Shown one piece after another: positions 1 through 64,000 of a DNA stretch of 64,000 nucleotides; the stretch's first letter is position 1; every line of letters begins with the position of its first letter. The DNA comes from Haloarcula sp. DT43 (GTDB taxonomy: Archaea > Halobacteriota > Halobacteria > Halobacteriales > Haloarculaceae): the NCBI RefSeq assembly GCF_037078405.1, contig NZ_JAYMGZ010000002.1:62001-126000 (forward strand), read 5' to 3'. The notes below the pieces were generated by a model, which had not been told where the DNA came from, made no database searches, and saw only the letters and a list, made by a program, of their open reading frames with translations. The translations under genes were made by a program, and so were the position numbers.

Positions 1-439
1 ACGCGAGCAGGAGGCGGGACTCGCCGGAGACTCTGGCGATGTGTTTGGCCGCAGTCGGTGCAATCTCCCCCTTGGCGACGTGAATCCGGACGGACCGGGG
101 GAGGTCGTGGACGCGGGACCACTTGCGGATAAACGAGACCGAGGCTTCGCCGCCGGCCCGTTCGGCGGCGGCCTTGTAGGACCCCTCCCCGCGAACCAGG
201 GCCGCACACGCGGCCGCGCCGCGCAGGATGAACACGTTGTCGTCGGCACCGGCGGTGTTCTCGGAGAATTGCTCGACTGTTCTGGCGGCGAGTTCGAGGC
301 TCTCGGGGTCGTCGGGGTCGAACTCGATGGCCTCCTCGGGTCGCTGTCCGGTAAGCGCCGGGTCCCCGCGGATGACCGGTTTACCGACCGGCGACTCGCG
401 GTCGGTCGATGGAACGTAGTTGTCGGGCCCCTCAGGCAT
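1..439 (-). CDS. Conserved haloarchaeal protein, DUF7119-like (C-terminus cut by window edge)
   Basis: The reverse strand is open from an ATG at 439 to the left edge, giving about 146 residues without a stop, so the C-terminus lies outside the window. The start reads MPEGPDNYVPSTDRESPVGK. It is followed by an acidic stretch and then a helical region with RGEGSYKAAAERAGG and VSFIRKWSRVHDLPRSVRIH, which resembles a small helix-turn-helix-like module. From memory it resembles a conserved protein family known only from haloarchaea (DUF7119). Its function is unknown; a DNA-binding role is only suggested by the basic helical segment. Confidence 0.7.
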   Translation of the reverse strand, partial: MPEGPDNYVPSTDRESPVGKPVIRGDPALTGQRPEEAIEFDPDDPESLELAARTVEQFSENTAGADDNVFILRGAAACAALVRGEGSYKAAAERAGGEASVSFIRKWSRVHDLPRSVRIHVAKGEIAPTAAKHIARVSGESRLLLA

Positions 440-566
440 CGAGACGTGCTTGGGGAGCGCCGCACAAAAGTATCCCGTACGGGGTGCCACACAGGCTATT
501 GTAAGCCGTTCGAGGATGTCGCCGACCCGGCGTCGGCGCAGTCGGAACGCAGTTACAACAGGCTGT

Positions 567-713
567 CTAGTCGTCGGATGCGCTCTCGCGCTCTTCGCTC
601 ATGTGCTCCCAGATTTCTGTGCAACCGCAGCCATCCTCGACGTCGTCGAGGTGGTCTGTGGTCGGCTCTTCGCGTTCGGCGTCGTCGTCGTGGGTCTGTT
701 GTGCGTTCGTCAT
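567..713 (-). CDS. Small acidic protein with CxC motif
   Basis: A 48-residue protein starting MTNAQQTHDDD and ending ERESASDD. The C-terminal half has DHLDDVEDGCGCTEIWEHMS, a pattern I associate with small conserved haloarchaeal proteins. The two cysteines spaced CxC could bind metal. An upstream in-frame ATG at 749 would add 12 residues that look unlike coding sequence, so the inner ATG is preferred. It lies between the DUF7119-like gene and the divergent zinc-type protein at 986. No function can be assigned. Confidence 0.6.
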   Translation of the reverse strand: MTNAQQTHDDDAEREEPTTDHLDDVEDGCGCTEIWEHMSEERESASDD

Positions 714-985
714 CGTTTCTGTCACAGCGGCGACCGGCGTGGCCGCCACGTGGTGTCGTACTCCTTCGTAACGGTCCCATTATCTTAAACACGGACTCTC
801 CTGTAAGCTTGGCCCGCACTGCGACTTACAGGCAACATATGTGTGTATCTGGTACGGCACCCAACAAATAGTGGGTCATGATACCTCGACGCATCCACCG
901 CATGACTGCGGTGGCTTCGGCCCGGCCCCGGTGATACTTGCGACCGCCGATGCCCTCAGGTGCCTCGGGAATCTAATGAGATGTA
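714..985. other. Intergenic region with one perfect hairpin
   Basis: This 272-base gap separates two divergent small genes and has no convincing gene. It contains a perfect stem with 7-base arms, CCACCGC at 895-901 and GCGGTGG at 908-914, with a 6-base loop. AT-richer stretches at about 780-850 could carry the promoter of the leftward small gene. Confidence 0.5.
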
Positions 986-1327
986 ATGACGACCGACGTT
1001 CACCAGCTCGACGACGGGGCCTGGATTTCCGTCAACGACTCGCGGGAAGTGAACGTCTCGGACCTGTGGTTGTTGGCGCGAAGCGACTTCTGTGGGTGTG
1101 AGACGACGGATTTCCTCGCCGAGGGGTTCGTGAAAGTGGGTGTCGATTATCCGGATATTCAGGCGCGCATCGCCGGACAGTGTATCGCCTGTGGCGAGAG
1201 CGGCGTCACCGACTGGCTGACGGTCGGCCGCGTCGTAGACCCCGACTCCGGCGAGTTCCACGGCGTCGTCCACGAGAGCGTCCATTTCCCGGAGAAGCGA
1301 ACCCGGCTCGCCCGTCTCGAAGAATAG
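986..1327 (+). CDS. Small cysteine-containing conserved protein
   Basis: A 113-residue protein starting MTTDVHQLDDGAWISVNDS. It has a CxC pair (DFCGCETTD, near residue 36) and a CxxC pair (QCIACGES, near residue 70), which together could form a four-cysteine zinc site. The acidic composition and third-position GC fit the haloarchaeal background. It lies 92 bases upstream of the siroheme reductase on the same strand, but that gene has its own TATA-like element, so co-transcription is uncertain. No family was recognised with confidence. Confidence 0.6.
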   Translation: MTTDVHQLDDGAWISVNDSREVNVSDLWLLARSDFCGCETTDFLAEGFVKVGVDYPDIQARIAGQCIACGESGVTDWLTVGRVVDPDSGEFHGVVHESVHFPEKRTRLARLEE

Positions 1328-1380
1328 GCAATACTGTCTTGTTTCGGGGAGTGGGGGAGACGGTTGACGGCAAAGTGTGT

Positions 1381-1390
1381 TGTATAAGTC
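1381..1390 (+). promoter_or_regulatory. TATA-like element of the siroheme reductase gene
   Basis: TGTATAAGTC lies 30-39 bases before the ATG at 1420. The sequence around it is AT-richer than the rest. This predicts a very short 5' leader. Confidence 0.5.
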
Positions 1391-1419
1391 TGTGAGGCTT
1401 GTGGGAGAACACATTAGCT

Positions 1420-3183
1420 ATGCCCAGTAAAGTCGAGAAATGGAAAGACGAGGTTTACGGCAACGAGATACGGGAGCATCTGATGGAGTTCGCGGAGGAA
1501 GGCTGGGACGCCATCCCGGAGGACGAACACGACGCCTGGTTCGAGCGCTTCAAGTGGTGGGGCCTGTACCACCAGCGCTCCGGGCAGGAGTCGTATTTCA
1601 TGATGCGTATCGGGACACCCAACGGCGTCATCAAGCCGGGCCAGCTCGAAGTCATCGGCGAAATCGCAAAGGAGTACGCGACCGGCCCCGCCGACAACCC
1701 CGAGTTCGGCGACGCCTACTGTGACTGGACGACCCGCCAGTCCATCCAGCTCCACTGGATAAAACTGGAGGACATCCCGGAAATCTTCGAGAAACTCGAA
1801 GCCGTCGGCCTCGGCACCCAGCAGGCCTGCGGTGACTCCTGGCGCAACATCGTCGGCTGCCCGGTCGCCGGCAAGGACAAGCACGAGCACGTCGACGCCT
1901 GGCCCGTCGCCGAGGACCTCCACGAGACGTTCAAGGGCAACGACGACTATTCCAACCTCCCGCGCAAGTGGAAGGTCGCCATCGCCGGCTGTGACGAGGG
2001 CTGTGGCCAGGGCGACATCAACGACCTCGCCTTCGAGCCCGCCGAAAAGGACGGCGAACTCGGCTTCAACGTCCGCATCGGCGGCGGCCTCTCCCGCAAG
2101 GAGCCCCGTCTCGCCCGCGAACTCGATGTATGGGTGCCGCCGGAGCAGGCCGCAGACGTGGCCCACGGTATGTCCGCGCTCTTCCGCGACCACGGCGACC
2201 GCGAGGACCGCTTCAACGCCCGCATCAAGTTCCTCATGGACGAGTGGGGTCCGGAAAAGATGCGCTCGGTCCTGCAGGAGGAGTACGTCGACTTCGAACT
2301 CCCGACCGCGGGCGAGGACATGCGCGACCAGTACAGCTACAACACCGGGTCCCAGGACGGGCACAACGACCACGTCGGGATTCACGAGCAGAAGGACGGC
2401 AACTACTACGTCGGCCTGAACGTGCTGGTCGGCCGCATGGGTGCCGACGACGTGCTCGAACTCGCCGAACTCGCCGACGAGTACGGCTCCGGCGAGGTCC
2501 GCCTGACCCAGCGTCAGAACATCATCATCACCGACGTGCCCGAGGAGAACCTCGACGAGTTCACCAGCGAACCCCTGCTCGAGCACTACTCCCCGGACCC
2601 GTCGCCGTTCATGCGCGGCTCCATCGCCTGCACGGGCACGGAGTACTGCTCGCTCTCCATCGTCGAGACGAAGAACCGCCAGGTGCGCTACGCCCGCTGG
2701 CTCAAAGACAACGTCGAACTCCCCGAGGACCACAAGGACTTCCACATCCACCTCTCGGGCTGTACGGCCTCCTGCGCCCAGCCACAGATAGCCGACGTGT
2801 CCCTGCGCGGCATGAAGACGCGCAAGGACGGCGAACCGGTCGAGGCGCTCGACATCGGCCTCGGCGGCGGCCTCGGCGACGACCCGCGCTTCGCCGACTG
2901 GGTGGAGATGCGCGTCCCCGCCGACGAGGTGCCCGGCGCTATCAAGAACCTCGTCAACAACTTCAAGGACGCCCGCGAGGGCGGCGAGACCTTCCGTGAC
3001 TTCGTCGCGGACCGCGACGAGGAGACGCTGGCCGAGATGGTCGAACCCGAGGAGACGGACTACGACGACCCGTACATGCACAACACGAAGATGACGTGGT
3101 ACCCCTACGCCGAGGACGACGACATGCAGGCCTCGCCCGCGCCGACCGACGGCTCCGGCGAGCCCCTGCCGTCTGACGACTAG
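1420..3183 (+). CDS. Ferredoxin-dependent nitrite/sulfite reductase (siroheme, 4Fe-4S)
   Basis: The product has 587 residues, typical of the duplicated NirA/SIR family that carries out six-electron reduction of nitrite to ammonia or of sulfite to sulfide. The siroheme/4Fe-4S ligand pattern is visible: C404-x5-C410 (ACTGTEYC) and C448-x3-C452 (GCTASC). Two homologous ferredoxin-like halves are seen, with an additional GCDEGCGQ segment in the N-terminal half. The start MPSKVEKWKDEVYGNEI was chosen over an ATG 7 codons upstream because of the TATA spacing and family-like N-terminus. No nitrate reductase or nitrate transporter is adjacent, so assimilatory sulfite reduction is as likely as nitrite reduction. 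The last 25 residues are a low-complexity acidic tail. Confidence 0.88.
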   Translation: MPSKVEKWKDEVYGNEIREHLMEFAEEGWDAIPEDEHDAWFERFKWWGLYHQRSGQESYFMMRIGTPNGVIKPGQLEVIGEIAKEYATGPADNPEFGDAYCDWTTRQSIQLHWIKLEDIPEIFEKLEAVGLGTQQACGDSWRNIVGCPVAGKDKHEHVDAWPVAEDLHETFKGNDDYSNLPRKWKVAIAGCDEGCGQGDINDLAFEPAEKDGELGFNVRIGGGLSRKEPRLARELDVWVPPEQAADVAHGMSALFRDHGDREDRFNARIKFLMDEWGPEKMRSVLQEEYVDFELPTAGEDMRDQYSYNTGSQDGHNDHVGIHEQKDGNYYVGLNVLVGRMGADDVLELAELADEYGSGEVRLTQRQNIIITDVPEENLDEFTSEPLLEHYSPDPSPFMRGSIACTGTEYCSLSIVETKNRQVRYARWLKDNVELPEDHKDFHIHLSGCTASCAQPQIADVSLRGMKTRKDGEPVEALDIGLGGGLGDDPRFADWVEMRVPADEVPGAIKNLVNNFKDAREGGETFRDFVADRDEETLAEMVEPEETDYDDPYMHNTKMTWYPYAEDDDMQASPAPTDGSGEPLPSDD

Positions 3184-3504
3184 GACGGACTACTGGGCTC
3201 TCGCGCCTCGCTTCTCGCGGAACCGCGTGGCTGTCCACGTTTTGATTGCTCTCTGTCGTTCCTGTGGCCGGGAGCGCGCTCCGTCGCGCGACCCGGGGAA
3301 GGGCAGGCGTGCCTGAGGTGAGACACACCTTTCGTCGCCGTTGCTGTCGAGCAGACCGCGAGCGAAGCGAGCGGTTTCACGCGAATCGCACCGCGATTCG
3401 CGCTTTTTCCCCCACGTTTTTGCCGCGAGAGGTGAGCGCAATGCGCTCACCCGAGCGGGAAAAAGGTGGTTGGTAAGCCTTATTCGCGCCACTGGCGTAC
3501 CTGT
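3184..3504. other. Intergenic region with tandem perfect hairpins before rnpB
   Basis: No protein gene is supported in these 321 bases. Besides the terminator-like hairpin there is a second perfect stem of the same design: GGTGAGCGC (3431-3439), loop AAT, GCGCTCACC (3443-3451). A further near-palindrome of CGAGCG/GCGAGC type lies at 3357-3374. The AT-rich stretch at about 3474-3487 (GTAAGCCTTATTC) is a plausible promoter for rnpB. Confidence 0.5.
3381..3408 (+). terminator. Hairpin plus T-run downstream of the siroheme reductase
   Basis: GCGAATCGC (3381-3389) and GCGATTCGC (3393-3401) form a perfect 9-base stem with a 3-base loop, followed at once by GCTTTTT. The arrangement looks like an intrinsic terminator. 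It may end the reductase transcript about 200 bases after its stop codon. Confidence 0.45.
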
Positions 3505-3963
3505 GGGTGGCAGCGGGAGGCCGGCTCCCGTGGCGCAAGCCATGAGGAAAGTCCCCCCACCTGTCGGACAGGTGACCGGGCGCAAGCCCGGGGCGGGAGA
3601 CCGTCGGCTCTGGAACAGCAACGACACGTCGTCGCCGGACCGATGAGGTGTGCGAATCCCGAGCGAGGCTGGTCGTGCCCCACCAGACGGTGCGGCACGC
3701 GGCCAAAGCGAGGGAGAGTTAACCCACCGAGGGCAGCCGCGACCCGGTGACTCCGGGGCGCGCAGTTGTGGACCACAGCCGTGCTCCACACGTGGGCCAT
3801 CTTCGATGCCCCACGCTTCCGGCGACGGACCGATGGAACGGCGAAACCTCACCGGTGCAAGGCCGCGTCGACAGGTAGTCCGACGCCGCGCGCGAGCGCT
3901 GGACGCGGCCGCTGAGCCGAATGCCGGCCCGAACAGAAGGGGGCTTACTCCCCGCAGCCACTG
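3505..3963 (+). ncRNA. rnpB: RNase P RNA, archaeal type A-like
   Basis: This is the catalytic RNA that removes 5' leaders from pre-tRNA. Universal conserved blocks are visible in order: GAGGAAAGTCC (3543-3553), the ACAGCAACGACACG block (about 3614-3627), CGAAACCTCACCGGTGCAAGG (about 3842-3862), and near the end GAGCCGAATGCCGG followed by ACAGAAGGGGGCTTAC. The ends were set by the P1 helix: GTGGCAGCGGG at 3507-3517 pairs with CCCGCAGCCAC at 3951-3961 with one mismatch. The length of about 457 nt fits archaeal RNase P RNA. The exact 5' and 3' ends are uncertain by a few bases. Confidence 0.93.
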
Positions 3964-4020
3964 TGTGTCGCCAGCGACGGGTTCGATGGTTACAAGCCCG
4001 CGCCGGCCGCAGGCCCGGGT

Positions 4021-4632
4021 ATGACCGCAGCCGATCTCATCGACGCCGTTCGTGACGACCAGCAGACGGAACTCTCCCGACTGGGTTCCTCGAAGACGCT
4101 GTACGCCGACACCCGCGGCGAGATGGAACCGGACGTAGTGCTGGCGGCGGCGGCCGCCCGCGAGGGGGCGGCCCACGCGACCTTCGATGCCTGGAGCGAG
4201 GACGTCGACGACGACGCGGCGGCACTGTTTGCCGACGCGGCGGCCGAGACGGCACAGCGCCGCGATAGCATCGACGCCGACCCGGTCGACCGGACGCCGG
4301 CGATGCACGACGTGCTCGACGACCTCGACGGGACCGTCGAGCGCCTGGGCGGGTTCGTCGGCTGGACGCTCGTCGACAAGAAGGTCAAAGAGCAGTACAC
4401 CGGCTTCTTCACCGGGCAGGCGGACCCACAGACCGCGAGTACGTTCCGCAGTGCCGGGAGCGACGTGGAAGCGCTCCGGGATTCGGCCGCCGACCTGCTC
4501 GATGCCGTCTGTGACGGCGACGCCGACTGGGACGCGGCGGAGGCGGCCGCCGTCGACGTCGTCGCGACGGCCTACGACGAGTACTTCGAGACGCTCGAGG
4601 ACCTCGGCGTGAACCCGAAGCCGGTCTGCTAA
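4021..4632 (+). CDS. Ferritin-like/rubrerythrin-family haloarchaeal protein
   Basis: A 203-residue, helix-rich acidic protein. It starts MTAADLIDAVRDDQQTELSR and has the stretches SRLGSSKTLYADTRGEME and EQYTGFFTGQADPQTAS. It ends GVNPKPVC, a tail I recall as conserved in haloarchaeal homologues annotated rubrerythrin family. It lacks a CxxC rubredoxin domain, so it would be a ferritin-like helical bundle at most; di-iron ligands are not obvious. It lies between rnpB and uvrB, with 44 bases to uvrB. Molecular function is unknown. Confidence 0.72.
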   Translation: MTAADLIDAVRDDQQTELSRLGSSKTLYADTRGEMEPDVVLAAAAAREGAAHATFDAWSEDVDDDAAALFADAAAETAQRRDSIDADPVDRTPAMHDVLDDLDGTVERLGGFVGWTLVDKKVKEQYTGFFTGQADPQTASTFRSAGSDVEALRDSAADLLDAVCDGDADWDAAEAAAVDVVATAYDEYFETLEDLGVNPKPVC

Positions 4633-4676
4633 CCGGAACCACGCGGCTCAAGTCCGTTCGGCCCTAGCAGCCGACA

Positions 4677-6737
4677 ATGAGCGACACCGGCGGCCCCCTC
4701 TCTATCGACCGTCCCGACGCCGACCGCGAGTTCCGCGTCGACGCCCCGTTCGAACCGGCGGGCGACCAGCCCGAGGCCATCGAAGGGCTCGCGTCCGGCT
4801 TCCGCCAGGGGCTGGACCGACAGACGCTGCTCGGCGTGACCGGCTCCGGGAAGACCAACACCGTCTCCTGGGTCGTCGAGGAGATTCAGAAACCCACGCT
4901 GGTCATCGCCCACAACAAGACCCTCGCGGCCCAACTGTACGAGGAGTTCCGCGAGCTGTTTCCGGACAATGCCGTCGAGTACTTCGTCTCCTACTACGAC
5001 TACTACCAACCCGAGGCCTACGTTGAGCAGACGGACACGTTCATCGACAAGGACGCCTCTATCAACGACGAAATCGACCGCCTGCGCCACTCGGCGACGC
5101 GCTCGCTGCTGACCCGCGACGACGTCGTCGTCGTCGCCTCGGTGTCGGCCATCTACGGGCTCGGTGACCCGCGCAACTACATCGACATGTCCCTCTCGCT
5201 CGAAGTCGGGCAGGAAATCGAGCGCGACGACCTCCTCGGTCGCCTGGTCGACTTGAACTACGAGCGCAACGACGTGGACTTCACGCAGGGGACCTTCCGC
5301 GTGCGCGGTGACACGCTCGAAATCTATCCGATGTACGGCCGCTACGCCCTGCGGGTAGAGTTCTGGGGCGACGAGATAGACCGGATGCTGAAGGTCGACC
5401 CGCTCGAGGGCGAGGTCAAAAGCGAGGAGCCGGCGGCGCTGATTCACCCGGCGGAACACTACTCTATCCCCGAGCAACGGCTCCAGCGCGCTATCGACGA
5501 AATCGAGGAGCTCCTGGACCAGCGCATCCGCTACTTCGAGCGCCAGGGGAACCACGTCGCGGCCCAGCGCATCGAGGAACGAACGACGTTCGACATCGAG
5601 ATGATGCAGGAGACGGGCTACTGCTCGGGTATCGAGAACTACTCGGTCCACCTCTCGGACCGCGAGACGGGCGAGGCCCCCTACACCCTGCTGGATTACT
5701 TCCCCGACGATTTCCTCACCGTCGTCGACGAGTCCCACCAGACGCTCCCCCAGATTCGCGGTCAGTTCGAGGGCGACAAGAGCCGCAAGGAGAGCCTGGT
5801 CGAGAACGGCTTCCGACTGCCGACGGCGTTCGACAACCGCCCGCTGACCTTCGAGGAGTTCGAGGAGAAGACGGACCAGACGCTGTACGTGAGCGCCACG
5901 CCCGGCGACTACGAGCGTGACCACAGCGACCAGGTCGTCGAGCAAATCGTCCGCCCGACCCACCTCGTCGACCCGGCCGTCGAAGTGGCGTCGGCGACGG
6001 GGCAGGTCGAGGACCTGCTCGAACGCATCGACGGGCGAATCGAGCGCGACGAGCGGGTGCTGGTGACCACACTCACGAAACGGATGGCGGAGGACCTCAC
6101 CGAGTACCTGGAAGAGTCCGGCGTGGACGTGGCCTACATGCACGACGAGACCGACACGCTGGAACGACACGAACTCATCCGCTCGCTCCGCCTGGGCGAG
6201 ATAGACGTGCTGGTCGGCATCAACCTCCTGCGTGAGGGACTTGACATCCCCGAGGTTTCGCTCGTCGCCATCCTCGACGCCGACCAGGAGGGCTTTCTCC
6301 GCTCGGAGACGACGCTCGTCCAGACGATGGGGCGCGCAGCTAGAAACGTCAACGGCGAGGTGGTGCTGTACGCCGACGAGCGGAGCAACGCCATGCAGTC
6401 GGCCATCGAGGAGACCCAGCGCCGCCGGCGCATCCAGCAGCAGTACAACGAGGAACACGGCTTCGAGCCGACGACCATCGAGAAGGCGGTTGGCGAGACG
6501 AACCTGCCGGGGAGCAAGACCGACACCGGCGGCATCTCGGCCGACGGGGCGAGCGACGCCGACGACGCCGCCCGGCAGGTCGAGCAACTGGAGGAGCGAA
6601 TGCAGGAAGCCGCGGACAACCTGGAGTTCGAACTGGCCGCGGACATCCGCGACCGCATCCGCGAACTGCGCGAGGAGTTCGACCTCGACGGCGGCGGCGA
6701 CGACGGCGGCGTCCCCGCGCCCGGTCCCGATTTCTGA
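4677..6737 (+). CDS. uvrB: Excinuclease ABC subunit B
   Basis: UvrB (686 residues) is the damage-verification helicase of nucleotide excision repair. It receives DNA from UvrA and recruits UvrC, which is also in this window at 46065-47810. Visible landmarks are the Walker A motif GVTGSGKT (about residues 53-60), the aromatic beta-hairpin [11 protein letters not shown] (about 104-114), helicase motifs such as [19 protein letters not shown] and TMGRAARN, and a C-terminal UVR domain (about 637-665, [20 protein letters not shown]). Length matches the family. The start [13 protein letters not shown] gives the expected short N-terminal arm before the [11 protein letters not shown] block. Confidence 0.97.
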
Positions 6738-6863
6738 GGCTGGCGTCCCCGATACGGGCCCCAGTTCTGTGGCTCTACACCCCGCTTACTCGGTCGAGCG
6801 GCTAGCACGGACTGCAACGATACTTGTGTTCGGTCTGCTCGGACACCATCTCCACTTTGGTTA

Positions 6864-6902
6864 ATACAACCAAAATTGTTTTACGCGCTACCGCAGTTGT
6901 AT
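6864..6902 (+). promoter_or_regulatory. Candidate cobalamin operator A at the cbiT promoter
   Basis: ACAA-N6-TTGT (6866-6879) runs directly into TTTTA (6879-6883). That TATA-like element ends 26 bases before the cbiT ATG at 6909. A second TTGTAT lies at 6897-6902, so TTGT repeats with a 21-base period. ATACAA at 6864-6869 and TTGTAT at 6897-6902 also form an inverted repeat 27 bases apart. The layout is the same at cbiH (10558-10596). Confidence 0.7.
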
Positions 6903-6908
6903 AGCGTG

Positions 6909-7523
6909 ATGTCCCGCGTCTCGCTCCCACACGACGCGAAGGCCGGTCCCACCAAGCCGGAGGTCCGGGCCGTCCTCGCCAGCAAACTCGCTCTCACCGG
7001 GGCCGACCACTTCGCGGAGGTCGGGTCCTGTACCGGAGCCGTCACCGTCGAGGCGGCGCGCCGGGCCGGGCGGGTCACTGCGCTCGAACGCAAAGCCAGT
7101 CGACTCGACGTGACTCGCAAGAACCTCGCCGCCAACGGCATCGACGCCGACGCTGATGTCGAACTCCGCGAGGCAGAGGCTCCGGAGGGGCTGCCCGACG
7201 ACGCCGACGCCCTCTTTCTGGGCGGGTCGCGCAACTACGAGGCCGTCCTCGACCACGCCGTCGAGACCGGCGTCGACCGCATCGTGATGAACGTCTCGCG
7301 CCTGGAAGTCGCCGGTGCGGCGACCGAGGCCTTCCGTGAGCGCGACATCTTGGAGGAAGTCGTCCAGTTCCAGGTGAGCCACGGTTACGAACTCGCCGGC
7401 GCGACGAGCTTCGACTCGGAGAACCCCGTGTACATGCTCGTCGGCAGCGCCAGCGAGGACGTGGCCGCCGACGGCTGTGGCGGAACGCGCGACGCGGCGG
7501 CGGCAGACGGAGGGCGGCGATGA
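6909..7523 (+). CDS. cbiT: Cobalt-precorrin C15/C12-methyltransferase (decarboxylating) CbiT
   Basis: CbiT (204 residues) methylates the corrin ring at C15 and decarboxylates the C12 acetate in the cobalt-early pathway. It is the class I methyltransferase half of CobL; the other half, CbiE, is at 25162. The SAM-binding motif I is visible as EVGSCTGAVTVEAARR (about residues 36-51), and the family motif LFLGGSRNYEAVLDHA is near residue 100. The start MSRVSLPHDAKAGPTKPEVR, 26 bases after the TATA-like element, predicts a leaderless mRNA. The stop overlaps cbiL (ATGA). It is the first gene of the cbiTLF transcript. Confidence 0.9.
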   Translation: MSRVSLPHDAKAGPTKPEVRAVLASKLALTGADHFAEVGSCTGAVTVEAARRAGRVTALERKASRLDVTRKNLAANGIDADADVELREAEAPEGLPDDADALFLGGSRNYEAVLDHAVETGVDRIVMNVSRLEVAGAATEAFRERDILEEVVQFQVSHGYELAGATSFDSENPVYMLVGSASEDVAADGCGGTRDAAAADGGRR

Positions 7524-8317
7524 CCCTCTACGGTATCGGCCTCGGGCCCGGACAGTCGGACCTCGTGACGGTGCGGGGCAAACGCGCACTCGAATCGGCC
7601 GACGTGGTGTACTCGCCGGGGCGGCTCTCGCGGTCGGTCGCGACCGAACACGTCCCCGAGGAGCGCATCGGCGACCTCGACTTCCCGATGACGCGCGACG
7701 AGGAGAAACTGCGGACGGCCTGGAAGGAGGCCGCCGCCGAAATCGCGCCGACCGCCCGCGACGGCGACGCCGCCTTCGTCACGCTGGGGGACCCGAACGT
7801 CTACTCGACGTTCGGCCACCTCCGGCGGACCCTCGCCGCCTTCCACCCCGAGGTCGACCTCGAAGTGGTGCCCGGCGTCAGCGCCATGTCGGCCTTCGCG
7901 ACGGCGCTGGGCGTCGAAATCACCGCCGGCTCCAGCCTCGCCCTACGCGAGGCCGACCGCGGCGCGTCCCCGACCGGTCCCGACCGGATGATTCTGTTCA
8001 AGGTGACCGACGCGCCGGCCACCCACGAGGGGCTGGTCGAGGCCGGCTACGACGTGGTGTACGGCCGCCGGCTGTTCATGGAACAGGGCGAGACGGTCGT
8101 CACCGACGACCCGACCGACATCGACGAGCGAGACTACTACACGCTGGCCTACGCCGAGAAGCCCGAGACGCGCGTCGAGCAGGCGACCGACGCCTTCCTC
8201 GAAGCGGCCGACGAGAGCGGCGTCGTCACCGACGGCGGTGAGAACGGTTCCGGAGAACTCCTGCGACAGGAGCGCTCCGAAGCCGCCCTCTGTGGTGACG
8301 AGGTGCAGCATGACTGA
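7520..8317 (+). CDS. cbiL: Cobalt-factor II C20-methyltransferase CbiL
   Basis: A 265-residue class III (tetrapyrrole) methyltransferase that adds the C20 methyl group to cobalt-factor II. The N-terminal glycine loop YGIGLGPGQSDLVTVRG (residues 4-20), the GDPNVYS motif (about 92-99) and VPGVSAMSAFATALG (about 116-130) are diagnostic of the fold. The AGSSLAL segment and length fit CbiL rather than CbiH or CbiF. It overlaps cbiT by 4 bases and cbiF by 8, so translation is probably coupled. The C-terminal 25 residues are a variable extension. Confidence 0.88.
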   Translation: MTLYGIGLGPGQSDLVTVRGKRALESADVVYSPGRLSRSVATEHVPEERIGDLDFPMTRDEEKLRTAWKEAAAEIAPTARDGDAAFVTLGDPNVYSTFGHLRRTLAAFHPEVDLEVVPGVSAMSAFATALGVEITAGSSLALREADRGASPTGPDRMILFKVTDAPATHEGLVEAGYDVVYGRRLFMEQGETVVTDDPTDIDERDYYTLAYAEKPETRVEQATDAFLEAADESGVVTDGGENGSGELLRQERSEAALCGDEVQHD

Positions 8318-9194
8318 CCAGGCTGGCGAGACGGACCCGCAGGACGCCATCGACGCCGTCGCCGGCAACCGCGACGACCGCGTCTACGAGCACAGCGCCG
8401 GCGACGAACAGGACGGCATCCCCTTCGTCGGCGCGGGGCCGGGGCACCCTCGCCTGTTGACCGTCGCCGGCCGCGACCTGCTCGCCGACGCCGATCTCGT
8501 GGTCCACGCCGGCTCGCTCGTCAACAGCGAACTCCTGGAGGAGTACTGCGCCGACGCCGAGACGGTCTCCTCTATCGGCAAAGACCTCGAGGAGCTGATT
8601 CCGCTGATGCGCGACGCCTACGAGGCCGGCGACACCGTGGTCCGCCTCCACAGCGGCGACCCCGCGATTTATGGAGCCGCCCTGGAGCAGATGGACGCCC
8701 TGGAACACGAGGGCGTCCCGACCTACATCGTCCCCGGCGTCACCTCGGCGTTCGCCGCCAGCGCGACGATGCGCACGCAGTTGACGCTGAACGAGGTCGC
8801 CAACCACGTCGCCTTCACCCGCCCGCAGGGCAAGACGCTGGACGCCGAGGAGGACCACATCTCCGAGTTCGTCGGCATGGGCGACGTGACGACGTGTATC
8901 TATCTGGGGACTCACGCCGTCAGCGAGACGATGGACCGGCTGCTGGAAGAGGGCCACGACCCCGAAACGCCGGTGGCGGCCGTCTACCACGCGTCCTGGC
9001 CCGACGAGGACGTCATCGAGGGGACGATTGCGACCATCGGCGAGAAGCTGGAAGACGCCGGGTACCGCGCCTCCGCGATGGTCGTCGTCGGCGACGCCGT
9101 CGGCGGCGAGGACTACGAGCGCTCGTTCCTCTACGGCGACTGGGCGAACCGCGGGAGTGATTCGGGCGACAGTTCGCAGGAGGCCGACGACTAG
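8310..9194 (+). CDS. cbiF: Cobalt-precorrin-4 C11-methyltransferase CbiF
   Basis: A 294-residue class III methyltransferase that methylates C11 of cobalt-precorrin-4. After a 36-residue acidic leader, the core begins with PFVGAGPGHPRLLTVAGR. SGDPAIYGAALEQM lies near residue 113, and YIVPGVTSAFAASATMRTQL matches CbiF/CobM well. The ATG at 8310 lies in the end of cbiL. An in-frame ATG further upstream at 8238 is inside cbiL and gives an uncharacteristic N-terminus. It is followed by a 345-base non-coding stretch that breaks the cluster before cbiG. Confidence 0.9.
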   Translation: MTDQAGETDPQDAIDAVAGNRDDRVYEHSAGDEQDGIPFVGAGPGHPRLLTVAGRDLLADADLVVHAGSLVNSELLEEYCADAETVSSIGKDLEELIPLMRDAYEAGDTVVRLHSGDPAIYGAALEQMDALEHEGVPTYIVPGVTSAFAASATMRTQLTLNEVANHVAFTRPQGKTLDAEEDHISEFVGMGDVTTCIYLGTHAVSETMDRLLEEGHDPETPVAAVYHASWPDEDVIEGTIATIGEKLEDAGYRASAMVVVGDAVGGEDYERSFLYGDWANRGSDSGDSSQEADD

Positions 9195-9539
9195 GATGAC
9201 TTGTCTATTTGATTGCGCTCACCTCGAAAGCCCCCGTTCGCTCCGGTCGAGGACCTCGCTGTGCGCGCTCGCGCCGCTCGCGTGCTTGCATCGGTCGTCT
9301 TCCCGGAGCGAACGGCCCCTTTCAGTCCCGCCCGAAGCACAGCCCACGCAACCCACACACCTCCCCAGCCGATTCGCTCGGTCGTTTCACGCCTTCACTC
9401 ATCCCTCACACGGCTCCGGCGCGCCATCCGAGCGCGCCGGCGCGTGCCGACCGCGGTCGGGAATCGAATCACGGATGGGGAGCGCGCGGCTGACCGGCCG
9501 GCAGCCGTGCGCGGACGGACAACTGGCCGGAGCGAACCC
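9195..9539. repeat. Non-coding, palindrome-rich insertion-like segment between cbiF and cbiG
   Basis: The 345 bases between cbiF and cbiG hold no protein gene in any frame with haloarchaeal character. A strong stem is formed by CCGGCGCGC (9416-9424) and GCGCGCCGG (9432-9440), and GACCGCGGTC is a palindrome at about 9448-9457. The part from about 9225 to 9365 resembles a degenerate intergenic repeat that I recall from haloarchaeal genomes; this is from memory only. No TATA-like element is visible close to cbiG. Confidence 0.45.
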
Positions 9540-10511
9540 ATGAGCACAGACAGCGATAGCGATTCGAGTTCGAACAGTTGCAAAGCGCCCGACTCCGACG
9601 GCGAAGTAGCAGAGGATATCGCCATCGTCGCCTTCGAGCGGAAACTGGACACCGCCGAAGACATCGTCGACGGCATCGGCGACCGCTACGAGTCCATCGA
9701 CATCCTCGAATACCACGGCGCGGTGTTCGACGAGCACTGGGGCGAGTACGACTGCTTCGTCGGCCTGATGGCAAGCGGCATCGCGATGCGCAAGACCGCG
9801 CACCTGCTCGACGACAAGTGGGACGACCCCGCCATCTGCGTCGTCGACGAGGCACTGACGTGGGCCATCCCCATCACCGGCGGCCACCACGGCGCGAACC
9901 AGGTCGCCGACGACCTGGCGTCGATGGGCGCGGTGCCGGCGATGACCACCGCCAGCGAGGCCGCGGACAAGCAGGGCGTCGAGAAGCAGGCGAAGGCGCT
10001 GGACGCCCACGTCGTCAACGGCGACTCGACGGTCGCCACCAACCTCGCCGTGCTGGACGACGAACTCGGTCCCGTCGAGCGCCTTGACGGCCCGAAGGCG
10101 GTCCTCGTCGGCGACGACGTGACGGTCCTCAAGCGCAACAGCGACGACGGCGTCGTGCTGGGCTGTGGCAGCGTCGCGGGCGCGGACGTGGAACAGTTCC
10201 ACGAAGCGTGGGAGCGCGCCCTCGACGCGGCCGGCTGCGACCGCTCCGACGTGGAGTTCGTCGCCACCGGCACGCGGAAGGCCGACGAGGAGGGGATGCT
10301 CGAAGCCGCCGACGAGTGGGGACTGGGCGTGGTCGCCTTCGAGAAGGAGACGCTGGAGGATTTCGAGGGGCCGACGCCCTCGCGCTCGAAGGAACTCATC
10401 GGCTGGCCCGGCATCGCCGAGGCGTCGGCCATCGCCGCCGGCCGGGACCACGACCTGCTGGCCGAGAAGACCCGCTACGACGAGGCCGTCACCGTCGCTA
10501 TCGGGAAGTAA
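9540..10511 (+). CDS. cbiG: Cobalt-precorrin-5A hydrolase CbiG
   Basis: CbiG (323 residues) opens the delta-lactone of cobalt-precorrin-5A, releasing acetaldehyde and making precorrin-5B. The family blocks are visible: GLMASGIAMRKTAHLLDDKW (about residues 77-96), CVVDEALTWAIPITGGHHGA (about 101-120) and, in the C-terminal domain, VLGCGSVAGADVEQFHEAW and EFVATGTRKADEEGMLEAA. The start at 9540 gives a 25-residue Ser/Asp-rich leader with one cysteine (SSSNSCKAP). It most likely depends on read-through from cbiF or an unseen promoter. Confidence 0.88.
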   Translation: MSTDSDSDSSSNSCKAPDSDGEVAEDIAIVAFERKLDTAEDIVDGIGDRYESIDILEYHGAVFDEHWGEYDCFVGLMASGIAMRKTAHLLDDKWDDPAICVVDEALTWAIPITGGHHGANQVADDLASMGAVPAMTTASEAADKQGVEKQAKALDAHVVNGDSTVATNLAVLDDELGPVERLDGPKAVLVGDDVTVLKRNSDDGVVLGCGSVAGADVEQFHEAWERALDAAGCDRSDVEFVATGTRKADEEGMLEAADEWGLGVVAFEKETLEDFEGPTPSRSKELIGWPGIAEASAIAAGRDHDLLAEKTRYDEAVTVAIGK

Positions 10512-10557
10512 CCCGGACTGGAGCAGCCGGCGCCCGTCTGCATCTTCAGTTGCACTA

Positions 10558-10596
10558 GTACAAGCAAAATTGTTTTATGCGAAAGCAGCGTTGTAT
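10558..10596 (+). promoter_or_regulatory. Candidate cobalamin operator B at the cbiH promoter
   Basis: ACAA-N6-TTGT at 10560-10573 flows into TTTTA (10573-10577). A second TTGTAT lies at 10591-10596, 21 bases after the first TTGT. GTACAA (10558-10563) and TTGTAT are separated by 27 bases, exactly as at cbiT. The TATA-like part ends 25 bases before an ATG at 10602, not before the cbiH start at 10649. Confidence 0.7.
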
Positions 10597-10601
10597 TCGC
10601 T

Positions 10602-10652
10602 ATGCGCCACAGTACCGAGATTCGACCGTCGGCTCCCGGAGCGACAGGATGA
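10602..10652 (+). other. Possible 16-codon leader ORF coupled to cbiH
   Basis: ATG at 10602 opens a 16-codon frame (MRHSTEIRPSAPGATG) whose TGA at 10650-10652 overlaps the cbiH ATG as ATGA. The operator/TATA element lies 25 bases before this ATG, the same spacing seen before the leaderless cbiT and cobN starts. Ribosomes loading on the leaderless mRNA would therefore translate this peptide first. Whether the peptide itself matters is unknown. Confidence 0.4.
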
Positions 10653-11575
10653 GCAGCGACGGACGCCAGTCGGCGACGGCCGCGACCGAGGCGCCCCGTC
10701 CCGCCGAGTACGGGACGCTGTACGTCGTCGGCATCGGGCCGGGGTTGCCCCACGACATGACCCAGCGGGCAAAGGACGTCGTCCAGACCGCCGACTGCAT
10801 CGTCGCCTCGAACCTCTACCAGGAGTTCCTCCGGAAGGACGGGACGCTCCCGCCACAGTCCGCCGAACTCGACGGTGAAACCGACGACGGCGTGGTCGCC
10901 GACGAGGAGGGGACCGTGCTGGAACGGTCCGACGGCAGCCGCCAGACCCTCATCCGGTCGTCGATGGGCAAGCAGGTCGAACTCGCCCGCGAGGCGTTCG
11001 AGCGGGTCCGTGCCGGCGAGGACGTGGCCCACGTCTCCGGCGGCGACCCGAACGTCTACGGGAAATCCGACCTGCTGTTCACGATGGCCGACGCCGACGA
11101 CGCCGACGACGTGCCCATCGAGATTGTTCCGGGCGTGACCGCGGCGCTGTCGGGCGCGGCGAACCTCGGCGCGCCGCTGTCGAACGACTTCTGTACCATC
11201 TCGCTGTCGGACAAGTGGCGCGGCTGGGACGAGATCGAGGAGAAACTGCGCGCGGCGGCCATCTCGGGATTCGTCGTCGTCCTCTACAACTGCTGGCGCG
11301 ACTACGAGCGGGCCGTCGCCGTCCTCCGCGAGGAGCGGGCCGACGACGTGCCCGCCGCCATCGTCAACGACGCCGGCCGCGGGACGGCCGGGCGGAACCT
11401 CGACGACGAGACGGAGACCGTCACGACGCTGGGCGACCTGCCCGACCACGACGACGAGGTCGGCGGCATGGGGTCGTCTATCGTCGTCGGCACCCACGAG
11501 ACGCGCGTCTGGCGCAACGACTACCGGGAGTTCCTCGTCACCCCGCGCGGCGGGCGTGACGTCGACGATTTCTGA
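10649..11575 (+). CDS. cbiH: Cobalt-precorrin-3 C17-methyltransferase family protein CbiH (copy 1)
   Basis: A 308-residue class III methyltransferase of the CbiH/CobJ family, which methylates C17 with ring contraction. Visible motifs are YVVGIGPGLPHDMTQRAKD (about residues 24-42), VSGGDPNVYG (about 130-139) and VPGVTAALSGAANLGAPLSN, followed by DFCTISLSD, typical of CbiH. The start after the leader ORF was chosen because a longer reading from 10577 would place the operator inside the gene. It is followed 2 bases later by a second CbiH-type gene. Which of the two is the true C17 methyltransferase cannot be told from sequence alone. Confidence 0.85.
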   Translation: MSSDGRQSATAATEAPRPAEYGTLYVVGIGPGLPHDMTQRAKDVVQTADCIVASNLYQEFLRKDGTLPPQSAELDGETDDGVVADEEGTVLERSDGSRQTLIRSSMGKQVELAREAFERVRAGEDVAHVSGGDPNVYGKSDLLFTMADADDADDVPIEIVPGVTAALSGAANLGAPLSNDFCTISLSDKWRGWDEIEEKLRAAAISGFVVVLYNCWRDYERAVAVLREERADDVPAAIVNDAGRGTAGRNLDDETETVTTLGDLPDHDDEVGGMGSSIVVGTHETRVWRNDYREFLVTPRGGRDVDDF

Positions 11576-11577
11576 CA

Positions 11578-12585
11578 ATGAGCACTGACAACACCACCGA
11601 CGGGAGTACCGAGACGGAATCGAAGTGCGGAGCGAGCGAGGCCGAGACTGCCACTGAAGCGAGTTCGTCGACCGAAACGACGCCGGACACGGGCGACGAC
11701 ACGGCCTCGAAGTGTGGCGCGTCGTCGTCTTCGTCCAGCAGCAGTTCCTGCGGGGCGTCCGCTGACAGCGACGAGGAGGAAGTCGGCGCGACGGTCGACG
11801 ACTTCGACGCCGAGCCGGGCCAGCTCATCGCAGTCGGCCTCGGCCCCGGCCAGCCTGAGGGGATGACCGCCCGCGCCCGCGCTGCCCTGCACGACGCCGA
11901 GCACATCGTCGGCTACACGACCTACGTCGACCTGCTGCCCGACGACATCACCGACGGGGCCGAGGACATCTACGACACGCCGATGTGCGGGGAGGTCTCG
12001 CGGACGGAGGAGGCAATCGACCGCGCGCTCGCGGGCAATAGCGTGGCCATCATCGGCAGCGGCGACCCGAACGTCTACGCGCTGGCGGGCCTCGCCCTGG
12101 AGATAATCGAATCGAAGGGCGCAACGGCGACGATGCTCGACTTCGACGTGGTCCCGGGCGTCCCCGCGGCCCAGTCCTGTGCGGCCCGCGTGGGCGCGCC
12201 GCTGGTCAACGATACCGTCTCCATCTCGCTGTCGGACCACCTCACCGACATGCCGACCATCGAGTCGCGCCTGCACGCCGCCGCCAAGGAGGGCTTTACC
12301 ATCACTATCTACAACCCCTGGAGCCGCAAGCGCCGGGACAACTACGAGAAGTGCTGTGAAATCCTGCTGGAGCACCGCGACCCCGAGACCCCCGTCGGCG
12401 TCGTCCACGCTGCCGGCCGCGAGGACGAGCAGGTCGAAATCGTCGAACTCGGCGACCTGCCGGACCTGGGCGAGACGGATCTCGTGGACATGACCACCAC
12501 CCTGCTGGTGGGCAACGAGGACACCTACGTCTGGGACGACCGGATGGTGACGCCGCGGGGCTACGAGACCAAGTACGACTACTAA
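11578..12585 (+). CDS. cbiH: CbiH-family methyltransferase (copy 2) with Cys/Ser-rich N-terminal tail
   Basis: A 335-residue protein whose C-terminal 255 residues form a CbiH/CobJ domain: AVGLGPGQPEGMTARARAAL, SGDPNVYALAGLALEI, VPGVPAAQSCAARVGAPLVN and SISLSDHLTDMPTIESRL. The first 75 residues are disordered, rich in Ser, Thr and acid, and contain three CGAS repeats (SKCGASE, SKCGASSS, SSCGASAD). Such a tail is not part of the catalytic fold. The gene follows cbiH copy 1 by 2 bases and shares one base of its stop with the next ATG. Paired CbiH genes are common in haloarchaeal cobalamin clusters; one copy may cover another ring step. Confidence 0.83.
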   Translation: MSTDNTTDGSTETESKCGASEAETATEASSSTETTPDTGDDTASKCGASSSSSSSSSCGASADSDEEEVGATVDDFDAEPGQLIAVGLGPGQPEGMTARARAALHDAEHIVGYTTYVDLLPDDITDGAEDIYDTPMCGEVSRTEEAIDRALAGNSVAIIGSGDPNVYALAGLALEIIESKGATATMLDFDVVPGVPAAQSCAARVGAPLVNDTVSISLSDHLTDMPTIESRLHAAAKEGFTITIYNPWSRKRRDNYEKCCEILLEHRDPETPVGVVHAAGREDEQVEIVELGDLPDLGETDLVDMTTTLLVGNEDTYVWDDRMVTPRGYETKYDY

Positions 12586-12896
12586 TGTACCGCATCACCA
12601 TCGACCGCGAGGCCTGTGACGGCGTGTTCGCCTGTCTCGTCCGCGACGACCGCTTCGTCGAAGATAGCGCGGAGCGGCGCTCCGCGGCCCATTCGAGCGG
12701 GCAAGGCCCGCGAGAAGATAGCGCGGGGCTGGCGGCCATCGAGACGGACGACCGGACGGCCATCCAGGCCACCTTCGACGACGACCGGCGGGACGACGCC
12801 GAGCAGGCCGCCGCGGCCTGTCCGCTGGACGCGATTGCCGTCGAAACGGTGTCGGACGAGGACGACGCGGTCCCTGCGGGGGAGGCGGAGCCGTGA
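12585..12896 (+). CDS. [3Fe-4S]-type ferredoxin-like protein with an in-frame insertion
   Basis: A 103-residue protein. It begins MYRITIDREACDGVFACLVR (C11-x5-C17) and has AAACPLDAIAVE near the end, giving the C-x5-C...CP pattern of [3Fe-4S] ferredoxins. It could pass electrons to the ring-contraction or reduction steps of the pathway. Between these motifs lies an 18-residue insertion bounded by a duplicated EDSA. Removing it restores a canonical spacing (DDRFVEDSAGLAAIE). The start overlaps the cbiH2 stop and the end overlaps the next GTG, so it is tightly placed in the operon. The electron-transfer role is inferred. Confidence 0.7.
   Translation: MYRITIDREACDGVFACLVRDDRFVEDSAERRSAAHSSGQGPREDSAGLAAIETDDRTAIQATFDDDRRDDAEQAAAACPLDAIAVETVSDEDDAVPAGEAEP
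12660..12726 (+). repeat. 54-bp in-frame insertion flanked by 13-bp direct repeats
   Basis: GAAGATAGCGCGG occurs at 12660-12672 and again at 12714-12726, exactly 54 bases apart. Between them lie two perfect hairpins: GGAGCGGCGCTCC (12671-12683) and GCGGGC-AAG-GCCCGC (12697-12711). The structure looks like a small palindromic element inserted with a target duplication, or slippage between short repeats, inside a coding gene without breaking its frame. Confidence 0.6.
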
Positions 12897-13552
12897 GCGT
12901 CGAGACCGGCGCGCCGGCCGACATGCTCGCGGCCCACCCCGAGACGGCGTACTTCTGGGGGCGGGTTGCCGCCGACGGCGACTGCGCGGACAGCTGTGTC
13001 ACGGTCCGGACCAACGACGAGACGGCCGCTCGGCGGCTCGCGTCCGTCGCCGGCGCGGAGCGGGCCGACCGCCGCATCGTCGAGCGGGCCTACGCCCACG
13101 ACACCTCCATCACCCGTCAGGAGGAGGAGTTCACCGTCCAGGTCGTCGGCGGCCTCGCCGACCGCGCGAGCGCGGCGCTGGGACTGCCCTTCGACGGCGA
13201 TTCCGGCGGCTACCGCTTCGACGCGCTCGCGGACTACGACCGCCAGCTCCTCCGTGGTCTGCTGGAGGGCTGTGGCACCGTGTGTTTCAAGTCCGACGAC
13301 GAGGCCGTGGGCATCTCGTTCGTCCACGGCGACGAGCGCCTGCTCCGGACGATACAGTCGCTGCTCGACCGCTGTCCGGTCGACGCGCCCTACGACGACC
13401 TCTCGGAGGCCTCGTCGGGCTACTGGTTCGGCGTCGACGACGACGTGGCACCTGCCCTCGGCGACTGGCTCTACGAGGGCAGCGAGGAGACGGGGCTGTT
13501 CGCGCCCAGTCGGCGGCGCAAGCTCCGGAAGAGCATCGAACGAGTCCGATGA
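12893..13552 (+). CDS. LAGLIDADG-like two-repeat protein of the cobalamin operon
   Basis: A 219-residue protein starting at GTG within the end of the ferredoxin gene. Two segments align by eye with the LAGLIDADG helix of homing endonucleases: F21-G29 (FWGRVAADG, acid D28 kept) and L120-G128 (LRGLLEGCG, catalytic-position acid replaced by C127). Each is followed by beta-rich sequence, and GISFVHGDERLLRTIQSLLD after the second resembles the domain continuation. Cysteines cluster at these helices as C31-x3-C35 and C127-x3-C131. The C-terminus is basic (SRRRKLRKSIERVR). No intron or intein surrounds it, and it sits between ferredoxin and cbiX with 4-base overlaps on both sides. It may be a domesticated DNA-binding or metal-binding protein; function is unknown. 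Confidence 0.72.
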   Translation: MSVETGAPADMLAAHPETAYFWGRVAADGDCADSCVTVRTNDETAARRLASVAGAERADRRIVERAYAHDTSITRQEEEFTVQVVGGLADRASAALGLPFDGDSGGYRFDALADYDRQLLRGLLEGCGTVCFKSDDEAVGISFVHGDERLLRTIQSLLDRCPVDAPYDDLSEASSGYWFGVDDDVAPALGDWLYEGSEETGLFAPSRRRKLRKSIERVR

Positions 13553-14772
13553 GCGAAGCCATCACCGCGCCGGAGACGCTGGACGACGAGGCGGTCCTGC
13601 TCGTCGGCCACGGCTCCCGGCGCGAGAAGTCCAACGAACAGGTCCGCGACCTCGCGGTCGAACTGGAAGGGCGGCTCGGCATTCCGGTCGACGCGGCCTT
13701 CCTCGAACTCGCGGAGCCAGCCATCGACGAGGCCATCGCGGGGCTGGCCGCGGCCGTCTCGCAGGTGTCGGTGGTCCACCTCTCGCTGTTTGCCGCCAGC
13801 CACGTCAAAAACGACGTCCCCCTGGCCGTCGAGCAGGCCCGCGAGGCCCACCCCGAACTGACCATCAACAACGGCGCACACCTGGGCGTCCACCCGGCCA
13901 TCCTCGACCTGCTGGACGACCGCGCGGCGAGCGTGGAGGCCGACCTGGGCGTCGACCGCGAGGACGACGACGTGGCCGTCGTGGTCTGTGCCCGCGGCTC
14001 CAGCGACCCCGACGCCAACGCCGACGTGCACAAGCTCGCCCGCCTGCTGTACGAGGGCCGCGAGTTCTCGCGGGTCGAGGCGTCGTTCATCGGCGTCACC
14101 GAGCCGCTCCTGGACGAGACGCTGCACGACATCGCCAAGACCCGGCCCGACGCCGTCGTCGTCGTCCCGTACATGCTCGGCGACGGCGTGTTGACCGGCC
14201 GCATCAAGGACGGTACGCGCGAGTTCGACGAGGAGTACCCCTACGTCGACGCCGCGCCCGGCGAGCCGCTGGGGACCGACTCGCGCCTGCTCGACGTGCT
14301 CGGCGACCGCTGGCAGGAGGCCCGCACGGGGAGCGTCGAGATGTCCTGTGACACCTGCAAGTACAAGGTCGAACTCGACGGCTACGAGGAAGACCAGGGC
14401 GGCGCGCGGGCGATGCTCCGGGCGCTGACCCACCAGGCCGAACACGCCGACCGCGAGGACGTCGACGACGCCCCGCACGTCCACGACGCCCCCGAGAAAC
14501 ACGTCGCCGTCTGCACGAACCAGACCTGCGCGGGCGAGGGCTCGCCCGCGGTCCTCGAACGATTGCGGCAGGCCGCCCGCGACAGCGACCAGTGCGACGC
14601 CCGCATCACGCGGTCGTCGTGTCTCGGCCGCTGCGGCGAGGGACCCATGGTCGCCGTCTACCCCGACGGCGTCTGGTACGGTGGCGTCGAGGCGGCGGAC
14701 GCCGCCGACATCGTCTCATCCCACCTGGACCGCGACCGCATCGTGAGCGAACTCGTCGACCAGACGCTCTGA
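13549..14772 (+). CDS. cbiX: Sirohydrochlorin cobaltochelatase CbiX fused to a [2Fe-2S] ferredoxin domain
   Basis: A 407-residue fusion. Residues about 15-265 are two CbiX repeats. The first has LLVGHGSRREKSNEQVRDLA and VVHLSLFAASHVKNDVPLA. The second has VVVCARGSSDPDANADVHKL and VVVPYMLGDGVLTGRIKDG. A CxxC segment (SCDTCKYK) follows. The C-terminal domain (about 315-407) is a thioredoxin-like [2Fe-2S] ferredoxin with CTNQTCAGEG and SSCLGRCGEGPMVAVYPDGV. CbiX inserts cobalt into sirohydrochlorin at the start of the early-cobalt route. The fused ferredoxin could supply electrons or hold a redox sensor. The ATGA overlap with the LAGLIDADG-like gene implies translational coupling. Confidence 0.9.
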   Translation: MSEAITAPETLDDEAVLLVGHGSRREKSNEQVRDLAVELEGRLGIPVDAAFLELAEPAIDEAIAGLAAAVSQVSVVHLSLFAASHVKNDVPLAVEQAREAHPELTINNGAHLGVHPAILDLLDDRAASVEADLGVDREDDDVAVVVCARGSSDPDANADVHKLARLLYEGREFSRVEASFIGVTEPLLDETLHDIAKTRPDAVVVVPYMLGDGVLTGRIKDGTREFDEEYPYVDAAPGEPLGTDSRLLDVLGDRWQEARTGSVEMSCDTCKYKVELDGYEEDQGGARAMLRALTHQAEHADREDVDDAPHVHDAPEKHVAVCTNQTCAGEGSPAVLERLRQAARDSDQCDARITRSSCLGRCGEGPMVAVYPDGVWYGGVEAADAADIVSSHLDRDRIVSELVDQTL

Positions 14773-14796
14773 AACCACACCCGATTCAATACACAC

Positions 14797-15168
14797 ATGA
14801 GCTGCTACGAACTCGAGGCCCTCCGACTCGGCCTCATGACCGTTCTCGGTACCGAAGACGACCACGCGCGCCAGCACGCCGAAAACGAGCTGGACGGGCA
14901 TCTCGACGGCCCCATTGAGGCGCTCGCGAATGCGGAGACGCTCGCCGCCATCGAGCGCCACCTCGACGCCGCGCTCGTGGACCTCGAAGAGGAAATCGCC
15001 GCGACGGACGCGGACGACCCCGAGTACGACTACCTCCGGGGGCGACTCGTCGCGGTCCGCGACGCCGAGCGGGCGGTGTCGCGGCTCACCACCCAGGGCG
15101 AGGACGTCCTCGCCGGCCTCGGCGAGGCCCACGACGTGCTCCACGAGGCGTTCCCCGTCGATGAGTAG
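14797..15168 (+). CDS. DUF3209 family protein
   Basis: A 123-residue, wholly alpha-helical acidic protein starting MSCYELEALRLGLMTVLGTE. I recognise the family (DUF3209) as haloarchaeal and regularly found in cobalamin clusters. No catalytic motif is visible; helices with heptad-like leucines suggest a small helical bundle. It follows cbiX by 24 bases and overlaps the beta-propeller gene by 8 bases. A role in cobalamin synthesis or its regulation is inferred only from position. Confidence 0.82.
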   Translation: MSCYELEALRLGLMTVLGTEDDHARQHAENELDGHLDGPIEALANAETLAAIERHLDAALVDLEEEIAATDADDPEYDYLRGRLVAVRDAERAVSRLTTQGEDVLAGLGEAHDVLHEAFPVDE

Positions 15169-16429
15169 CCGGCGCGCACGGACCGCGTCGCTCGGCGAGG
15201 TACCACCGGCCCGCTCGCGCCACGGGGGCCGCCGGTCGGCCGTCGCGCTGGCCGACGGGCTCGCGGTCGTCGGGACCGCAGACGGGGACCTCCAGGCGTT
15301 CGACACCGCGAGCGACGGCCCGCCGCGTCGCTGCTGGCGATACGAGACCGAGGGCGACCCGAGCGTCGTCGCGGCCGTCCCCTTCGACGGCGGCCTCGTC
15401 GTCGGGGAACGAAGCGCCCGCGGCGAAATCCGCTGTCACGACGCCGAGGGCGGCCTGCGCTGGCGATACGAGAGCAGGGCGGACCTGGGCGACCCACAGC
15501 AGACGACGCGCTTTCTGTTGCCGTTCGTCGCTTCCCTCGCCACTGACGGCGACCGCTGCTACGCTGCCGCCCGGCGGTACGAACGCCGGACCGACGCGGC
15601 CGGCGGCGACGTTCGACACTTCGAGAGCGTCGTCTACGCGTTCGACCCGGACGGCTCGGTTGCGTGGACCTACCGAACCGACGGCTCGCCAATCTCGCTG
15701 TCCGCCCGCGACGGCCGCGTCGCCGTCGCGTACAACCGCTGTCCCGGCGACCACCAACATGGGCTGGTCGTCCTCGACGCCGCCGACGGCGACCCGCGCT
15801 GGATGTGGGATCCCGGCACCGATGGTCAGCGGCGCGTCGGCGACGTGGCACTGCTCGACGAGGGCGTGGTGCTGTCGAGTCACGGCGACTACTGCGGCTA
15901 CCGCCTGGGTGAGGGCGGGAGCGAACGCTGGCGCGTCCCGCTCGCGACGCCGACCGACGTGGCCGGCGACACCGTCTACGCGTACCCGAACCACGTCCGC
16001 GCGACCGCCGCGGGCGCGGTGTTCGTCACCGGGAACACCTACCCCGAGGACGGCCGCGAGACCGACGCGCGCCACCCGAACGAGCACACCGCGGTCGGCG
16101 TCTCGCTCGCCGGCGAGCGGCGCTGGGACGCGCCCGTCGGCGGATTCGCCAGCGGCCTTGGCACTGACGGCTCGCTGCTCGCCGTCCCCGGCGCACAGAA
16201 CTTCCGCGACCGCGACGCCGACGACCACGCGCTTCGGCTGTTCGATGTCGCAGACGGCCCTGTCGACACGCTGGACACCGACGGCGTCGTGACGGCGGCC
16301 GCGGTCGGGGACGGGACCGCCGTCGCCGTTGAGGAACCGGTCGTCTACCACGACGAGGGCCGCGAGCGCGGGGCCTACCGTCTGCATCGGCTGCCGGTGA
16401 CCGACGGCGTGACTCGACCGAACCGCTGA
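15161..16429 (+). CDS. PQQ-like beta-propeller protein linked to the cobalamin cluster
   Basis: A 422-residue protein made of repeated blades of the PQQ/WD-like type, for example VVGTADGDLQAFDTASD, RCWRYETEGD, LRWRYESRADLG, VYAFDPDGSVAWTYRTDG and LDAADGDPRWMWDPGTDG. No signal peptide or transmembrane segment is seen at the start MSSRRARTASLGEVPP, so it is probably cytoplasmic. The ATG overlaps the DUF3209 stop, so the two are likely co-translated. Propellers of this kind act as protein-interaction scaffolds or bind cofactors; no ligand residues are obvious. It is the last clear member of the cbiH-cbiX transcript. Confidence 0.78.
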   Translation: MSSRRARTASLGEVPPARSRHGGRRSAVALADGLAVVGTADGDLQAFDTASDGPPRRCWRYETEGDPSVVAAVPFDGGLVVGERSARGEIRCHDAEGGLRWRYESRADLGDPQQTTRFLLPFVASLATDGDRCYAAARRYERRTDAAGGDVRHFESVVYAFDPDGSVAWTYRTDGSPISLSARDGRVAVAYNRCPGDHQHGLVVLDAADGDPRWMWDPGTDGQRRVGDVALLDEGVVLSSHGDYCGYRLGEGGSERWRVPLATPTDVAGDTVYAYPNHVRATAAGAVFVTGNTYPEDGRETDARHPNEHTAVGVSLAGERRWDAPVGGFASGLGTDGSLLAVPGAQNFRDRDADDHALRLFDVADGPVDTLDTDGVVTAAAVGDGTAVAVEEPVVYHDEGRERGAYRLHRLPVTDGVTRPNR

Positions 16430-16576
16430 CGCGCCGACGCGCAGTCCCCCAGTGGCGACTCGTTCCGCCGTTCCTCCGCCCGCTCGCGACCCGTCGGTTT
16501 GGCACCGATTACTGTGTTATGGACTGTCAAACTAACCGTTCGCTGCCCGTAGCCGCCCGATACGGGAGCGTCGAAC

Positions 16577-17341
16577 ATGGCCAATGACACAGACACGGAC
16601 CACGAGGACACGCCGGCGGACGCGGACGACGCGTCGGCCGACGACGACGAACAGGACGCGAACCCGGTCGCGGCCCTGACCGACGACGCCGACGCGTCGT
16701 CCGAAGCTCCGGACGAGGATGGCGACACCGCTTCGCCGGACCGCCCGACCGACCGCGAGCGGGAGTTCGCGAAGATGCAGCGCCGGCTCGACGAGCGCGA
16801 GATGGGCCTCGACCAGCGGGGCACGGAACTCGACCGGCGCGAGGAGAAACTGGACGCCCGCAAGGAGGAACTGGACAGGCGCGAGTCCGAACTCGACGAG
16901 CGGGAGTTCCGGCTCGACGAACGCGAGGCGGCCCTCGACGACCGGGAGACCGACCTCGACGAGCGCGAGGCCGAACTGACCGAGTACGACGCCCGGTTGT
17001 CCGAGCGCGCCGAGGAACTCGACGAGCACGAGGAGACGCTGAACACCTACCTCTCCGGGCAGATGGAAGACGTCGAGGCGTCGGTCACCGAGACGATGCG
17101 CGACGCGCTCGACCGGTACGAGGCGACCCGGTCGACCGGTCGGTTCGGCCCGACCGGCACGATGCTCGTCGGGCTGGCCGGCGTGGCGCTCGTCGTCGCC
17201 GGCATCGGGTTCGGCGCGCTGGCGTCGGCCGGCATGACGTCGGTCAGCCTCGGCGGGACGACGGCGAACCTCGCCGTCGCGGCCGTCGTCGCCATCGTCG
17301 GCCTGGCACTGAACCTCGGGACGGTCGCCGGAAAAATCTGA
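16577..17341 (+). CDS. Acidic coiled-coil protein with two C-terminal membrane helices
   Basis: A 254-residue protein. Residues 1-58 are acidic and disordered. Residues about 60-155 form a long coiled coil built from near-perfect 7-residue repeats of the type LDxREEE (for example LDRREEKLDARKEELDRRES). Two transmembrane helices follow: about 192-212 (MLVGLAGVALVVAGIGFGAL) and about 228-248. The C-terminus is short. It resembles haloarchaeal coiled-coil membrane proteins of unknown role. It lies between the propeller gene and the convergent cbtA, so a cobalamin connection is uncertain. Confidence 0.75.
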   Translation: MANDTDTDHEDTPADADDASADDDEQDANPVAALTDDADASSEAPDEDGDTASPDRPTDREREFAKMQRRLDEREMGLDQRGTELDRREEKLDARKEELDRRESELDEREFRLDEREAALDDRETDLDEREAELTEYDARLSERAEELDEHEETLNTYLSGQMEDVEASVTETMRDALDRYEATRSTGRFGPTGTMLVGLAGVALVVAGIGFGALASAGMTSVSLGGTTANLAVAAVVAIVGLALNLGTVAGKI

Positions 17342-17350
17342 GCGGCGGCG

Positions 17351-18058
17351 TCAGTCGGCCGTCGCGGGGTAGTCGAGGTCATCGGTCGCTGTCGTCTCGG
17401 CGTCGCCGAGCCACGCGTGGACCCCGGCGATAGTGGCCCACAGGAGTAGCTGCCCGAAGACTACCGTCCAGCGGTACGCGGCGACCAGCGACGCCGGCAC
17501 GTCGCCGTGGACGGGGTTGGCGGGCGCGAGTGCCACCGGAACCGCGAGCAGGGCAAGCGGGGACGCGGTCGCGGCGAGCCTGACGGCCACGTGCCGGTCC
17601 GCGGTCCGCCGTGCTGTGAGGCCGGCGAGCGCCGCGACAAGCGCGCCGAGGACCATCAGCCCGGCGTACCACGCCAGCCGCGCGTCCGTGCCCAGCGCCT
17701 GCTCGACGCCCGGCGGCTGGGGCGGCAAGACGAGCCACGGCGCGCCCGAGACGGTGAGAAAGCCCGCCCCGGCGAGCGCCAGCCGCTTCGTCGCACCCGT
17801 CCCCGGCAGGGCCGGTTCGAGGAAGAAGTACGCCACGCCGAAGGCGGCGACGCCGAAGAGGACGCCCCAGAGGACGCCGCCGCCGACGCTGGCGACGGTC
17901 GTCGTCAGCGCGGAGACCGCGGGCCCGCCGCCGTGGCCGTGCTCGAACGTCTCCAGCCCGGCGGTGAACGCGTTGCCGACGGTCGCGACGAACAGCCCGT
18001 AGACGAGCCCGCCCGCGACGCCGGCGACCGCGCCCCGTTCGAGGTAGTCGGTCGCCAT
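17351..18058 (-). CDS. cbtA: Cobalt transporter subunit CbtA
   Basis: A 235-residue membrane protein with about six hydrophobic helices, starting MATDYLERGAVAGVAGGLVYG and ending in an acidic tail. The N-terminal helix with GLFVATVGNAF, then the histidine-rich ETFEHGHGGG loop, fits CbtA, the larger part of the CbtAB cobalt importer found next to B12 genes. Its ATG overlaps the cbtB stop as ATGA, so the two form one translational unit. Transcription starts from the operator upstream of cbtB. Confidence 0.87.
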   Translation of the reverse strand: MATDYLERGAVAGVAGGLVYGLFVATVGNAFTAGLETFEHGHGGGPAVSALTTTVASVGGGVLWGVLFGVAAFGVAYFFLEPALPGTGATKRLALAGAGFLTVSGAPWLVLPPQPPGVEQALGTDARLAWYAGLMVLGALVAALAGLTARRTADRHVAVRLAATASPLALLAVPVALAPANPVHGDVPASLVAAYRWTVVFGQLLLWATIAGVHAWLGDAETTATDDLDYPATAD

Positions 18059-18264
18059 CAGTGGCAGGTGATGCCGGCGCTGTGCCGGAAGTTGTGCAGC
18101 GAGTCGTGGAGCATCGGGTCCTGGACGAACAGGAGCGTGAAGCCAAGCGCCGCCACCAGCGTGACGCCGATTGCGATTTGGGGCCCGGTCAGGCCCGCTC
18201 TGGCGCGGTCGAGTCGGTCGTGCACGCTGTCCGTGGCGCGTGCGGTGTCAGTGTCGTCCTGCAT
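18058..18264 (-). CDS. cbtB: Cobalt transporter subunit CbtB
   Basis: A 68-residue protein with a single membrane helix (about residues 29-49, GPQIAIGVTLVAALGFTLLF). The C-terminal tail is rich in histidine, MLHDSLHNFRHSAGITCH, the characteristic metal-ligand end of CbtB. The N-terminal 28 residues are polar. It begins the cbtBA operon on the reverse strand, directly downstream of operator C. Cobalt import for the chelatases encoded around it is the obvious role. Confidence 0.87.
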   Translation of the reverse strand: MQDDTDTARATDSVHDRLDRARAGLTGPQIAIGVTLVAALGFTLLFVQDPMLHDSLHNFRHSAGITCH

Positions 18265-18286
18265 TGAAATCTCAGTTGCTTAAAGA

Positions 18287-18300
18287 ACAAGCAAGATTGT
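18287..18300 (-). promoter_or_regulatory. Candidate cobalamin operator C at cbtBA
   Basis: ACAAGCAAGATTGT on the + strand is the same ACAA-N6-TTGT dyad as at cbiT. Read on the - strand it is followed by TCTTTAAG, a TATA-like stretch, about 17 bases before the cbtB ATG at 18264. The chelatase gene ends just beyond at 18322, so only cbtBA can be its target. Confidence 0.65.
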
Positions 18301-18321
18301 AAAACTTCCGCCTCGCCCGCC

Positions 18322-20460
18322 CTACTGCTCGCCCGCCACGGCGTCGACGCGCTCGGCGCTCAATGCGTCGAGCGACACCATCTGCGCGTCCGTCTCGCCA
18401 GCCACCAAATCGAGCAGGCCGGCGCGGCTCCCGTCGCCCGCGTCGACCACGACGGTCCGGTCGACCGCCTCGCCGAGCGCCCGGGCCGCGGTCCGCGTCG
18501 CCTCGACGGGGCTCCCGTCGGCGGCGTTGGCCCGGCCGTCGGTCACCACCACGGCGACGCCGGCGTCCGGGTCGGCGCGGTCGAGCACCTCGTGGGCGGC
18601 GGTCAGGCCGGCCGGCAGCGGCGTCCGGTCGCCCGTCGGCAGGTCCTTGAGGTGACGGGCGGCCAGCGAGACGCTGTCGGTCGGCGGCAGGACCACGTCC
18701 GCGCCGTCGCCGGCGAACGTCACGACCGCCACCCCGTCGCGGGCCTGATAGGCGTCCTTCAGGAGTTCGAGCACCGTACCCTTCGCCGCGCGCATCGCCG
18801 GTTTCATCGACGCGCTGGCGTCGACGGCGAACACGACCAGCGTCTCCGCGTCGCCCGCCCGCACGGACTTCCGGAGGTCCCGGGATTCGACGCGGTCGCT
18901 CCCGCGCCCGGCCGCCGCTCGGACCGTCGCTGCGGCGTCCACTTCTTCGTCCCGCCCGGCGCGCTCGGTGCGGACCGTCACGCCGCGGGTCGTGCCCGTC
19001 GCGCTCGCGCGGCCGCTCGCCGCGCCGCCGTCCGTGTCGACCGTCGGTGCGTCCACGTCGGGCGCGCCGCTGTCGCCGACTGCGGTTCGGGACTGGCCGG
19101 GCAGGAGCGGCGTCGCGTCCTCGGACTGATCGGGCTCGCCCGACTCGCCGTCGCCGGATTCGCTGCCGTCGCCGTCAGCGTACTCGTCGCCAGTATTGCG
19201 CTCCTGCCGTTCGCCGTCGCTGTCGGCCGATACGGGCGTCGGCTGCTCACCGCGCTCGTCCGAACCGTCTTCCCCCTCGTCGGATTCCCCGCTGTCGTCC
19301 GGCCGTTGTTCCCGTTCGTTGCCTCCCTCGCCGTCGCCTTCGGAACTGCCTCCGGCGTCTGCTGACTCATCACCGGCCGCTCCGTCCTCGTCGCCGTTTA
19401 CGTCGGTTCCGTCGTCGGGCTCGCCTTCGGAATCGCCGTTCTCGTCGTCGAAGTGGTCGTCCAGCACGTCCTCGACGTCGGGCGCGTCCTCGAAGGGGCG
19501 GCTGGTGAGCCGGTGCGGGAGCGCGAATTCGGCGGCGCGTTCTACGTCGGATTCGAGCACGGTCGTCCGGCCGTCGAGGGCGGCGAACGTCCGGGCCGCC
19601 CGCGCGGTGGCGATGTCGCCGCGGTGGCCGTCCAGCCCGGCGTCGCGACACAGCTCGGCTATCTCCTCGCGGAACTCGCGGGCGAGGTCGACATCGGGGA
19701 GCAGGTCGCGGGCGGTCCGCAGTCGCTCGCCGGGGTCGCGGTCGGGTTCGTTCTCGTCTCCATCCTCGTCGCCGTCCCCGAGCGCCCGGTCGATGATGGC
19801 GACGCGGTCGTCGAGGGCCTCGCACGCGCTGACCGACGTCTGGAGGGCGAAGCGGTCCCGTAACTGGGGCCGCAGGTCGCCCTCCTCGGGGTTCATCGTG
19901 CCGACGAGCGTGAAGTTGGCGGGGTGGGTGACGGTGACGCCGTCGCGCTCGACGCGGTTCACCCCGCTCGCGGCGGCGTCGAGCAGTACGTCCACGAGGT
20001 GGTCGTCGAGGAGATTCACCTCGTCGACGTAGAGGAGGCCGCGGTTCGCGCGGGCCAGCAGACCGGGATCGAACTCGTGGTCGCCGTCCAGCGCGTCGGC
20101 CACGGAGAGCGTGCCGACGACGCGGTCCCGCGTCGCGCCGAGCGGGAGCGTCACCAGCGGGACCGCCCGCGTCTCGACGGGCGGGTCCGTCCGCGCTCGA
20201 CAGTCCTCGCACTGGGCCGCGGGGCGGTCGGGCGGACAGCCGTAGGGGCAGTCCGCGACCGCGCGCTGCTCGGGCAACAGGTCGGCGAGTGCGCGCACCG
20301 CCGTCGACTTCGCCGTGCCCTTCTCGCCGCGGACCAGCAGGCCGTCCAGGTCCTCGTCCGTCGCGACCGCGAGCAGGCCCTCTTTCAGGTCGCGCTGGCC
20401 GACGACGCCCGCGAACGTCGGCCCCTGCGAAGCTTTTTTGCCCGCGCCGAATACAACCAT
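18322..20460 (-). CDS. ChlI/ChlD-type AAA+ and vWA chelatase subunit
   Basis: A 712-residue fusion of the two motor subunits that drive CobN. The AAA+ half (about 1-350) has Walker A GEKGTAKST (45-53), a cysteine cluster CPYGCPPDRPAAQCEDC, and LLYVDEVNLLDDHLVDVLLD followed by VGTMNPEEGDLRPQLRDRF, all typical of ChlI/BchI. A highly acidic linker (about 355-500) precedes the vWA domain, whose MIDAS motif DASAS is near residue 545. The start MVVFGAGKKASQGPT lies on operator D: GTTGTATTC of codons 2-4 is one half of the dyad. It is divergent from cobN. Cobalt insertion is inferred from the neighbour; the family also serves magnesium. Confidence 0.88.
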   Translation of the reverse strand: MVVFGAGKKASQGPTFAGVVGQRDLKEGLLAVATDEDLDGLLVRGEKGTAKSTAVRALADLLPEQRAVADCPYGCPPDRPAAQCEDCRARTDPPVETRAVPLVTLPLGATRDRVVGTLSVADALDGDHEFDPGLLARANRGLLYVDEVNLLDDHLVDVLLDAAASGVNRVERDGVTVTHPANFTLVGTMNPEEGDLRPQLRDRFALQTSVSACEALDDRVAIIDRALGDGDEDGDENEPDRDPGERLRTARDLLPDVDLAREFREEIAELCRDAGLDGHRGDIATARAARTFAALDGRTTVLESDVERAAEFALPHRLTSRPFEDAPDVEDVLDDHFDDENGDSEGEPDDGTDVNGDEDGAAGDESADAGGSSEGDGEGGNEREQRPDDSGESDEGEDGSDERGEQPTPVSADSDGERQERNTGDEYADGDGSESGDGESGEPDQSEDATPLLPGQSRTAVGDSGAPDVDAPTVDTDGGAASGRASATGTTRGVTVRTERAGRDEEVDAAATVRAAAGRGSDRVESRDLRKSVRAGDAETLVVFAVDASASMKPAMRAAKGTVLELLKDAYQARDGVAVVTFAGDGADVVLPPTDSVSLAARHLKDLPTGDRTPLPAGLTAAHEVLDRADPDAGVAVVVTDGRANAADGSPVEATRTAARALGEAVDRTVVVDAGDGSRAGLLDLVAGETDAQMVSLDALSAERVDAVAGEQ

Positions 20461-20470
20461 ACTTGTATTA
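20451..20470 (+). promoter_or_regulatory. Candidate cobalamin operator D between chlID and cobN
   Basis: ATACAA-N6-TTGTAT (20451-20468) contains the ACAA-N6-TTGT dyad at 20453-20466 and continues as TTGTATTA, ending 26 bases before the cobN ATG at 20496. The same site covers the first codons and probable transcription start of the divergent chelatase gene. The TATA of that gene on the other strand (ATTAAAT, about 20483-20490) lies 26 bases before its ATG. One bound protein could thus block both genes. Confidence 0.72.
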
Positions 20471-20495
20471 GTGAAAACGGAGATTTAATAACGTT

Positions 20496-23400
20496 ATGCC
20501 ACAGCTTGGACTCTACACCGCGACGGAGAACGAACTCGGGGCCGTCCAGCGGGCCGCTGGCGAGGTTGACGCGGACCTCGTCGTGCGCTCGGAGAGCGAC
20601 CTCGACGACGAACCGGCGGTCGAGGCGTTCGTCGACGAACTGACCGACGCCGACGCCGTGATCCTCTGGCTCCACGGAGCCGAGGACAGCATGCCCGGCT
20701 ACGAGCGGGCCGTCGAGCGCCTGCGCGAGGCCGGCGTCCCGCTGGTCGTGAAAGCCACCGGCGACGCCTTCGCCGTCGAGGACACGTCGGTCCCCGACGA
20801 GCACCGCGAGACGGTCTACGAGTACCTGGAGAAGGGCGGCGCGAGCAACGTCGCCAACTGCGCCCGCTACCTCGTCGCGAAGTACGGCGACGCCGCCCCC
20901 TCGTACGACGGCCCGGTGACGCTCCCGACGGAGGGCGTCTACCACCCCGACCACCCCGGGGCGAGTATCGAGGACCTGCGGGCGACGTTCGACCCGGCGA
21001 AACCGACGGTCGCCGTTTGGTTCTACGAGTCCCACTGGACCCACGAGAACACGCGCTACGTCGACGCGCAGGTCCGAGCCATCGAGGCCCAGGGCGCGAA
21101 CGCGCTCCCGATATTCTGCGAACCGGCGACCGACGCCGAGGGCCAGTGGAACGCCGAGCGGGTCACCGAGGAGTGGTTGCTGGACGCTGATGGCAATCCA
21201 CTGGTCGACGCCGTCTGCTCGTCGTTCATGTTCTCGCTGTCGATGGACGAGCGCGGCCGGAGCGCCGACGACGAGGGCGACGGCGCGGCGGACGTGTTCC
21301 TCGACCGACTCGGCGTCCCCGTGATTCAGACGGTGACCACGATGCGCTCGCGCTCCCGGTACGACGCCAGCGACACGGGCGTGATGGGCTTCGAACTCGC
21401 GCTCTCGGTCGCGCTCCCCGAGTTCGACGGCAACGTCATCACCCACCCCATCTCGGGCAAGGAACGCACCGACGACGACGCCGACATCGGGAGCGCCCCG
21501 AAGCAGCACTTCCCCATCGAGGACCGCGTCGACCACGTCGCGCGCCTCGCGGTCAACTGGGCGGAACTGCGCCACACCCCCAACCACGAGAAGAACGTGG
21601 CCGTCGTCCTCCACAACTACCCGCCGAGCGACGACGGTATCGGGACGGCCTTCGGGCTGGACTCGCCCGAGAGCACGGTGAATCTGCTCGACGAACTGGA
21701 CGCCCGCGGCTATGAGCTGGGTGATACCACGCCCGAGAGCGGCCAGTCGCTCGTCGAACGACTCACCGCCCAGTTGACGCTCGACGACCGCTGGGTCGCG
21801 CCGGAGGACGTGCGCGAGATGAGCGTCGACACCGTCTCGCCGGCCCAGTACGGCGAGTGGTTCGACGCCCTCGACCCGGACTTCCGCGCGAACGTGGTCG
21901 AGGAGTGGGGCGACCCGCCCGAGCGCCCGTTCGCAATTCCGGGCGCCGAATTCGGCAACGTCCTCGTCACGGTCCAGCCGCCGCGGGGCTTCGGTATGGA
22001 CCCCTCGAAGGTGTACCACGACTCGGACCTCCAGCCGCCACACGACTACGTCGCGTTCTACCGCTGGCTCCGCAACGACTACGAGGCCGACGCCGTCGTC
22101 CACCTCGGAACCCACGGCAGCCTGGAGTGGCTCCCCGGCAAGACGGTGGGCCTCGACGGCGAGAGCGCGCCCGACCAGCTCATCGACGACATCCCGAACG
22201 TCTACCCCTACATCGTCAACAACCCCGGCGAGGGGACGCAGGCGAAACGGCGCTCCTACGCCGCCATCGTGGACTACCTGACGCCGGTGATGGCAAACGC
22301 CGGCACCTACGACGACCTCGCCGACCTGGAGGAACTGGCCGACCGCTACCGCGAGGCCGGCATGGAGGACGCCCGCGCCGACGACGGCGAACACCTCGCT
22401 GAGCAGATTCGCCAGACGGTCGACGAACTGGACCTCGCCGTCGAACTCGGGATTGCGGGCGAGATTGACGAGAAAGCCGACGTACGTGGCCCGGACGAAG
22501 CAGGGTCCACACTTGCGGAGGGAGACGTCGAGGGTGACGACCTCGACATCGACGACCTCGTCGAGCGCGTCCACGAGTACCTCACCGACGTGAAGACGAC
22601 CCAGATTCGCAAGGGCCTGCACACGATGGGCGAACCGCCGGCCGACGACCGACTGGTCGACTATCTCGTCGCCCTCACGCGGCTCGAAAACCCCGGCGCG
22701 CCGTCACTGCGCGAGAGCGTCGCCGGCGTCCTGGGCGTCGACTACGACACACTCCGCAACGCCCCCGGCGAGTACGACGAGGCCCTCGGCATGACCTACG
22801 CCGAGGCCGCCGACCGCGTTCACGAGACCAGCAAAGACCTCGTGCGGACGCTCGCCGAGCACGACTTCGACGTGCCCGTGAGCGAACTCGAAGACGGGGA
22901 CTCGGAGGTGAACATGAACCTCCTCGTCGTCGACATCGACCCCATCGGGGACGCCCGCGCGCGCTCCGGCGCGCACGACGACCTCCGCGAGGTGCTTGCC
23001 TACATCTGCGAGGAGGCCGCCCCGCGGGTGGCCGGCGCGGCCGACGAGATTCCCCGGACCGCCGACGCGCTGGCGGGCGAGTACGTCCCGCCCGGCGGCT
23101 CCGGCGCGCCGACCCGCGGCGGCGTCGACCTGCTCCCCACGGCCCGGAACTTCTACACGCTGGACCCGCGGAAGGTCCCGGCAAAGACGGCCTGGGACGT
23201 GGGCAGCGAGGTCGCCGCCGGCGTGGTCGAGCGCCACGAGAGCGACGAGGGCGGATATCCCGAGGAAATCGGCGTCGTCGTCTGGGGCACGCCGACGGTC
23301 CGCACCCGCGGCGAGACCATCGCGCAGGTGCTCGCGCTGATGGGCGTCGAACCGGTCTGGTCCGACGCCGGCCGCGTCGAGGACGTGGAGCCGATTCCCC

Positions 23401-24392
23401 TGGAGGAACTCGGTCGTCCGCGAATCGACGTGACGACGCGCGTCTCCGGCCTGTTCCGGGACGCCTTCCCCGCGGCGGCGGGCGTGGTCCACGACGCCGT
23501 CGACGCCGTCGTCGACCTCGACGAGCCCCACGACATGAACTACGTGAAGAAACACGTCGAGGAGGAGACCGACGACCTCGTGGCCGACGGGATGGACGAG
23601 AGCGACGCCCGCACCGCCGCGACGCACCGCGTGTTCACGACGCGCCCCGGCGGCTACGGCGCTGGCACGAACAAGGCCGTCGACGAGGGCAACTGGGACG
23701 ACCGGTCGGACCTCGCCGACGTGTACGTCCAGTGGGGCGGCTACGCGATGGGCTCGCGCGGCCGCGTCAGCGACGCCCACGACGCCTTCGAGCGCCGCCT
23801 GTCCTCCGTCGACGCGACCGTCAAAATCGAGGACACCGCCGAGCAAGACGAGTTCGACTCCTCGGACTGGTACGCCTTCCACGGCGGGTTCATCTCCGCC
23901 GTGACCGAGATCGCGGGCGAGGAACCGAACTCCTACGTCGGCGACTCATCGGACCCGGACAACGTCGACGTCTACACCAACGAGGAGAAGGTCCGCAAGG
24001 CGATGCGGGCCCGCGTGCTCAACCCCGCGTGGCTCGACTCGATGGAGGAACACGGCTACAAGGGCGCGGGCGACCTCTCGACCACGGTCGACGTGGTGCT
24101 CGGCTGGGACGCCACCACCGGCGTCGTCAGCGACGCGCTCTGGAACGACGTGGCCGAGCGTTACGCCTTCGACGCGGACCGCCAGGAGTGGCTCCGCGAC
24201 GTGAACCCCTGGGCGCTGGACTCCATCACGGACACCCTGCTTGAGGCCATCGACCGCGGCCTCTGGGACGCCGACGACGAGACGCGCGACCGCCTGCGGG
24301 ACCTGAATCTGGAAGTGGATGGGACCCTTGAGGCCCGCGCCAGTTCCGAGCGGGCTGTCGATTCGACGGAGGTGACTTCCGATGACGACTAA
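20496..24392 (+). CDS. cobN: Cobaltochelatase large subunit CobN
   Basis: CobN (1298 residues) is the porphyrin-binding chelatase subunit, of the BchH/ChlH superfamily, that inserts cobalt with ATP hydrolysis by the AAA+/vWA partner encoded divergently. Family signatures are VHLGTHGSLEWLPGKT (about 537-552), RTRGETIAQVLALMGVEPVW (about 935-955) and GYGAGTNKAVDEGNWDDRSD (about 1050-1070). An acidic insertion near 670-690 (TLAEGDVEGDDLDIDDLVE) looks haloarchaeal. The start MPQLGLYTATENELGAV is leaderless with respect to operator D. It overlaps cbiC by 11 bases. Confidence 0.95.
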   Translation: MPQLGLYTATENELGAVQRAAGEVDADLVVRSESDLDDEPAVEAFVDELTDADAVILWLHGAEDSMPGYERAVERLREAGVPLVVKATGDAFAVEDTSVPDEHRETVYEYLEKGGASNVANCARYLVAKYGDAAPSYDGPVTLPTEGVYHPDHPGASIEDLRATFDPAKPTVAVWFYESHWTHENTRYVDAQVRAIEAQGANALPIFCEPATDAEGQWNAERVTEEWLLDADGNPLVDAVCSSFMFSLSMDERGRSADDEGDGAADVFLDRLGVPVIQTVTTMRSRSRYDASDTGVMGFELALSVALPEFDGNVITHPISGKERTDDDADIGSAPKQHFPIEDRVDHVARLAVNWAELRHTPNHEKNVAVVLHNYPPSDDGIGTAFGLDSPESTVNLLDELDARGYELGDTTPESGQSLVERLTAQLTLDDRWVAPEDVREMSVDTVSPAQYGEWFDALDPDFRANVVEEWGDPPERPFAIPGAEFGNVLVTVQPPRGFGMDPSKVYHDSDLQPPHDYVAFYRWLRNDYEADAVVHLGTHGSLEWLPGKTVGLDGESAPDQLIDDIPNVYPYIVNNPGEGTQAKRRSYAAIVDYLTPVMANAGTYDDLADLEELADRYREAGMEDARADDGEHLAEQIRQTVDELDLAVELGIAGEIDEKADVRGPDEAGSTLAEGDVEGDDLDIDDLVERVHEYLTDVKTTQIRKGLHTMGEPPADDRLVDYLVALTRLENPGAPSLRESVAGVLGVDYDTLRNAPGEYDEALGMTYAEAADRVHETSKDLVRTLAEHDFDVPVSELEDGDSEVNMNLLVVDIDPIGDARARSGAHDDLREVLAYICEEAAPRVAGAADEIPRTADALAGEYVPPGGSGAPTRGGVDLLPTARNFYTLDPRKVPAKTAWDVGSEVAAGVVERHESDEGGYPEEIGVVVWGTPTVRTRGETIAQVLALMGVEPVWSDAGRVEDVEPIPLEELGRPRIDVTTRVSGLFRDAFPAAAGVVHDAVDAVVDLDEPHDMNYVKKHVEEETDDLVADGMDESDARTAATHRVFTTRPGGYGAGTNKAVDEGNWDDRSDLADVYVQWGGYAMGSRGRVSDAHDAFERRLSSVDATVKIEDTAEQDEFDSSDWYAFHGGFISAVTEIAGEEPNSYVGDSSDPDNVDVYTNEEKVRKAMRARVLNPAWLDSMEEHGYKGAGDLSTTVDVVLGWDATTGVVSDALWNDVAERYAFDADRQEWLRDVNPWALDSITDTLLEAIDRGLWDADDETRDRLRDLNLEVDGTLEARASSERAVDSTEVTSDDD

Positions 24393-25095
24393 CACAGACG
24401 GTGAGGCGAACAGCGAGGGCGACTTCGAGGAGTACGCCGACCTCGGCGCGACCACGGAGAACGCGATGGACATCGCCGAGACGTCGATGGACCGCGTCCG
24501 CAGGCTCGTCTCCGACGAGACGCTCGCCGACCGCATCCGCCAGAAGTCCGTCCACGCCACCGGCGACCCCGAGTTCCAGCACCTCGTCCGATTCACCGGC
24601 GCGGACGAGGACGAGCCGGTCCGCGCGGGGGCGCGCGCCGTCCTCGACGAACGGCCCATCGTCACCGACATCACGATGGTCAAAGCGGGTATCACCGGCC
24701 GCGGCCACGACTGTCCGGTGCGGAAGGCCATCGGCAACGGTGCGGAGTTGGCCGCCGAGACCGGGATGACCCGGACCGCCGCGTCGGTGCTCGAACTCGA
24801 CCGGGAGGGCGTCTACGACGGTGCTATCGCTGTCGTGGGCAACGCGCCGACGGCGGCGCTCGCGCTCGCCGACTGCATCGAGGACGGCACCCGGCCCGCG
24901 GTGGTCGTCGCGACGCCGGTCGGCTTCGTGAAGGCCGCAGAGAGCCGGGAGCGACTCCGCGAGGTGGCGGCCGAGCACGGCGTCCCGACCATCACGAACG
25001 TCGGCCGCCGCGGCGGGAGCGGGCTGGCCGCCGGGCTGACGAACGAACTGGTGCACGTCGCCAGTGACGTGCGCGAGGGGGTGGTCGATCTATGA
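24382..25095 (+). CDS. cbiC: Cobalt-precorrin-8 methylmutase CbiC
   Basis: CbiC/CobH (237 residues) moves the methyl group from C11 to C12, giving cobyrinate or hydrogenobyrinate. The catalytic histidine sits in the motif IRQKSVHATGDPEFQHLV (about residues 52-69). The blocks PIVTDITMVKAGITG, GNAPTAALALADCIEDG and PAVVVATPVGFVKAAESRE match the family closely. The first 30 residues are an acidic extension. It is translated from within the cobN end, so CobN and CbiC are coupled. Its stop overlaps a 25-codon mini-ORF that leads to cbiE. Confidence 0.93.
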   Translation: MTTNTDGEANSEGDFEEYADLGATTENAMDIAETSMDRVRRLVSDETLADRIRQKSVHATGDPEFQHLVRFTGADEDEPVRAGARAVLDERPIVTDITMVKAGITGRGHDCPVRKAIGNGAELAAETGMTRTAASVLELDREGVYDGAIAVVGNAPTAALALADCIEDGTRPAVVVATPVGFVKAAESRERLREVAAEHGVPTITNVGRRGGSGLAAGLTNELVHVASDVREGVVDL

Positions 25096-25169
25096 CCTCC
25101 CCCTCGGAGAGAGCGAGCGGGGAGGAACGACCCGCGAGCCGCGAGGGAGTGGTCTCTCTGAATGACTGA
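25092..25169 (+). other. 25-codon mini-ORF and hairpin linking cbiC to cbiE
   Basis: An ATG at 25092 overlaps the cbiC stop and opens a 25-codon frame that ends at 25167-25169, just inside cbiE. The stretch contains a stem CCTCCCC (25096-25102) with GGGGAGG (25119-25125). The composition (repeated GCGAG units) is like short palindromic repeats elsewhere in the window. It may be an insertion that separated two formerly overlapping genes. Confidence 0.35.
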
Positions 25170-25926
25170 GGACGACGACTACGACCTCGATAGCGGGCCG
25201 GACCCCGCCGCCCTCGCGGCGAGCGCGCCCGAAGACCCCCACGCCGACAGACCGGTCCACGCCGTCGGCATCGGCCCGGGAAACCTCGACTTCCTCACGC
25301 CACGGGGCGAAGACGCGATTCGGGAGGCCGACGTGGTCGTCGGCTTCGAGACGGTCGTCGATTTCGTCGCCGACCGGACGGAGGCCGACCTGCTGCCCTG
25401 TGGCTACCGGGACGAACTCGACACGCTCGACGCCTTCGCCGAGCGCGTGGCCGCCGGCGAGCGCGGGACGGCCGTCCTGATGGGCGACCCGAACCACTCG
25501 GGCTACCAGTTCGTCGGGAAGGTCCAGCGGGCCGTCGACCGCCCCGTTCGCGTCGTGCCGGGCATCTCGTCGCTCCAGGTCGCGGCCAGCCGCGCCCGGA
25601 CGCCGATGGAGGACACGACGTTCGTCACGCTGCACAAGAGCGGCGACCTCGCCGACGACCGCGCCCGCCTCCGCCGCGACGTGGGCGAGCGCCACCTGCT
25701 CGTCCTCCCGCGGCCGTTCGACCTGATGCCCGAGGACGTCGCGGCCGAATTGCTCGACGCCGGCGGCGACCCAGACCTGCCGGCGCTGGTGTACGAGCGC
25801 CTCACCCACGCCGACGAGGCCCGCACCGCGACGACGCTGGGCGACCTCGCCGACGACGCCGGCGGCGATAGCCGTGAGGACACGCGTTTTTCGGACCTCT
25901 CGGTGCTAGTCGTCCGTCGGGACTGA
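25162..25926 (+). CDS. cbiE: Cobalt-precorrin-7 C5-methyltransferase CbiE
   Basis: A 254-residue class III methyltransferase acting on C5 of the corrin ring, the partner of CbiT at the other end of the cluster. After a 32-residue acidic leader the core has HAVGIGPGNLDFLTPRGED, LMGDPNHSGYQFVGKVQRAV and VVPGISSLQVAASRARTPME. DTTFVTLHKSGD and LVLPRPFDLMPEDVA fit CbiE rather than CbiF or CbiH. It is the last gene of the cobN-cbiC-cbiE transcript and converges on cbiX2. Confidence 0.87.
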   Translation: MTEDDDYDLDSGPDPAALAASAPEDPHADRPVHAVGIGPGNLDFLTPRGEDAIREADVVVGFETVVDFVADRTEADLLPCGYRDELDTLDAFAERVAAGERGTAVLMGDPNHSGYQFVGKVQRAVDRPVRVVPGISSLQVAASRARTPMEDTTFVTLHKSGDLADDRARLRRDVGERHLLVLPRPFDLMPEDVAAELLDAGGDPDLPALVYERLTHADEARTATTLGDLADDAGGDSREDTRFSDLSVLVVRRD

Positions 25927-26141
25927 GTGCGCCAGCGTCGGGCGGTCTTCGGCTATTCTCCGTCGCTTCGAGACACGCTCGACTGCTGTGGCCGGGCGGC
26001 CGCTATCCGAGCGAGCGACGCGACCGAGGATGTGCCGGCCGGCGACCGCGAGCGGTCGAGGGCGTTCGAAGCGGTGAAGATACCGTTCTCGCTGGCTGCT
26101 CCGTCCGAACAGGCTACTGTCGGGAACCCACCAACCGACGC

Positions 26142-26915
26142 CTAGTCGCCCTCGCCGTCGGTCGCCATCGGCCGGTTCGTCGCGGCCAGGGTCGCCTCGA
26201 ACGTCCGCGGCGTGCCCGCGTCGGCCATGGTCCGCGCCGTCTCGACGGCAGTGGCGGCGGCCTCGGTGACGAGCGGGTGGTCGTCGAGCGTGTCGGCGTA
26301 GGCGAGCCCGCCCCTGTCGAGGTCGAGTTTGGCGGGAATCTGCGTCTCGGTGGCGTCGGTGGGCGCGAGAAAGAGCGGCACGGCGACGGCGTGGTCGCGG
26401 GTGAGGTTGTACCGCACGCACTCGACGGCGGGGTTCTGGAGCAGATAGCAGGGTTCGACCTCGCCGAAGGCGGTCCGCTCGCGCAGGCGCTCGGCGTGAT
26501 ACTCCGTCACCTGCCGCTGGTACGGCTTGCCGCTGGAACCGAAGGCGACGAGCGCGACGGAGGCGTCGCCGGTCTCGGGCACCGCCGCGGCGGCACGATC
26601 CCGGAGCGCCTCGGTGACGAGCGGGCTGCGCCCGACCGGCTCGCAGTAGTGCGTCTCGGCGTCGACCGCGTCCAGCGCCGCCGGCACGTCCGCCACCGTC
26701 GTGTGGTCGTGAGCGACGGTCATCGGCAGCGCGAACACGCGGTCGGCGTCGATGGCTACCAGGTCGTCGTGTAACTCCCGACGGGGTTCGTGGTCGTAGG
26801 TCAGCACCGTCACGTCGGCGGCTACCCCGCGCTCGCGCAGCCGGCGAGCGTGTGTCTCGTAGGGCGCAGCGCGTGACGTGTCCCGACCGATGAGCAGGAG
26901 TGTGTCGTGTGGCAT
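26142..26915 (-). CDS. cbiX: CbiX-like chelatase family protein (second copy)
   Basis: A 257-residue protein of the CbiX/sirohydrochlorin chelatase fold. It starts MPHDTLLLIGRDTSRAAPYE in place of the usual VGHGS, with HDHTTVADVPAALDAV in the first half and LVAFGSSGKPYQRQVTEYHA, AVAVPLFLAPTDATETQIP in the second. The canonical metal-ligand histidine of the first strand (GHGS) is absent, but AHDHTT offers histidines. It has its own operator E and is transcribed toward cbiE. It may be a chelatase with changed specificity or a cobalt-handling protein. Confidence 0.75.
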   Translation of the reverse strand: MPHDTLLLIGRDTSRAAPYETHARRLRERGVAADVTVLTYDHEPRRELHDDLVAIDADRVFALPMTVAHDHTTVADVPAALDAVDAETHYCEPVGRSPLVTEALRDRAAAAVPETGDASVALVAFGSSGKPYQRQVTEYHAERLRERTAFGEVEPCYLLQNPAVECVRYNLTRDHAVAVPLFLAPTDATETQIPAKLDLDRGGLAYADTLDDHPLVTEAAATAVETARTMADAGTPRTFEATLAATNRPMATDGEGD

Positions 26916-26930
26916 TGGTAGCTCCCGACG

Positions 26931-26954
26931 CTAAAACAATCTTAGTTGTTTTAG
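26931..26954 (-). promoter_or_regulatory. Candidate cobalamin operator E upstream of the second cbiX
   Basis: CTAAAACAA (26931-26939) and TTGTTTTAG (26946-26954) form a perfect inverted repeat with 9-base arms around a 6-base centre, the best dyad of the five sites. A further TTGT lies at 26966-26969, 20 bases after the first, as in sites A and B. The cbiX-like ATG is at 26915. The next rightward gene starts at 27081. Confidence 0.7.
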
Positions 26955-27080
26955 CGAAAGTTTGCTTGTCTGAACGTTGGTAGGAACCCACTAATACCTT
27001 TGGGTCCCCGTCGTCTCGGGTCCCGGCGGCCGGGCCTCGGGCACCGGGTCTTATTGCCTCGCCGCCGCAATCTCGCGGCT

Positions 27081-27569
27081 ATGGACGTGACAGAGAGCGA
27101 CCTGCCCGGTGTGGGAAAGAAACACGAGGTGGACATCGGCGGTGGGCAGCAACTGGTCGTCGTGACCCACAACACGGGGACGCGCGAACTGTACCTGAAA
27201 GAGAGCGCGGACGCCGACTCCGAGAAGCTCGTGGAACTCTCCGACCGGATGGCGCGAATGGTCGGCACGATACTCGAAGGGGCGTACTTCCAGCCGGTCG
27301 AGTCCAACCACGTCGAGACGATGCTGTCGGAGGGCACGCTGCTTGAGTGGTACGCGGTCGAGGACGACTCGCCGCTGGTCGGCGAGACGCTGGCCGGTGC
27401 CGACATCGGACAGCGCACCGGCGTCACCGTCGTCGCGATACAGCGCGGCGACGACGTCATCGCCGCCCCCACCTCCGACGTTGAAATCGAGGCCGGCGAC
27501 ACGGTCGTCGTCATCGGCGAGCGCGACAACTGCGAGCAGTTCGAGAAGCTCCTGGCCGGAGACCTGTAG
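27081..27569 (+). CDS. KhtT-like TrkA-C regulatory subunit of a cation/proton antiporter
   Basis: A 162-residue cytoplasmic protein. The N-terminal part (MDVTESDLPGVGKKHEVDIG) carries the ESDLPGVGKK start typical of KhtT/TrkA-C antiporter regulators. The C-terminal TrkA-C domain is seen at about 80-160 (SPLVGETLAGADIGQRTGVT, AGDTVVVIGERDNCEQFEKL). TrkA-C domains bind nucleotides and gate potassium transporters. It is followed by the membrane subunit at 27601, so the two probably form a K+/H+ antiporter, useful for a cell with high internal potassium. Confidence 0.88.
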   Translation: MDVTESDLPGVGKKHEVDIGGGQQLVVVTHNTGTRELYLKESADADSEKLVELSDRMARMVGTILEGAYFQPVESNHVETMLSEGTLLEWYAVEDDSPLVGETLAGADIGQRTGVTVVAIQRGDDVIAAPTSDVEIEAGDTVVVIGERDNCEQFEKLLAGDL

Positions 27570-27600
27570 ATGTCCGCGACCAGTTCGCCGGGGGGCCGCC

Positions 27601-28812
27601 GTGGCTGACCTGCTCGGTGTCGGCGTTTTGTTCGCCGCCGTCGCGGTCGCGACCCTCGTCGCCGTGTGGCTGAACAAGTCGGTGATTCCGTTCTACATCG
27701 TCTTCGGGATGGCGCTGTCGCCGTCGGTCGCTGGACAACTCTCCGTCGCCGGCTACGCCCTCCCGGTGGTCGAGTCCTCGGAGTTCGTCGAACTCGGCGC
27801 GGAGCTGGGCATCGTCTTTCTGCTGTTCTTCCTCGGCCTGGAGTTCAACCTCGACCGGCTGCTGGAGCGCTGGGGCCGCATCACCAGGGCGGGCACCATC
27901 GACCTCGCGGTCAACTTCGGTGCCGGGCTCGCGCTCGGGTTCGCGCTGTTCCGCGACCCGCTCGCGGCCTTCCTTATCGCTGGCATCGTCTACATCTCCT
28001 CGTCGGCCATCATCACGAAGTCGCTCATCGACCTCGGGTGGATTGCCAACGACGAGGCCGACCCGCTGCTGGGGACCCTCGTCTTCGAGGACCTGGTCAT
28101 CGCGGTGTATCTCACGATAGCCGCCGCGCTCGTCGCCGGCGGGTCGGACCTCGGGGCCGCCGCGACCTCCGTCGGCGTCGCGCTCTCGTTTATCGTCGGG
28201 CTCCTGTTGCTGGCCCGCTACGGGACGCCGTGGTTCGAGCGGGCCTTGCAGACGAACTCGAACGAGTTCACGGTGATACGGGCCGTCGGCATCACCGTTC
28301 TCATCTCCGGGGTCGCCCTCGCCATCGGTGTCAGCGAGGCCGTCGCCGCGTTCTTCGTCGGCATGGCCTTCGCCTCGACGTCTCACACGCACAAACTGGA
28401 GAACCTCTTAGAGCCCGTCCGCGACACGTTCGCGGCGGTGTTTTTCTTCTGGATAGGCGTCGAGACCGACCCCCGGCTGTTCGCCGGCGTCGCGGGGCTC
28501 GTCGCCGCCGCCGTCGTCGTCACGGCGCCGACGAAACTGCTGTCGGGCTATCTCGGCGGCCGGGCCTACGACCTCCCCCCGCGTCGGTCGATGCGCGTCG
28601 GCCTCGGCATGGTCACTCGTGGGGAGTTCTCCCTGATTATCGCCGCCGTTGCGCTCACCGGCGCGGGCACGTCGCTGTCGGTTGAGCTAGCCAACGCCGT
28701 CTACTCCTTTACCGTCGCCTACGTGCTCGTGATGAGCATCCTCGGGACGATGCTGATGCAGTACTCGGCTCCCTTCGAAGAGTTCGCGACGGCCCGGTTC
28801 GGAACGGAGTAG
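27601..28812 (+). CDS. CPA2-family cation/proton antiporter (KhtU/KefB-like)
   Basis: A 403-residue protein with about 12 hydrophobic segments of the Na+/H+ exchanger (CPA2) fold. Key blocks are ELGIVFLLFFLGLEFNLDRL, IAGIVYISSSAIITKSLIDL, TLVFEDLVIAVYLTI and RVGLGMVTRGEFSLIIAAVA, all typical of KefB/KhtU proteins. The GTG start at 27601 (reading MADLLGVGVLFAAV) is chosen because the frame upstream has no membrane character. A 12-codon frame begins right after the stop of the upstream gene and ends inside this start region. No C-terminal TrkA-N domain is present; the separate KhtT-like protein fills that role. Confidence 0.88.
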   Translation: MADLLGVGVLFAAVAVATLVAVWLNKSVIPFYIVFGMALSPSVAGQLSVAGYALPVVESSEFVELGAELGIVFLLFFLGLEFNLDRLLERWGRITRAGTIDLAVNFGAGLALGFALFRDPLAAFLIAGIVYISSSAIITKSLIDLGWIANDEADPLLGTLVFEDLVIAVYLTIAAALVAGGSDLGAAATSVGVALSFIVGLLLLARYGTPWFERALQTNSNEFTVIRAVGITVLISGVALAIGVSEAVAAFFVGMAFASTSHTHKLENLLEPVRDTFAAVFFFWIGVETDPRLFAGVAGLVAAAVVVTAPTKLLSGYLGGRAYDLPPRRSMRVGLGMVTRGEFSLIIAAVALTGAGTSLSVELANAVYSFTVAYVLVMSILGTMLMQYSAPFEEFATARFGTE

Positions 28813-28816
28813 GGCC

Positions 28817-29863
28817 TTACAGTTCGCTGTCGGGCACGACCACGACCTTCCCGAAGCCCTCGCGGTCCTCGATAATCTCGTGTGCCCGGGCGATTTCGCT
28901 CATCGGGAGCGTCTCCCGGACGCGCGGTTCCAGTTCTCCCTGCCAGACCAGGTCCAGCACTTCGTCGGCCTGCCCCGGCGTGGCCATCGTTGAGCCGATG
29001 ACCTCGAGCTGGTTCCAGAAGATGCGGTTGATGTCGGTCTCCGGGTTGCCGCCCGTCGTCGCGCCGCAGGTGACCACGCGGCCGCCCTTGACCAGGCTCT
29101 TGAGCGAGTCCTGCCAGGTCTGTGCGCCGATGTGGTCGACGACCATGTCGACGCCGCGCCCGTCGGTCAGGTCCCGGACCGCGCTGGCGAAGTCGGTCTC
29201 CTCGTAGTTGATGGCGTGATCCGCGCCCAGTTCCTCGGCGTAGTCGAGCTTCTCCTGACTGCTGGCCGTGGCGAACACCTCCGCGCCGGCGTGGTCGGCT
29301 ATCTGGACGGCCGCGTGGCCGACGCCGCCGGAGGCACCGAGGACTAGGACCGACTCGCCGGCCTTCAGGTCGCCGCGGTCCCGGAGCATCCGCCAGGCGG
29401 TCTGGAACACCAGCGGCGACGCGGCAGCCGTCTCCCAGTCGACGCCCTCAGGGACCGGTGTGAGGTTCTCGGCCGGTACGGCGGCGTACTCGCTGTGGAC
29501 GCCCCGGACGTGCTCCCCGATGATGTGGAAGTCCGGCGCGAGCGTCGGGTCGCCCTTCCGCGTGAACTCGTCGCCCCCGCCGCTCTTCCCGGCGAGGACG
29601 GCCACCCGGTCGCCCGGTTCGAACCGCGAGACGCCGTCGCCCACCTCGTCGACGACGCCCGCGGCGTCGCTGCCGGGGATGTGTGGCAGGTCGAGGTCGA
29701 TGCCCGGCAGCCCGCGACGGGTCCAGATGTCGAGGTGGTTCAACGCGGCCGCCTTCACGTCGATGACCACCTCGTCGCGGCCCGGTTCGGGGTCGGGAAA
29801 CTCGCCATACTCGAGTACGTCGCGGTCGCCGTGACTCTCGAACTGAACGGCTTGCATCGTCAT
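28817..29863 (-). CDS. Medium-chain dehydrogenase/quinone oxidoreductase family protein
   Basis: A 348-residue NAD(P)H-dependent oxidoreductase of the MDR superfamily. The N-terminal GroES-like domain has ALNHLDIWTRRGLPG and HIPGSDAAGVVDEVGDGV. The Rossmann loop is VLVLGASGGVGHAAVQIA (about residues 166-183), followed by GADHAINYEE. The cysteine usually acting as zinc ligand at the ALNHLD position is absent, so it is likely a zinc-free quinone/enone reductase. The start MTMQAVQFESHGDRD is usual for haloarchaeal members. It converges on the antiporter gene with 4 bases between stops. Confidence 0.87.
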   Translation of the reverse strand: MTMQAVQFESHGDRDVLEYGEFPDPEPGRDEVVIDVKAAALNHLDIWTRRGLPGIDLDLPHIPGSDAAGVVDEVGDGVSRFEPGDRVAVLAGKSGGGDEFTRKGDPTLAPDFHIIGEHVRGVHSEYAAVPAENLTPVPEGVDWETAAASPLVFQTAWRMLRDRGDLKAGESVLVLGASGGVGHAAVQIADHAGAEVFATASSQEKLDYAEELGADHAINYEETDFASAVRDLTDGRGVDMVVDHIGAQTWQDSLKSLVKGGRVVTCGATTGGNPETDINRIFWNQLEVIGSTMATPGQADEVLDLVWQGELEPRVRETLPMSEIARAHEIIEDREGFGKVVVVPDSEL

Positions 29864-30332
29864 TATTTATCGTGGCACTCTTATAAACGCAAGCTTCCCG
29901 GAGACTCTCCGTCCCGTGGTGAGCGGCGGCCGCTCGCCTGCTCGGCAGGCCCGGAGAAACTCTCGCTGTGATAGTCACATCTGTGGGGACTATATCTCTG
30001 TCAACTCCGCTCTGCCGACGTATATCGAAGAAAAAGTGCTACTGGAGCAATCGATTCACGTATTGTCTCATGTGTACGTAGATATGTAGAATATATCTAC
30101 ATTTTCTCGGGGAAACTGAATATACAGCCCCGTATCTCGACATCTGTACCTTTCTGGCACTGTTGTATGCTACGCCACACCACTGTCGGCCCGAGGTGGT
30201 GCATACTTACCGCTCGAACCCGTTCCTTGTGCTACCAATGACACACACTTCGAACACACCAACCGGCCGCGCTCGGAGCGCTCCGCGCCGCGACGCCGCG
30301 GGTCCTCGCTGTGGGGCTGCGGTGACCGTCCG
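29864..30332. other. AT-rich intergenic region with a dyad
   Basis: No protein or RNA gene could be supported in these 469 bases. The stretch from about 29980 to 30180 is much richer in A+T than the surroundings. It contains the inverted repeat GTAGATAT (30078-30085) with ATATCTAC (30093-30100). It may hold promoters for the flanking divergent genes or be a remnant of acquired DNA. Confidence 0.5.
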
Positions 30333-30527
30333 ATGAATCTCTCGCTCGTCATCGTCGCGACGATGACCGGCGTCACCACCGGCGTCCTGTTCGGACTGCT
30401 CGACGTTCCTATCCCGGCCCCGCCGAACCTCGCCGGCGTCATGGGCATCCTCGGCATCCTCGTCGGCTATCGCCTCGTCGAGTACTTCGACGTCGGCGTC
30501 AGTCTGCTGTCGCTGCTGAAGGTCTGA
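30333..30527 (+). CDS. XapX domain small membrane protein
   Basis: A 64-residue protein with two hydrophobic helices separated by a proline-rich turn: MNLSLVIVATMTGVTTGVLF, then VPIPAPPNLAGVMGILGILV. The APPNLAGVMGILGILVGYRL segment matches the XapX family, named after a small protein beside xanthosine phosphorylase in bacteria. Function is unknown. The nucleoside hydrolase in this window lies 4.6 kb away and is not in the same operon. Confidence 0.83.
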   Translation: MNLSLVIVATMTGVTTGVLFGLLDVPIPAPPNLAGVMGILGILVGYRLVEYFDVGVSLLSLLKV

Positions 30528-30572
30528 GCGGCTACCGCCTCTTTCTCTTCGAAGACCGTGACGGCAGTGCCG

Positions 30573-31289
30573 TCAGTGGTCCGCGTGTTCGGTTCCGTTC
30601 CGGTGCTGGTGGCCGCTCTCGGTCCCGCCGTGGCCGGTTCCGGTCGAATCGTGGTCGTGGTCGCGGGTGAGCCGCCCGTGGTACGTATCCAGCGTCCGTT
30701 CGAGGAGCGCGGTCCGCGTCTCGTGGCCCTCGACGACCGGTTCGACCCAGCGCGACTCGGTCCGCCAGTACCCCATCACGTCGCCGGCGGGTTCGATTAC
30801 CTCCGCGTCGAGGCCTTCGACCCCCCAGTCGTCCGTGTAGGCCTGGATGAACGAGACGACGACCGTCTCGATGCCGGCGGCGAGTTCGTGGCTGCGCGTG
30901 GTCTCCGTGACGTAGGTCAGCCTGACCCGGTCGTCCTCGACGGCCAGCGAGTCCACGTCGACGAACCACTCCCGGAGGTGGGACTCGAACGCGGCCAGCC
31001 GGGTCCCGGGGTCGGCGTCGAGGTCGCCGCCGTCGGCGTCCCCCTCGCCGTGGTCGTCGTGGGTGTGCTCGCCGTCGGCGTGCGTGTGCCCGCTCTCGTC
31101 GTGATGTGGTTCGCCGGCCGTCCGTGCGGGCGTCTCAGGCGCGTCGGGCGTCGCCGTGGACCCGCTGCCGACGCCCGGCTGGCTGTTCCGGGTGCTGCCG
31201 AGGCCGCTACAGCCGGCGCTGGTCGCCACCGCCAGCGCGAGGGTTCCGAGGAACCCCCGCCGCGTCCGTCGCTGGCTGGCGTCGGGCAT
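30573..31289 (-). CDS. Histidine-rich Tat-exported lipoprotein
   Basis: A 238-residue protein with a twin-arginine lipoprotein signal: RRTRRGFLGTLALAVATSAG followed by the lipobox cysteine (AGC, about residue 27). Two histidine/acid-rich stretches flank the folded part: HHDESGHTHADGEHTHDDHG (about 63-82) and a C-terminal DHDHDSTGTGHGG...HQHRNGTEHADH. The central domain (about 95-205) has ESHLREWFVDVDSLAVEDDR and VVSFIQAYTDDWGVEGLDAE and was not recognised. The His-rich tails suggest binding of zinc, nickel or copper outside the cell. It follows the PHP-domain gene by 3 bases, so the two are an operon. Confidence 0.75.
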   Translation of the reverse strand: MPDASQRRTRRGFLGTLALAVATSAGCSGLGSTRNSQPGVGSGSTATPDAPETPARTAGEPHHDESGHTHADGEHTHDDHGEGDADGGDLDADPGTRLAAFESHLREWFVDVDSLAVEDDRVRLTYVTETTRSHELAAGIETVVVSFIQAYTDDWGVEGLDAEVIEPAGDVMGYWRTESRWVEPVVEGHETRTALLERTLDTYHGRLTRDHDHDSTGTGHGGTESGHQHRNGTEHADH

Positions 31290-31292
31290 CGC

Positions 31293-34200
31293 TTACGTCC
31301 CCCGCCGCGCGGCGAGCAGCGCCGCGCCGACGAACGCGAGCAACGCGACGACGGCGGTGAATCCGGGACCGGACCCCGCGGTCGTCTCCGGCGGCGCGGT
31401 CGCGGTGTCGCCGCCCGGTGTCGCCCCGCTCTCGGTCGCCGGCGTCGCGGTCACCGTGGCTCCGCCGGACTCGCCGTCCCCGTCGGTTCCGGACTCGGCC
31501 TGCTGGCCGGCCGAAATCCAGACCGGGCTGGTCAGCGCCCGGTCGCCGTCCTCGTCGACGACGCGGAACGCGACCCAGGCGTTCCCGTCGACGGCCACGT
31601 CGGTGCTCATCGTGTCGGTGGTCCCGTCGAGCGTGACGTTGGCGACGGTCGTCCCGTTCCGGATGACGTGGGCGTAGGCGAGCTCGTCGAGGTTCCGGAC
31701 CGTCGCGGACGCCGTAACGGAGGACCCGGCGGTGGTGTTCACCGTCTCGCCGGGCATCCGGTCGTCGACGGTGAACTGGACGGCCGGCCCGTACGTCGCG
31801 TAGGTGTGGCCGTCCTTGACCGACTGGGCCCACTTGTCGGCGGTGACGGGGCCCTCGACGTAGGCCCGCGTGCGGGCGCTGCCGTACTTGACCGGGAAGC
31901 ACTGCGAGCAGTGGTCGTCGCTGACGCCGGTCGCGGCGATGTCGTAGCCCTGGTTCCAGAGGTTGAACAGCCCCTGGACGCTGCTGGCGTCACCGGCCCC
32001 GTACTCGCCGTTGTACGCCTCGATGGCGTCGACCATCGGGAGGTACTCGTCTTCCTGTCCCGGCGCTTCCGAGAGGTCGACGAAGCGGTCACCGGGGTGG
32101 TTTATCTGGAAGACCGTCGCGTTGTGTCGCGCGCGGGACTCCTCGATGAACTCCACGAGCGTCCCCTCGGAGTCGACCATCTCCTCGCCGTGCATCGGGT
32201 AGGGATTGAAGTGCCCGAGGTCACCGGTGGTTATCTCCTCGCTGCGGATGAACAGCACGTCGCGCGCCTCGGTCTGGGACTGCATCGAGCCCCAGCCACC
32301 GATGGCGTTGTGGTCGGAGATGAACACCGCGTCGACGCCCGAGGACTTCTGGATGGCGACGAAGTTGTCGATGGGCGTCGTGCCGTCGAAGCTGACGCTG
32401 CTGTGGGCGTGCGGGTCGACGCTGACCCAGTCGTTCTCGCTGGGGTCCAGTTCCTCCGTGAACGTGGCGTCGACCGTGACAGCCTCGCCCGGCGTCACGG
32501 AGATGTTCTTGCGGACCGGCTCGGTGTTGTACTCAGTCCCGTGGTTCAGGACGAGCGTGTAGTTGCCCGGCGGCAGTTCGAACGAGGCCGTCCCGGCGGG
32601 CGTCGTCTGCGTGTAGACGGTCCTGACCGCCGTGCCCTCGTTGAGCACCGTGATGCGAGCGTCGGCCGGGCTGACCTGGCCGCTGTCGTTCAGCGACGCC
32701 GTGACGTTGACCGGCGCGGGACCTTCGAGCGTATCGAAGGCGACGCTCGTCGTCTCGCCGTCGGCGACGGTCACGGTCTTGGACTCGGAGGGCGCGAAGC
32801 CCTGCGCCTCCGCCCGGAGCGTGTACTCGCCGGCCGGCAGGTCGAGGTCGAAGGCCCCTTCGTCGGTCCCGACGGTGTAGGTGAACGCGCCCTCGTCCGT
32901 CGAGGCGGTGACCGTGGCCCGCGAGACGGACTCGTTGCCCGCGCTCTCGACCGTGCCGGTCACCGTGCCCACGTCGGCACCGGTCCGCTCGTTGTAGTAC
33001 TCGCTGGTCGCGCTACTGGTACCGTCCGCGCCGACGAAGAAGGCGAACTCGGCGGACTGGGTCTCACCGGGGTCGAGGCGGTGTTCGAGCCACGGGTCGA
33101 CCCACGTCGAGGAGGCCGTGTACGAGGTGAACGAGCCGTTCCCGCCCCAGACGCCGTAGCTGACGCGGTCGCCGGTGAGCGCGGCCCACGGCTGGCTGAG
33201 CGTGTCGGCGCTCACCGGCGGGGCGCGCGTCTCTTCGATGGTCCCCGACCCGGGGAGCCAGGTGGACTGGCCCTCTGAGCTGAGCGCCGCCCCGCTCTGG
33301 AGGCGCTCGGAGTCGTTGACCGGGAGGCGCTGGTCGCCGCCGTTCTCCATCGTCGTGTTTATCCAGACGTGGCTGGAGTCGGCCGGCAGCGTGTACGTCG
33401 TCGTGACGGAGACGTTCGGACTCGTGCTGACGTGGCCGGTCGCGGTGACGACCGCCGCGCCGTTCGGCCCGGTGGCGTTCTGGCGCTCGAAGGACTCGTA
33501 GACGGGCCACGTGCCGAAGTTGTTGAACGCGAACTCGGCGACGCCTATCTGGTCCGTCGTCAGCCCGTACGCGTTGGCGTCGTAGATGCCGCCCGGGAGC
33601 GTGCCGAAGGGCCCGTTGCTCTCGGTCCCGATGGCGACCGCTATCTCGCTGTTTTTCAGGACGATGGTCTCGTTCGCGGGCGTCTCGCCGCCCTTGAGCC
33701 GCTCGCCGGTGACCGCGACCGGGCTCTCGGGCCGTTCGACGTGACCCGAGGCGGCCAGCCACTTCACCGTCCGGAACAGGAACGGCCGGGTGTCGGTCTG
33801 CTGGTGTTCGGCCTGCCACTCGTCGGTGAGGTAGGTCGTCAGCGACTTCTGGCTGCCGAAGGCGACGACGCGGCCGTTCTGGCCGATGTCCCACGTCGCG
33901 GCCGCACCGACGATTCGCTCACCGCGCGGGAAGCTTTCCTCGGTGGTCGAGTACGTGTACTCGTAGGTGTCCTCGTCGCCGTACAGCAGCGGGGCCTGCG
34001 TCCCGTTGGCCGTGTCGGTCACGTTGATGCTGACGCCGTCGTACTCCACCGTCTCGACGCCGTCGGTGATGGGGTGGTCCCCCGTGTTGTGCAGGATTAC
34101 CCGCCACTCGTAGTCCTCGACGGTCTTGTTGGTCGGGTCCTGGATGTTGCGCAGCCACTTGTCGCTCTCGCCGTTGAAATGGAGCCCGTACGGGTCGGTG

Positions 34201-34742
34201 ATGTCGTTGAGCTTCCCCGCGTTACCCTGCAGCGGCGAAGTCCAGTCGGCCACGACGAACAGGCTGCCGCCGTTGCGGACGTACTCGTCCAGCGCCTCCT
34301 GTTCGGCCTCGCTGTAGGCGGTCTGTGGCACCGGGATGACGACCACGTCGTAGTCCCCCAGCCCGCTGGCAGCCGAGTCGCCCCACGAGGTCAGTCCCCC
34401 CGTGGTGGAGCGTTTCGTGTCCACGTCGTACCCGCGCTCGCTGAGCCGGTTCGCGAACTCCGTGAACGTCGAGCCCTGGTGGCTCCCGTCGATGAGCACG
34501 TCGACCCCCGCTCCGCTCGCGTTGAGGTCGACCGAACTATCAGGTCTCGGGCAGTCCCCGTCGAGCTGACAGGTGACGGCACCGCCCGATGCTGTCTGTG
34601 CCGCTGTCTGGCTGTTCGCCGTCGACAGTCCGTTTCGCTCGCCCGGTACAGCAGCGGCGCTTCCGATGAATCCGGTGCTGATGACCGAGACGACGAGCAG
34701 TACGCAGAGCGTCGCCGACCGAAGGTGGTGTCTGTCCATCAC
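31293..34742 (-). CDS. Surface-anchored CehA/McbA-type PHP metallohydrolase, PGF-CTERM
   Basis: A very large secreted protein of 1149 residues. A signal peptide (about 1-31, VLLVVSVISTGFIGSAAA) is followed by a DUF4350-like domain (about 70-330, GVDVLIDGSHQGSTFTEFAN), a beta-rich domain, two carboxypeptidase-regulatory-like beta-sandwiches (about 600-760), and a PHP hydrolase domain (about 770-1010). PHP metal motifs are visible: DPHAHSS (HxH, about 774), FISDHNAIGG, NHPGD and SDDHCSQC. A Thr/Ser-rich linker leads to the C-terminal PGFTAVVALLAFVGAALLAA plus arginines, the archaeosortase PGF-CTERM signal. Its substrate is unknown; CehA/McbA relatives cleave phosphoesters or aryl esters. The downstream lipoprotein gene may be a partner. 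Confidence 0.85.
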   Translation of the reverse strand: MMDRHHLRSATLCVLLVVSVISTGFIGSAAAVPGERNGLSTANSQTAAQTASGGAVTCQLDGDCPRPDSSVDLNASGAGVDVLIDGSHQGSTFTEFANRLSERGYDVDTKRSTTGGLTSWGDSAASGLGDYDVVVIPVPQTAYSEAEQEALDEYVRNGGSLFVVADWTSPLQGNAGKLNDITDPYGLHFNGESDKWLRNIQDPTNKTVEDYEWRVILHNTGDHPITDGVETVEYDGVSINVTDTANGTQAPLLYGDEDTYEYTYSTTEESFPRGERIVGAAATWDIGQNGRVVAFGSQKSLTTYLTDEWQAEHQQTDTRPFLFRTVKWLAASGHVERPESPVAVTGERLKGGETPANETIVLKNSEIAVAIGTESNGPFGTLPGGIYDANAYGLTTDQIGVAEFAFNNFGTWPVYESFERQNATGPNGAAVVTATGHVSTSPNVSVTTTYTLPADSSHVWINTTMENGGDQRLPVNDSERLQSGAALSSEGQSTWLPGSGTIEETRAPPVSADTLSQPWAALTGDRVSYGVWGGNGSFTSYTASSTWVDPWLEHRLDPGETQSAEFAFFVGADGTSSATSEYYNERTGADVGTVTGTVESAGNESVSRATVTASTDEGAFTYTVGTDEGAFDLDLPAGEYTLRAEAQGFAPSESKTVTVADGETTSVAFDTLEGPAPVNVTASLNDSGQVSPADARITVLNEGTAVRTVYTQTTPAGTASFELPPGNYTLVLNHGTEYNTEPVRKNISVTPGEAVTVDATFTEELDPSENDWVSVDPHAHSSVSFDGTTPIDNFVAIQKSSGVDAVFISDHNAIGGWGSMQSQTEARDVLFIRSEEITTGDLGHFNPYPMHGEEMVDSEGTLVEFIEESRARHNATVFQINHPGDRFVDLSEAPGQEDEYLPMVDAIEAYNGEYGAGDASSVQGLFNLWNQGYDIAATGVSDDHCSQCFPVKYGSARTRAYVEGPVTADKWAQSVKDGHTYATYGPAVQFTVDDRMPGETVNTTAGSSVTASATVRNLDELAYAHVIRNGTTVANVTLDGTTDTMSTDVAVDGNAWVAFRVVDEDGDRALTSPVWISAGQQAESGTDGDGESGGATVTATPATESGATPGGDTATAPPETTAGSGPGFTAVVALLAFVGAALLAARRGT

Positions 34743-35086
34743 TTCCTGTACCGTATCGAGAGTATATAGTTAAAATTTACCCTGACGGACTATTTCTCGA
34801 TACTGACTGGATTCTGTAACGAACTCTCGGCCCGGTATCGCCGCCGCGTCGTGTCCCCGCTTCCGGGGTCGGGCGCAGGCCCGACTGTCCCTTGGTATCG
34901 CACCGCTCGGCCCGTACAAGAGGATTGGGGCGGCCACACCTGGTTTGTCGGCCACACATTCCGACACACCGCTGTGTGGCGCGACGGCGGCCGACAAACG
35001 TCCCACAGACCCCCTCCGCGAGGCGCACACGTGTGACGGTCAGTCCGTACCAGCATTTAATATCCGATGGAGGAAACGTCGGGGAT
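34743..35086. other. Divergent promoter region with nested inverted repeats
   Basis: The 344 bases between the PHP hydrolase and the nucleoside hydrolase carry no gene. Two structures stand out: GTCGGGC-GCAG-GCCCGAC (34868-34885), and a nested one with outer arms GTTTGTCGGCC (34943-34953) and GGCCGACAAAC (34989-34999) around inner arms GCCACACA (34951-34958) and TGTGTGGC (34973-34980). TTTAATAT at 35056-35063 is the likely TATA element of the rightward gene. An AT-rich stretch at 34760-34780 may serve the leftward one. Confidence 0.55.
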
Positions 35087-36013
35087 ATGCCACGGAAAGT
35101 GTTCTTCGATACGGACCCCGGCTGCGACGACGCGGTCATGCTGGCGATGGCGCTCGGCCACGACGCTATCGACGTCGTCGGCCTCTCGACCGTCTGCGGG
35201 AACACGACCATCGAGAACACGACGCGGAACGCCCACGCGATACTGGAACTGGGCGGGTACGACGTGCCGGTCGCCCGGGGCTGTGGCCGGCCGCTGGTCG
35301 ACGACCTCGCCACCGCCGAGTGGATTCACGGCGAGAACGGACTCCGCGGCGACCTGCCCGCCGTCGACGGCGAGACGCGGGACGTCCACGGGGCCGACGC
35401 AATCGTCGACGCCGCCCGCGAGCACGGCGACGACCTGACGATTGCGGCCGTCGGCCCGCTCCCGAACCTGGCGATTGCGCTGGCGAAAGAGCCCCGCTTG
35501 CCCGACCTGGTCGGGGACATCTATCTGATGGGCGGGGCCGCGATGACGAGCGGGAACGTCACGCCGATGGCCGAGGCCAACTTCCACAACGACCCCGCGG
35601 CGGCCAGCCGCGTCCTGCAGGACGCCGCCCCGAAGATGGTCGGCCTGGACGTGACAAATCGCGCCACCGTCTCCCCGGAGTTCATCGAGTCGTTCCGCGC
35701 GGCCGGCGGCGTCCGCGGGACCATCGCCGAGTGGCTCGACTACCGGCCCGACTCCGGGACCTACCCGCTGGCCGACGCGCCGGCCATCCACGACGCCGCC
35801 GTCGTCGCCGACATCGTCGACGACTCGGTGCTCGGCTTCGAGGAGTACTACCTCGACGTGGACACGACCGGCGGCCCCTGCCACGGCGCGGTCATCTGTG
35901 ACGAACACGGCACGACCGACAACGACCCCAACGGCCGCGTCGCCGTCGACATCGACGTGGCTCGCTACCGCGAGGTCCTCGAAGCCGGCGTCCGGGCCTA
36001 CGCCGCCGAGTGA
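35087..36013 (+). CDS. Inosine/uridine-preferring nucleoside hydrolase family protein
   Basis: A 308-residue enzyme that hydrolyses the N-glycosidic bond of ribonucleosides. The calcium-binding motif DTDPGCDDA is at residues 8-16 (VFFDTDPGCDDAVMLAMALG). LPNLAIALAKEP, YLMGGAAMTSGNVTPMAEAN and FHNDPAAASRVLQ are further family blocks, with the catalytic-site NDP and the late aspartate in IHDAAVVAD. The ATG at 35087 is preceded by a TATA-like box at 24-31 bases. It sits beside sugar-oxidising genes, so the released pentose may enter catabolism; that link is inference. Confidence 0.9.
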   Translation: MPRKVFFDTDPGCDDAVMLAMALGHDAIDVVGLSTVCGNTTIENTTRNAHAILELGGYDVPVARGCGRPLVDDLATAEWIHGENGLRGDLPAVDGETRDVHGADAIVDAAREHGDDLTIAAVGPLPNLAIALAKEPRLPDLVGDIYLMGGAAMTSGNVTPMAEANFHNDPAAASRVLQDAAPKMVGLDVTNRATVSPEFIESFRAAGGVRGTIAEWLDYRPDSGTYPLADAPAIHDAAVVADIVDDSVLGFEEYYLDVDTTGGPCHGAVICDEHGTTDNDPNGRVAVDIDVARYREVLEAGVRAYAAE

Positions 36014-36044
36014 GCCTGCTGAGGCGGCGACGCAACGGCCGCCG

Positions 36045-37220
36045 CTATTCGTAGGTGTGGACGCTCCCGGTGGTGTTGTCCGCGATGTAGTCCCAGTCGT
36101 AGTCGACGCCCAGTCCGGGACCGTCGGGGACGCCGACCGTCCCGTCGGAATCGACGGCGTCCATCAGGTCGGAGTAGCCGCCCTCGTACACCGGCGGCTG
36201 GGTGTTCTGGCAGTCCGGGTGGACCAGCGCCATCTCGTAGTAGTTGGAGTTGCGGCAGGCGGCGATGCAGTGGCGCTGGGCCGGGCCTGGCGCGTGGAAC
36301 TCCACGTCCAGCCCGAACGCCTCGGCCATGCGGGCCACCTTGATTGCGCCGGTGATGCCCGCGTCGTACTCGGGGTCGGCCCGGAGGAAGTCGGTGGCCT
36401 CGCTGGCGGCGAAGTCCGACTTCAGCTCCAGGCCGCGGACGTGTTCGGTCTGGAGTATCGGTGTGTCGAGTTTCTGGGCCAGTTTCCTGTGGGCGTGCTG
36501 TGAGATGCCGCCGTCGCGGAAGGGGTCCTCGTACCAGAAGAAGCCCTCCTCGTCGAGCGCGCGACCCAGTTCCAGCGCGTCGGCGAACGTCTCCAGTTCG
36601 CAGGCCGGGTCGTGCATCAGGTCCATCTCGTCGCCGACGGCTTCGCCGACGGCGTGGACCGCCGCAATCTCGCGGTCGAGATTCCGGGACTCGTCACCGC
36701 CGCCCCAGCCGTGTATTTTGAAACCGCCGAACCCTTCGTCGCGACACTCTTCGGCGAAGTCCGCGAAGGCCTTGGGGGAGTCCAACCCCCCGGCGTCGTC
36801 GCCGTGGTAGGTCGAGGCGTACGCCGGGATACGCTCGCGGTAGGTCCCCAGCAGCTCGTGGATGGGCGCGTCGTAGTACTTGCCCGCGAAGTCCCACAGC
36901 GCGATGTCGATGGGGCCGATGCCCATCCGGTCGTACTTCCGGAGCGCGCGCTTGCACTCCGACCAGTGTTTCTCGCGTTTCAGCGGGTCCTTGCCGATAA
37001 GGTACTTGGCGACGATGTTGTACTGGGCGGCCGCCGGGGAGTTCCCGCCGACGTACTCGCCCGTGATGCCCTCGTCGGTGTGCACCCGGACGCCGAACAG
37101 TTTCCGCGTCGTCGTCTCCCCCGGCGTGTACACCAGATTGAAGCCGTGTTCGTCGGTCCCCACGTCTTCGAGCGGGTACTCGAACTCGCGGCTCTCGATT
37201 TTCGTTATCGTTGGCGACAT
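36045..37220 (-). CDS. Mandelate racemase/enolase-superfamily sugar-acid dehydratase
   Basis: A 391-residue enzyme of the enolase superfamily. The N-terminal capping domain begins MSPTITKIESREFEYPLEDV. The barrel has the catalytic-lysine motif FGGFKIHGWGGGD (KxH, about residue 170), and metal ligands in DLMHDPACE (about 200), FFWYEDPFRD (about 227) and LQTEHVRG (about 252). A downstream His is in FHAPGPAQRHCI. Members remove water from aldonic acids. The neighbouring xylose dehydrogenase makes xylonate dehydratase a good guess (as XacD of Haloferax), but specificity cannot be read from sequence. It lies on the same strand as the lactonase-like, dehydrogenase and ALDH genes. Confidence 0.85.
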   Translation of the reverse strand: MSPTITKIESREFEYPLEDVGTDEHGFNLVYTPGETTTRKLFGVRVHTDEGITGEYVGGNSPAAAQYNIVAKYLIGKDPLKREKHWSECKRALRKYDRMGIGPIDIALWDFAGKYYDAPIHELLGTYRERIPAYASTYHGDDAGGLDSPKAFADFAEECRDEGFGGFKIHGWGGGDESRNLDREIAAVHAVGEAVGDEMDLMHDPACELETFADALELGRALDEEGFFWYEDPFRDGGISQHAHRKLAQKLDTPILQTEHVRGLELKSDFAASEATDFLRADPEYDAGITGAIKVARMAEAFGLDVEFHAPGPAQRHCIAACRNSNYYEMALVHPDCQNTQPPVYEGGYSDLMDAVDSDGTVGVPDGPGLGVDYDWDYIADNTTGSVHTYE

Positions 37221-37334
37221 CCGTGTGACGTTCCGGGGTCGGGCTCTTAAAGCTACCCCGCCGCAAACGCGAGCCGGCGACGCGGGCGGCTGTTTGAACC
37301 CCTATCCGCTTTATCGAATGCGGCGTCGCCCCGG

Positions 37335-38201
37335 CTACTCCTCGCCCAGCGCGCCAAGTCGGCGGATGCCGGGATCGCCCAGCCGCACCGAACAGCCGAC
37401 GTAGAGCGGTTCGATGACCCTTGGGTACTCGAAAGACGCGGCGTGTTCGTGGAGCACTTTCGGGTCGCCGCCCTCGCCCTGCCACATGTCGTGGTGCGAG
37501 GGGAGCAGGCGGGACAGCCCGAGTTGGTTCGCGGCCTCGATGATTTCGTTCTCGTCCATGTACCACTTCGTCCGGACGCCACAGTCCGGTTCGGGCTCGT
37601 AGATGGAGCCGACGGTGCCGAACGCCAGCGCGCCCGCGTCAACGTCGAACCGCTCGCCGACCTCGGCGAACGCCTCAGCCGGCCGGCTGTCGCCGGCGTG
37701 GAAGAACGTCCCGGCGTCGTGTTCGACGACGTAGCTCACCGGCTCGATGGCGTCGGGGTCGTTCGCGCCCGCGACGTGGACCGTGAAATCGCCGACCTCG
37801 AACGCGTCGCCGACCGCGACCTCGTTTCGCCGGCTGTCGGACACCCGAAGTTCGCCGTCGTAGTCCGGCGACGCGTACGACGCCGCGGGCGCGTACAGGT
37901 CCGCCCCGAGGCCCTCGACCAGCGGGCCGTAGGACGGCGGGTGCATGTGGTCGATGTGTTCGTGTGTGACGAGTGTGGCGTCACACTGTGTGGCGTCTGT
38001 GGGGTCCATCGGAACCGGAATCATCCGGACGAGAGTCGGCGGGTCGCCGGTCCCGAAGTAAGGGTCGATGTACAGCGTCGTCGTCCGTGACCGGAGCACG
38101 AAGCCGTTACAGCCCAGGTACCAGACCACGACGCCGTCGCCGGGGTCCGTCGCTTCCACTTCCTCGCGGACGAACCAGTCGTCCCACGTTGACTGCACCA
38201 T
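37335..38201 (-). CDS. Metallo-beta-lactamase-fold hydrolase, UlaG-like
   Basis: A 288-residue protein starting MVQSTWDDWFVREEVEATDP. The MBL motif THEHIDHMHPP (HxHxDH) is near residues 78-88. Further ligands are in FFHAGDSRP and PSHHDMWQGEGGD. LGCNGFVLRSRTTTLYIDPY near the N-terminus and the overall layout match the UlaG group, which includes L-ascorbate-6-phosphate lactonase. It is placed between the xylose dehydrogenase gene and the dehydratase gene on the same strand, so a sugar lactonase role is attractive but unproven. No conventional SMP-30 lactonase is visible in this window. Confidence 0.82.
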   Translation of the reverse strand: MVQSTWDDWFVREEVEATDPGDGVVVWYLGCNGFVLRSRTTTLYIDPYFGTGDPPTLVRMIPVPMDPTDATQCDATLVTHEHIDHMHPPSYGPLVEGLGADLYAPAASYASPDYDGELRVSDSRRNEVAVGDAFEVGDFTVHVAGANDPDAIEPVSYVVEHDAGTFFHAGDSRPAEAFAEVGERFDVDAGALAFGTVGSIYEPEPDCGVRTKWYMDENEIIEAANQLGLSRLLPSHHDMWQGEGGDPKVLHEHAASFEYPRVIEPLYVGCSVRLGDPGIRRLGALGEE

Positions 38202-38244
38202 ACCCCGGGCTACACCTGGCGGGACAAAAAACCCCGCGGCGACA

Positions 38245-39327
38245 TCACTCCAGGTGAACCGTCGACTCCGTCTCGGAAGCCTCGTAGACGGCTTTGATAG
38301 TCCTGATATCGACGAGCCCGTGCTCGCCGTCCGCGTAGGGGTCGGTGTCGGTCAGCAGGCAGTGGGCGAAGTACTCGAACTCCTCTTCCATCTGGTCGAC
38401 CTGCTCGAAGTCGACGTCGACCGTCGTGCCCTCGTGGGACAGCTGGAGCGCGCGGTCGTCCCAGGGGTAGAAGGCCGGTTCGACCCGGACCTTCCCTTCG
38501 GTCCCGAGCACGGAGATGTGGCTGTCGAGGTGGGCGTTCTGGCTGGCGGTACACACCGCGTACACGTGGCCGGGGAAATCGAGCTGGAACGCGCCGTGTT
38601 CGTCGGGGACGTCCGCGAACTCCGCTTGCACGGAGGCGACCGTGCCCCGGACGGCCACGGGGTCGGCGTCCAGCAGGAACCGACTCGTGTTCAGCGGGTA
38701 CAGGCCGATGTCCATCACGGCACACCCGCCCGAGAGCTCCCAGTCTAACCGCCACTGGTCGGGGTCGGGGACCAGTTCGAGGATGGGTTCGGTCATGTTG
38801 CCGTGGACGAACAGCGGCTCGCCGATGTACCCCTCGTCGATGAGGTCCTTCGCCCGCCGGACGGCCGGCTCGGTGTGCATCCGGTAGGCGACCATCAGCG
38901 TCGCGTCGTGCTCGTCACAGACCGCGACCATCTGCTCGGCGCGCTCGACGGTGGCCTCCATCGGCTTCTCACAGAGGATGGCCTTGTCCAGTTCCGCGGC
39001 CGTCTCGACGAACGGGAGGTGCCGGGCGTTGGGGGTGACGATGTAGACGGCGTCGTAGGCGTCGCTCGCCGTCCCGTCGTGGAACTCCTCGTAGGTGAGC
39101 GCGTGCTCGACCGTCTCCGAACCGGCCGCGACGTCGGCCGCCTTCTCGCGGTCGCCGCTGACCAAGACCGTCGTCTCACAGAGGTCCCCGGCGTCGACGG
39201 CCGGCATCGCCTGTTCGGTGGTCCACCACCCGACGCCGACCATCGCGAACCGGACCGGGCTGTCTGTCTCTGTCCGCTCCTGCCAGTCTCGACGGTCGAA
39301 CCCGGCCGTGAGTGCGTCGACGTTCAT
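38245..39327 (-). CDS. xacA: D-xylose 1-dehydrogenase, Gfo/Idh/MocA family (XacA-like)
   Basis: A 360-residue NAD(P)-dependent oxidoreductase starting [20 protein letters not shown]. The dinucleotide loop is [18 protein letters not shown] (about residues 27-44). [20 protein letters not shown] and [16 protein letters not shown] (catalytic-lysine EKP motif) follow, then [20 protein letters not shown]. From memory these blocks agree closely with the xylose dehydrogenase of Haloferax and Haloarcula. The enzyme makes xylonolactone from xylose, the first step of the oxidative pentose route. It is leaderless: AAACATAATA lies 24-33 bases upstream. Confidence 0.87.
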
Positions 39328-39350
39328 GCCGCCGGCATCGACCGGCCCGA

Positions 39351-39360
39351 TATTATGTTT
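39351..39360 (-). promoter_or_regulatory. TATA-like element of the xylose dehydrogenase gene
   Basis: On the reverse strand AAACATAATA lies 24-33 bases before the ATG at 39327, in an otherwise GC-rich surrounding. It predicts a leaderless transcript for this gene and possibly for the lactonase-like and dehydratase genes below it. Confidence 0.55.
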
Positions 39361-39735
39361 TGCGTTGCCACACTGCTGTCGGTTCGAGCCGTTCCCGGGG
39401 GAGCGAATGCTAGTTCACCTATCGAGCACGCTGTCCCGATTAGTGAGATATTCGTTCGGTATGATGGGACTACTGTCTGCGCGAACCGGCGCGTGGTCGC
39501 TGCGCGGCGTTCGTCCGGCCGAGTTCAGAGCGCCGTCTCACGGGCGTTTTCAGCGCTACCCGGCCGCCCGACCGGTCCTGCGCATCGAGAATAACGACAG
39601 TACAACCGTTACGGGATGCGTTCCGGAATGGTGAACGGGCGGTCCCAGGCGGCCACGTTCGCCCCTACGTTCCGCGCCAAAAGTGCGCCCCGCCGTCCAC
39701 AGAGTCGTGACGGTTCGGGAGCGTGTCAGCCTCGA
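39361..39735. other. Intergenic region between xylose dehydrogenase and ALDH genes
   Basis: I see no supported gene in these 375 bases. Short open frames on both strands have arginine-rich, shadow-like translations. The stretch may hold activator sites for the xylose dehydrogenase gene, but no clear dyad was found. Confidence 0.5.
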
Positions 39736-41181
39736 TTAGCTGTTGCGGTACACCGTCTTGATGTAGCTGAAGAACTCCAGACCGGCGTCGCCCTGCTCGC
39801 GGTAGGTGTTCGTCGAGGAGCGCTTGAGGCCGCCGAAGGGAACGTGCAGTTCCAGCCCGGTCGTCTTCTCGTTGACCTTGACCACGCCGGACTCGGAGCG
39901 CTCGATGAACTCGTTTTCCTCCTCGATTCGGTCGGTCACGATGCTGGCCGAGAGCCCGTAGTCGATGTCGTTGGCGACCTCGACGCCCTCGTCGAAGTCG
40001 GAGACGGGAATGACGGCCAGCACCGGGCCGAACACCTCTTCCTGTGCGATGCGCATGTCGGGCTCGACGTCGGAGAAGACGGCCGGCGAGATGAAGTTCC
40101 CGGCGTCGTACTGGCCGCCGGTGAGTTCCTCGCCGCCCGTCTCCAGGGTCGCGCCCTCGGACTGTGCGATGTCGACGTACTCCAGGCTCCCCGCGAGTTC
40201 GTCCTTACTGACGTGGGGACCCATGTCCGCCCGGTCGAGGCCGTTCCCGATTTCGAGGGACTCGGCGTAGTCGACGACGGCCTCGAGGAACTCGTCGTAC
40301 ACGTCCTCGTGGACGATGGCCCGGGACGTGGCCGTACAGGCCTGGCCCGTGCCCCCGAAGGCCCCGGCACCGACGATGTCGGCCGCCTTGTCCACGTCGG
40401 CGCTCGGCATGACGACGGTCGGGTTCTTCCCGCCCATCTCCGCCTGGGCGCGCTTCCCGTTGTTCGTCGCCTGGTCGTAGACGTGCTCGCCGACGGCGGC
40501 GCTGCCGGTGAACGACACCACGTCGACCTCGTCGTGCGTGGTCAGCCGCTCGCCGACCTCGCTCCCGGGGCCACAGACGAGGTTGATAGCGCCGTCCGGA
40601 ATGCCGGCCTCGTCCAGCGCCTCGACAATCATCGTGCCGACGGTCGGAGACTGCATGGCGGGCTTGATGACGACGGTGTTCCCGACCGCGAGCGCCGGCG
40701 CGATTTTCCAGGCCGGAATCGCGATGGGGTAGTTCCACGGCGTAATCAGCGCCGCGACGCCCATCGGCTCCTTCTTCGTCTGTAGGCCGGCGCGGCCGCC
40801 GCTGGGCTGTTTGACGGTGCCGCCGAAGTCTCGGGCCTTCTCCGCGTAGTAGTAGAAGATGTCTATCGCCCGCTGTACCTCGCCCTCTGCCTCCCCGAGG
40901 GGCTTCCCTTCCTCCCGGGTCAGCGTCTCCGCCAGCTCGTCTTTCCGGGACTTCAGGATTTCGCCGGTCTCGCGCAGGATGGCACCGCGCGCCGGCCCGG
41001 ACATCCCGGCCCACTCGTCCGTCGCGTCCGCCGCGGCCGCGACCGCCTTGTCGGCCTCGGCTGCCGAGGACACCGGAACCGTGCTGACCACGTCGGTCTC
41101 GTCCGCCGGGTTCGTGACGTCCTGTGTCTCCCCGCTTCCGGTCCACTCGCCACCGATATAGTTCTCGTACGTCTGCGTCAT
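39736..41181 (-). CDS. xacF: NAD(P)-dependent aldehyde dehydrogenase, alpha-ketoglutarate semialdehyde type (XacF-like)
   Basis: A 481-residue ALDH. The catalytic cysteine is C282 in GGTGQACTATSRAI and the general-base glutamate is in AQAEMGGKNPTVVM (about 248). Cofactor segments are LITPWNYPIAIPAWKIAPAL and VSFTGSAAVGEHVY. The C-terminal KTTGLELHVPFGGLKRSST and FFSYIKTVYRNS fit the group that oxidises alpha-ketoglutarate semialdehyde. That reaction is the last step of the oxidative pentose pathway, so linkage to the xylose dehydrogenase 400 bases downstream supports the call. The gene symbol rests on context and memory of Haloferax. A weak TATA (AAGTATC) lies about 26 bases upstream. Confidence 0.83.
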   Translation of the reverse strand: MTQTYENYIGGEWTGSGETQDVTNPADETDVVSTVPVSSAAEADKAVAAAADATDEWAGMSGPARGAILRETGEILKSRKDELAETLTREEGKPLGEAEGEVQRAIDIFYYYAEKARDFGGTVKQPSGGRAGLQTKKEPMGVAALITPWNYPIAIPAWKIAPALAVGNTVVIKPAMQSPTVGTMIVEALDEAGIPDGAINLVCGPGSEVGERLTTHDEVDVVSFTGSAAVGEHVYDQATNNGKRAQAEMGGKNPTVVMPSADVDKAADIVGAGAFGGTGQACTATSRAIVHEDVYDEFLEAVVDYAESLEIGNGLDRADMGPHVSKDELAGSLEYVDIAQSEGATLETGGEELTGGQYDAGNFISPAVFSDVEPDMRIAQEEVFGPVLAVIPVSDFDEGVEVANDIDYGLSASIVTDRIEEENEFIERSESGVVKVNEKTTGLELHVPFGGLKRSSTNTYREQGDAGLEFFSYIKTVYRNS

Positions 41182-41790
41182 ACGTTCGATTCATTTCGTT
41201 CCCGATACTTACACGTTTCCCATCCTTCGCCGCGCTGCCCCGGTCGAAGTCCTGTCGTCCGCGGGACGTGGCTACTGACGACGCCGGGGCTCCGTGCGTC
41301 GAGCCAGCCCGGCCCGACGTTGTGTTCGACGATGAGGGACGGCCGGGCGGTCCGGTGTCTGTGACGCCAGTGCTGCACACAGCGTCTTCGCCGCAGTCGC
41401 TCCTGTGCTGTCGCTTGTGTCCCGGCCGCGCTGCTCCGCGGTTGACTGTCCAAATCTCCACTGTCCGAGTCCCAAACTAACATATTAATGCGTTGGAAGC
41501 AGTAATATATACTCCGAACGCAGTTGTGCGGACGGTAGCCACGTCGATTTGATATCGGGACATGTGGTTTATCGATGGAAACTGGCCGCAAAGAGGGACC
41601 CGACCGACGAGCCACAGGACGTCACCGATACTTCGAAACGGCCGCGATTGCCGAATCGACTGCTCGTCTGGAACTCGATTCCGGGTATCTGTCCACGGAT
41701 ACGTCAATATCTACCCAGACCGTCCTCAGCGTATGGAACCCGTCCGTTCCACGGCAAGACGGTGTCGCCCCGTTGGGGCGTCCGCGGGGG
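41182..41790. other. Gene-poor region, no supported gene
   Basis: Several frames of 60-145 codons are open here, but their translations are Arg/Ser/Pro-rich and lack domain features. The stretch at 41480-41530 is AT-rich. The region looks like degenerate DNA at the edge of a rearranged segment. Confidence 0.4.
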
Positions 41791-42033
41791 CTAGTTGGCG
41801 CAATCGACCTGCTCGAGGAGAGCGGTGGCGAGCGCGCTCTTTCGGTGTGATACCAGGAGGTGACAGTAGATATCGTCTTCACTGTCTGCACCGCAGTTAC
41901 ACAGCGGGCATCCGTACCTGTGCCCGGCCACCGTCTCCGTCGCTCGCCGCGGGATGCTGGCTTGCATACGTGAGTGCCGGTCGCCCTCCATCATAGCGGT
42001 TTCTAGGACCGCTATGTCGCTCTCTGTGTGCAT
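41791..42033 (-). CDS. Small C2H2-like zinc-finger protein
   Basis: An 80-residue protein starting MHTESDIAVLETAMMEGDRH. Residues about 40-65 have YGCPLCNCGADSEDDIYCHL followed by LVSH: a CxxC pair and two histidines spaced as in a C2H2 zinc finger. The C-terminal helix (SALATALLEQVDCAN) is amphipathic. Small zinc-finger proteins of this type are frequent in haloarchaea. It stands alone in a gene-poor region. An internal start at MMEGD is possible. Confidence 0.6.
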   Translation of the reverse strand: MHTESDIAVLETAMMEGDRHSRMQASIPRRATETVAGHRYGCPLCNCGADSEDDIYCHLLVSHRKSALATALLEQVDCAN

Positions 42034-42267
42034 ATAGAGACGGTCGCCGGCCCCGGGTCCGGTCTCATCCGGCCCGTTTCACCACTTCCAGTGCTACGCT
42101 TGTCTATCGGACGAAGACCCCGAAATATCCGACGCCGGCTGTCCACGAGACTGCTCTGGCTCTGTGATTCTATCGGGCATTCGGAGACGAAATCTTCCCG
42201 AACTGTGGTCAAAATGGGTGCTTTGTGGCTGTTTTCGACTGGATAGCAATAGAACATCCACGTCTGG

Positions 42268-43203
42268 CTATCGCCGCCGGAAACCGCCTTGCTGCGCCGC
42301 CTTCTCACGCAACCGCTGAATCCGCTCGTCCATCGGCGGGTGGGTCGACAGGAGCCGCGACAGTTCCTCGTCCCCCTCGCCGTGGACGTACAACTGTCGG
42401 AGAGGGCCAAACTCCGGCTCCGAGGCGCGCTCGATTGTCCTGAGAGTTCGGGCGAGGGCGCCGGGATTCCCCGTGACCTCGACCGCGCGCTCGTCGGCCG
42501 CCAGCTCACGGCGCCTGGAGTACCCAAGTACCAGTAGCGTCACGACAAGCCCGAGTCCGGCGACCACCCGCAGTGCGTACCGCTGTGTGCGACCGAGCAC
42601 GGACTGCGACCACGACGACGGGTCGCCGCGCAGCAGTGCGAGCGAGCGGGCGATGCCACCGGTCAGCACCACGACGGGGAACAACACGAGGCCGACGAGC
42701 CCGACGACCGTCTGGACGAGACTGTACGCGACGGTCTGGACGAGCGCGTCGCGGGTCTCCAGATGCGCGAGTTCGTGTGCCAGCAGCGCCTCGAACTCCG
42801 CCGCGGACAGCAGTCGGAACAGCCGCCGGTCGACGACGATGGCACCGGCCCCGCCGCCGATGGCGAACGCGTTCGGGACCGGCAGGTCCGCCAGCAGCAG
42901 CGTCGGCGTCGCCACGTCCATCCGCTCGACGAGCGCATCGAGGTGGCGGTACGTCTCGGGCGACTGCGCCCGCGGGAGTTCGACGGCGTCGAGGGACCGC
43001 TTGAGCCGCGCCGTCGCGGCCCAGTAGTTCACGACGCCGAGGCCGACAGCCGTCCCAGTGATGACCAGGACGGCCACCAGCGGTGACGGGCGGCTATCCC
43101 AGACCGGCAGGAGTAACGCGTATCCGACGTACGCCGCCGCGAGATAGACCAGCAGGGACAGCAGTCCGACGACGGCCATGAGGAGCCGTCGGGTCACAGC
43201 CAT
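42268..43203 (-). CDS. M48 family membrane metalloprotease (HtpX-like)
   Basis: A 311-residue integral membrane protease. Two hydrophobic helices occupy the first 65 residues (MAVVGLLSLLVYLAAAYVGY). The zinc motif HELAH is in EALLAHELAHLETRDALVQT (about residues 140-159) and the third ligand lies in ELAADERAVEVTG. PNAFAIGGGAGAIVVDRRLF before the motif is typical of HtpX, which degrades damaged membrane proteins. An ATG 20 codons upstream at 43263 would add a basic extension (MTGQRPGFPKRFSR); the inner start is preferred. It has no operon partner. Confidence 0.87.
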   Translation of the reverse strand: MAVTRRLLMAVVGLLSLLVYLAAAYVGYALLLPVWDSRPSPLVAVLVITGTAVGLGVVNYWAATARLKRSLDAVELPRAQSPETYRHLDALVERMDVATPTLLLADLPVPNAFAIGGGAGAIVVDRRLFRLLSAAEFEALLAHELAHLETRDALVQTVAYSLVQTVVGLVGLVLFPVVVLTGGIARSLALLRGDPSSWSQSVLGRTQRYALRVVAGLGLVVTLLVLGYSRRRELAADERAVEVTGNPGALARTLRTIERASEPEFGPLRQLYVHGEGDEELSRLLSTHPPMDERIQRLREKAAQQGGFRRR

Positions 43204-43332
43204 ACCCGGCGTACGTGCTGCCCGGGAAAATCGCTTCGGGAACCCTGGTCGCTGACCCGTCATGGTGGGACGACAACCGAACCACGGGGATGCCGGGGTC
43301 GAACTACCGGGGCGGCGTCTCCCGGTGGCGGG

Positions 43333-43671
43333 TCACGAGCGACTCCGCAGCGAGAGGGAGTAAATTATCGACCCGATGCCGACGATTTCGATGACGTTGC
43401 TCAGCAACGGCGTGTAGAACGTGTAGACGATGAGGTCGACTTCGAGAGAGAGCCCGATAGACGAGACGACGAGCGTCGTCAGCGGTGACACGACCGTAAT
43501 GAGCGCGAGGCCGACGGCGAGAAACAGCATCTGTCGCCGTTCGTTTCTCCGGTAACCTTGGTACGCCTGGTAGACCAAAAACAGCCCCATCGCAACGGCG
43601 AGTAACACGACCAGTAGCAAAACGAGGTAGTACGAGGGAATCAGAGAGGGATTAACTTGGAGCGGGTGCAT
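43333..43671 (-). CDS. Small three-helix membrane protein of haloarchaea (DUF7521-like)
   Basis: A 112-residue protein with three hydrophobic helices: YYLVLLLVVLLAVAMGLFLV (about 14-33), LFLAVGLALITVVSPLTTLV (about 49-68) and LLSNVIEIVGIGSIIYSLSL (about 89-108). From memory it belongs to a family that follows a helix-turn-helix regulator gene in haloarchaea. Its ATG overlaps the stop of the truncated regulator remnant (ATGA-type overlap), consistent with that arrangement. It now lacks an intact upstream partner and may be poorly expressed. Confidence 0.7.
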   Translation of the reverse strand: MHPLQVNPSLIPSYYLVLLLVVLLAVAMGLFLVYQAYQGYRRNERRQMLFLAVGLALITVVSPLTTLVVSSIGLSLEVDLIVYTFYTPLLSNVIEIVGIGSIIYSLSLRSRS

Positions 43672-43824
43672 CAGAGTTCCCCCAACATGTTGGTGAAACG
43701 GTCCGCCATCTTTTCGGCCGGTCGTTCTTTGACGTCGATTGTGAGTTCATTGTCCTCCAGTTCGATTGTGAGTCGCTTGAGCCGCCTTGTAGACGCTGTG
43801 GTGGTGCCCCTCGTCTTCGGCGAG
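43671..43824 (-). pseudogene. C-terminal remnant of a helix-turn-helix regulator, frameshifted
   Basis: On the reverse strand two pieces of one protein lie in different frames. From 43824 LAEDEGHHHSVYKAAQA can be read, and then, after a frame change near 43785, RLKRLTIELEDNELTIDVKE through RFTNMLGEL to the stop at 43671. Together they look like the C-terminal end of the HTH regulator that normally precedes the adjacent small membrane protein gene. The whole N-terminal DNA-binding part is missing. The break at about 43824 coincides with the start of the MMPL remnant on the other strand. Confidence 0.65.
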
Positions 43825-43825
43825 T

Positions 43826-44545
43826 GACCAGGCCGAACGATACCTGACTGAGGACTACCGGGCCGCCCAGATAGAGTATCGAACTGACTCCGACGCCTCA
43901 CAGACAGCAGTGACCGCTGGCGGGGCCGAACTAGCAGACAGATTCCGGTTCAACGCGACCGACACGGGGAGCGTCGTCGTCGTCCTCGCGGCGGTGATGG
44001 ACCGCATCTTCCAGTCGGCGATTCAGGGACTCGTCATGGCGGTCGGACTGACCGCCGCGTTCCTCGTGCTCATCTACGGCCTTTTGGAGCGGAAGCCACT
44101 GCTCGGCGTGGTCAATGTCTTCCCGATACTGGTGGCAATCGCGTTCCTGCTCGGAACGATGCGATACATGGACATCACGCTGAACGCACTGACGGCGACG
44201 ATTCTCTCTATCTCGGTCGGTGTCGGCATCGCCTACTCGGTGCACACGACTCACCGATTCATCGACGAGTACGACGCGACGACCGGTGCCCACGAGGCGA
44301 TGATGGTCACGCTGACAGGGACCGGCGGCGCGCTGTTCGGCAGCATGCTGGCGACAGCGCTGGGGACCGGCGCGCTCGCGCTGGCGATTACCCCGATTCT
44401 CGGCAACTTCGGGGTCCTGATCGGCCTGAGCGTCACCTACTCGTTCCTCGCGGCGGTGATAGCGCTCCCGCCCGCGGTGTTGCTCTGGGAACGAATCCAT
44501 CAGTGGGACCTCGATATCGTGGCGCGTCTCCGACCGGCGCTATAG
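43826..44545 (+). pseudogene. C-terminal fragment of an MMPL/RND-superfamily transporter
   Basis: An open frame from about 43826 (SDQAERYLTEDYRAAQIEYR) to the stop at 44545 encodes the final 239 residues of an MMPL-type exporter. These include the membrane block VMAVGLTAAFLVLIYGLLER, then TLNALTATILSISVGVGIAY, the HTTHRFIDEYDA loop and the closing helices. The complete protein has two such halves totalling more than 700 residues. A TAG at 43790 closes the frame upstream and no start or N-terminal half exists. A GTG at 43910 could start a truncated product. Confidence 0.75.
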
Positions 44546-45250
44546 CGACGTGTGCCGTGTCGACCGGGACGCTTTCAGCGACAACGCCCGTCTCTGCGGT
44601 GCACAGTCGCTCCCTGCTGGTGATTGTTTCGGCCGTTTGAGGATTCGGGTTAACGACACGAGTTTCACCGAATCGGGGCCAGACGACCGCAAGGACGAAC
44701 AGGGTGTCTTCGGCCGCGGATTCGACAACGGGCTGGTCGCGATTGCCCGGCGGCTGATGGTTACGGGACTGCTGTCTGTGAATGACCCTGAAATCGAGGA
44801 CGCCTGAGCCATCCGTAAGCGTTGCAGAGACTGTCATCCCGGTGGTCGAAGGCGGCAGGCGTGTCGCCGATGACACCGACTGCCGTCTCGCGTGACGCAC
44901 CCTGTTCGATAGCGACACCACAGGGTCTCGACCGGCCGGCGTACGACACGCACTGGCGGACCGACGCTCTCGGAAACGCAGCGACGACCAGCGATTACGT
45001 CAATCCCGCCGTCTTCCGGTGGTCTCACTGGATCGTGATGGTGTACCCACGAAGACGAGATAATCTGGACGACAGAGGACTGCGCAGTGAACGACGGGCC
45101 AGTCGGTCGATAGCGCTGTCCCACCCGTGTCGACCTGCCCCAGGAGCTATTTCATATAGCGGTAGCTAGTTTATTTTATACCTCCGTTTGGCCGCCCACC
45201 GAGCGACTCCGGGGCGACACGCCTTTTTGACCGGCCCTCGGACCACAGGT
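44546..45250. other. Non-coding, degenerate region
   Basis: About 700 bases without a convincing gene. Frames on both strands are short or low in acidic residues. The sequence at 45150-45185 is AT-rich (TTTCATATAG, TTTATTTTATACC) and probably contains the promoter of the FAH-family gene, about 70 bases before its start. Confidence 0.45.
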
Positions 45251-45967
45251 ATGCGAATCGCGCGACTGCTGACGGACGACGGTCCAGTCACCGGCGAATA
45301 CGTCGACGGCGTCGTTCACGCCGACGACGGCCAGTACGCGGTCGGCCGCGACGGGCGGCTGCTCCCGCCGTGTGACCCGACCGCGCTGTACTGCGTCGGC
45401 CGGAACTACGCAGCGACCAACGACCAGATGGACTACGACCGGCCCGAGGAGCCGGACTTCTTCATCAAGCCCCCGACGGCCCTGGTGGCGCACGAACAGG
45501 CCATCCCCTATCCGCCGTTCACCGACGAACTCACCTACGCAGGCGAGTTGGCCGCCGTCGTCGGCGAGCGGTGCCACGACCTCGACCCGGCCGACGTTCC
45601 CGACGTCGTCAGGGGCTACACCATACTGAACGACGTCGACGCGCTGGACCAGCAGGGTCGAACCGCGCGAAAGGCCTTCGACGGGTCCGCGCCCCTGGGG
45701 CCGTGGGTCGAGACCGACGTCGACCCCACCGCTATCGACATGTACACCGACATCGACGACGAGCGCCGCCAGGCCGCAAACACCAGCGAGATGCTGTTCG
45801 GTCCCCACGAGGTGGTCGCGTACCTCTCGGAGCGGTTCACGTTCCGCCCCGGCGACGTCATCGCCTTCGGCAGCCCGGCCAATCCGGGGACTGTCGAACC
45901 CGGAGACAGCGTCGAGATAACCTACGAGGGCGTCGGCACGCTCCGAAACGAGGTCGTCGAGCCGTAG
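45251..45967 (+). CDS. Fumarylacetoacetate hydrolase (FAH) family protein
   Basis: A 238-residue single-domain FAH protein starting MRIARLLTDDGPVTGEYVDG. The core begins with LYCVGRNYAATNDQMDYDRP and FFIKPPTALVAHEQAIPYPP. Metal-ligand acids are in ELTYAGELAAVVGERCHDLD and NDVDALDQQG, and the substrate lysine region is RKAFDGSAPLGPWVETDVDP. This is the FAHD1-like architecture (acylpyruvase, oxaloacetate decarboxylase, isomerase). The 2-keto-3-deoxypentonate dehydratase XacE of Haloferax is also in the FAH superfamily, so a role in the nearby pentose pathway is possible; the shorter length speaks against direct orthology. Confidence 0.87.
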   Translation: MRIARLLTDDGPVTGEYVDGVVHADDGQYAVGRDGRLLPPCDPTALYCVGRNYAATNDQMDYDRPEEPDFFIKPPTALVAHEQAIPYPPFTDELTYAGELAAVVGERCHDLDPADVPDVVRGYTILNDVDALDQQGRTARKAFDGSAPLGPWVETDVDPTAIDMYTDIDDERRQAANTSEMLFGPHEVVAYLSERFTFRPGDVIAFGSPANPGTVEPGDSVEITYEGVGTLRNEVVEP

Positions 45968-46064
45968 CTGGCTGAACAGGGCTGTAGCGTCTTTTCGATG
46001 CCGTTCTTCCGGAGTCCGTGTGGAACCGTCGTGTCCGCGATAAATCCTTATCTGCTATACGAAA

Positions 46065-47810
46065 TCACTGCAGTCTGGTCCGAATCGTCTCCGCGGTCTG
46101 CTCGCCGATGCCGTCGATGGCCGTCAGTTCCTCGCTGGAGGCCGCCCTGACGTTGTCGACGCTGCCGAAGCGCCGGAGCAGTCGCTTCCGCGTCTCCGGG
46201 CCGATGCCGGGCACGTCGTCGAGCGTCGTCGACACGTCGTCCCGGAGCGTCTGGTGGTACTGCACGGCGAAGCGATGAGCTTCGTCTCGAACCCGCTGGA
46301 GCAGGTGGAGCTGCGGAGCGCCGCTGTCCCAGTCGTAGACGCGGTCCGGCGTCACGACCAGCTCCTCGTCTTTCGCCAGCGCGACGGCCGGCACGTCCCA
46401 GCCGGTCTCGGCCAGTGCGTCGCGGGCCGCCCCGAGCTGGCCGTCGCCGCCGTCGATGAGCAGCAGGTCGGGGTCCGGCCGGTCGTCCCGGCCCTCGACG
46501 GCCCGCGTGGCCCGCCACCGAACGAGTTCGCGCATGTTCGCGTAGTCGTCGTTTCGCTCGGTGAGCTTCTTCCGCCGGTAGTCGCTCTTCTCGGGCGTCC
46601 CGTCGACGAAGGTGACGTTCGACCCGACGGCCGACCGGCCCTGGGCGTGGCTCACGTCGAGGCCCTCGATGCGGTCCGGGCGGTCGATGCCCAGTGCGTC
46701 GCCCAGGCGGCCGGTCTCGTCGTCGGTCCCGCCGCGCTGGCGGGCGTTCTTCAGCGCGAGGTCGACCAGCGTCGCCTCCCGGCCGGCCCCGGGCACCCCG
46801 AGCGTGACGCCCTCGCGTTCCAGCCACGCCTCGATGTCCGGGTCGGCGGGGGACTCGGCACAGAGAATTTGGTCCGGCAGCTCCCGCTCGGCGTAGTACT
46901 GCGGGATGAACGCCCGGTACACGCCGGCGGTCCCTTCGCCGTCCGGTGCTTCGAGCGTGTGGCGGTCCCGCTCGACGAGCTTGCCGCCCTCGGCGTGGAG
47001 CCGGGCGACGATGGCGCGCTCCCCTTCGATGGCGGCTCCGAGCACGTCCATCGTCCGGTATCCACCGGAGTCGCTGACGGCGGTGTCGCCCTCGCCGTGG
47101 AGCGCCTCGACCGCGCCGAGCTTGTCCCGGAGGTTCGCCGCGCGCTCGAACTCCTGATTCTGTGCGGCGGCCTCCATCTCGCGGCGCAGCGGGTCCGCGA
47201 GCACACCGGCCTCACCTTCGAAGTACCGCCTGACGGACTCGACGTCTTCGGCGTAGTCCGCCTCGCTTATCTCGCCGGTACAGGGCGCGGTGCAGATGCC
47301 CATCTCGTAGTCGAGACAGGGCCGGTCCCGGTTGCGGTACTTGTGGTCGGAACACCCCCGCAGTCCGTACGTCTCCCGCAGTGCCTTCACGACCGTTTCG
47401 ACGCGCCCCTTGTCGGTGAACGGTCCGTAGACGGTCGCGCCGTCCGCGGGGTCGCGGGTCACCTCGATTCGGGGGACGGCGTGATCGGTCAGCTGGACCA
47501 GCGGATAGGACTTGTCGTCTTTCAGTCGCACGTTGTAGGGCGGCCGGTGGCGCTTGATGAGGTTCGCTTCGAGCAACAGCGCCTGCGTCTCGGTGTCGGT
47601 GACGGCGAAGTCGACGGTCTCCGCGCGGTCGACCATCTTGGCGATGCGTTCGCTCCGCGGGTCGGCGTACGACCGCACGCGGTCCCGGAGGTCGACGGCC
47701 TTCCCGACGTAGAGGACCCGCCGCTCTCCGTCCCGGTCCTGTTCGAACAGGTACACGCCGGGCTCCCGCGGCAGCGACCCGGCGCGCTCCCGAACTCCGT
47801 CGGCGTCCAT
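46065..47810 (-). CDS. uvrC: Excinuclease ABC subunit C
   Basis: UvrC (581 residues) makes both incisions around damaged DNA after UvrB has verified it. The GIY-YIG nuclease domain is at residues about 16-95 ([20 protein letters not shown], then [12 protein letters not shown]). A cysteine cluster follows ([15 protein letters not shown]), then a UVR motif (about 205-225, [17 protein letters not shown]). The second nuclease domain has [20 protein letters not shown] and [18 protein letters not shown]. Two helix-hairpin-helix motifs close the protein ([33 protein letters not shown]). It is slightly shorter than bacterial UvrC. Confidence 0.96.
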
Positions 47811-47843
47811 CGGGTCGGAGTTGGCGCTCGGCGGAGTTGAACG

Positions 47844-48464
47844 TCACGGGAGCGGGTCGTCGGGCTGCCGGCCCGTCCCGGCATCGGCCGGGGCCGCGCC
47901 CGGCACGACGGCGGCCTCGATGCGTTCGGCGACGCTCTCGTCGGTCGGCGCGGCCAGTTCGATGTCGTCGTCGCCGGCGACGCGGACGACGAGCAGCCGG
48001 TCGCGGCTCCAGAGGTAGACCCCGAGCACGACGACGGCGAAGGCCAGGGCGAGGCCGCCGAACAGGCGCATCAGGTCGTCCAGTTGCGCCAGCAGCGCCA
48101 GCATCGTCTGGAGCAGCCCCAGCATCCCGCCGATACCGACGGCACCCGCGGTCCCGCCGCTGTCGAGCGAGACGTTGCCCACGAGGCCGTCGAGGCTCAC
48201 GGTCGTCCCGGCGGCCACCAGCACGACGCCGACGACCAGCGCCTTCACGCCGAGGTCGAGGAACGACCAGTCGCCGCTCGTCGTGACATCGACGCCCTCG
48301 ACGTTGGGTCGGTCGACCTGTCGGTAGTTCGACCCTGCGCGGTCCGGCGTGAACACGAGGACGCGGTGGCTCGTCACGACGACCCCGCCGTGGTCTAGGC
48401 GAACGTCTTCTTCGATTACCTCGCCGTCGTACAGGAGGCTCTCGGCCCGTGCGACCCAATCCAT
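47844..48464 (-). CDS. Haloarchaeal membrane protein with PH-like N-terminal domain
   Basis: A 206-residue protein. The first 70 residues (LLYDGEVIEEDVRLDHGGVV, VTSHRVLVFTPD) look like the beta-rich bacterial PH-type domain. Two or three hydrophobic helices follow (about 72-92, 105-130 and 134-152). The C-terminal part has a second short beta segment and ends in a Pro/Asp-rich tail. It follows uvrC start-to-stop by 33 bases upstream on the same strand. The function is unknown. Confidence 0.72.
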   Translation of the reverse strand: MDWVARAESLLYDGEVIEEDVRLDHGGVVVTSHRVLVFTPDRAGSNYRQVDRPNVEGVDVTTSGDWSFLDLGVKALVVGVVLVAAGTTVSLDGLVGNVSLDSGGTAGAVGIGGMLGLLQTMLALLAQLDDLMRLFGGLALAFAVVVLGVYLWSRDRLLVVRVAGDDDIELAAPTDESVAERIEAAVVPGAAPADAGTGRQPDDPLP

Positions 48465-48537
48465 ACGCCCCGTTTACCGCGGAGACGTGTATATTCTCCC
48501 CCGTAACCGCTAACTGTGCGCCCGTGAACATGACGGT

Positions 48538-49077
48538 ATGACCGCCGACCCCCGCTGCCCCCACTGCTCGGAGAAGGTCAGTGCGACCGCGACCTGGTGT
48601 ATGCACTGCGGCCGCGACTTCGACAGCCCGGTCGACGCCGGGACCGGGACAACGGTCCTCGACGCCGGCGGCGGCCGGACCGCGTCAGACCTCGAAACGG
48701 CGCTCAACGCCGGCGACGTCGACGGCATCCGGGCCGCCCTCTCCCGGAGCGACAGCGGCCCGACGCTCGTCGGCGTCGGCCTCGCCGCTATCGGGCTGTT
48801 TACCCTCCCGCTCGTCTCGCCGCCGGGGCTCACGCTGGCGTCCCTCCTCGTCGTCGCCGGGGTGGGCGCGGTGGCCGCGACGAAGGCCACGGTCGACGCG
48901 GCTATCAGGACCGGCGGGAAGGCACTCGCCTTCGCTCCCTTCCTGCTGGTGTTTCTCGACGTGCTCCTCGGCTACCTGCTCAGCGGCGCGGTCGTTGCCG
49001 GCCCCACGGTCCTGCTCGGCCCGGCGGTGTACGCCGGAGTTGTCACCTACGCCGTCCGCCTGTACCGACGACGCTGA
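48538..49077 (+). CDS. Zinc-ribbon membrane protein
   Basis: A 179-residue protein. The N-terminal zinc ribbon is CPHCSEKVSATATWCMHCGR (residues 7-26, CxxC...CxxC). A short linker (about 35-75) leads to four hydrophobic helices, for example LVGVGLAAIGLFTLPLVSPP and LAFAPFLLVFLDVLLGYLLS. Such proteins are abundant in haloarchaea and have no known function. It is divergent from the PH-like membrane protein. Confidence 0.78.
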   Translation: MTADPRCPHCSEKVSATATWCMHCGRDFDSPVDAGTGTTVLDAGGGRTASDLETALNAGDVDGIRAALSRSDSGPTLVGVGLAAIGLFTLPLVSPPGLTLASLLVVAGVGAVAATKATVDAAIRTGGKALAFAPFLLVFLDVLLGYLLSGAVVAGPTVLLGPAVYAGVVTYAVRLYRRR

Positions 49078-49198
49078 GGCGGTCTGTCCGTTCGCCGGAG
49101 CGGTCGTGCATCTCGACGAGCGTGTCGGCTACCTGCTCGACGGCCCTGTCGGCCGCGGCCGCCCGCTGGGCGTCCGTGAGCGGAGTGTGACGGCCCAT
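49046..49198 (-). CDS. Possible small helical protein
   Basis: An ATG at 49198 opens a 50-codon frame reading MGRHTPLTDAQRAAAADRAV and then EQVADTLVEMHDRSGERTDR before a stop at 49046. The first 40 residues form an amphipathic helix pattern. It overlaps the end of the zinc-ribbon gene by 32 bases tail to tail. The composition is compatible with a real small protein, but no homologue comes to mind. Confidence 0.35.
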
Positions 49199-49347
49199 AG
49201 ACGAGTATGACTGGTCAACCGGTAAATACTTCCTGGAGGCTACAACCGCTGTCTGAGCCTTTCGCCGGTGGGGCCAGTCGAGACTCGCCCGGTATCAAAA
49301 CTACCATGCCCCCCGGATTCGAGAGTCCACCTACTACAGGTGGTTCT

Positions 49348-50451
49348 GTGACCGAAAAACGCGAATACAAAGACGACTACCAGGACAAGACGCTGTATCT
49401 CCCGGGGCCGACAGAGGTGCGAGAGGACGTCATCGAGGCGATGGCCGAGCCGATGTTCGGCCACCGGATGGACCGGATGACTGACCTCTACACCACCATC
49501 GTCGAGGACACGAAGGAGTTCCTCGGCACCGACAACGACGTCATCGTGCTCACGGCGTCGGGCACGGAGTTCTGGGAGTCGACGACGCTGAACCTGGTCG
49601 AGGACAGCATGCTCGTGCCGACCTCCGGCGCGTTCAGCGAGCGCCAGGCCAACGTCGCCGAGCGGCTGGGCAAGGACGTCGACCGCATCGAGTACGACTG
49701 GGGCACGGCGGTCAAGCCCGACGACGTCCGCGACGCGCTCGAAGCCGGCGACTACGACGCCGTCGGGGCCGTGATGAACGAGACGTCGACCGGCGTCCGC
49801 AACCCCATCGAGGAGATCGGCGACGTGGTCGCTGAGTACCCGGATACCTACTTCGTCGTCGACGCCATCTCCTGTCTCGGCGGCGACCAGATAGACATCG
49901 AGGCCCACGGCATCGACGCCATCTTCACGTCCACGCAGAAGGCCTTCGCCATGCCGCCCGGACTGGCCGTCTGTGCGGTCAGCGACGACGCCTACGAGCG
50001 GGAACTGGAGAAGGAGTCGGCGTCGTGGTACGGCGGCTTCCAGCGCTGTCTGGACTACTACGACCGGAAGGGTCAGACCCACTCCACGCCGGCGATTCCG
50101 CTCATGCTCGCCTACCGCCAGCAGATGAAGCACATGCTCGACGAGGGCCACGACGCCCGCGACCAGCGCCATCGGGAGATGGCCGAGTACACCCGCGAGT
50201 GGGCCCGCGAGCACTTCGACCTCTACCCCGAGAACGGGTACGAGTCCCAGACGGTGACCTGCATCGAGAACACGCAGGATATCAACGTCGCCGAGACGGT
50301 CGACGCCGTCTCCGAGGAGTACGACATGGTGTTCTCCAGCGGCTACGGCGACATCAGCGAGGAGAGCTTCCGCATCGGTCACATGGGCGAACACACCGTC
50401 GAGAGTATCAAGGAGCTAACCGACGCAATCGAAGACGTGGCCGACCTGTAG
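49348..50451 (+). CDS. Class V aminotransferase (serine/alanine-glyoxylate type)
   Basis: A 367-residue PLP enzyme of the alanine-glyoxylate/serine-pyruvate aminotransferase family. TLYLPGPTEVREDVIEAMAE and PMFGHRMDRMTDLYTTIVED open the fold. The PLP-lysine is in IFTSTQKAFAMPPGLAV (about residue 204). VDAISCLGGDQIDIEAHGID precedes it, with the ring-stacking aspartate. A GTG at 49348 is chosen because MTEKREYKDDYQDKTLYLPG matches haloarchaeal N-termini as I remember them. An ATG at 49306 would add 14 residues. It could act in serine or glycine metabolism; no partner genes are adjacent. Confidence 0.87.
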   Translation: MTEKREYKDDYQDKTLYLPGPTEVREDVIEAMAEPMFGHRMDRMTDLYTTIVEDTKEFLGTDNDVIVLTASGTEFWESTTLNLVEDSMLVPTSGAFSERQANVAERLGKDVDRIEYDWGTAVKPDDVRDALEAGDYDAVGAVMNETSTGVRNPIEEIGDVVAEYPDTYFVVDAISCLGGDQIDIEAHGIDAIFTSTQKAFAMPPGLAVCAVSDDAYERELEKESASWYGGFQRCLDYYDRKGQTHSTPAIPLMLAYRQQMKHMLDEGHDARDQRHREMAEYTREWAREHFDLYPENGYESQTVTCIENTQDINVAETVDAVSEEYDMVFSSGYGDISEESFRIGHMGEHTVESIKELTDAIEDVADL

Positions 50452-50592
50452 TCCGGGACGAGGACCGACGGAAATCGACTCTCAGCCCCTATTTCGAGCG
50501 GAGCGCCGACGGCGTCCGGTATTTTCATAGTTTGATAATGCTGGGAAGACTATATTACCGCCTACTGTCTTGGTGTAGACAGACGAACTACT

Positions 50593-50910
50593 ATGAGCAA
50601 GAGTAACAGGCGGAGTGGGGACAGCGACCCTTCGCAGCCGACGACGGTGACCCGGAAACAGTTCGACTGGACCGAGACCCGACCGAGCGCGGCCGTGACT
50701 GAGTACATCTCCGCGATGACCGGGCGGGAGCAGACCGACTTCCCGCCGCTGTACGAGACGGTCGACCCGGAAGCGGTCGATTCGCTCGTCGCCCCCTCGG
50801 ACCGCGCGTCACCGGTCAGCATCTCGTTCGAGTACGCCGGCCACGCCGTCACCGTCCGGAGCGACGGGGAACTCGTCGTCGAAGCGCCGAGCGCCAAAAT
50901 CGGCCGATAG
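50593..50910 (+). CDS. HalOD1 output domain protein
   Basis: A 105-residue protein. The C-terminal 70 residues match HalOD1, a domain found in haloarchaeal signal-transduction proteins: AVTEYISAMTGREQTDFPPL, YETVDPEAVDSLV, then VSISFEYAGHAVTVRSDGEL. The N-terminal 30 residues are polar. It stands alone with a TATA-like TATATTA at about 50551-50557. Stand-alone HalOD1 proteins are common in haloarchaea and their role is unknown. Confidence 0.85.
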   Translation: MSKSNRRSGDSDPSQPTTVTRKQFDWTETRPSAAVTEYISAMTGREQTDFPPLYETVDPEAVDSLVAPSDRASPVSISFEYAGHAVTVRSDGELVVEAPSAKIGR

Positions 50911-51038
50911 CCGTCTGTCTGCGGTTGGTCTCTCTCCGCCGACACCGTAGTGGCTCGTAGCGACGCGGGCACCACCCCCGTTGCTGTCTCTTCCCGGAGC
51001 AGAGCCGTTTTTGTACGCGAAGGGCAACACTCCGCTAA

Positions 51039-53114
<2,076 letters not shown>

Positions 53115-54116
53115 CTACAGGTCCTTCCCTTCGAAGACGTAGTAGCCCGCGACCAGCGGGACGACCAGCCACAGCAGGAGGTAGGCGACGACCGCGACCG
53201 TGCTGTACTGGGGCGGCAGTGCGGCGTTGGTACACTCGACGCCGGTCTGTGTCATTTCGAGTGTGCCACCCAGCATCTCCTCGCACGTGGCCTGGGGGTT
53301 CGAGGTCAGGATGAGCCGCGAGCGTATCGGCGACCCCTGCAGTACCTCCCGGACGAGCGTGCGGTACGACGCGATGGGGCTCAGCAGCGAGACGAACAGT
53401 TCGACGTGAAGCTGGGTCACCTGGCCGATGTCCGTGTAGTCCGACAGCAGGTTCCCCAGCCCGGCCCCGAGGTTCGACCAGAACACCTGCAGGTAGACGT
53501 AGATGCCGAGCGACGCCGCCATCGTCCGGCGTGCGGTCTTCATCGCCGCCGAGAGCCCGATTGCGAATGCCGTGAACACGACCCCGTAGACCATCGTCGC
53601 CAGGGCAAACAGCAGGAACGACTCCCACGCGATTTCGATTTGCGACGGGAGCAACACGAGCAGGGTCGTCAGGAACCCGACCGTCACCGGGATGAGCGTG
53701 ATGGCGCTCCGGCCGACGAACTTGCCGGCGAGCAGTTCCCCGCGCGTGTACGGGAGCGACAGCAGTATCTTCAGGGAGCCGCGCTCGCTCTCGCGGGCAA
53801 TCGCCGCGTAGCCGATGACGATTGCCACGGCGGGGAGCAGCGGTGCCGCAATCGGCAGCGCAAAGCGGACGTACGCGTCCGTCGTCAGCGACGCCCCGGC
53901 CTCGGCGAACTGCTGGCCGATGTTGAAATACAGGCCCAGCACCGCCGGCAGCGCGAACAGCACGATGAAGATGAACGAGAGGACCCATATCCACGGCGAG
54001 CGGACCGTATCGCGGAACTCCTTTTTCGTGATGGGGTACCAGTCGGCGAACTCGGAGTTCCTGATGCTCGTGTCGACGTCGCCAAGGAAGCGCTTGACGG
54101 GGTTCTCGGCGCTCAT
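53115..54116 (-). CDS. ABC-2 type transporter permease
   Basis: A 333-residue membrane protein with about six helices. The cytoplasmic N-terminus reads MSAENPVKRFLGDVDTSIRN and then ADWYPITKKEFRDTVRSPWI, the KKEFRD...RS motif typical of NosY/ABC-2 permeases. A large extracellular part (about 190-285) has two cysteines (CEEMLGG and VECTNAAL) that could form a disulfide. Its ATG overlaps the ATPase stop (ATGA), and its stop abuts the ligA stop. The substrate is unknown. Confidence 0.85.
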   Translation of the reverse strand: MSAENPVKRFLGDVDTSIRNSEFADWYPITKKEFRDTVRSPWIWVLSFIFIVLFALPAVLGLYFNIGQQFAEAGASLTTDAYVRFALPIAAPLLPAVAIVIGYAAIARESERGSLKILLSLPYTRGELLAGKFVGRSAITLIPVTVGFLTTLLVLLPSQIEIAWESFLLFALATMVYGVVFTAFAIGLSAAMKTARRTMAASLGIYVYLQVFWSNLGAGLGNLLSDYTDIGQVTQLHVELFVSLLSPIASYRTLVREVLQGSPIRSRLILTSNPQATCEEMLGGTLEMTQTGVECTNAALPPQYSTVAVVAYLLLWLVVPLVAGYYVFEGKDL

Positions 54117-55039
54117 GCGTCGGCCTCCGGCTGAGATTCGGTGTAGGCGGCGAACACTTCGTCGAGCGAGGCCTCTTCGGTCTCGAAGTTGGCGACTTCG
54201 TTCCCGCTCTCCTCGACGGCGTTGAGGACGGCCATCTTCGCGTCGCTGTCACAGCCGACGGTGAGCGTGGTGCCGTCCGCGGTCACCGTCGAGACCTCGT
54301 CGAGCCCCTCGATAGCCGCGACGGCGTCGTCGGTGCGCTCGCCGTCGGCCAGGGTCACGCGGAGCACGGTGTCTCCGGCGGCGGCCTCGCGCAGTCCGGC
54401 GACGCTGTCCTTGGCGATGAGGCGGCCGTCCTGGAGGATGCCGACCGTGTCACAGACTGCCTCGACCTGGCCGAGGATGTGACTGGAGAAGAAGACGGTC
54501 GCGCCGCGCTCGTTCTCCTCGCGGATGAGTTCCCGCATCAGGCGGGCTCCGTTGGGGTCCAGTCCGGTCGTTGGCTCGTCGAGGATGAGCAGGTCGGGCT
54601 GGCCGACCAGCGCCATCGCCAGCACGAGGCGCTGTTGCATCCCCTTGGAGTAGCCGCCGGCCTTGCGGTCGATGGCGTCGGCGATGCCGACCCGTTCTGC
54701 GAGTTCGTCGGGGTCGTCGTCGGCGTCTTTCGACTCGATGACGAAAGAGAGGTGTTGGCGACCGGTGAGCCGGTCGTACACGTCGTAGCCTTCGGGGAGG
54801 ACTCCAGTGCGGGCACGGATTTGCTTCGGCTCTTCGTGGATGTCGTGACCGAGCACCGTCGCCGACCCGTCGGTCGCGCGGACGAAATCAAGGAGGATGT
54901 TGATGGTCGTCGACTTCCCGGCCCCGTTCGGGCCGAGGAAGCCGAAGATTTCGCCCTCCTCGACGGTGAGGTCGACCCCTTGCAGCGCGGTGAGGCTCCC
55001 GAACTGCTTGGTGACGCCATCCAGTTCTATCGCTGCCAT
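54113..55039 (-). CDS. ABC transporter ATP-binding protein
   Basis: A 308-residue ATPase of the ABC-2/NatA type. Walker A is GFLGPNGAGKSTTINILLDF (about residues 33-52), the signature is GYSKGMQQRLVLAMALVGQP (about 127-146) and Walker B is LLILDEPTTGLDPNG. The C-terminal 90 residues form the usual accessory domain of this subgroup. It is the first gene of a two-gene operon with the permease. An AT-rich stretch at 55075-55095 is a possible promoter. Export or polymer translocation is typical, but the substrate is unknown. Confidence 0.9.
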   Translation of the reverse strand: MAAIELDGVTKQFGSLTALQGVDLTVEEGEIFGFLGPNGAGKSTTINILLDFVRATDGSATVLGHDIHEEPKQIRARTGVLPEGYDVYDRLTGRQHLSFVIESKDADDDPDELAERVGIADAIDRKAGGYSKGMQQRLVLAMALVGQPDLLILDEPTTGLDPNGARLMRELIREENERGATVFFSSHILGQVEAVCDTVGILQDGRLIAKDSVAGLREAAAGDTVLRVTLADGERTDDAVAAIEGLDEVSTVTADGTTLTVGCDSDAKMAVLNAVEESGNEVANFETEEASLDEVFAAYTESQPEADA

Positions 55040-55125
55040 ACGGCCGGTTTGTGACGGCCGCGTGTATAGTCTTTCGTGTTCGAAATATCAAATAAAACGG
55101 AGGTCTCGCCCGCCCCAGCGGCCGT

Positions 55126-55401
55126 TTACACCTCGGCGTCGGGCTCGTGGCGCTCGGCCATCCGCCGGGCCTCCGTGGCGTAGCGCTCCCGGGTCTCCGC
55201 GTCGTTTACGGGTTCGAGCCGGTCGGGTTCGACGTCGACAGCCGCCGTAATCCGCTTGCGCCGGAGCAGGTTCGGCGAGAGCTGTTTGGTCAGGTGGCGG
55301 TCGCCCGCCGGGGGCGCGTAGATGAGCGTCACCATGCGCTCGTCGCCGAAACTGGAGCGTTCGACCAGCCAGCACTGGACCGTCTCCTCGTCGTCGGTCA
55401 T
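55126..55401 (-). CDS. Small conserved haloarchaeal protein
   Basis: A 91-residue protein starting MTDDEETVQCWLVERSSFGD. LVTLIYAPPAGDRHLTKQLS-like segments and then ITAAVDVEPDRLEPVNDAET and RERYATEARRMAERHEPDAE recall a conserved haloarchaeal family of unknown function. The pattern is a small beta-sheet with a C-terminal helix. It lies between the ABC operon and the transglutaminase operon and appears to be transcribed alone. Confidence 0.72.
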   Translation of the reverse strand: MTDDEETVQCWLVERSSFGDERMVTLIYAPPAGDRHLTKQLSPNLLRRKRITAAVDVEPDRLEPVNDAETRERYATEARRMAERHEPDAEV

Positions 55402-55571
55402 TGCCGTGTCGTTTGCGGGCCGGCGGTTTATATCTTACAGCGGCCTCCGTCGCTGCCCGTGACGGGGCCACGGGTCCGTCCGCTCGTCCGGAACTGCGCG
55501 ACTGGCAGCGCCGTCCCCGCAACTGACAGCAGATTTATGCCGACAGCGCCGGGACGGTACGGTAATCCGAC

Positions 55572-58304
55572 GTGGGCTCCGACGACTCGCCGTTCGACGA
55601 CGTGTCGGCAGACAGGGACTACCTCCGGGTCCTGCTCACTGCCGTGTGTGTGGTCGCCGTGGTGCTGGCGACGGCGACGCTCCCGATTCTCTCCCCCGGC
55701 GGGACCGAGACCCCGATGGAGTCCCTCGTCCCCCTTCCCCAGGAGAGCCCCTTCGGGTCGGCGGGGGGTGCCTCGACCGGTGGTGGTGGGGGGCAACTCG
55801 GGGCGCTGAATCCCGGCAGCCAGACCAGCGTGGGCGGGTCGCTCGGCGGCGGCGACAGCCCGTACCGGTCCCAGGACACGGAGCCCCATTTCACCGTCAC
55901 GAGTTCTGAGCCGGCCTATTGGCGGACCGGTGCCTACGAGACCTACACCGGGACCGGGTGGGACGGACGCGCGGACCCGCGGGCCTACGAGGGGCCGCTG
56001 GCGGTCGACGGGATGGCCGACACGACCGTCGACTACGAGGTCCAGCTGGCCAGGTCCGCCACGTCGCTCCCGACCGTCTGGCGGCCGAAGTCGGTCTCGC
56101 GCGACGACGTGCTGGTCACCGCCTACGGCGCGGTCACGTCCGAGCGTCCGCTACCCGCCGGAACGACCTACAGCGCGACCAGCGTGACGCCCCCCGACGA
56201 CCCCGACGTGTTGCGGACGAGCGGCCGAGACTACCCCGACGCCGTCGAGTCGCGGTACACGGGCGTGCCGGCGTCGACCTCGGCGCAGGTGGGGCCGTTC
56301 ACCGACCGACTGACCGAGGACAGCGACTCGCCCTACGAGACGGCGGCGACCATCGAGCGGTGGCTGGAGGCGAACAAGAACTACTCGCTGAACGTCAGCC
56401 AACAGCCCGAAGACGACGTGGCCTCCGAGTTCATCTTCCAGATGGACCGGGGGTACTGCGAGTACTTCGCCACCTCGATGGTGGTGATGCTGCGGAGCCA
56501 GGACATCCCGGCCCGCTACGTCGTCGGCTACTCGACCGGCGAGCGGACCGGTCAGAACCGGTACACCGTCCGTGGGATGAACGCCCACGCGTGGGTCGAG
56601 GTGTACTTCGAGGGCGTCGGCTGGGTACGGTTCGACCCGACGCCGGGCCGAGAGCGACTCGAATCCGAACGGCAGGCGATGGAAGACAGCAGTCAGGAGT
56701 ACAGCGCCGCCGAGTCCGGGAGCCCGGGCGAGGAGTTCGCCGTCGGGACGCCGACTGAGACCCCGACCGACGGGACGGGGCAGGAGCCCGGCGGGAGCGG
56801 GGACGAGGACACCGAGACAGGTGCGGACGGTGCCGACGACGGAACCGACGGGTCGGGCGACGACCAGTCCGCTTCGCGGTCCGGCGAGTTCGTCGTCGAA
56901 CTCAACCGGACGGCGACGCCGGGCGCGGCGGTCGCCGCGACGGTGACCCGCGACGGCGCGCCGGTCGAGGGGGCGGCCGTGGCCTTCAACGGCGAGCCGG
57001 TCGGGACGACTGGGCCGGACGGCACCGTCTCCGGGACGGTCCCCTACGAAGCGGAACTGACGATAACCGTCGACGCACCCGGCGACGCGGCCGCCCTCGT
57101 CGCCCCCTCGGTACCACGTGACGGGACGCGCGCCTTCGCCGTCGCCGGCCCGCGGGCCCAGCAGTCGACGAACACGAGCTACGAGCTGAACACGACCGCG
57201 TCGGTGACTGTCACCGGCGACGCCGTCACCGGCGGCGAGGTGGTCGTCACCGCAACCGTCGACGGCGTGCCGGTGCGGGACGGCGGCCTGTGGCTCGACG
57301 GCGAGCGGGTGGCGACGACGAACAGACGGGGGCGCGCGACGGTCACGCTCCCGACCGAACCCGGCAACGTCACCGTCGCCGTCGAGCGGGACGCTGTCAG
57401 CGGCAACACGACCGTCGTCCTCGAACGGCTCGCCGTGGCGACGTCGCCGACGCTCCCCCTGGCCCTGCCCGCGACCGGTCAGCGGGTGAACGCGACGATG
57501 GACGGCGAACCGGTATCGAACGCGACGGTCGAAGTCGACGGGGAGCCGGCGGCCCGGACCGGCGCGACCGGGCGGACGACGGTCGGCATGCCGTTTGCCG
57601 CCAGCACCACGGTCACGGTCTCGAAGTACGGCCAGACGGCCACGGCGACCGTCGGCGGCCTGTTCGTCAACGCCGCGGGCGTGCTGGCCGTCTCAGGAAC
57701 TCTCCTCGCCGGGGCGGTCGTCGGCGCTCGGCGGCGGCAGGTGACGCCGGGAACGCTCCGGGCGTGGGTGCGGGCCGCGCGCGAACTCGCCGTCGGCGCG
57801 CTGGTCGGTCTCGCCGCCGCTGTGGACGGCCTGCTGGGCGGTCTCCGAACCAGGGCGCGGCTGACGGCCGCGGCGCTCCGGGACCTGTTCGCCGGCCGCC
57901 GGTCGCCGTCGGCGCTGCTTGAGGCGGCCCGAGCGTGGGTCGACGCCCGCCTCTCGGCAGCCGAAGCGGCCGCAAGCGGCGCGCTGGGGACCGACGCCGA
58001 GGAAGCCGACGGCGCGCCCGCGGCGCGGGTCACCATCCGCGAGGCCTGGACGCGCCTGCTGGCCCAGGTGTCGCTCCGGCGGTACTGGACGCGGACGCCG
58101 GGGGACATCGCCGCCCACGCCATCGAACGGGACGGGCTTCCGCCAGCGGCGGTTCGGACGGTCCGGGACGCGTTCCGGGCGGTCGAGTACGGCCAGCGGG
58201 ACCCACAGGAGCACGTGGCGGCCGTCGAGGACGCGATTCGGGCCATCGAGTCGGCCGCCGGGACACAGGACGCGACCGACGACGACGCGGAGGGGCGGTC
58301 CTGA
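55572..58304 (+). CDS. Membrane-anchored transglutaminase-like protein (TgpA-type)
   Basis: A 910-residue protein. A membrane helix lies at about 20-42 (LLTAVCVVAVVLATATLPIL), then a glycine-rich linker and an external region. The transglutaminase domain (about 255-365) shows the Cys-His-Asp triad: RGYCEYFATSMVVMLRS, GMNAHAWVEVYFEGVG and WVRFDPTPGRERL. Beta-sandwich repeats (about 435-695) follow, then a second membrane helix (about 700-725) and a cytoplasmic DUF4129-like tail (to 910). The start is a GTG. It overlaps the next gene by one base. With DUF58 and MoxR proteins, such genes form a widespread cluster of unresolved function. Confidence 0.87.
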   Translation: MGSDDSPFDDVSADRDYLRVLLTAVCVVAVVLATATLPILSPGGTETPMESLVPLPQESPFGSAGGASTGGGGGQLGALNPGSQTSVGGSLGGGDSPYRSQDTEPHFTVTSSEPAYWRTGAYETYTGTGWDGRADPRAYEGPLAVDGMADTTVDYEVQLARSATSLPTVWRPKSVSRDDVLVTAYGAVTSERPLPAGTTYSATSVTPPDDPDVLRTSGRDYPDAVESRYTGVPASTSAQVGPFTDRLTEDSDSPYETAATIERWLEANKNYSLNVSQQPEDDVASEFIFQMDRGYCEYFATSMVVMLRSQDIPARYVVGYSTGERTGQNRYTVRGMNAHAWVEVYFEGVGWVRFDPTPGRERLESERQAMEDSSQEYSAAESGSPGEEFAVGTPTETPTDGTGQEPGGSGDEDTETGADGADDGTDGSGDDQSASRSGEFVVELNRTATPGAAVAATVTRDGAPVEGAAVAFNGEPVGTTGPDGTVSGTVPYEAELTITVDAPGDAAALVAPSVPRDGTRAFAVAGPRAQQSTNTSYELNTTASVTVTGDAVTGGEVVVTATVDGVPVRDGGLWLDGERVATTNRRGRATVTLPTEPGNVTVAVERDAVSGNTTVVLERLAVATSPTLPLALPATGQRVNATMDGEPVSNATVEVDGEPAARTGATGRTTVGMPFAASTTVTVSKYGQTATATVGGLFVNAAGVLAVSGTLLAGAVVGARRRQVTPGTLRAWVRAARELAVGALVGLAAAVDGLLGGLRTRARLTAAALRDLFAGRRSPSALLEAARAWVDARLSAAEAAASGALGTDAEEADGAPAARVTIREAWTRLLAQVSLRRYWTRTPGDIAAHAIERDGLPPAAVRTVRDAFRAVEYGQRDPQEHVAAVEDAIRAIESAAGTQDATDDDAEGRS

Positions 58305-58903
58305 TGCGCCCCCGCACGGTCGTGTTCGGGACGGTGGGCCTGCTGGCGACCGCCGTCGCGGTCGCCCTGGTGGTCGCCCCGGCCGTCGTCGGCGAGTCGC
58401 TGGTCGCCGTCCTCGGTAGCGTCGCCCCGACGACCGCCCTCCTCGCCGGGAGTCTGGTCGTCGGGCTCTGTGCGGCCCTCGCCGGCTGGCTCGGCGGGCG
58501 AGGGACCGACGGGGCGGCGTCCGCCTTCGACGTGGCCGGCGACAGCCCGCCGGAGGCCGTGACGGCGACGGAGGGGCGGCTGGTCGCCGCCGACGTCGAC
58601 GCGGCCATCGACGACGCGGTCGCGGGCGACGACGCGGCGATGGACGCCGTCACCGAGCGACTCACTGCGGCGGCGGCGACGGCCCACGCCATCGGTGCCG
58701 GCGTCTCACAGGAGGCCGCTCGCCGGGCCGTGCGGGCGGGGACCTGGACCGACGACGCCGTCGCGGCGGCGCTGCTCGCCCCGGAGGAACCGCAGTCACT
58801 GGTGGCCCGGCTCCGCCTGTGGCTCGACCCGGAGAGCGAGCGCCGTCGCCGCATCCGCCGGACCGTCGACGCTATCGAGCGGGTGTCGGGGGGTGACCGC
58901 TGA
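58304..58903 (+). CDS. Membrane protein of the DUF58/transglutaminase operon (DUF7269-like)
   Basis: A 199-residue protein with two membrane helices in the first 65 residues (VVFGTVGLLATAVAVALVVA, APTTALLAGSLVVGLCAALA). A helical acidic cytoplasmic domain contains AVTERLTAAAATAHAIGAGV. The C-terminal third has WLDPESERRRRIRRTVDAIE. The ATG overlaps the transglutaminase stop. In haloarchaea a small protein of this type regularly sits between transglutaminase and DUF58 genes. The function is unknown. Confidence 0.75.
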   Translation: MRPRTVVFGTVGLLATAVAVALVVAPAVVGESLVAVLGSVAPTTALLAGSLVVGLCAALAGWLGGRGTDGAASAFDVAGDSPPEAVTATEGRLVAADVDAAIDDAVAGDDAAMDAVTERLTAAAATAHAIGAGVSQEAARRAVRAGTWTDDAVAAALLAPEEPQSLVARLRLWLDPESERRRRIRRTVDAIERVSGGDR

Positions 58904-58905
58904 CG

Positions 58906-60312
58906 ATGCACCGCCGGATGCGGCGCTGGCGCGGCGGCCTCGCCGCGGCGCTGTTCCTCGTCAGCGTCTCGCTGCTGACCGCCGAGCCGCTGTTGCTCGC
59001 GGCGACGGTGCTACCGCTCGGTTACGTCGCCTACGGCGCGCTGTCGCGGGTGCCGGCCGGGACCGACCTGCGGGCGACGCGGTCGGTCTCCGACGCCCAG
59101 CCGACGCCGGGCGAGCCGGTCGCCGTCGAACTGACCGTGACGAACACCGGGAACGGCTCGCTGACCGACGTGCGAGTCATCGACGGCGTGCCCGCGGAAC
59201 TGGCAGTCGTCGAGGGGTCGCCGCGGCTCTGTACCTCGCTGCGGCCCGACGAGAGTGCGACGCTGTCCTACGCCGTGATGGCGAAGCGCGGGACCTACAC
59301 GTTCGACGCCGCCGCGGTGCGGGTGCGGACGCTGTCGGCGAGCGACGCGGTCACCGTCGACCTGCCAGCCGCCGGCGACGGGTCGCTGACCTGCTCGAAC
59401 ACCGTTTCGGAGGTGCCGATGGCCGACGCGACGCTCCCGCGGGCGGGGACGCTCCCGACCGACACCGGCGGGAGCGGCCTGGAGTTCCACTCGACGCGGA
59501 GCTACCAGCCCGGGGACCCGGTCAACCGCATCGACTGGCGGCGCTACGCCAAGACGGACGAACTGACCACCGTCGACTACCGGGAGGAACAGGCCGTCAG
59601 GACGGTGCTGGTGGTCGACGCCAGGCCGCCGGCCCGCGTGACGCCGGAGCCGGGGTTCCCGACCGGAGCGGAACTGTCGGCTTACGCCGCCGAGCGGCTG
59701 TTCGACGCCCTCTCGCGGACCAGCGTCGTCGCCAGCGTCTGTGCCGTGGGGCTGGCCGAGTCGGACGTCCCCGGCGGGCTCGGTCCGGACGGACTGGCGT
59801 GGGTCGACCCCGCCGGCGGCCACGCGGCCGCTCACGCGCGACAGGTGTTCGACAGCGTGGGTCGCGCCGCGGCCCGGCAGTCGGCGGACCACGCGACCAG
59901 CGGCCCCAGTACGGCCGACGATGCAGACGTGGCCGGGGCCGAGTCCACACCGCAGTCACGGGACGGCGACGCGCGGATGACGACGGCCGACGGCGGCACG
60001 ACCGACGACCCGGCCCTGCTCGCCGTGCTCGCCCGGCTCCCGCCGACCGCGCAGGTGGTGGTGTTCTCGCCAGTCGCCGACGAGTGGGCCGTCTCGCTGG
60101 TCTCGTCGCTCGCGGTCCGTGACTACCCGACGACGCTCGTCAGCCCGGCGCTGGCCCGCGGCGGCTCGCTGGGCGCGGCCGTGGCCGGCGTCGAACGCAC
60201 CGCCCGGCTCCAGCGGGCCGAACTGTCCGGCGCGACCGTCATCGACTGGGACCTCGACAGCCCCATCGACGTAGCTCTGCGGGCCTCGCTCGCGGACCTG
60301 TTCAGCGTGTAA
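58906..60312 (+). CDS. DUF58 domain protein
   Basis: A 468-residue protein. Two short membrane helices lie near the start (about 10-45). A CARDB-like beta-sandwich (about 60-140, VAVELTVTNTGNGSLTDVRV) follows. The DUF58 signature is at about 185-225: GSGLEFHSTRSYQPGDPVNR, IDWRRYAKTDELTTVDYREE. The remaining part has vWA-like character. DUF58 proteins are thought to work with MoxR ATPases. It lies 2 bases after the upstream gene, within the operon. Confidence 0.88.
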   Translation: MHRRMRRWRGGLAAALFLVSVSLLTAEPLLLAATVLPLGYVAYGALSRVPAGTDLRATRSVSDAQPTPGEPVAVELTVTNTGNGSLTDVRVIDGVPAELAVVEGSPRLCTSLRPDESATLSYAVMAKRGTYTFDAAAVRVRTLSASDAVTVDLPAAGDGSLTCSNTVSEVPMADATLPRAGTLPTDTGGSGLEFHSTRSYQPGDPVNRIDWRRYAKTDELTTVDYREEQAVRTVLVVDARPPARVTPEPGFPTGAELSAYAAERLFDALSRTSVVASVCAVGLAESDVPGGLGPDGLAWVDPAGGHAAAHARQVFDSVGRAAARQSADHATSGPSTADDADVAGAESTPQSRDGDARMTTADGGTTDDPALLAVLARLPPTAQVVVFSPVADEWAVSLVSSLAVRDYPTTLVSPALARGGSLGAAVAGVERTARLQRAELSGATVIDWDLDSPIDVALRASLADLFSV

Positions 60313-60314
60313 CC

Positions 60315-61928
60315 ATGGCCGACCACACCACACTCCCGACCCGGATGCCCCGGACCAGCCTCGCCGTCGTCGTCGGCGTGACGGCGCTGCTGGTCGCCGG
60401 ACTGCTGGGGGCCGTCAGCGCCGACCGGGTCGCGCTCGTCGGCGCGGGGACCGGCCTCGCGCTGGCGCTGTCGCTGTGGCTGAGCGGCTGGAACCGCTGG
60501 CGGGCGGTCGGGGCCGTCCTGGCCAGTATCCTCGCGCTCCCGGTCGCGGTCGGGCTCTCTGTCGCCACCGGCGGTGCGGTCGTCACGCTCGGGGCCGACC
60601 TGTTCCCGGTCCCCTCGCAGGCCGGCGTCCGGCCGGCGGTCGTCACGCTGGCGTCGCAGGTGGCCGTCGTCCTCGGCTGTCTGACCGCTGTCTTCGGTGC
60701 GAGCGCGGCCACCCGCGGCGTCGTGGACACCGAGCGGGTGGCGGCCTACGGCGGCGTCGTCGTGCGGACGACCGCCGTCCCGTTCGTCGTCGCCCTCGCG
60801 CTGTTCGCGCGGGGAGCCGTCGACTTCCTGCAGTCCAACGCCGGGACGCCGGGCGTCCAGCAGCTGGCCGGCGAACTCCTCGCCCGGGTGCTGGGGCCGG
60901 TGTTCGACCCGGCCCCTGGGCGAACGCATATCGCCATCTTCTGCCTGCTGCTCGCGCTCGCGGCGGCGGCGCTGGCCCGCGGCCTCGACGCTCTGCCGCT
61001 TGCCGAACTCGTCCCGGAGACGAGCGACGCGCCCGACGTCGACGGGGCCGTCGCCGCCGCCGAGCGGACGCTCCGGTGGACGGGCCGGCTCGCCCTGCTC
61101 GTCGCTCCGGTCGCCGGGCTGGTCGAACTGTCCGTCGGCCAGCAGTTCCTCGCCGGCACACTCCCCGGTGGCCTGTACGGGGTCGCCGTCGGGGTCACGG
61201 CCGCGCCGGGCCTGCGCGGGCTCCTCTGGTGGCTGTTCCTTGGCGGTGCGGCCGTCTCCGCTGCGGTCTGGGCCCTCCGGCGGGCGGTCCGGAGTTCGGC
61301 CGACCGCGTCGGCTCTGTCCTCGCGCCCTACGTCGGCGGCGTCGTCGTCACTCTCGCCGTGGTCTCGGTCGCGGGGCCGGCGGTCGAAGCCGTCGAGACG
61401 GCGCTCCGGGCGACCCCGGCCGCGGCAGCCGTCGACCGGTTCGTCGTCCCGGTACTGGACGTGTACGGGCCACAGACGGTCGCACTGGTGCTGGTCGTCG
61501 TCGCGCTGTTCTCGGTCGTCGCCGCGGCCGGACAGCTGTGGCTGGCGCTTGCGGCGGGCTACCTGCCCGAGCGGACGGCAGGCGTCACGCTCGCGGCGGC
61601 CGGCCTGTTCGGTGCCAGCGCCTTCGCCGCGACGCTCGCGACGCCGACGTGGCTGGTGCTCGCGGGCCTGGTCGGCGCGGTCGTCGTCTGGGACGCCGGT
61701 GCCTTCGGGACGACGCTCGGGCGCGAGGTCGGCACCGGGGCTGCGACCCGCCGCGCCGAACTCGTCCACACCGGCGGGACCGTCGCGGTCGGGGGCGTCG
61801 GCGTGGCGGCGACGCTGGGGCTGGCCGCCGTCGCGCAGGGTGCTATCGCCGTCGAGCCGTCGGCCGCCGTGGCCAGCCTCGTGGTCTGTCTCGTCGCCGT
61901 GGTGGCGCTCGTCGTCGCGATGCGGTAG
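60315..61928 (+). CDS. Polytopic membrane protein of the DUF58 operon (DUF7519-like)
   Basis: A 537-residue protein with about 14 hydrophobic segments covering most of its length, starting MADHTTLPTRMPRTSLAVVV. No transporter motif was recognised. The loop VPETSDAPDVDGAVAAAERT (about 235-255) separates two membrane halves. It follows the DUF58 gene by 2 bases and ends the operon. From memory, haloarchaeal DUF58 clusters end with such a protein. A structural or transport role is possible. Confidence 0.77.
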   Translation: MADHTTLPTRMPRTSLAVVVGVTALLVAGLLGAVSADRVALVGAGTGLALALSLWLSGWNRWRAVGAVLASILALPVAVGLSVATGGAVVTLGADLFPVPSQAGVRPAVVTLASQVAVVLGCLTAVFGASAATRGVVDTERVAAYGGVVVRTTAVPFVVALALFARGAVDFLQSNAGTPGVQQLAGELLARVLGPVFDPAPGRTHIAIFCLLLALAAAALARGLDALPLAELVPETSDAPDVDGAVAAAERTLRWTGRLALLVAPVAGLVELSVGQQFLAGTLPGGLYGVAVGVTAAPGLRGLLWWLFLGGAAVSAAVWALRRAVRSSADRVGSVLAPYVGGVVVTLAVVSVAGPAVEAVETALRATPAAAAVDRFVVPVLDVYGPQTVALVLVVVALFSVVAAAGQLWLALAAGYLPERTAGVTLAAAGLFGASAFAATLATPTWLVLAGLVGAVVVWDAGAFGTTLGREVGTGAATRRAELVHTGGTVAVGGVGVAATLGLAAVAQGAIAVEPSAAVASLVVCLVAVVALVVAMR

Positions 61929-61990
61929 CGGCTCGCGGGGCCGAAGTCGGCCGCGTGACCGGCCGACCCCGCTGGCGCGGTCCCGAGAAA

Positions 61991-62944
61991 TCAGGGGCTG
62001 ACGGCGGGTACCTCGACGCGGTCCAGCACGTCCTTGACGACGGTCGCGGGGTCGACGCCGCGGACGCCCGCGTCGGCGGTCAGCACGAGCCGGTGGGCGA
62101 ACGCCGCCACGGCGACGCTGGTCACGTCGTCCGGCACGGCGTAGTCGCGCCCGTCCAGCACCGCGGCGGCGCGGGTCGCCTCGAACAGCCGCTGGATGCC
62201 ACGGGGGGAGACGCCCACGTCCACGCGGTCGTCCTCGCGGGTGGCCCGCCCGAGTTCGACCACGTAGTCCCTGAGCTTCCCGTCGACGGTGACCGACTCG
62301 ACGGCCCGCTGGAGCGCGGGGATGCGCTCGCCGTCGATGACGCTGGTGACGCTCGGGGCCTGTGCCGTCCGGTCGGCCCGCCGGTCGATGAGTTCGCGCT
62401 CGCCGCCGAAGTCGGGGTAGCCCATCGACGTCTTGACGATGAAGCGGTCCCGCTGGGCCTCCGGCAGGCCGAAGGTCCCCTCCTGCTCGACGGGGTTCTG
62501 CGTGGCGATGACGAAGAACGGCTCTGGCAGGTCGTGAGTCACGCCGTCGACGGTCACCTGCTTCTCGCCCATCGCCTCCAGCAGGGCGGCCTGGGTCTTG
62601 GGCGGCGCGCGGTTGATTTCGTCGGCCAGCACGACGTTGGCGAAGACGGGGCCGGGCTGGAAGTCGAACTCGCCGGTGGCCTCGTTGAACACGTTCGAGC
62701 CGGTGATGTCGGACGGCAGCAGGTCCGGCGTGAACTGCACCCGCTTGAAGGAGAGGTCGAGCGCCGTCGCGAACGACCGGGCGGTGAGGGTCTTCCCCGT
62801 GCCGGGCACGTCTTCCAGCAGGACGTGCCCCCGGGCGAGAATCCCGGTCATGACGGTTTCGAGGAAGCGGTCGTCGGCGATGACGGCACTGCCGACGGCG
62901 TCGAGAATCTGTCGGCTGGTTCGTCCGGCAGTGTCGTGGTCCAT
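61991..62944 (-). CDS. MoxR-type AAA+ ATPase
   Basis: A 317-residue ATPase starting MDHDTAGRTSRQILDAVGSA. Walker A is LLEDVPGTGKTLTARSFATA (about residues 41-60), Walker B is VVLADEINRAPPKTQAALLE and sensor 1 is FFVIATQNPVEQEGTFGLPE. The C-terminal lid domain has GVSPRGIQRLFEATRAAAVL. MoxR proteins act as chaperone-like partners of vWA and DUF58 proteins, which are encoded just before it. Here it is convergent with that operon rather than inside it. A longer frame to 63088 is rejected because its first 48 codons are not protein-like. Confidence 0.92.
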   Translation of the reverse strand: MDHDTAGRTSRQILDAVGSAVIADDRFLETVMTGILARGHVLLEDVPGTGKTLTARSFATALDLSFKRVQFTPDLLPSDITGSNVFNEATGEFDFQPGPVFANVVLADEINRAPPKTQAALLEAMGEKQVTVDGVTHDLPEPFFVIATQNPVEQEGTFGLPEAQRDRFIVKTSMGYPDFGGERELIDRRADRTAQAPSVTSVIDGERIPALQRAVESVTVDGKLRDYVVELGRATREDDRVDVGVSPRGIQRLFEATRAAAVLDGRDYAVPDDVTSVAVAAFAHRLVLTADAGVRGVDPATVVKDVLDRVEVPAVSP

Positions 62945-63050
62945 ACCGGCGTGTCGACAGCCTCCGACAAATACCCTCTCCCTCGGTTTCGCCGGCCGGC
63001 GGCCGGGCCCGTGCCACGCTATCACAATAAGAGAGTATTGCCGTAACTCT

Positions 63051-63060
63051 GAGTTATAGA
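63051..63060 (+). promoter_or_regulatory. TATA-like element of metY
   Basis: GAGTTATAGA, with TTATA at 63054-63058, lies about 29-33 bases before the metY ATG at 63087, in a short AT-rich stretch. The MoxR gene reads away from here on the other strand, so the 142-base gap is a divergent promoter region. Confidence 0.45.
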
Positions 63061-63086
63061 TGTATGGAGATATATGCATACTGCAC

Positions 63087-64000
63087 ATGACCGACGACTA
63101 CGGATTCGGGACGCGCTGTGTCCACGCCGGCCAGGAGGAGCCGGACCCGGCGACGGGGGCACGCGCGCCGCCCATCTATCAGACCTCCTCGTACGTCTTC
63201 GAGGACGCCGATACCGCGGCCGACCGGTACGCCCTGGAAGACGACGGCAACGTCTACTCGCGGTTCGACAACCCCACCGTTCGGATGCTCGAAACCCGCA
63301 TCGCGTCGCTGGAAAACGCGGTCGACGCCGTCGCCACCGGGTCCGGGATGGCCGCCCTCGACGCCGGGACCTTCGTCCTCGCGGCCGCCGGTGACAACAT
63401 CGTGACGGCCTCCTCCATCTACGGCGGCACCCACTCGTACTTCTCGAAGGCCGCCAGCCGCCGGGGCATCGAGACCCGTTTCGTCGACACGCTCGACCCG
63501 GACGCCTACGCGGAGGCCATCGACGAGGATACTGCCTACGTCCACTTCGAGACCATCGGCAACCCCTCGCTCGTGGTGCCACCGATGGAGGACATCGCCG
63601 AGGTGGCCCACGACCACGGCGTACCGGTCTTCGTCGACAACACGTTCGGGACGCCGGCGCTCTGTAACCCGCTCGACCACGGCGTGGACCTCCTCTGGGA
63701 GTCGACGACAAAGTGGATTCACGGCTCCGGGACGACCGTCGGCGGCGTCCTCGTCGACGGCGGCTCGTTCCCCTGGGACGAGTACCCCGAGAAGTTCCCG
63801 GAACTGGGCGGCGAGAACGAGGCCTTCGGCAAGAACTTCTCCGAGGCCTTCGGCGACCGCGCCTTTTCCGTGGCCGCCCGCCAGCGCGCCCTCCGCTCGC
63901 TGGGCGACGGCCAGAAACCGTTCGACGCCTGGGCGACCCTCCAGGGGACCGAGACGCTCTCCCTGCGGATGGAACGGCACTGCGAGAACGCGATGACGGT
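63087..64000 (+). CDS. metY: O-acetylhomoserine sulfhydrylase (C-terminus beyond window)
   Basis: The first 304 residues of a PLP enzyme of the Cys/Met metabolism family. It starts MTDDYGFGTRCVHAGQEEPD. PPIYQTSSYVFEDADTAADR and NVYSRFDNPTVRMLETRIAS bind phosphate of PLP. IVTASSIYGGTHSYF and VFVDNTFGTPALCNPLDHGV follow, and the PLP-lysine is in ESTTKWIHGSGTTVGGVLVD (about residue 213). The block after it (GGENEAFGKNFSEAFGDRAF) is the insertion typical of MetY rather than MetB. The enzyme makes homocysteine from O-acetylhomoserine and sulfide. No stop is reached before the window ends. Confidence 0.9.
   Translation, partial: MTDDYGFGTRCVHAGQEEPDPATGARAPPIYQTSSYVFEDADTAADRYALEDDGNVYSRFDNPTVRMLETRIASLENAVDAVATGSGMAALDAGTFVLAAAGDNIVTASSIYGGTHSYFSKAASRRGIETRFVDTLDPDAYAEAIDEDTAYVHFETIGNPSLVVPPMEDIAEVAHDHGVPVFVDNTFGTPALCNPLDHGVDLLWESTTKWIHGSGTTVGGVLVDGGSFPWDEYPEKFPELGGENEAFGKNFSEAFGDRAFSVAARQRALRSLGDGQKPFDAWATLQGTETLSLRMERHCENAMT

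Follow-up and report, generated by a model that had tools for sequence, protein, structure and literature searches.

A co-inherited gene pair for a putative surface PHP metallohydrolase and a histidine-rich lipoprotein lies beside nucleoside genes in Haloarcula

Results

In Haloarcula sp. DT43, the gene of a large predicted surface protein with a PHP-type metallohydrolase domain is directly followed by the gene of a histidine-rich lipoprotein. The two genes are found in the same genomes and side by side, and in both independent contexts observed, Haloarcula and one genome of another genus (G316), they are linked to genes of nucleoside uptake or catabolism (2/2). Because it stands beside such genes, the pair probably helps the cells to feed on nucleotides. 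We give even chances to the more specific reading that it is a co-inherited cassette for nucleotide scavenging at the cell surface, made of a PHP phosphoesterase and a metal-binding lipoprotein partner. All coordinates refer to a stretch of 64,000 nucleotides, hereafter the window (contig NZ_JAYMGZ010000002.1, positions 62,001 to 126,000).

The predicted surface metallohydrolase

The larger gene and the regions recognised in its product are the following.

34742..31293, minus strand: PHP surface metallohydrolase gene (predicted), 1149 aa, GTG start with an alternative ATG at 34739
33951..34463, minus strand: GIFT/GATase-like N-terminal region, residues 94-264, ABC_transp_aux above cut-off
32736..32966, minus strand: CarboxypepD_reg repeat, residues 593-669, the better of two stretches in the protein
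31515..32429, minus strand: CehA/McbA-type PHP catalytic domain, residues 772-1076, NF038032
31302..31382, minus strand: PGF-CTERM surface-anchoring signal, residues 1121-1147

Against NF038032, the model of CehA/McbA metallohydrolases, the protein scores 208.6 bits (cut-off 80) over residues 772-1076. This is a broad family, matched above cut-off by 4 of the 14 control genomes, and a second match above cut-off (110.2 bits) exists at one other place in the window's genome. The score for Pfam PF02811, the PHP superfamily, is 19.8 bits, below the gathering cut-off of 26.4, and that for NF041577, the equivalog model of PHP 3',5'-nucleoside bisphosphate phosphatases, is 19.5 bits, far below the 400 needed for membership. 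An earlier note, made from the letters of this DNA, had claimed a complete PHP metal site, and indeed all nine motif positions are present (H778, H780, D810, H811, E835/E836, H844, H882, D942 and H944). The HAH, DHN, SEE, GHxN, NHP and SDxH motifs are invariant in a 6-row alignment, which takes in one 35%-identical relative and part of the G316 copy. By analogy with the PHP superfamily, the metal ligands would be found among these residues. The profile score and the intact motifs together place the predicted protein in the CehA/McbA family.

The same note's description of a 1149-residue PGF-CTERM protein also holds, with an open reading frame at 34742..31293 and a score of 29.1 against TIGR04126 (PGF_CTERM, cut-off 24.5). 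The Pfam model of this signal, PF18204, reaches 11.8, below its cut-off of 18.8, and the haloarchaeal surface-glycoprotein signal TIGR04207 is weak at 20.6 bits, below 24.6. On the N-terminal region OST48_N and DUF4350 both remain below their own cut-offs.

A PDB sequence search with the protein gave no match, and the only entries reached by the PHP profile were 2yb1/2yb4 and 3e0f/3o0f, with non-significant E-values of 0.09 and 0.27. These entries, which we take to carry nucleotide ligands, stand with NF041577 for the PHP nucleotide phosphatases, which share HxH and DH motifs with the present protein and are single-domain enzymes. A structure predicted for residues 60-1085 from an 8-row alignment (mean pLDDT 36.6) was too poor for use. 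With CehA/McbA the protein has the PHP catalytic domain in common, and the His positions held important in CehA, in the sections of PMC8292978 concerned with them, resemble its HxH and later His motifs in an unaligned comparison. Unlike CehA/McbA, it is a 1149-aa PGF-CTERM protein with GIFT-like and CarboxypepD_reg domains, a His-rich lipoprotein as partner and nucleoside genes nearby.

The histidine-rich lipoprotein

The second gene of the pair and its segments are listed below.

31289..30573, minus strand: His-rich Tat-type lipoprotein gene, 238 aa
31209..31289, minus strand: twin-arginine signal and lipobox, residues 1-27, Cys27
31050..31106, minus strand: His-rich linker segment, residues 62-80
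30678..30998, minus strand: conserved core domain, residues 98-204, about 107 residues, with remote relatives across many haloarchaea
30576..30680, minus strand: His-rich C-terminal tail, residues 204-238

The N-terminus reads RR..RRGFLG..SAGC, and RRG[FV]L[GS] followed by GC is seen in 16 of 16 orthologues. The label of Tat lipoprotein rests on this visible motif, since the Tat model TIGR01409 falls below its cut-off (12.3 for 16.7). Pfam searches with the lipoprotein and two of the remote core relatives described below gave nothing above cut-off, and a PDB sequence search gave a single chance match (E 0.37). Its predicted structure (mean pLDDT 47.5, 8-row alignment) was likewise too poor for use.

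Against a His background of 1.9% in the window, 8 of the 35 tail residues are His (binomial 3e-7), as are 7 of the 70 in the linker as a whole (4e-4); in the His-rich part of the linker, a stretch chosen post hoc, the count is 6 in 18 (8e-7). The other 54 window proteins given by a simple ORF caller all have at most 4 His per 34 residues. The earlier note spoke of a Tat lipoprotein with two histidine-rich tails, of which the signal motif and the His richness stand, while one of the "tails" lies inside the protein, as a linker that joins lipobox and core.

Conservation in the lipoprotein is highest in the core, and the His-rich segments differ in length among orthologues. Within these fast-evolving segments His is better kept than other residues, unlike in the core: the identity of His pairs and of pairs of other residues is 85% and 63% in the linker, 89% and 72% in the tail and 86% and 92% in the core, the 15 Haloarcula rows compared being related, so that these percentages are given without a significance test. 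The His retention and the composition suggest that the lipoprotein binds metal.

The core also has relatives outside the pair. Among the 326 genomes that lack the pair, 104 gave a weak match; in 90 of them the match spans 60 or more core residues, and in the other 14, excluded from the 90, it touches fewer than 60 and lies mostly in the signal region. The core relatives are mostly 22-35% identical, and a second, remote one is also present in 11 pair-carrying genomes. Those examined are mostly small and without obvious signal, some being other lipoproteins (L064, L065), and in two Haloarcula loci and in G182 (L060, L061, L063) a small one adjoins an oxidoreductase-like gene. None of the 14 core relatives L017-L030 has a His-rich tail, the maximum being 3 His per 34 residues. 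By their sequences these proteins are distant and non-orthologous.

Lipoprotein homologues regularly found without the PHP protein and without His tails were what the earlier note had held against its pairing. This is partly what is seen, since core relatives without the PHP protein are common (90/326) and the 14 that were read lack His tails; it applies at the level of the superfamily and was not seen among orthologues.

The His-rich segments could also be flexible hydrophilic spacers without metal function, with the core serving the PHP enzyme as a partner for structure or substrate binding. Such spacers would fit the variable segment lengths, the conservation of the core, its 14 relatives without such tails and the G316 orthologue, which has one His in its 52-residue linker. 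Against them speak the preferential conservation of His inside otherwise variable segments and the tail of this same orthologue, where 7 of 29 residues are still His, and we consider this explanation unlikely.

Distribution of the pair

Three bases separate the stop of the PHP gene from the start of the lipoprotein gene in the window, as the earlier note had it (ends at 31293 and 31289, minus strand). Its proposal that the two genes be checked for co-occurrence gave a clear result. Full-length orthologues of both are present in the same 16 of 342 order-level genomes, 15 of Haloarcula and G316, which belongs to the same family, and the genes are adjacent in 16 of 16, with a spacing of +3 bp in 14 carriers, -4 (an overlap) in one and +4 in one. 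No full-length orphan of either gene was found in the 342 genomes, taking the best 8 lipoprotein and best 2 PHP candidates per genome. Carriers were counted from the best matches (E < 1e-30 for the lipoprotein, near full length for the PHP protein). Left out of these counts were the remote relatives of the lipoprotein core, partial PHP relatives in G283, G361, G165, G032 and G381, and paralogues of the N-terminal domain in G000, G091 and G201. A PHP search of 146 family genomes returned the same 16 carriers. Profile matches were found in 4 of 392 phylum genomes for the PHP protein and in 14 of 293 order genomes for the lipoprotein, all of them Haloarcula carriers. The PHP relative of G283 was considered as a second pair and rejected, with no lipoprotein relative in the 15 kb around it and a different C-terminus.

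Given their spacing, the two genes probably form a co-transcribed unit. The closest named relatives at the locus, identified by two N-terminal peptide patterns, are Haloarcula salina, sebkhae, japonica, argentinensis, vallismortis, mannanilytica and amylolytica. Identity of an ADH marker is 93-98% for the other 14 Haloarcula carriers, against 66-85% for the 10 non-carriers in which a match exists. By identity of this marker alone the Haloarcula carriers look like one clade, and co-occurrence within Haloarcula therefore counts as one event, leaving only two independent contexts. Around the ADH gene of seven Haloarcula non-carriers no clean empty site was seen, the neighbours there being different. 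No publication on the PHP/lipoprotein pair was found by title or abstract opening in the open-access literature.

The Haloarcula neighbourhood

The genes surrounding the pair in the window are as follows.

35087..36013, plus strand: nucleoside hydrolase gene (iunH/rih type), divergent from the PHP gene, PF01156 E=1.7e-82
34743..35086: divergent intergenic region with a conserved ACACACC/CCACACATTCC/GACACAC element, 8 sequences aligned
36045-37220, minus strand: enolase-superfamily dehydratase gene
37335-38201, minus strand: MBL-fold lactonase-like gene
38245-39327, minus strand: Gfo6 pentose dehydrogenase gene, 569 bits for a cut-off of 350
39736-41181, minus strand: 2,5-dioxovalerate dehydrogenase gene, 801 bits for a cut-off of 750
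30333..30527, plus strand: XapX-domain small protein gene, convergent with the lipoprotein gene, TIGR03510 68.1 bits for a cut-off of 27.8

The iunH gene is adjacent to and divergent from the PHP gene in 15 of 15 Haloarcula carriers, and among 142 family genomes a close orthologue (86-100% identity) is present in exactly these 15. More distant iunH relatives occur elsewhere, the loci of those in G191 (71%) and G283 (67%) being without the pair. In 6 of the 15 (G020, G177, G238, G131, G157 and G218) iunH is followed on the same strand by the gene of a 562-aa 5'-nucleotidase lipoprotein, whose 5_nucleotid_C domain was identified by Pfam on two of the six and through 90-98% identity for the other four; in the remaining 9 it neighbours the dehydratase gene directly. 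Elsewhere in the window's genome there are a 56%-identical copy of this 5'-nucleotidase and a Bmp-ATPase-permease-permease operon of PnrA type (G000:C1, L099).

Beyond iunH, the other Haloarcula loci contain relatives of the pentose-oxidation genes to the limit of the stretches read, the MBL gene not being called in the G327 locus. The window dehydratase scores below every curated dehydratase cut-off, and its gene, present in 53 of 142 family genomes, is far more widespread than the pair; it may be the ribonate enzyme. Gfo6, the dioxovalerate dehydrogenase and these dehydratase and lactonase candidates recall the oxidative D-ribose pathway of Haloarcula, which is described for free pentoses and not for nucleosides in the passage of PMC8551123 that cites Johnsen et al. 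2020. The nucleoside and ribose genes are the main functional clue to the pair. They did not figure in the earlier note.

On its other side, the lipoprotein gene adjoins the XapX gene in the window. The same holds for 10 of 11 further Haloarcula loci, G327 being the one where XapX was not called. The window also contains the cobalamin genes CobN, CbiX, CbtA and CbtB, with CbiX at 3.7 kb and CobN at 6.2 kb from the lipoprotein gene, and 9 of the 10 further Haloarcula loci examined also have a CobN relative; the stretches of the tenth and of G125 stop short of the position. Such neighbours, as well as the selective retention of His in variable segments, would suit a lipoprotein that serves mainly in uptake or buffering of zinc or cobalt for the cell, its linkage to the PHP gene reflecting a shared demand for metal. 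We find this doubtful in view of the strict adjacency to the PHP gene in two different loci and of the 19 kb read around the G316 pair, where no cobalamin gene was recognised in the part of the ORFs scanned. Because of this last result a role of cobalt, to which the cobalamin genes of Haloarcula may still point, was set aside.

The G316 locus

Outside Haloarcula, the pair directly follows an operon for a Bmp/PnrA substrate-binding lipoprotein, an ABC ATPase and two permeases, and it faces a cytidine deaminase gene, with PNP_UDP-type phosphorylases flanking the region. The permease is present in 4 of the 6 other genomes of the genus that were searched. In all four of these congeners (G268, G119, G198 and G195) this operon and cytidine deaminase recur, separated by gaps of 157, 140, 154 and 86 bp in which no gene is found. 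Insertion of the pair into this gap is the simplest reading, and loss in the congeners is possible. A XapX gene lies near the pair in G316, and three of these congeners have one too. In G316 the PHP reading frame is interrupted by two in-frame TGA codons, so this copy is either broken or mis-sequenced.

These two contexts bear on the substrate of the enzyme. The pair could be a surface esterase, amidase or phosphoesterase for another substrate, such as a carbamate, the phosphate of a surface glycoconjugate or a phospholipid, and the nucleoside context an inherited accident. Its best curated family is CehA/McbA, the named members of which are carbaryl hydrolases in the account of PMC8292978, its GIFT-like and CarboxypepD_reg domains exceed the needs of a simple nucleotidase, and the independent contexts number only two. 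However, nucleoside genes are present in both, and in G316 the pair fills a gap beside a nucleoside-uptake operon that is free of genes in 4 of 4 congeners. Moreover, the spread of CehA is proposed in PMC8292978 to have occurred under selection for carbaryl use, and carbamates are thus not necessarily the ancestral substrate of the family. Another substrate seems to us possible, though rather improbable.

Proposed role in nucleotide scavenging

Under the preferred reading, surface nucleotide scavenging, the PHP protein would be exported and held at the cell surface by its PGF-CTERM signal. There it would most likely be a phosphoesterase dependent on divalent metal, with nucleotides or short oligonucleotides as substrates, and would release nucleosides outside the cell. 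The lipoprotein would be anchored beside it and would concentrate divalent metal for the PHP sites through its His-rich linker and tail. The nucleosides would be imported and split by IunH into base and free ribose, and the adjoining pentose genes would convert ribose to 2-oxoglutarate, such that nucleosides may feed into the known ribose oxidation of Haloarcula. The class of the enzyme is established from its profile and motifs, and nucleotides as substrate are suggested by the gene context. Against a nucleotidase role stand the score on NF041577, 19.5 of 400 bits, the non-significant PDB matches and the characterised CehA/McbA members named in PMC8292978, which are carbamate hydrolases and not nucleotidases. 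The small number of independent contexts, the TGA codons and the His-poor linker of G316, the iunH relatives of G191 and G283 in loci without the pair, the wide spread of the dehydratase gene and the cobalamin neighbours also weigh against the preferred reading.

Regarding the metal, two PHP phosphatases tested by others (PMC10816263) showed hardly any activity unless Mn, Co or Ni was supplied, which makes a metal need of the PHP protein plausible. This need for added divalent metal and the retention of His are compatible with a metal-binding role of the lipoprotein. The same source mentions possible sequestration of metal by a poly-His tag, and by such sequestration the lipoprotein would be a competitor and not a metal donor. 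A metal partner is a possible reading, and surface nucleotide scavenging is the better-supported frame. A fuller version, in which a mobile two-gene cassette brings a surface PHP nucleotidase together with its own lipoprotein metallochaperone into a route from nucleotide to nucleoside, ribose and 2-oxoglutarate, is put forward as a tentative and, in our judgement, unlikely proposal.

If true, this route would explain nucleoside degradation in Haloarcula without the known pentose bisphosphate pathway. According to the portion of PMC9700705 that deals with them, the genomes of 19 halophilic archaea gave no clue to nucleoside degradation, and a FucA* homologue is highlighted that such halophiles possess, 9 species of Haloarcula, Haloplanus and Halohasta among them. 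The locus offers a testable candidate route in Haloarcula, composed of surface phosphoesterase, nucleoside hydrolase and oxidative ribose pathway. A secreted metalloenzyme genetically tied to its own His-rich lipoprotein would, if confirmed, also bear on extracellular metal acquisition.

Two kinds of surface enzymes resemble the pair in their proposed role and differ in their domains. The surface 5'-nucleotidases (5_nucleotid_C, UshA/Nt5e-like) would break down extracellular nucleotides or DNA for nutrition with a domain unrelated to PHP, and it is the gene of such a lipoprotein that stands beside iunH in the six Haloarcula loci mentioned above. The haloarchaeal surface nuclease Hvo_1477, in the sections of PMC3929857 that describe it, is similar in its proposed nutritional role and has a thermonuclease domain, which is unrelated to PHP.

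Intergenic region and genes near the pair

In the window, the region between the nucleoside hydrolase gene iunH and the PHP gene (34743-35086) holds a conserved direct-repeat-like element, ACACACC / CCACACATTCC / GACACAC, as seen in an alignment of eight Haloarcula sequences, among which it is least well kept in L069. This element is possibly an operator common to both genes.

The PHP orthologue of G316, a pair carrier outside Haloarcula, displays two in-frame TGA codons (L056 8509-11727) while the remaining frame is open. An XapX-domain gene is found near the pair both in the Haloarcula window (30333-30527) and in G316 (L056 5530-5724), and it is still present at the nucleoside locus of three congeners of G316 without the pair (L096-L098).

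Genes in other genomes

The following genes were found in other genomes, those of G283 by reading of the sequences:

L060 5341-5706 and L061 5522-5887: 121-residue relative of the lipoprotein core, two Haloarcula genomes
L062 7269-9311: another surface PHP protein, G283
L062 4179-4910: ZIP-like metal transporter gene, G283

The core relative has an oxidoreductase-like gene as its neighbour, along with small conserved genes. In G283, the C-terminus of the PHP protein appears calcium-loop-like, and the putative transporter gene lies two called ORFs away.

Two lipoprotein genes stand between a 5'-nucleotidase and a dehydratase gene in L113 (2525-5080), where Pfam assigns Iron_transport/DUF7350 domains to one and DUF7405 to the other. 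ORFs resembling them are seen in L114, the Pfam scan having covered L113.

Cobalamin genes

A cobalamin gene group spans window positions 17351-26915 (Pfam):

17351-18264: CbtA and CbtB, cobalt-transporter-like
18322-20460: Mg-chelatase-like ChlI/VWA protein
20496-24392: CobN
26142-26915: CbiX protein

Upstream of these lie more genes, putatively tetrapyrrole-methylase-like.
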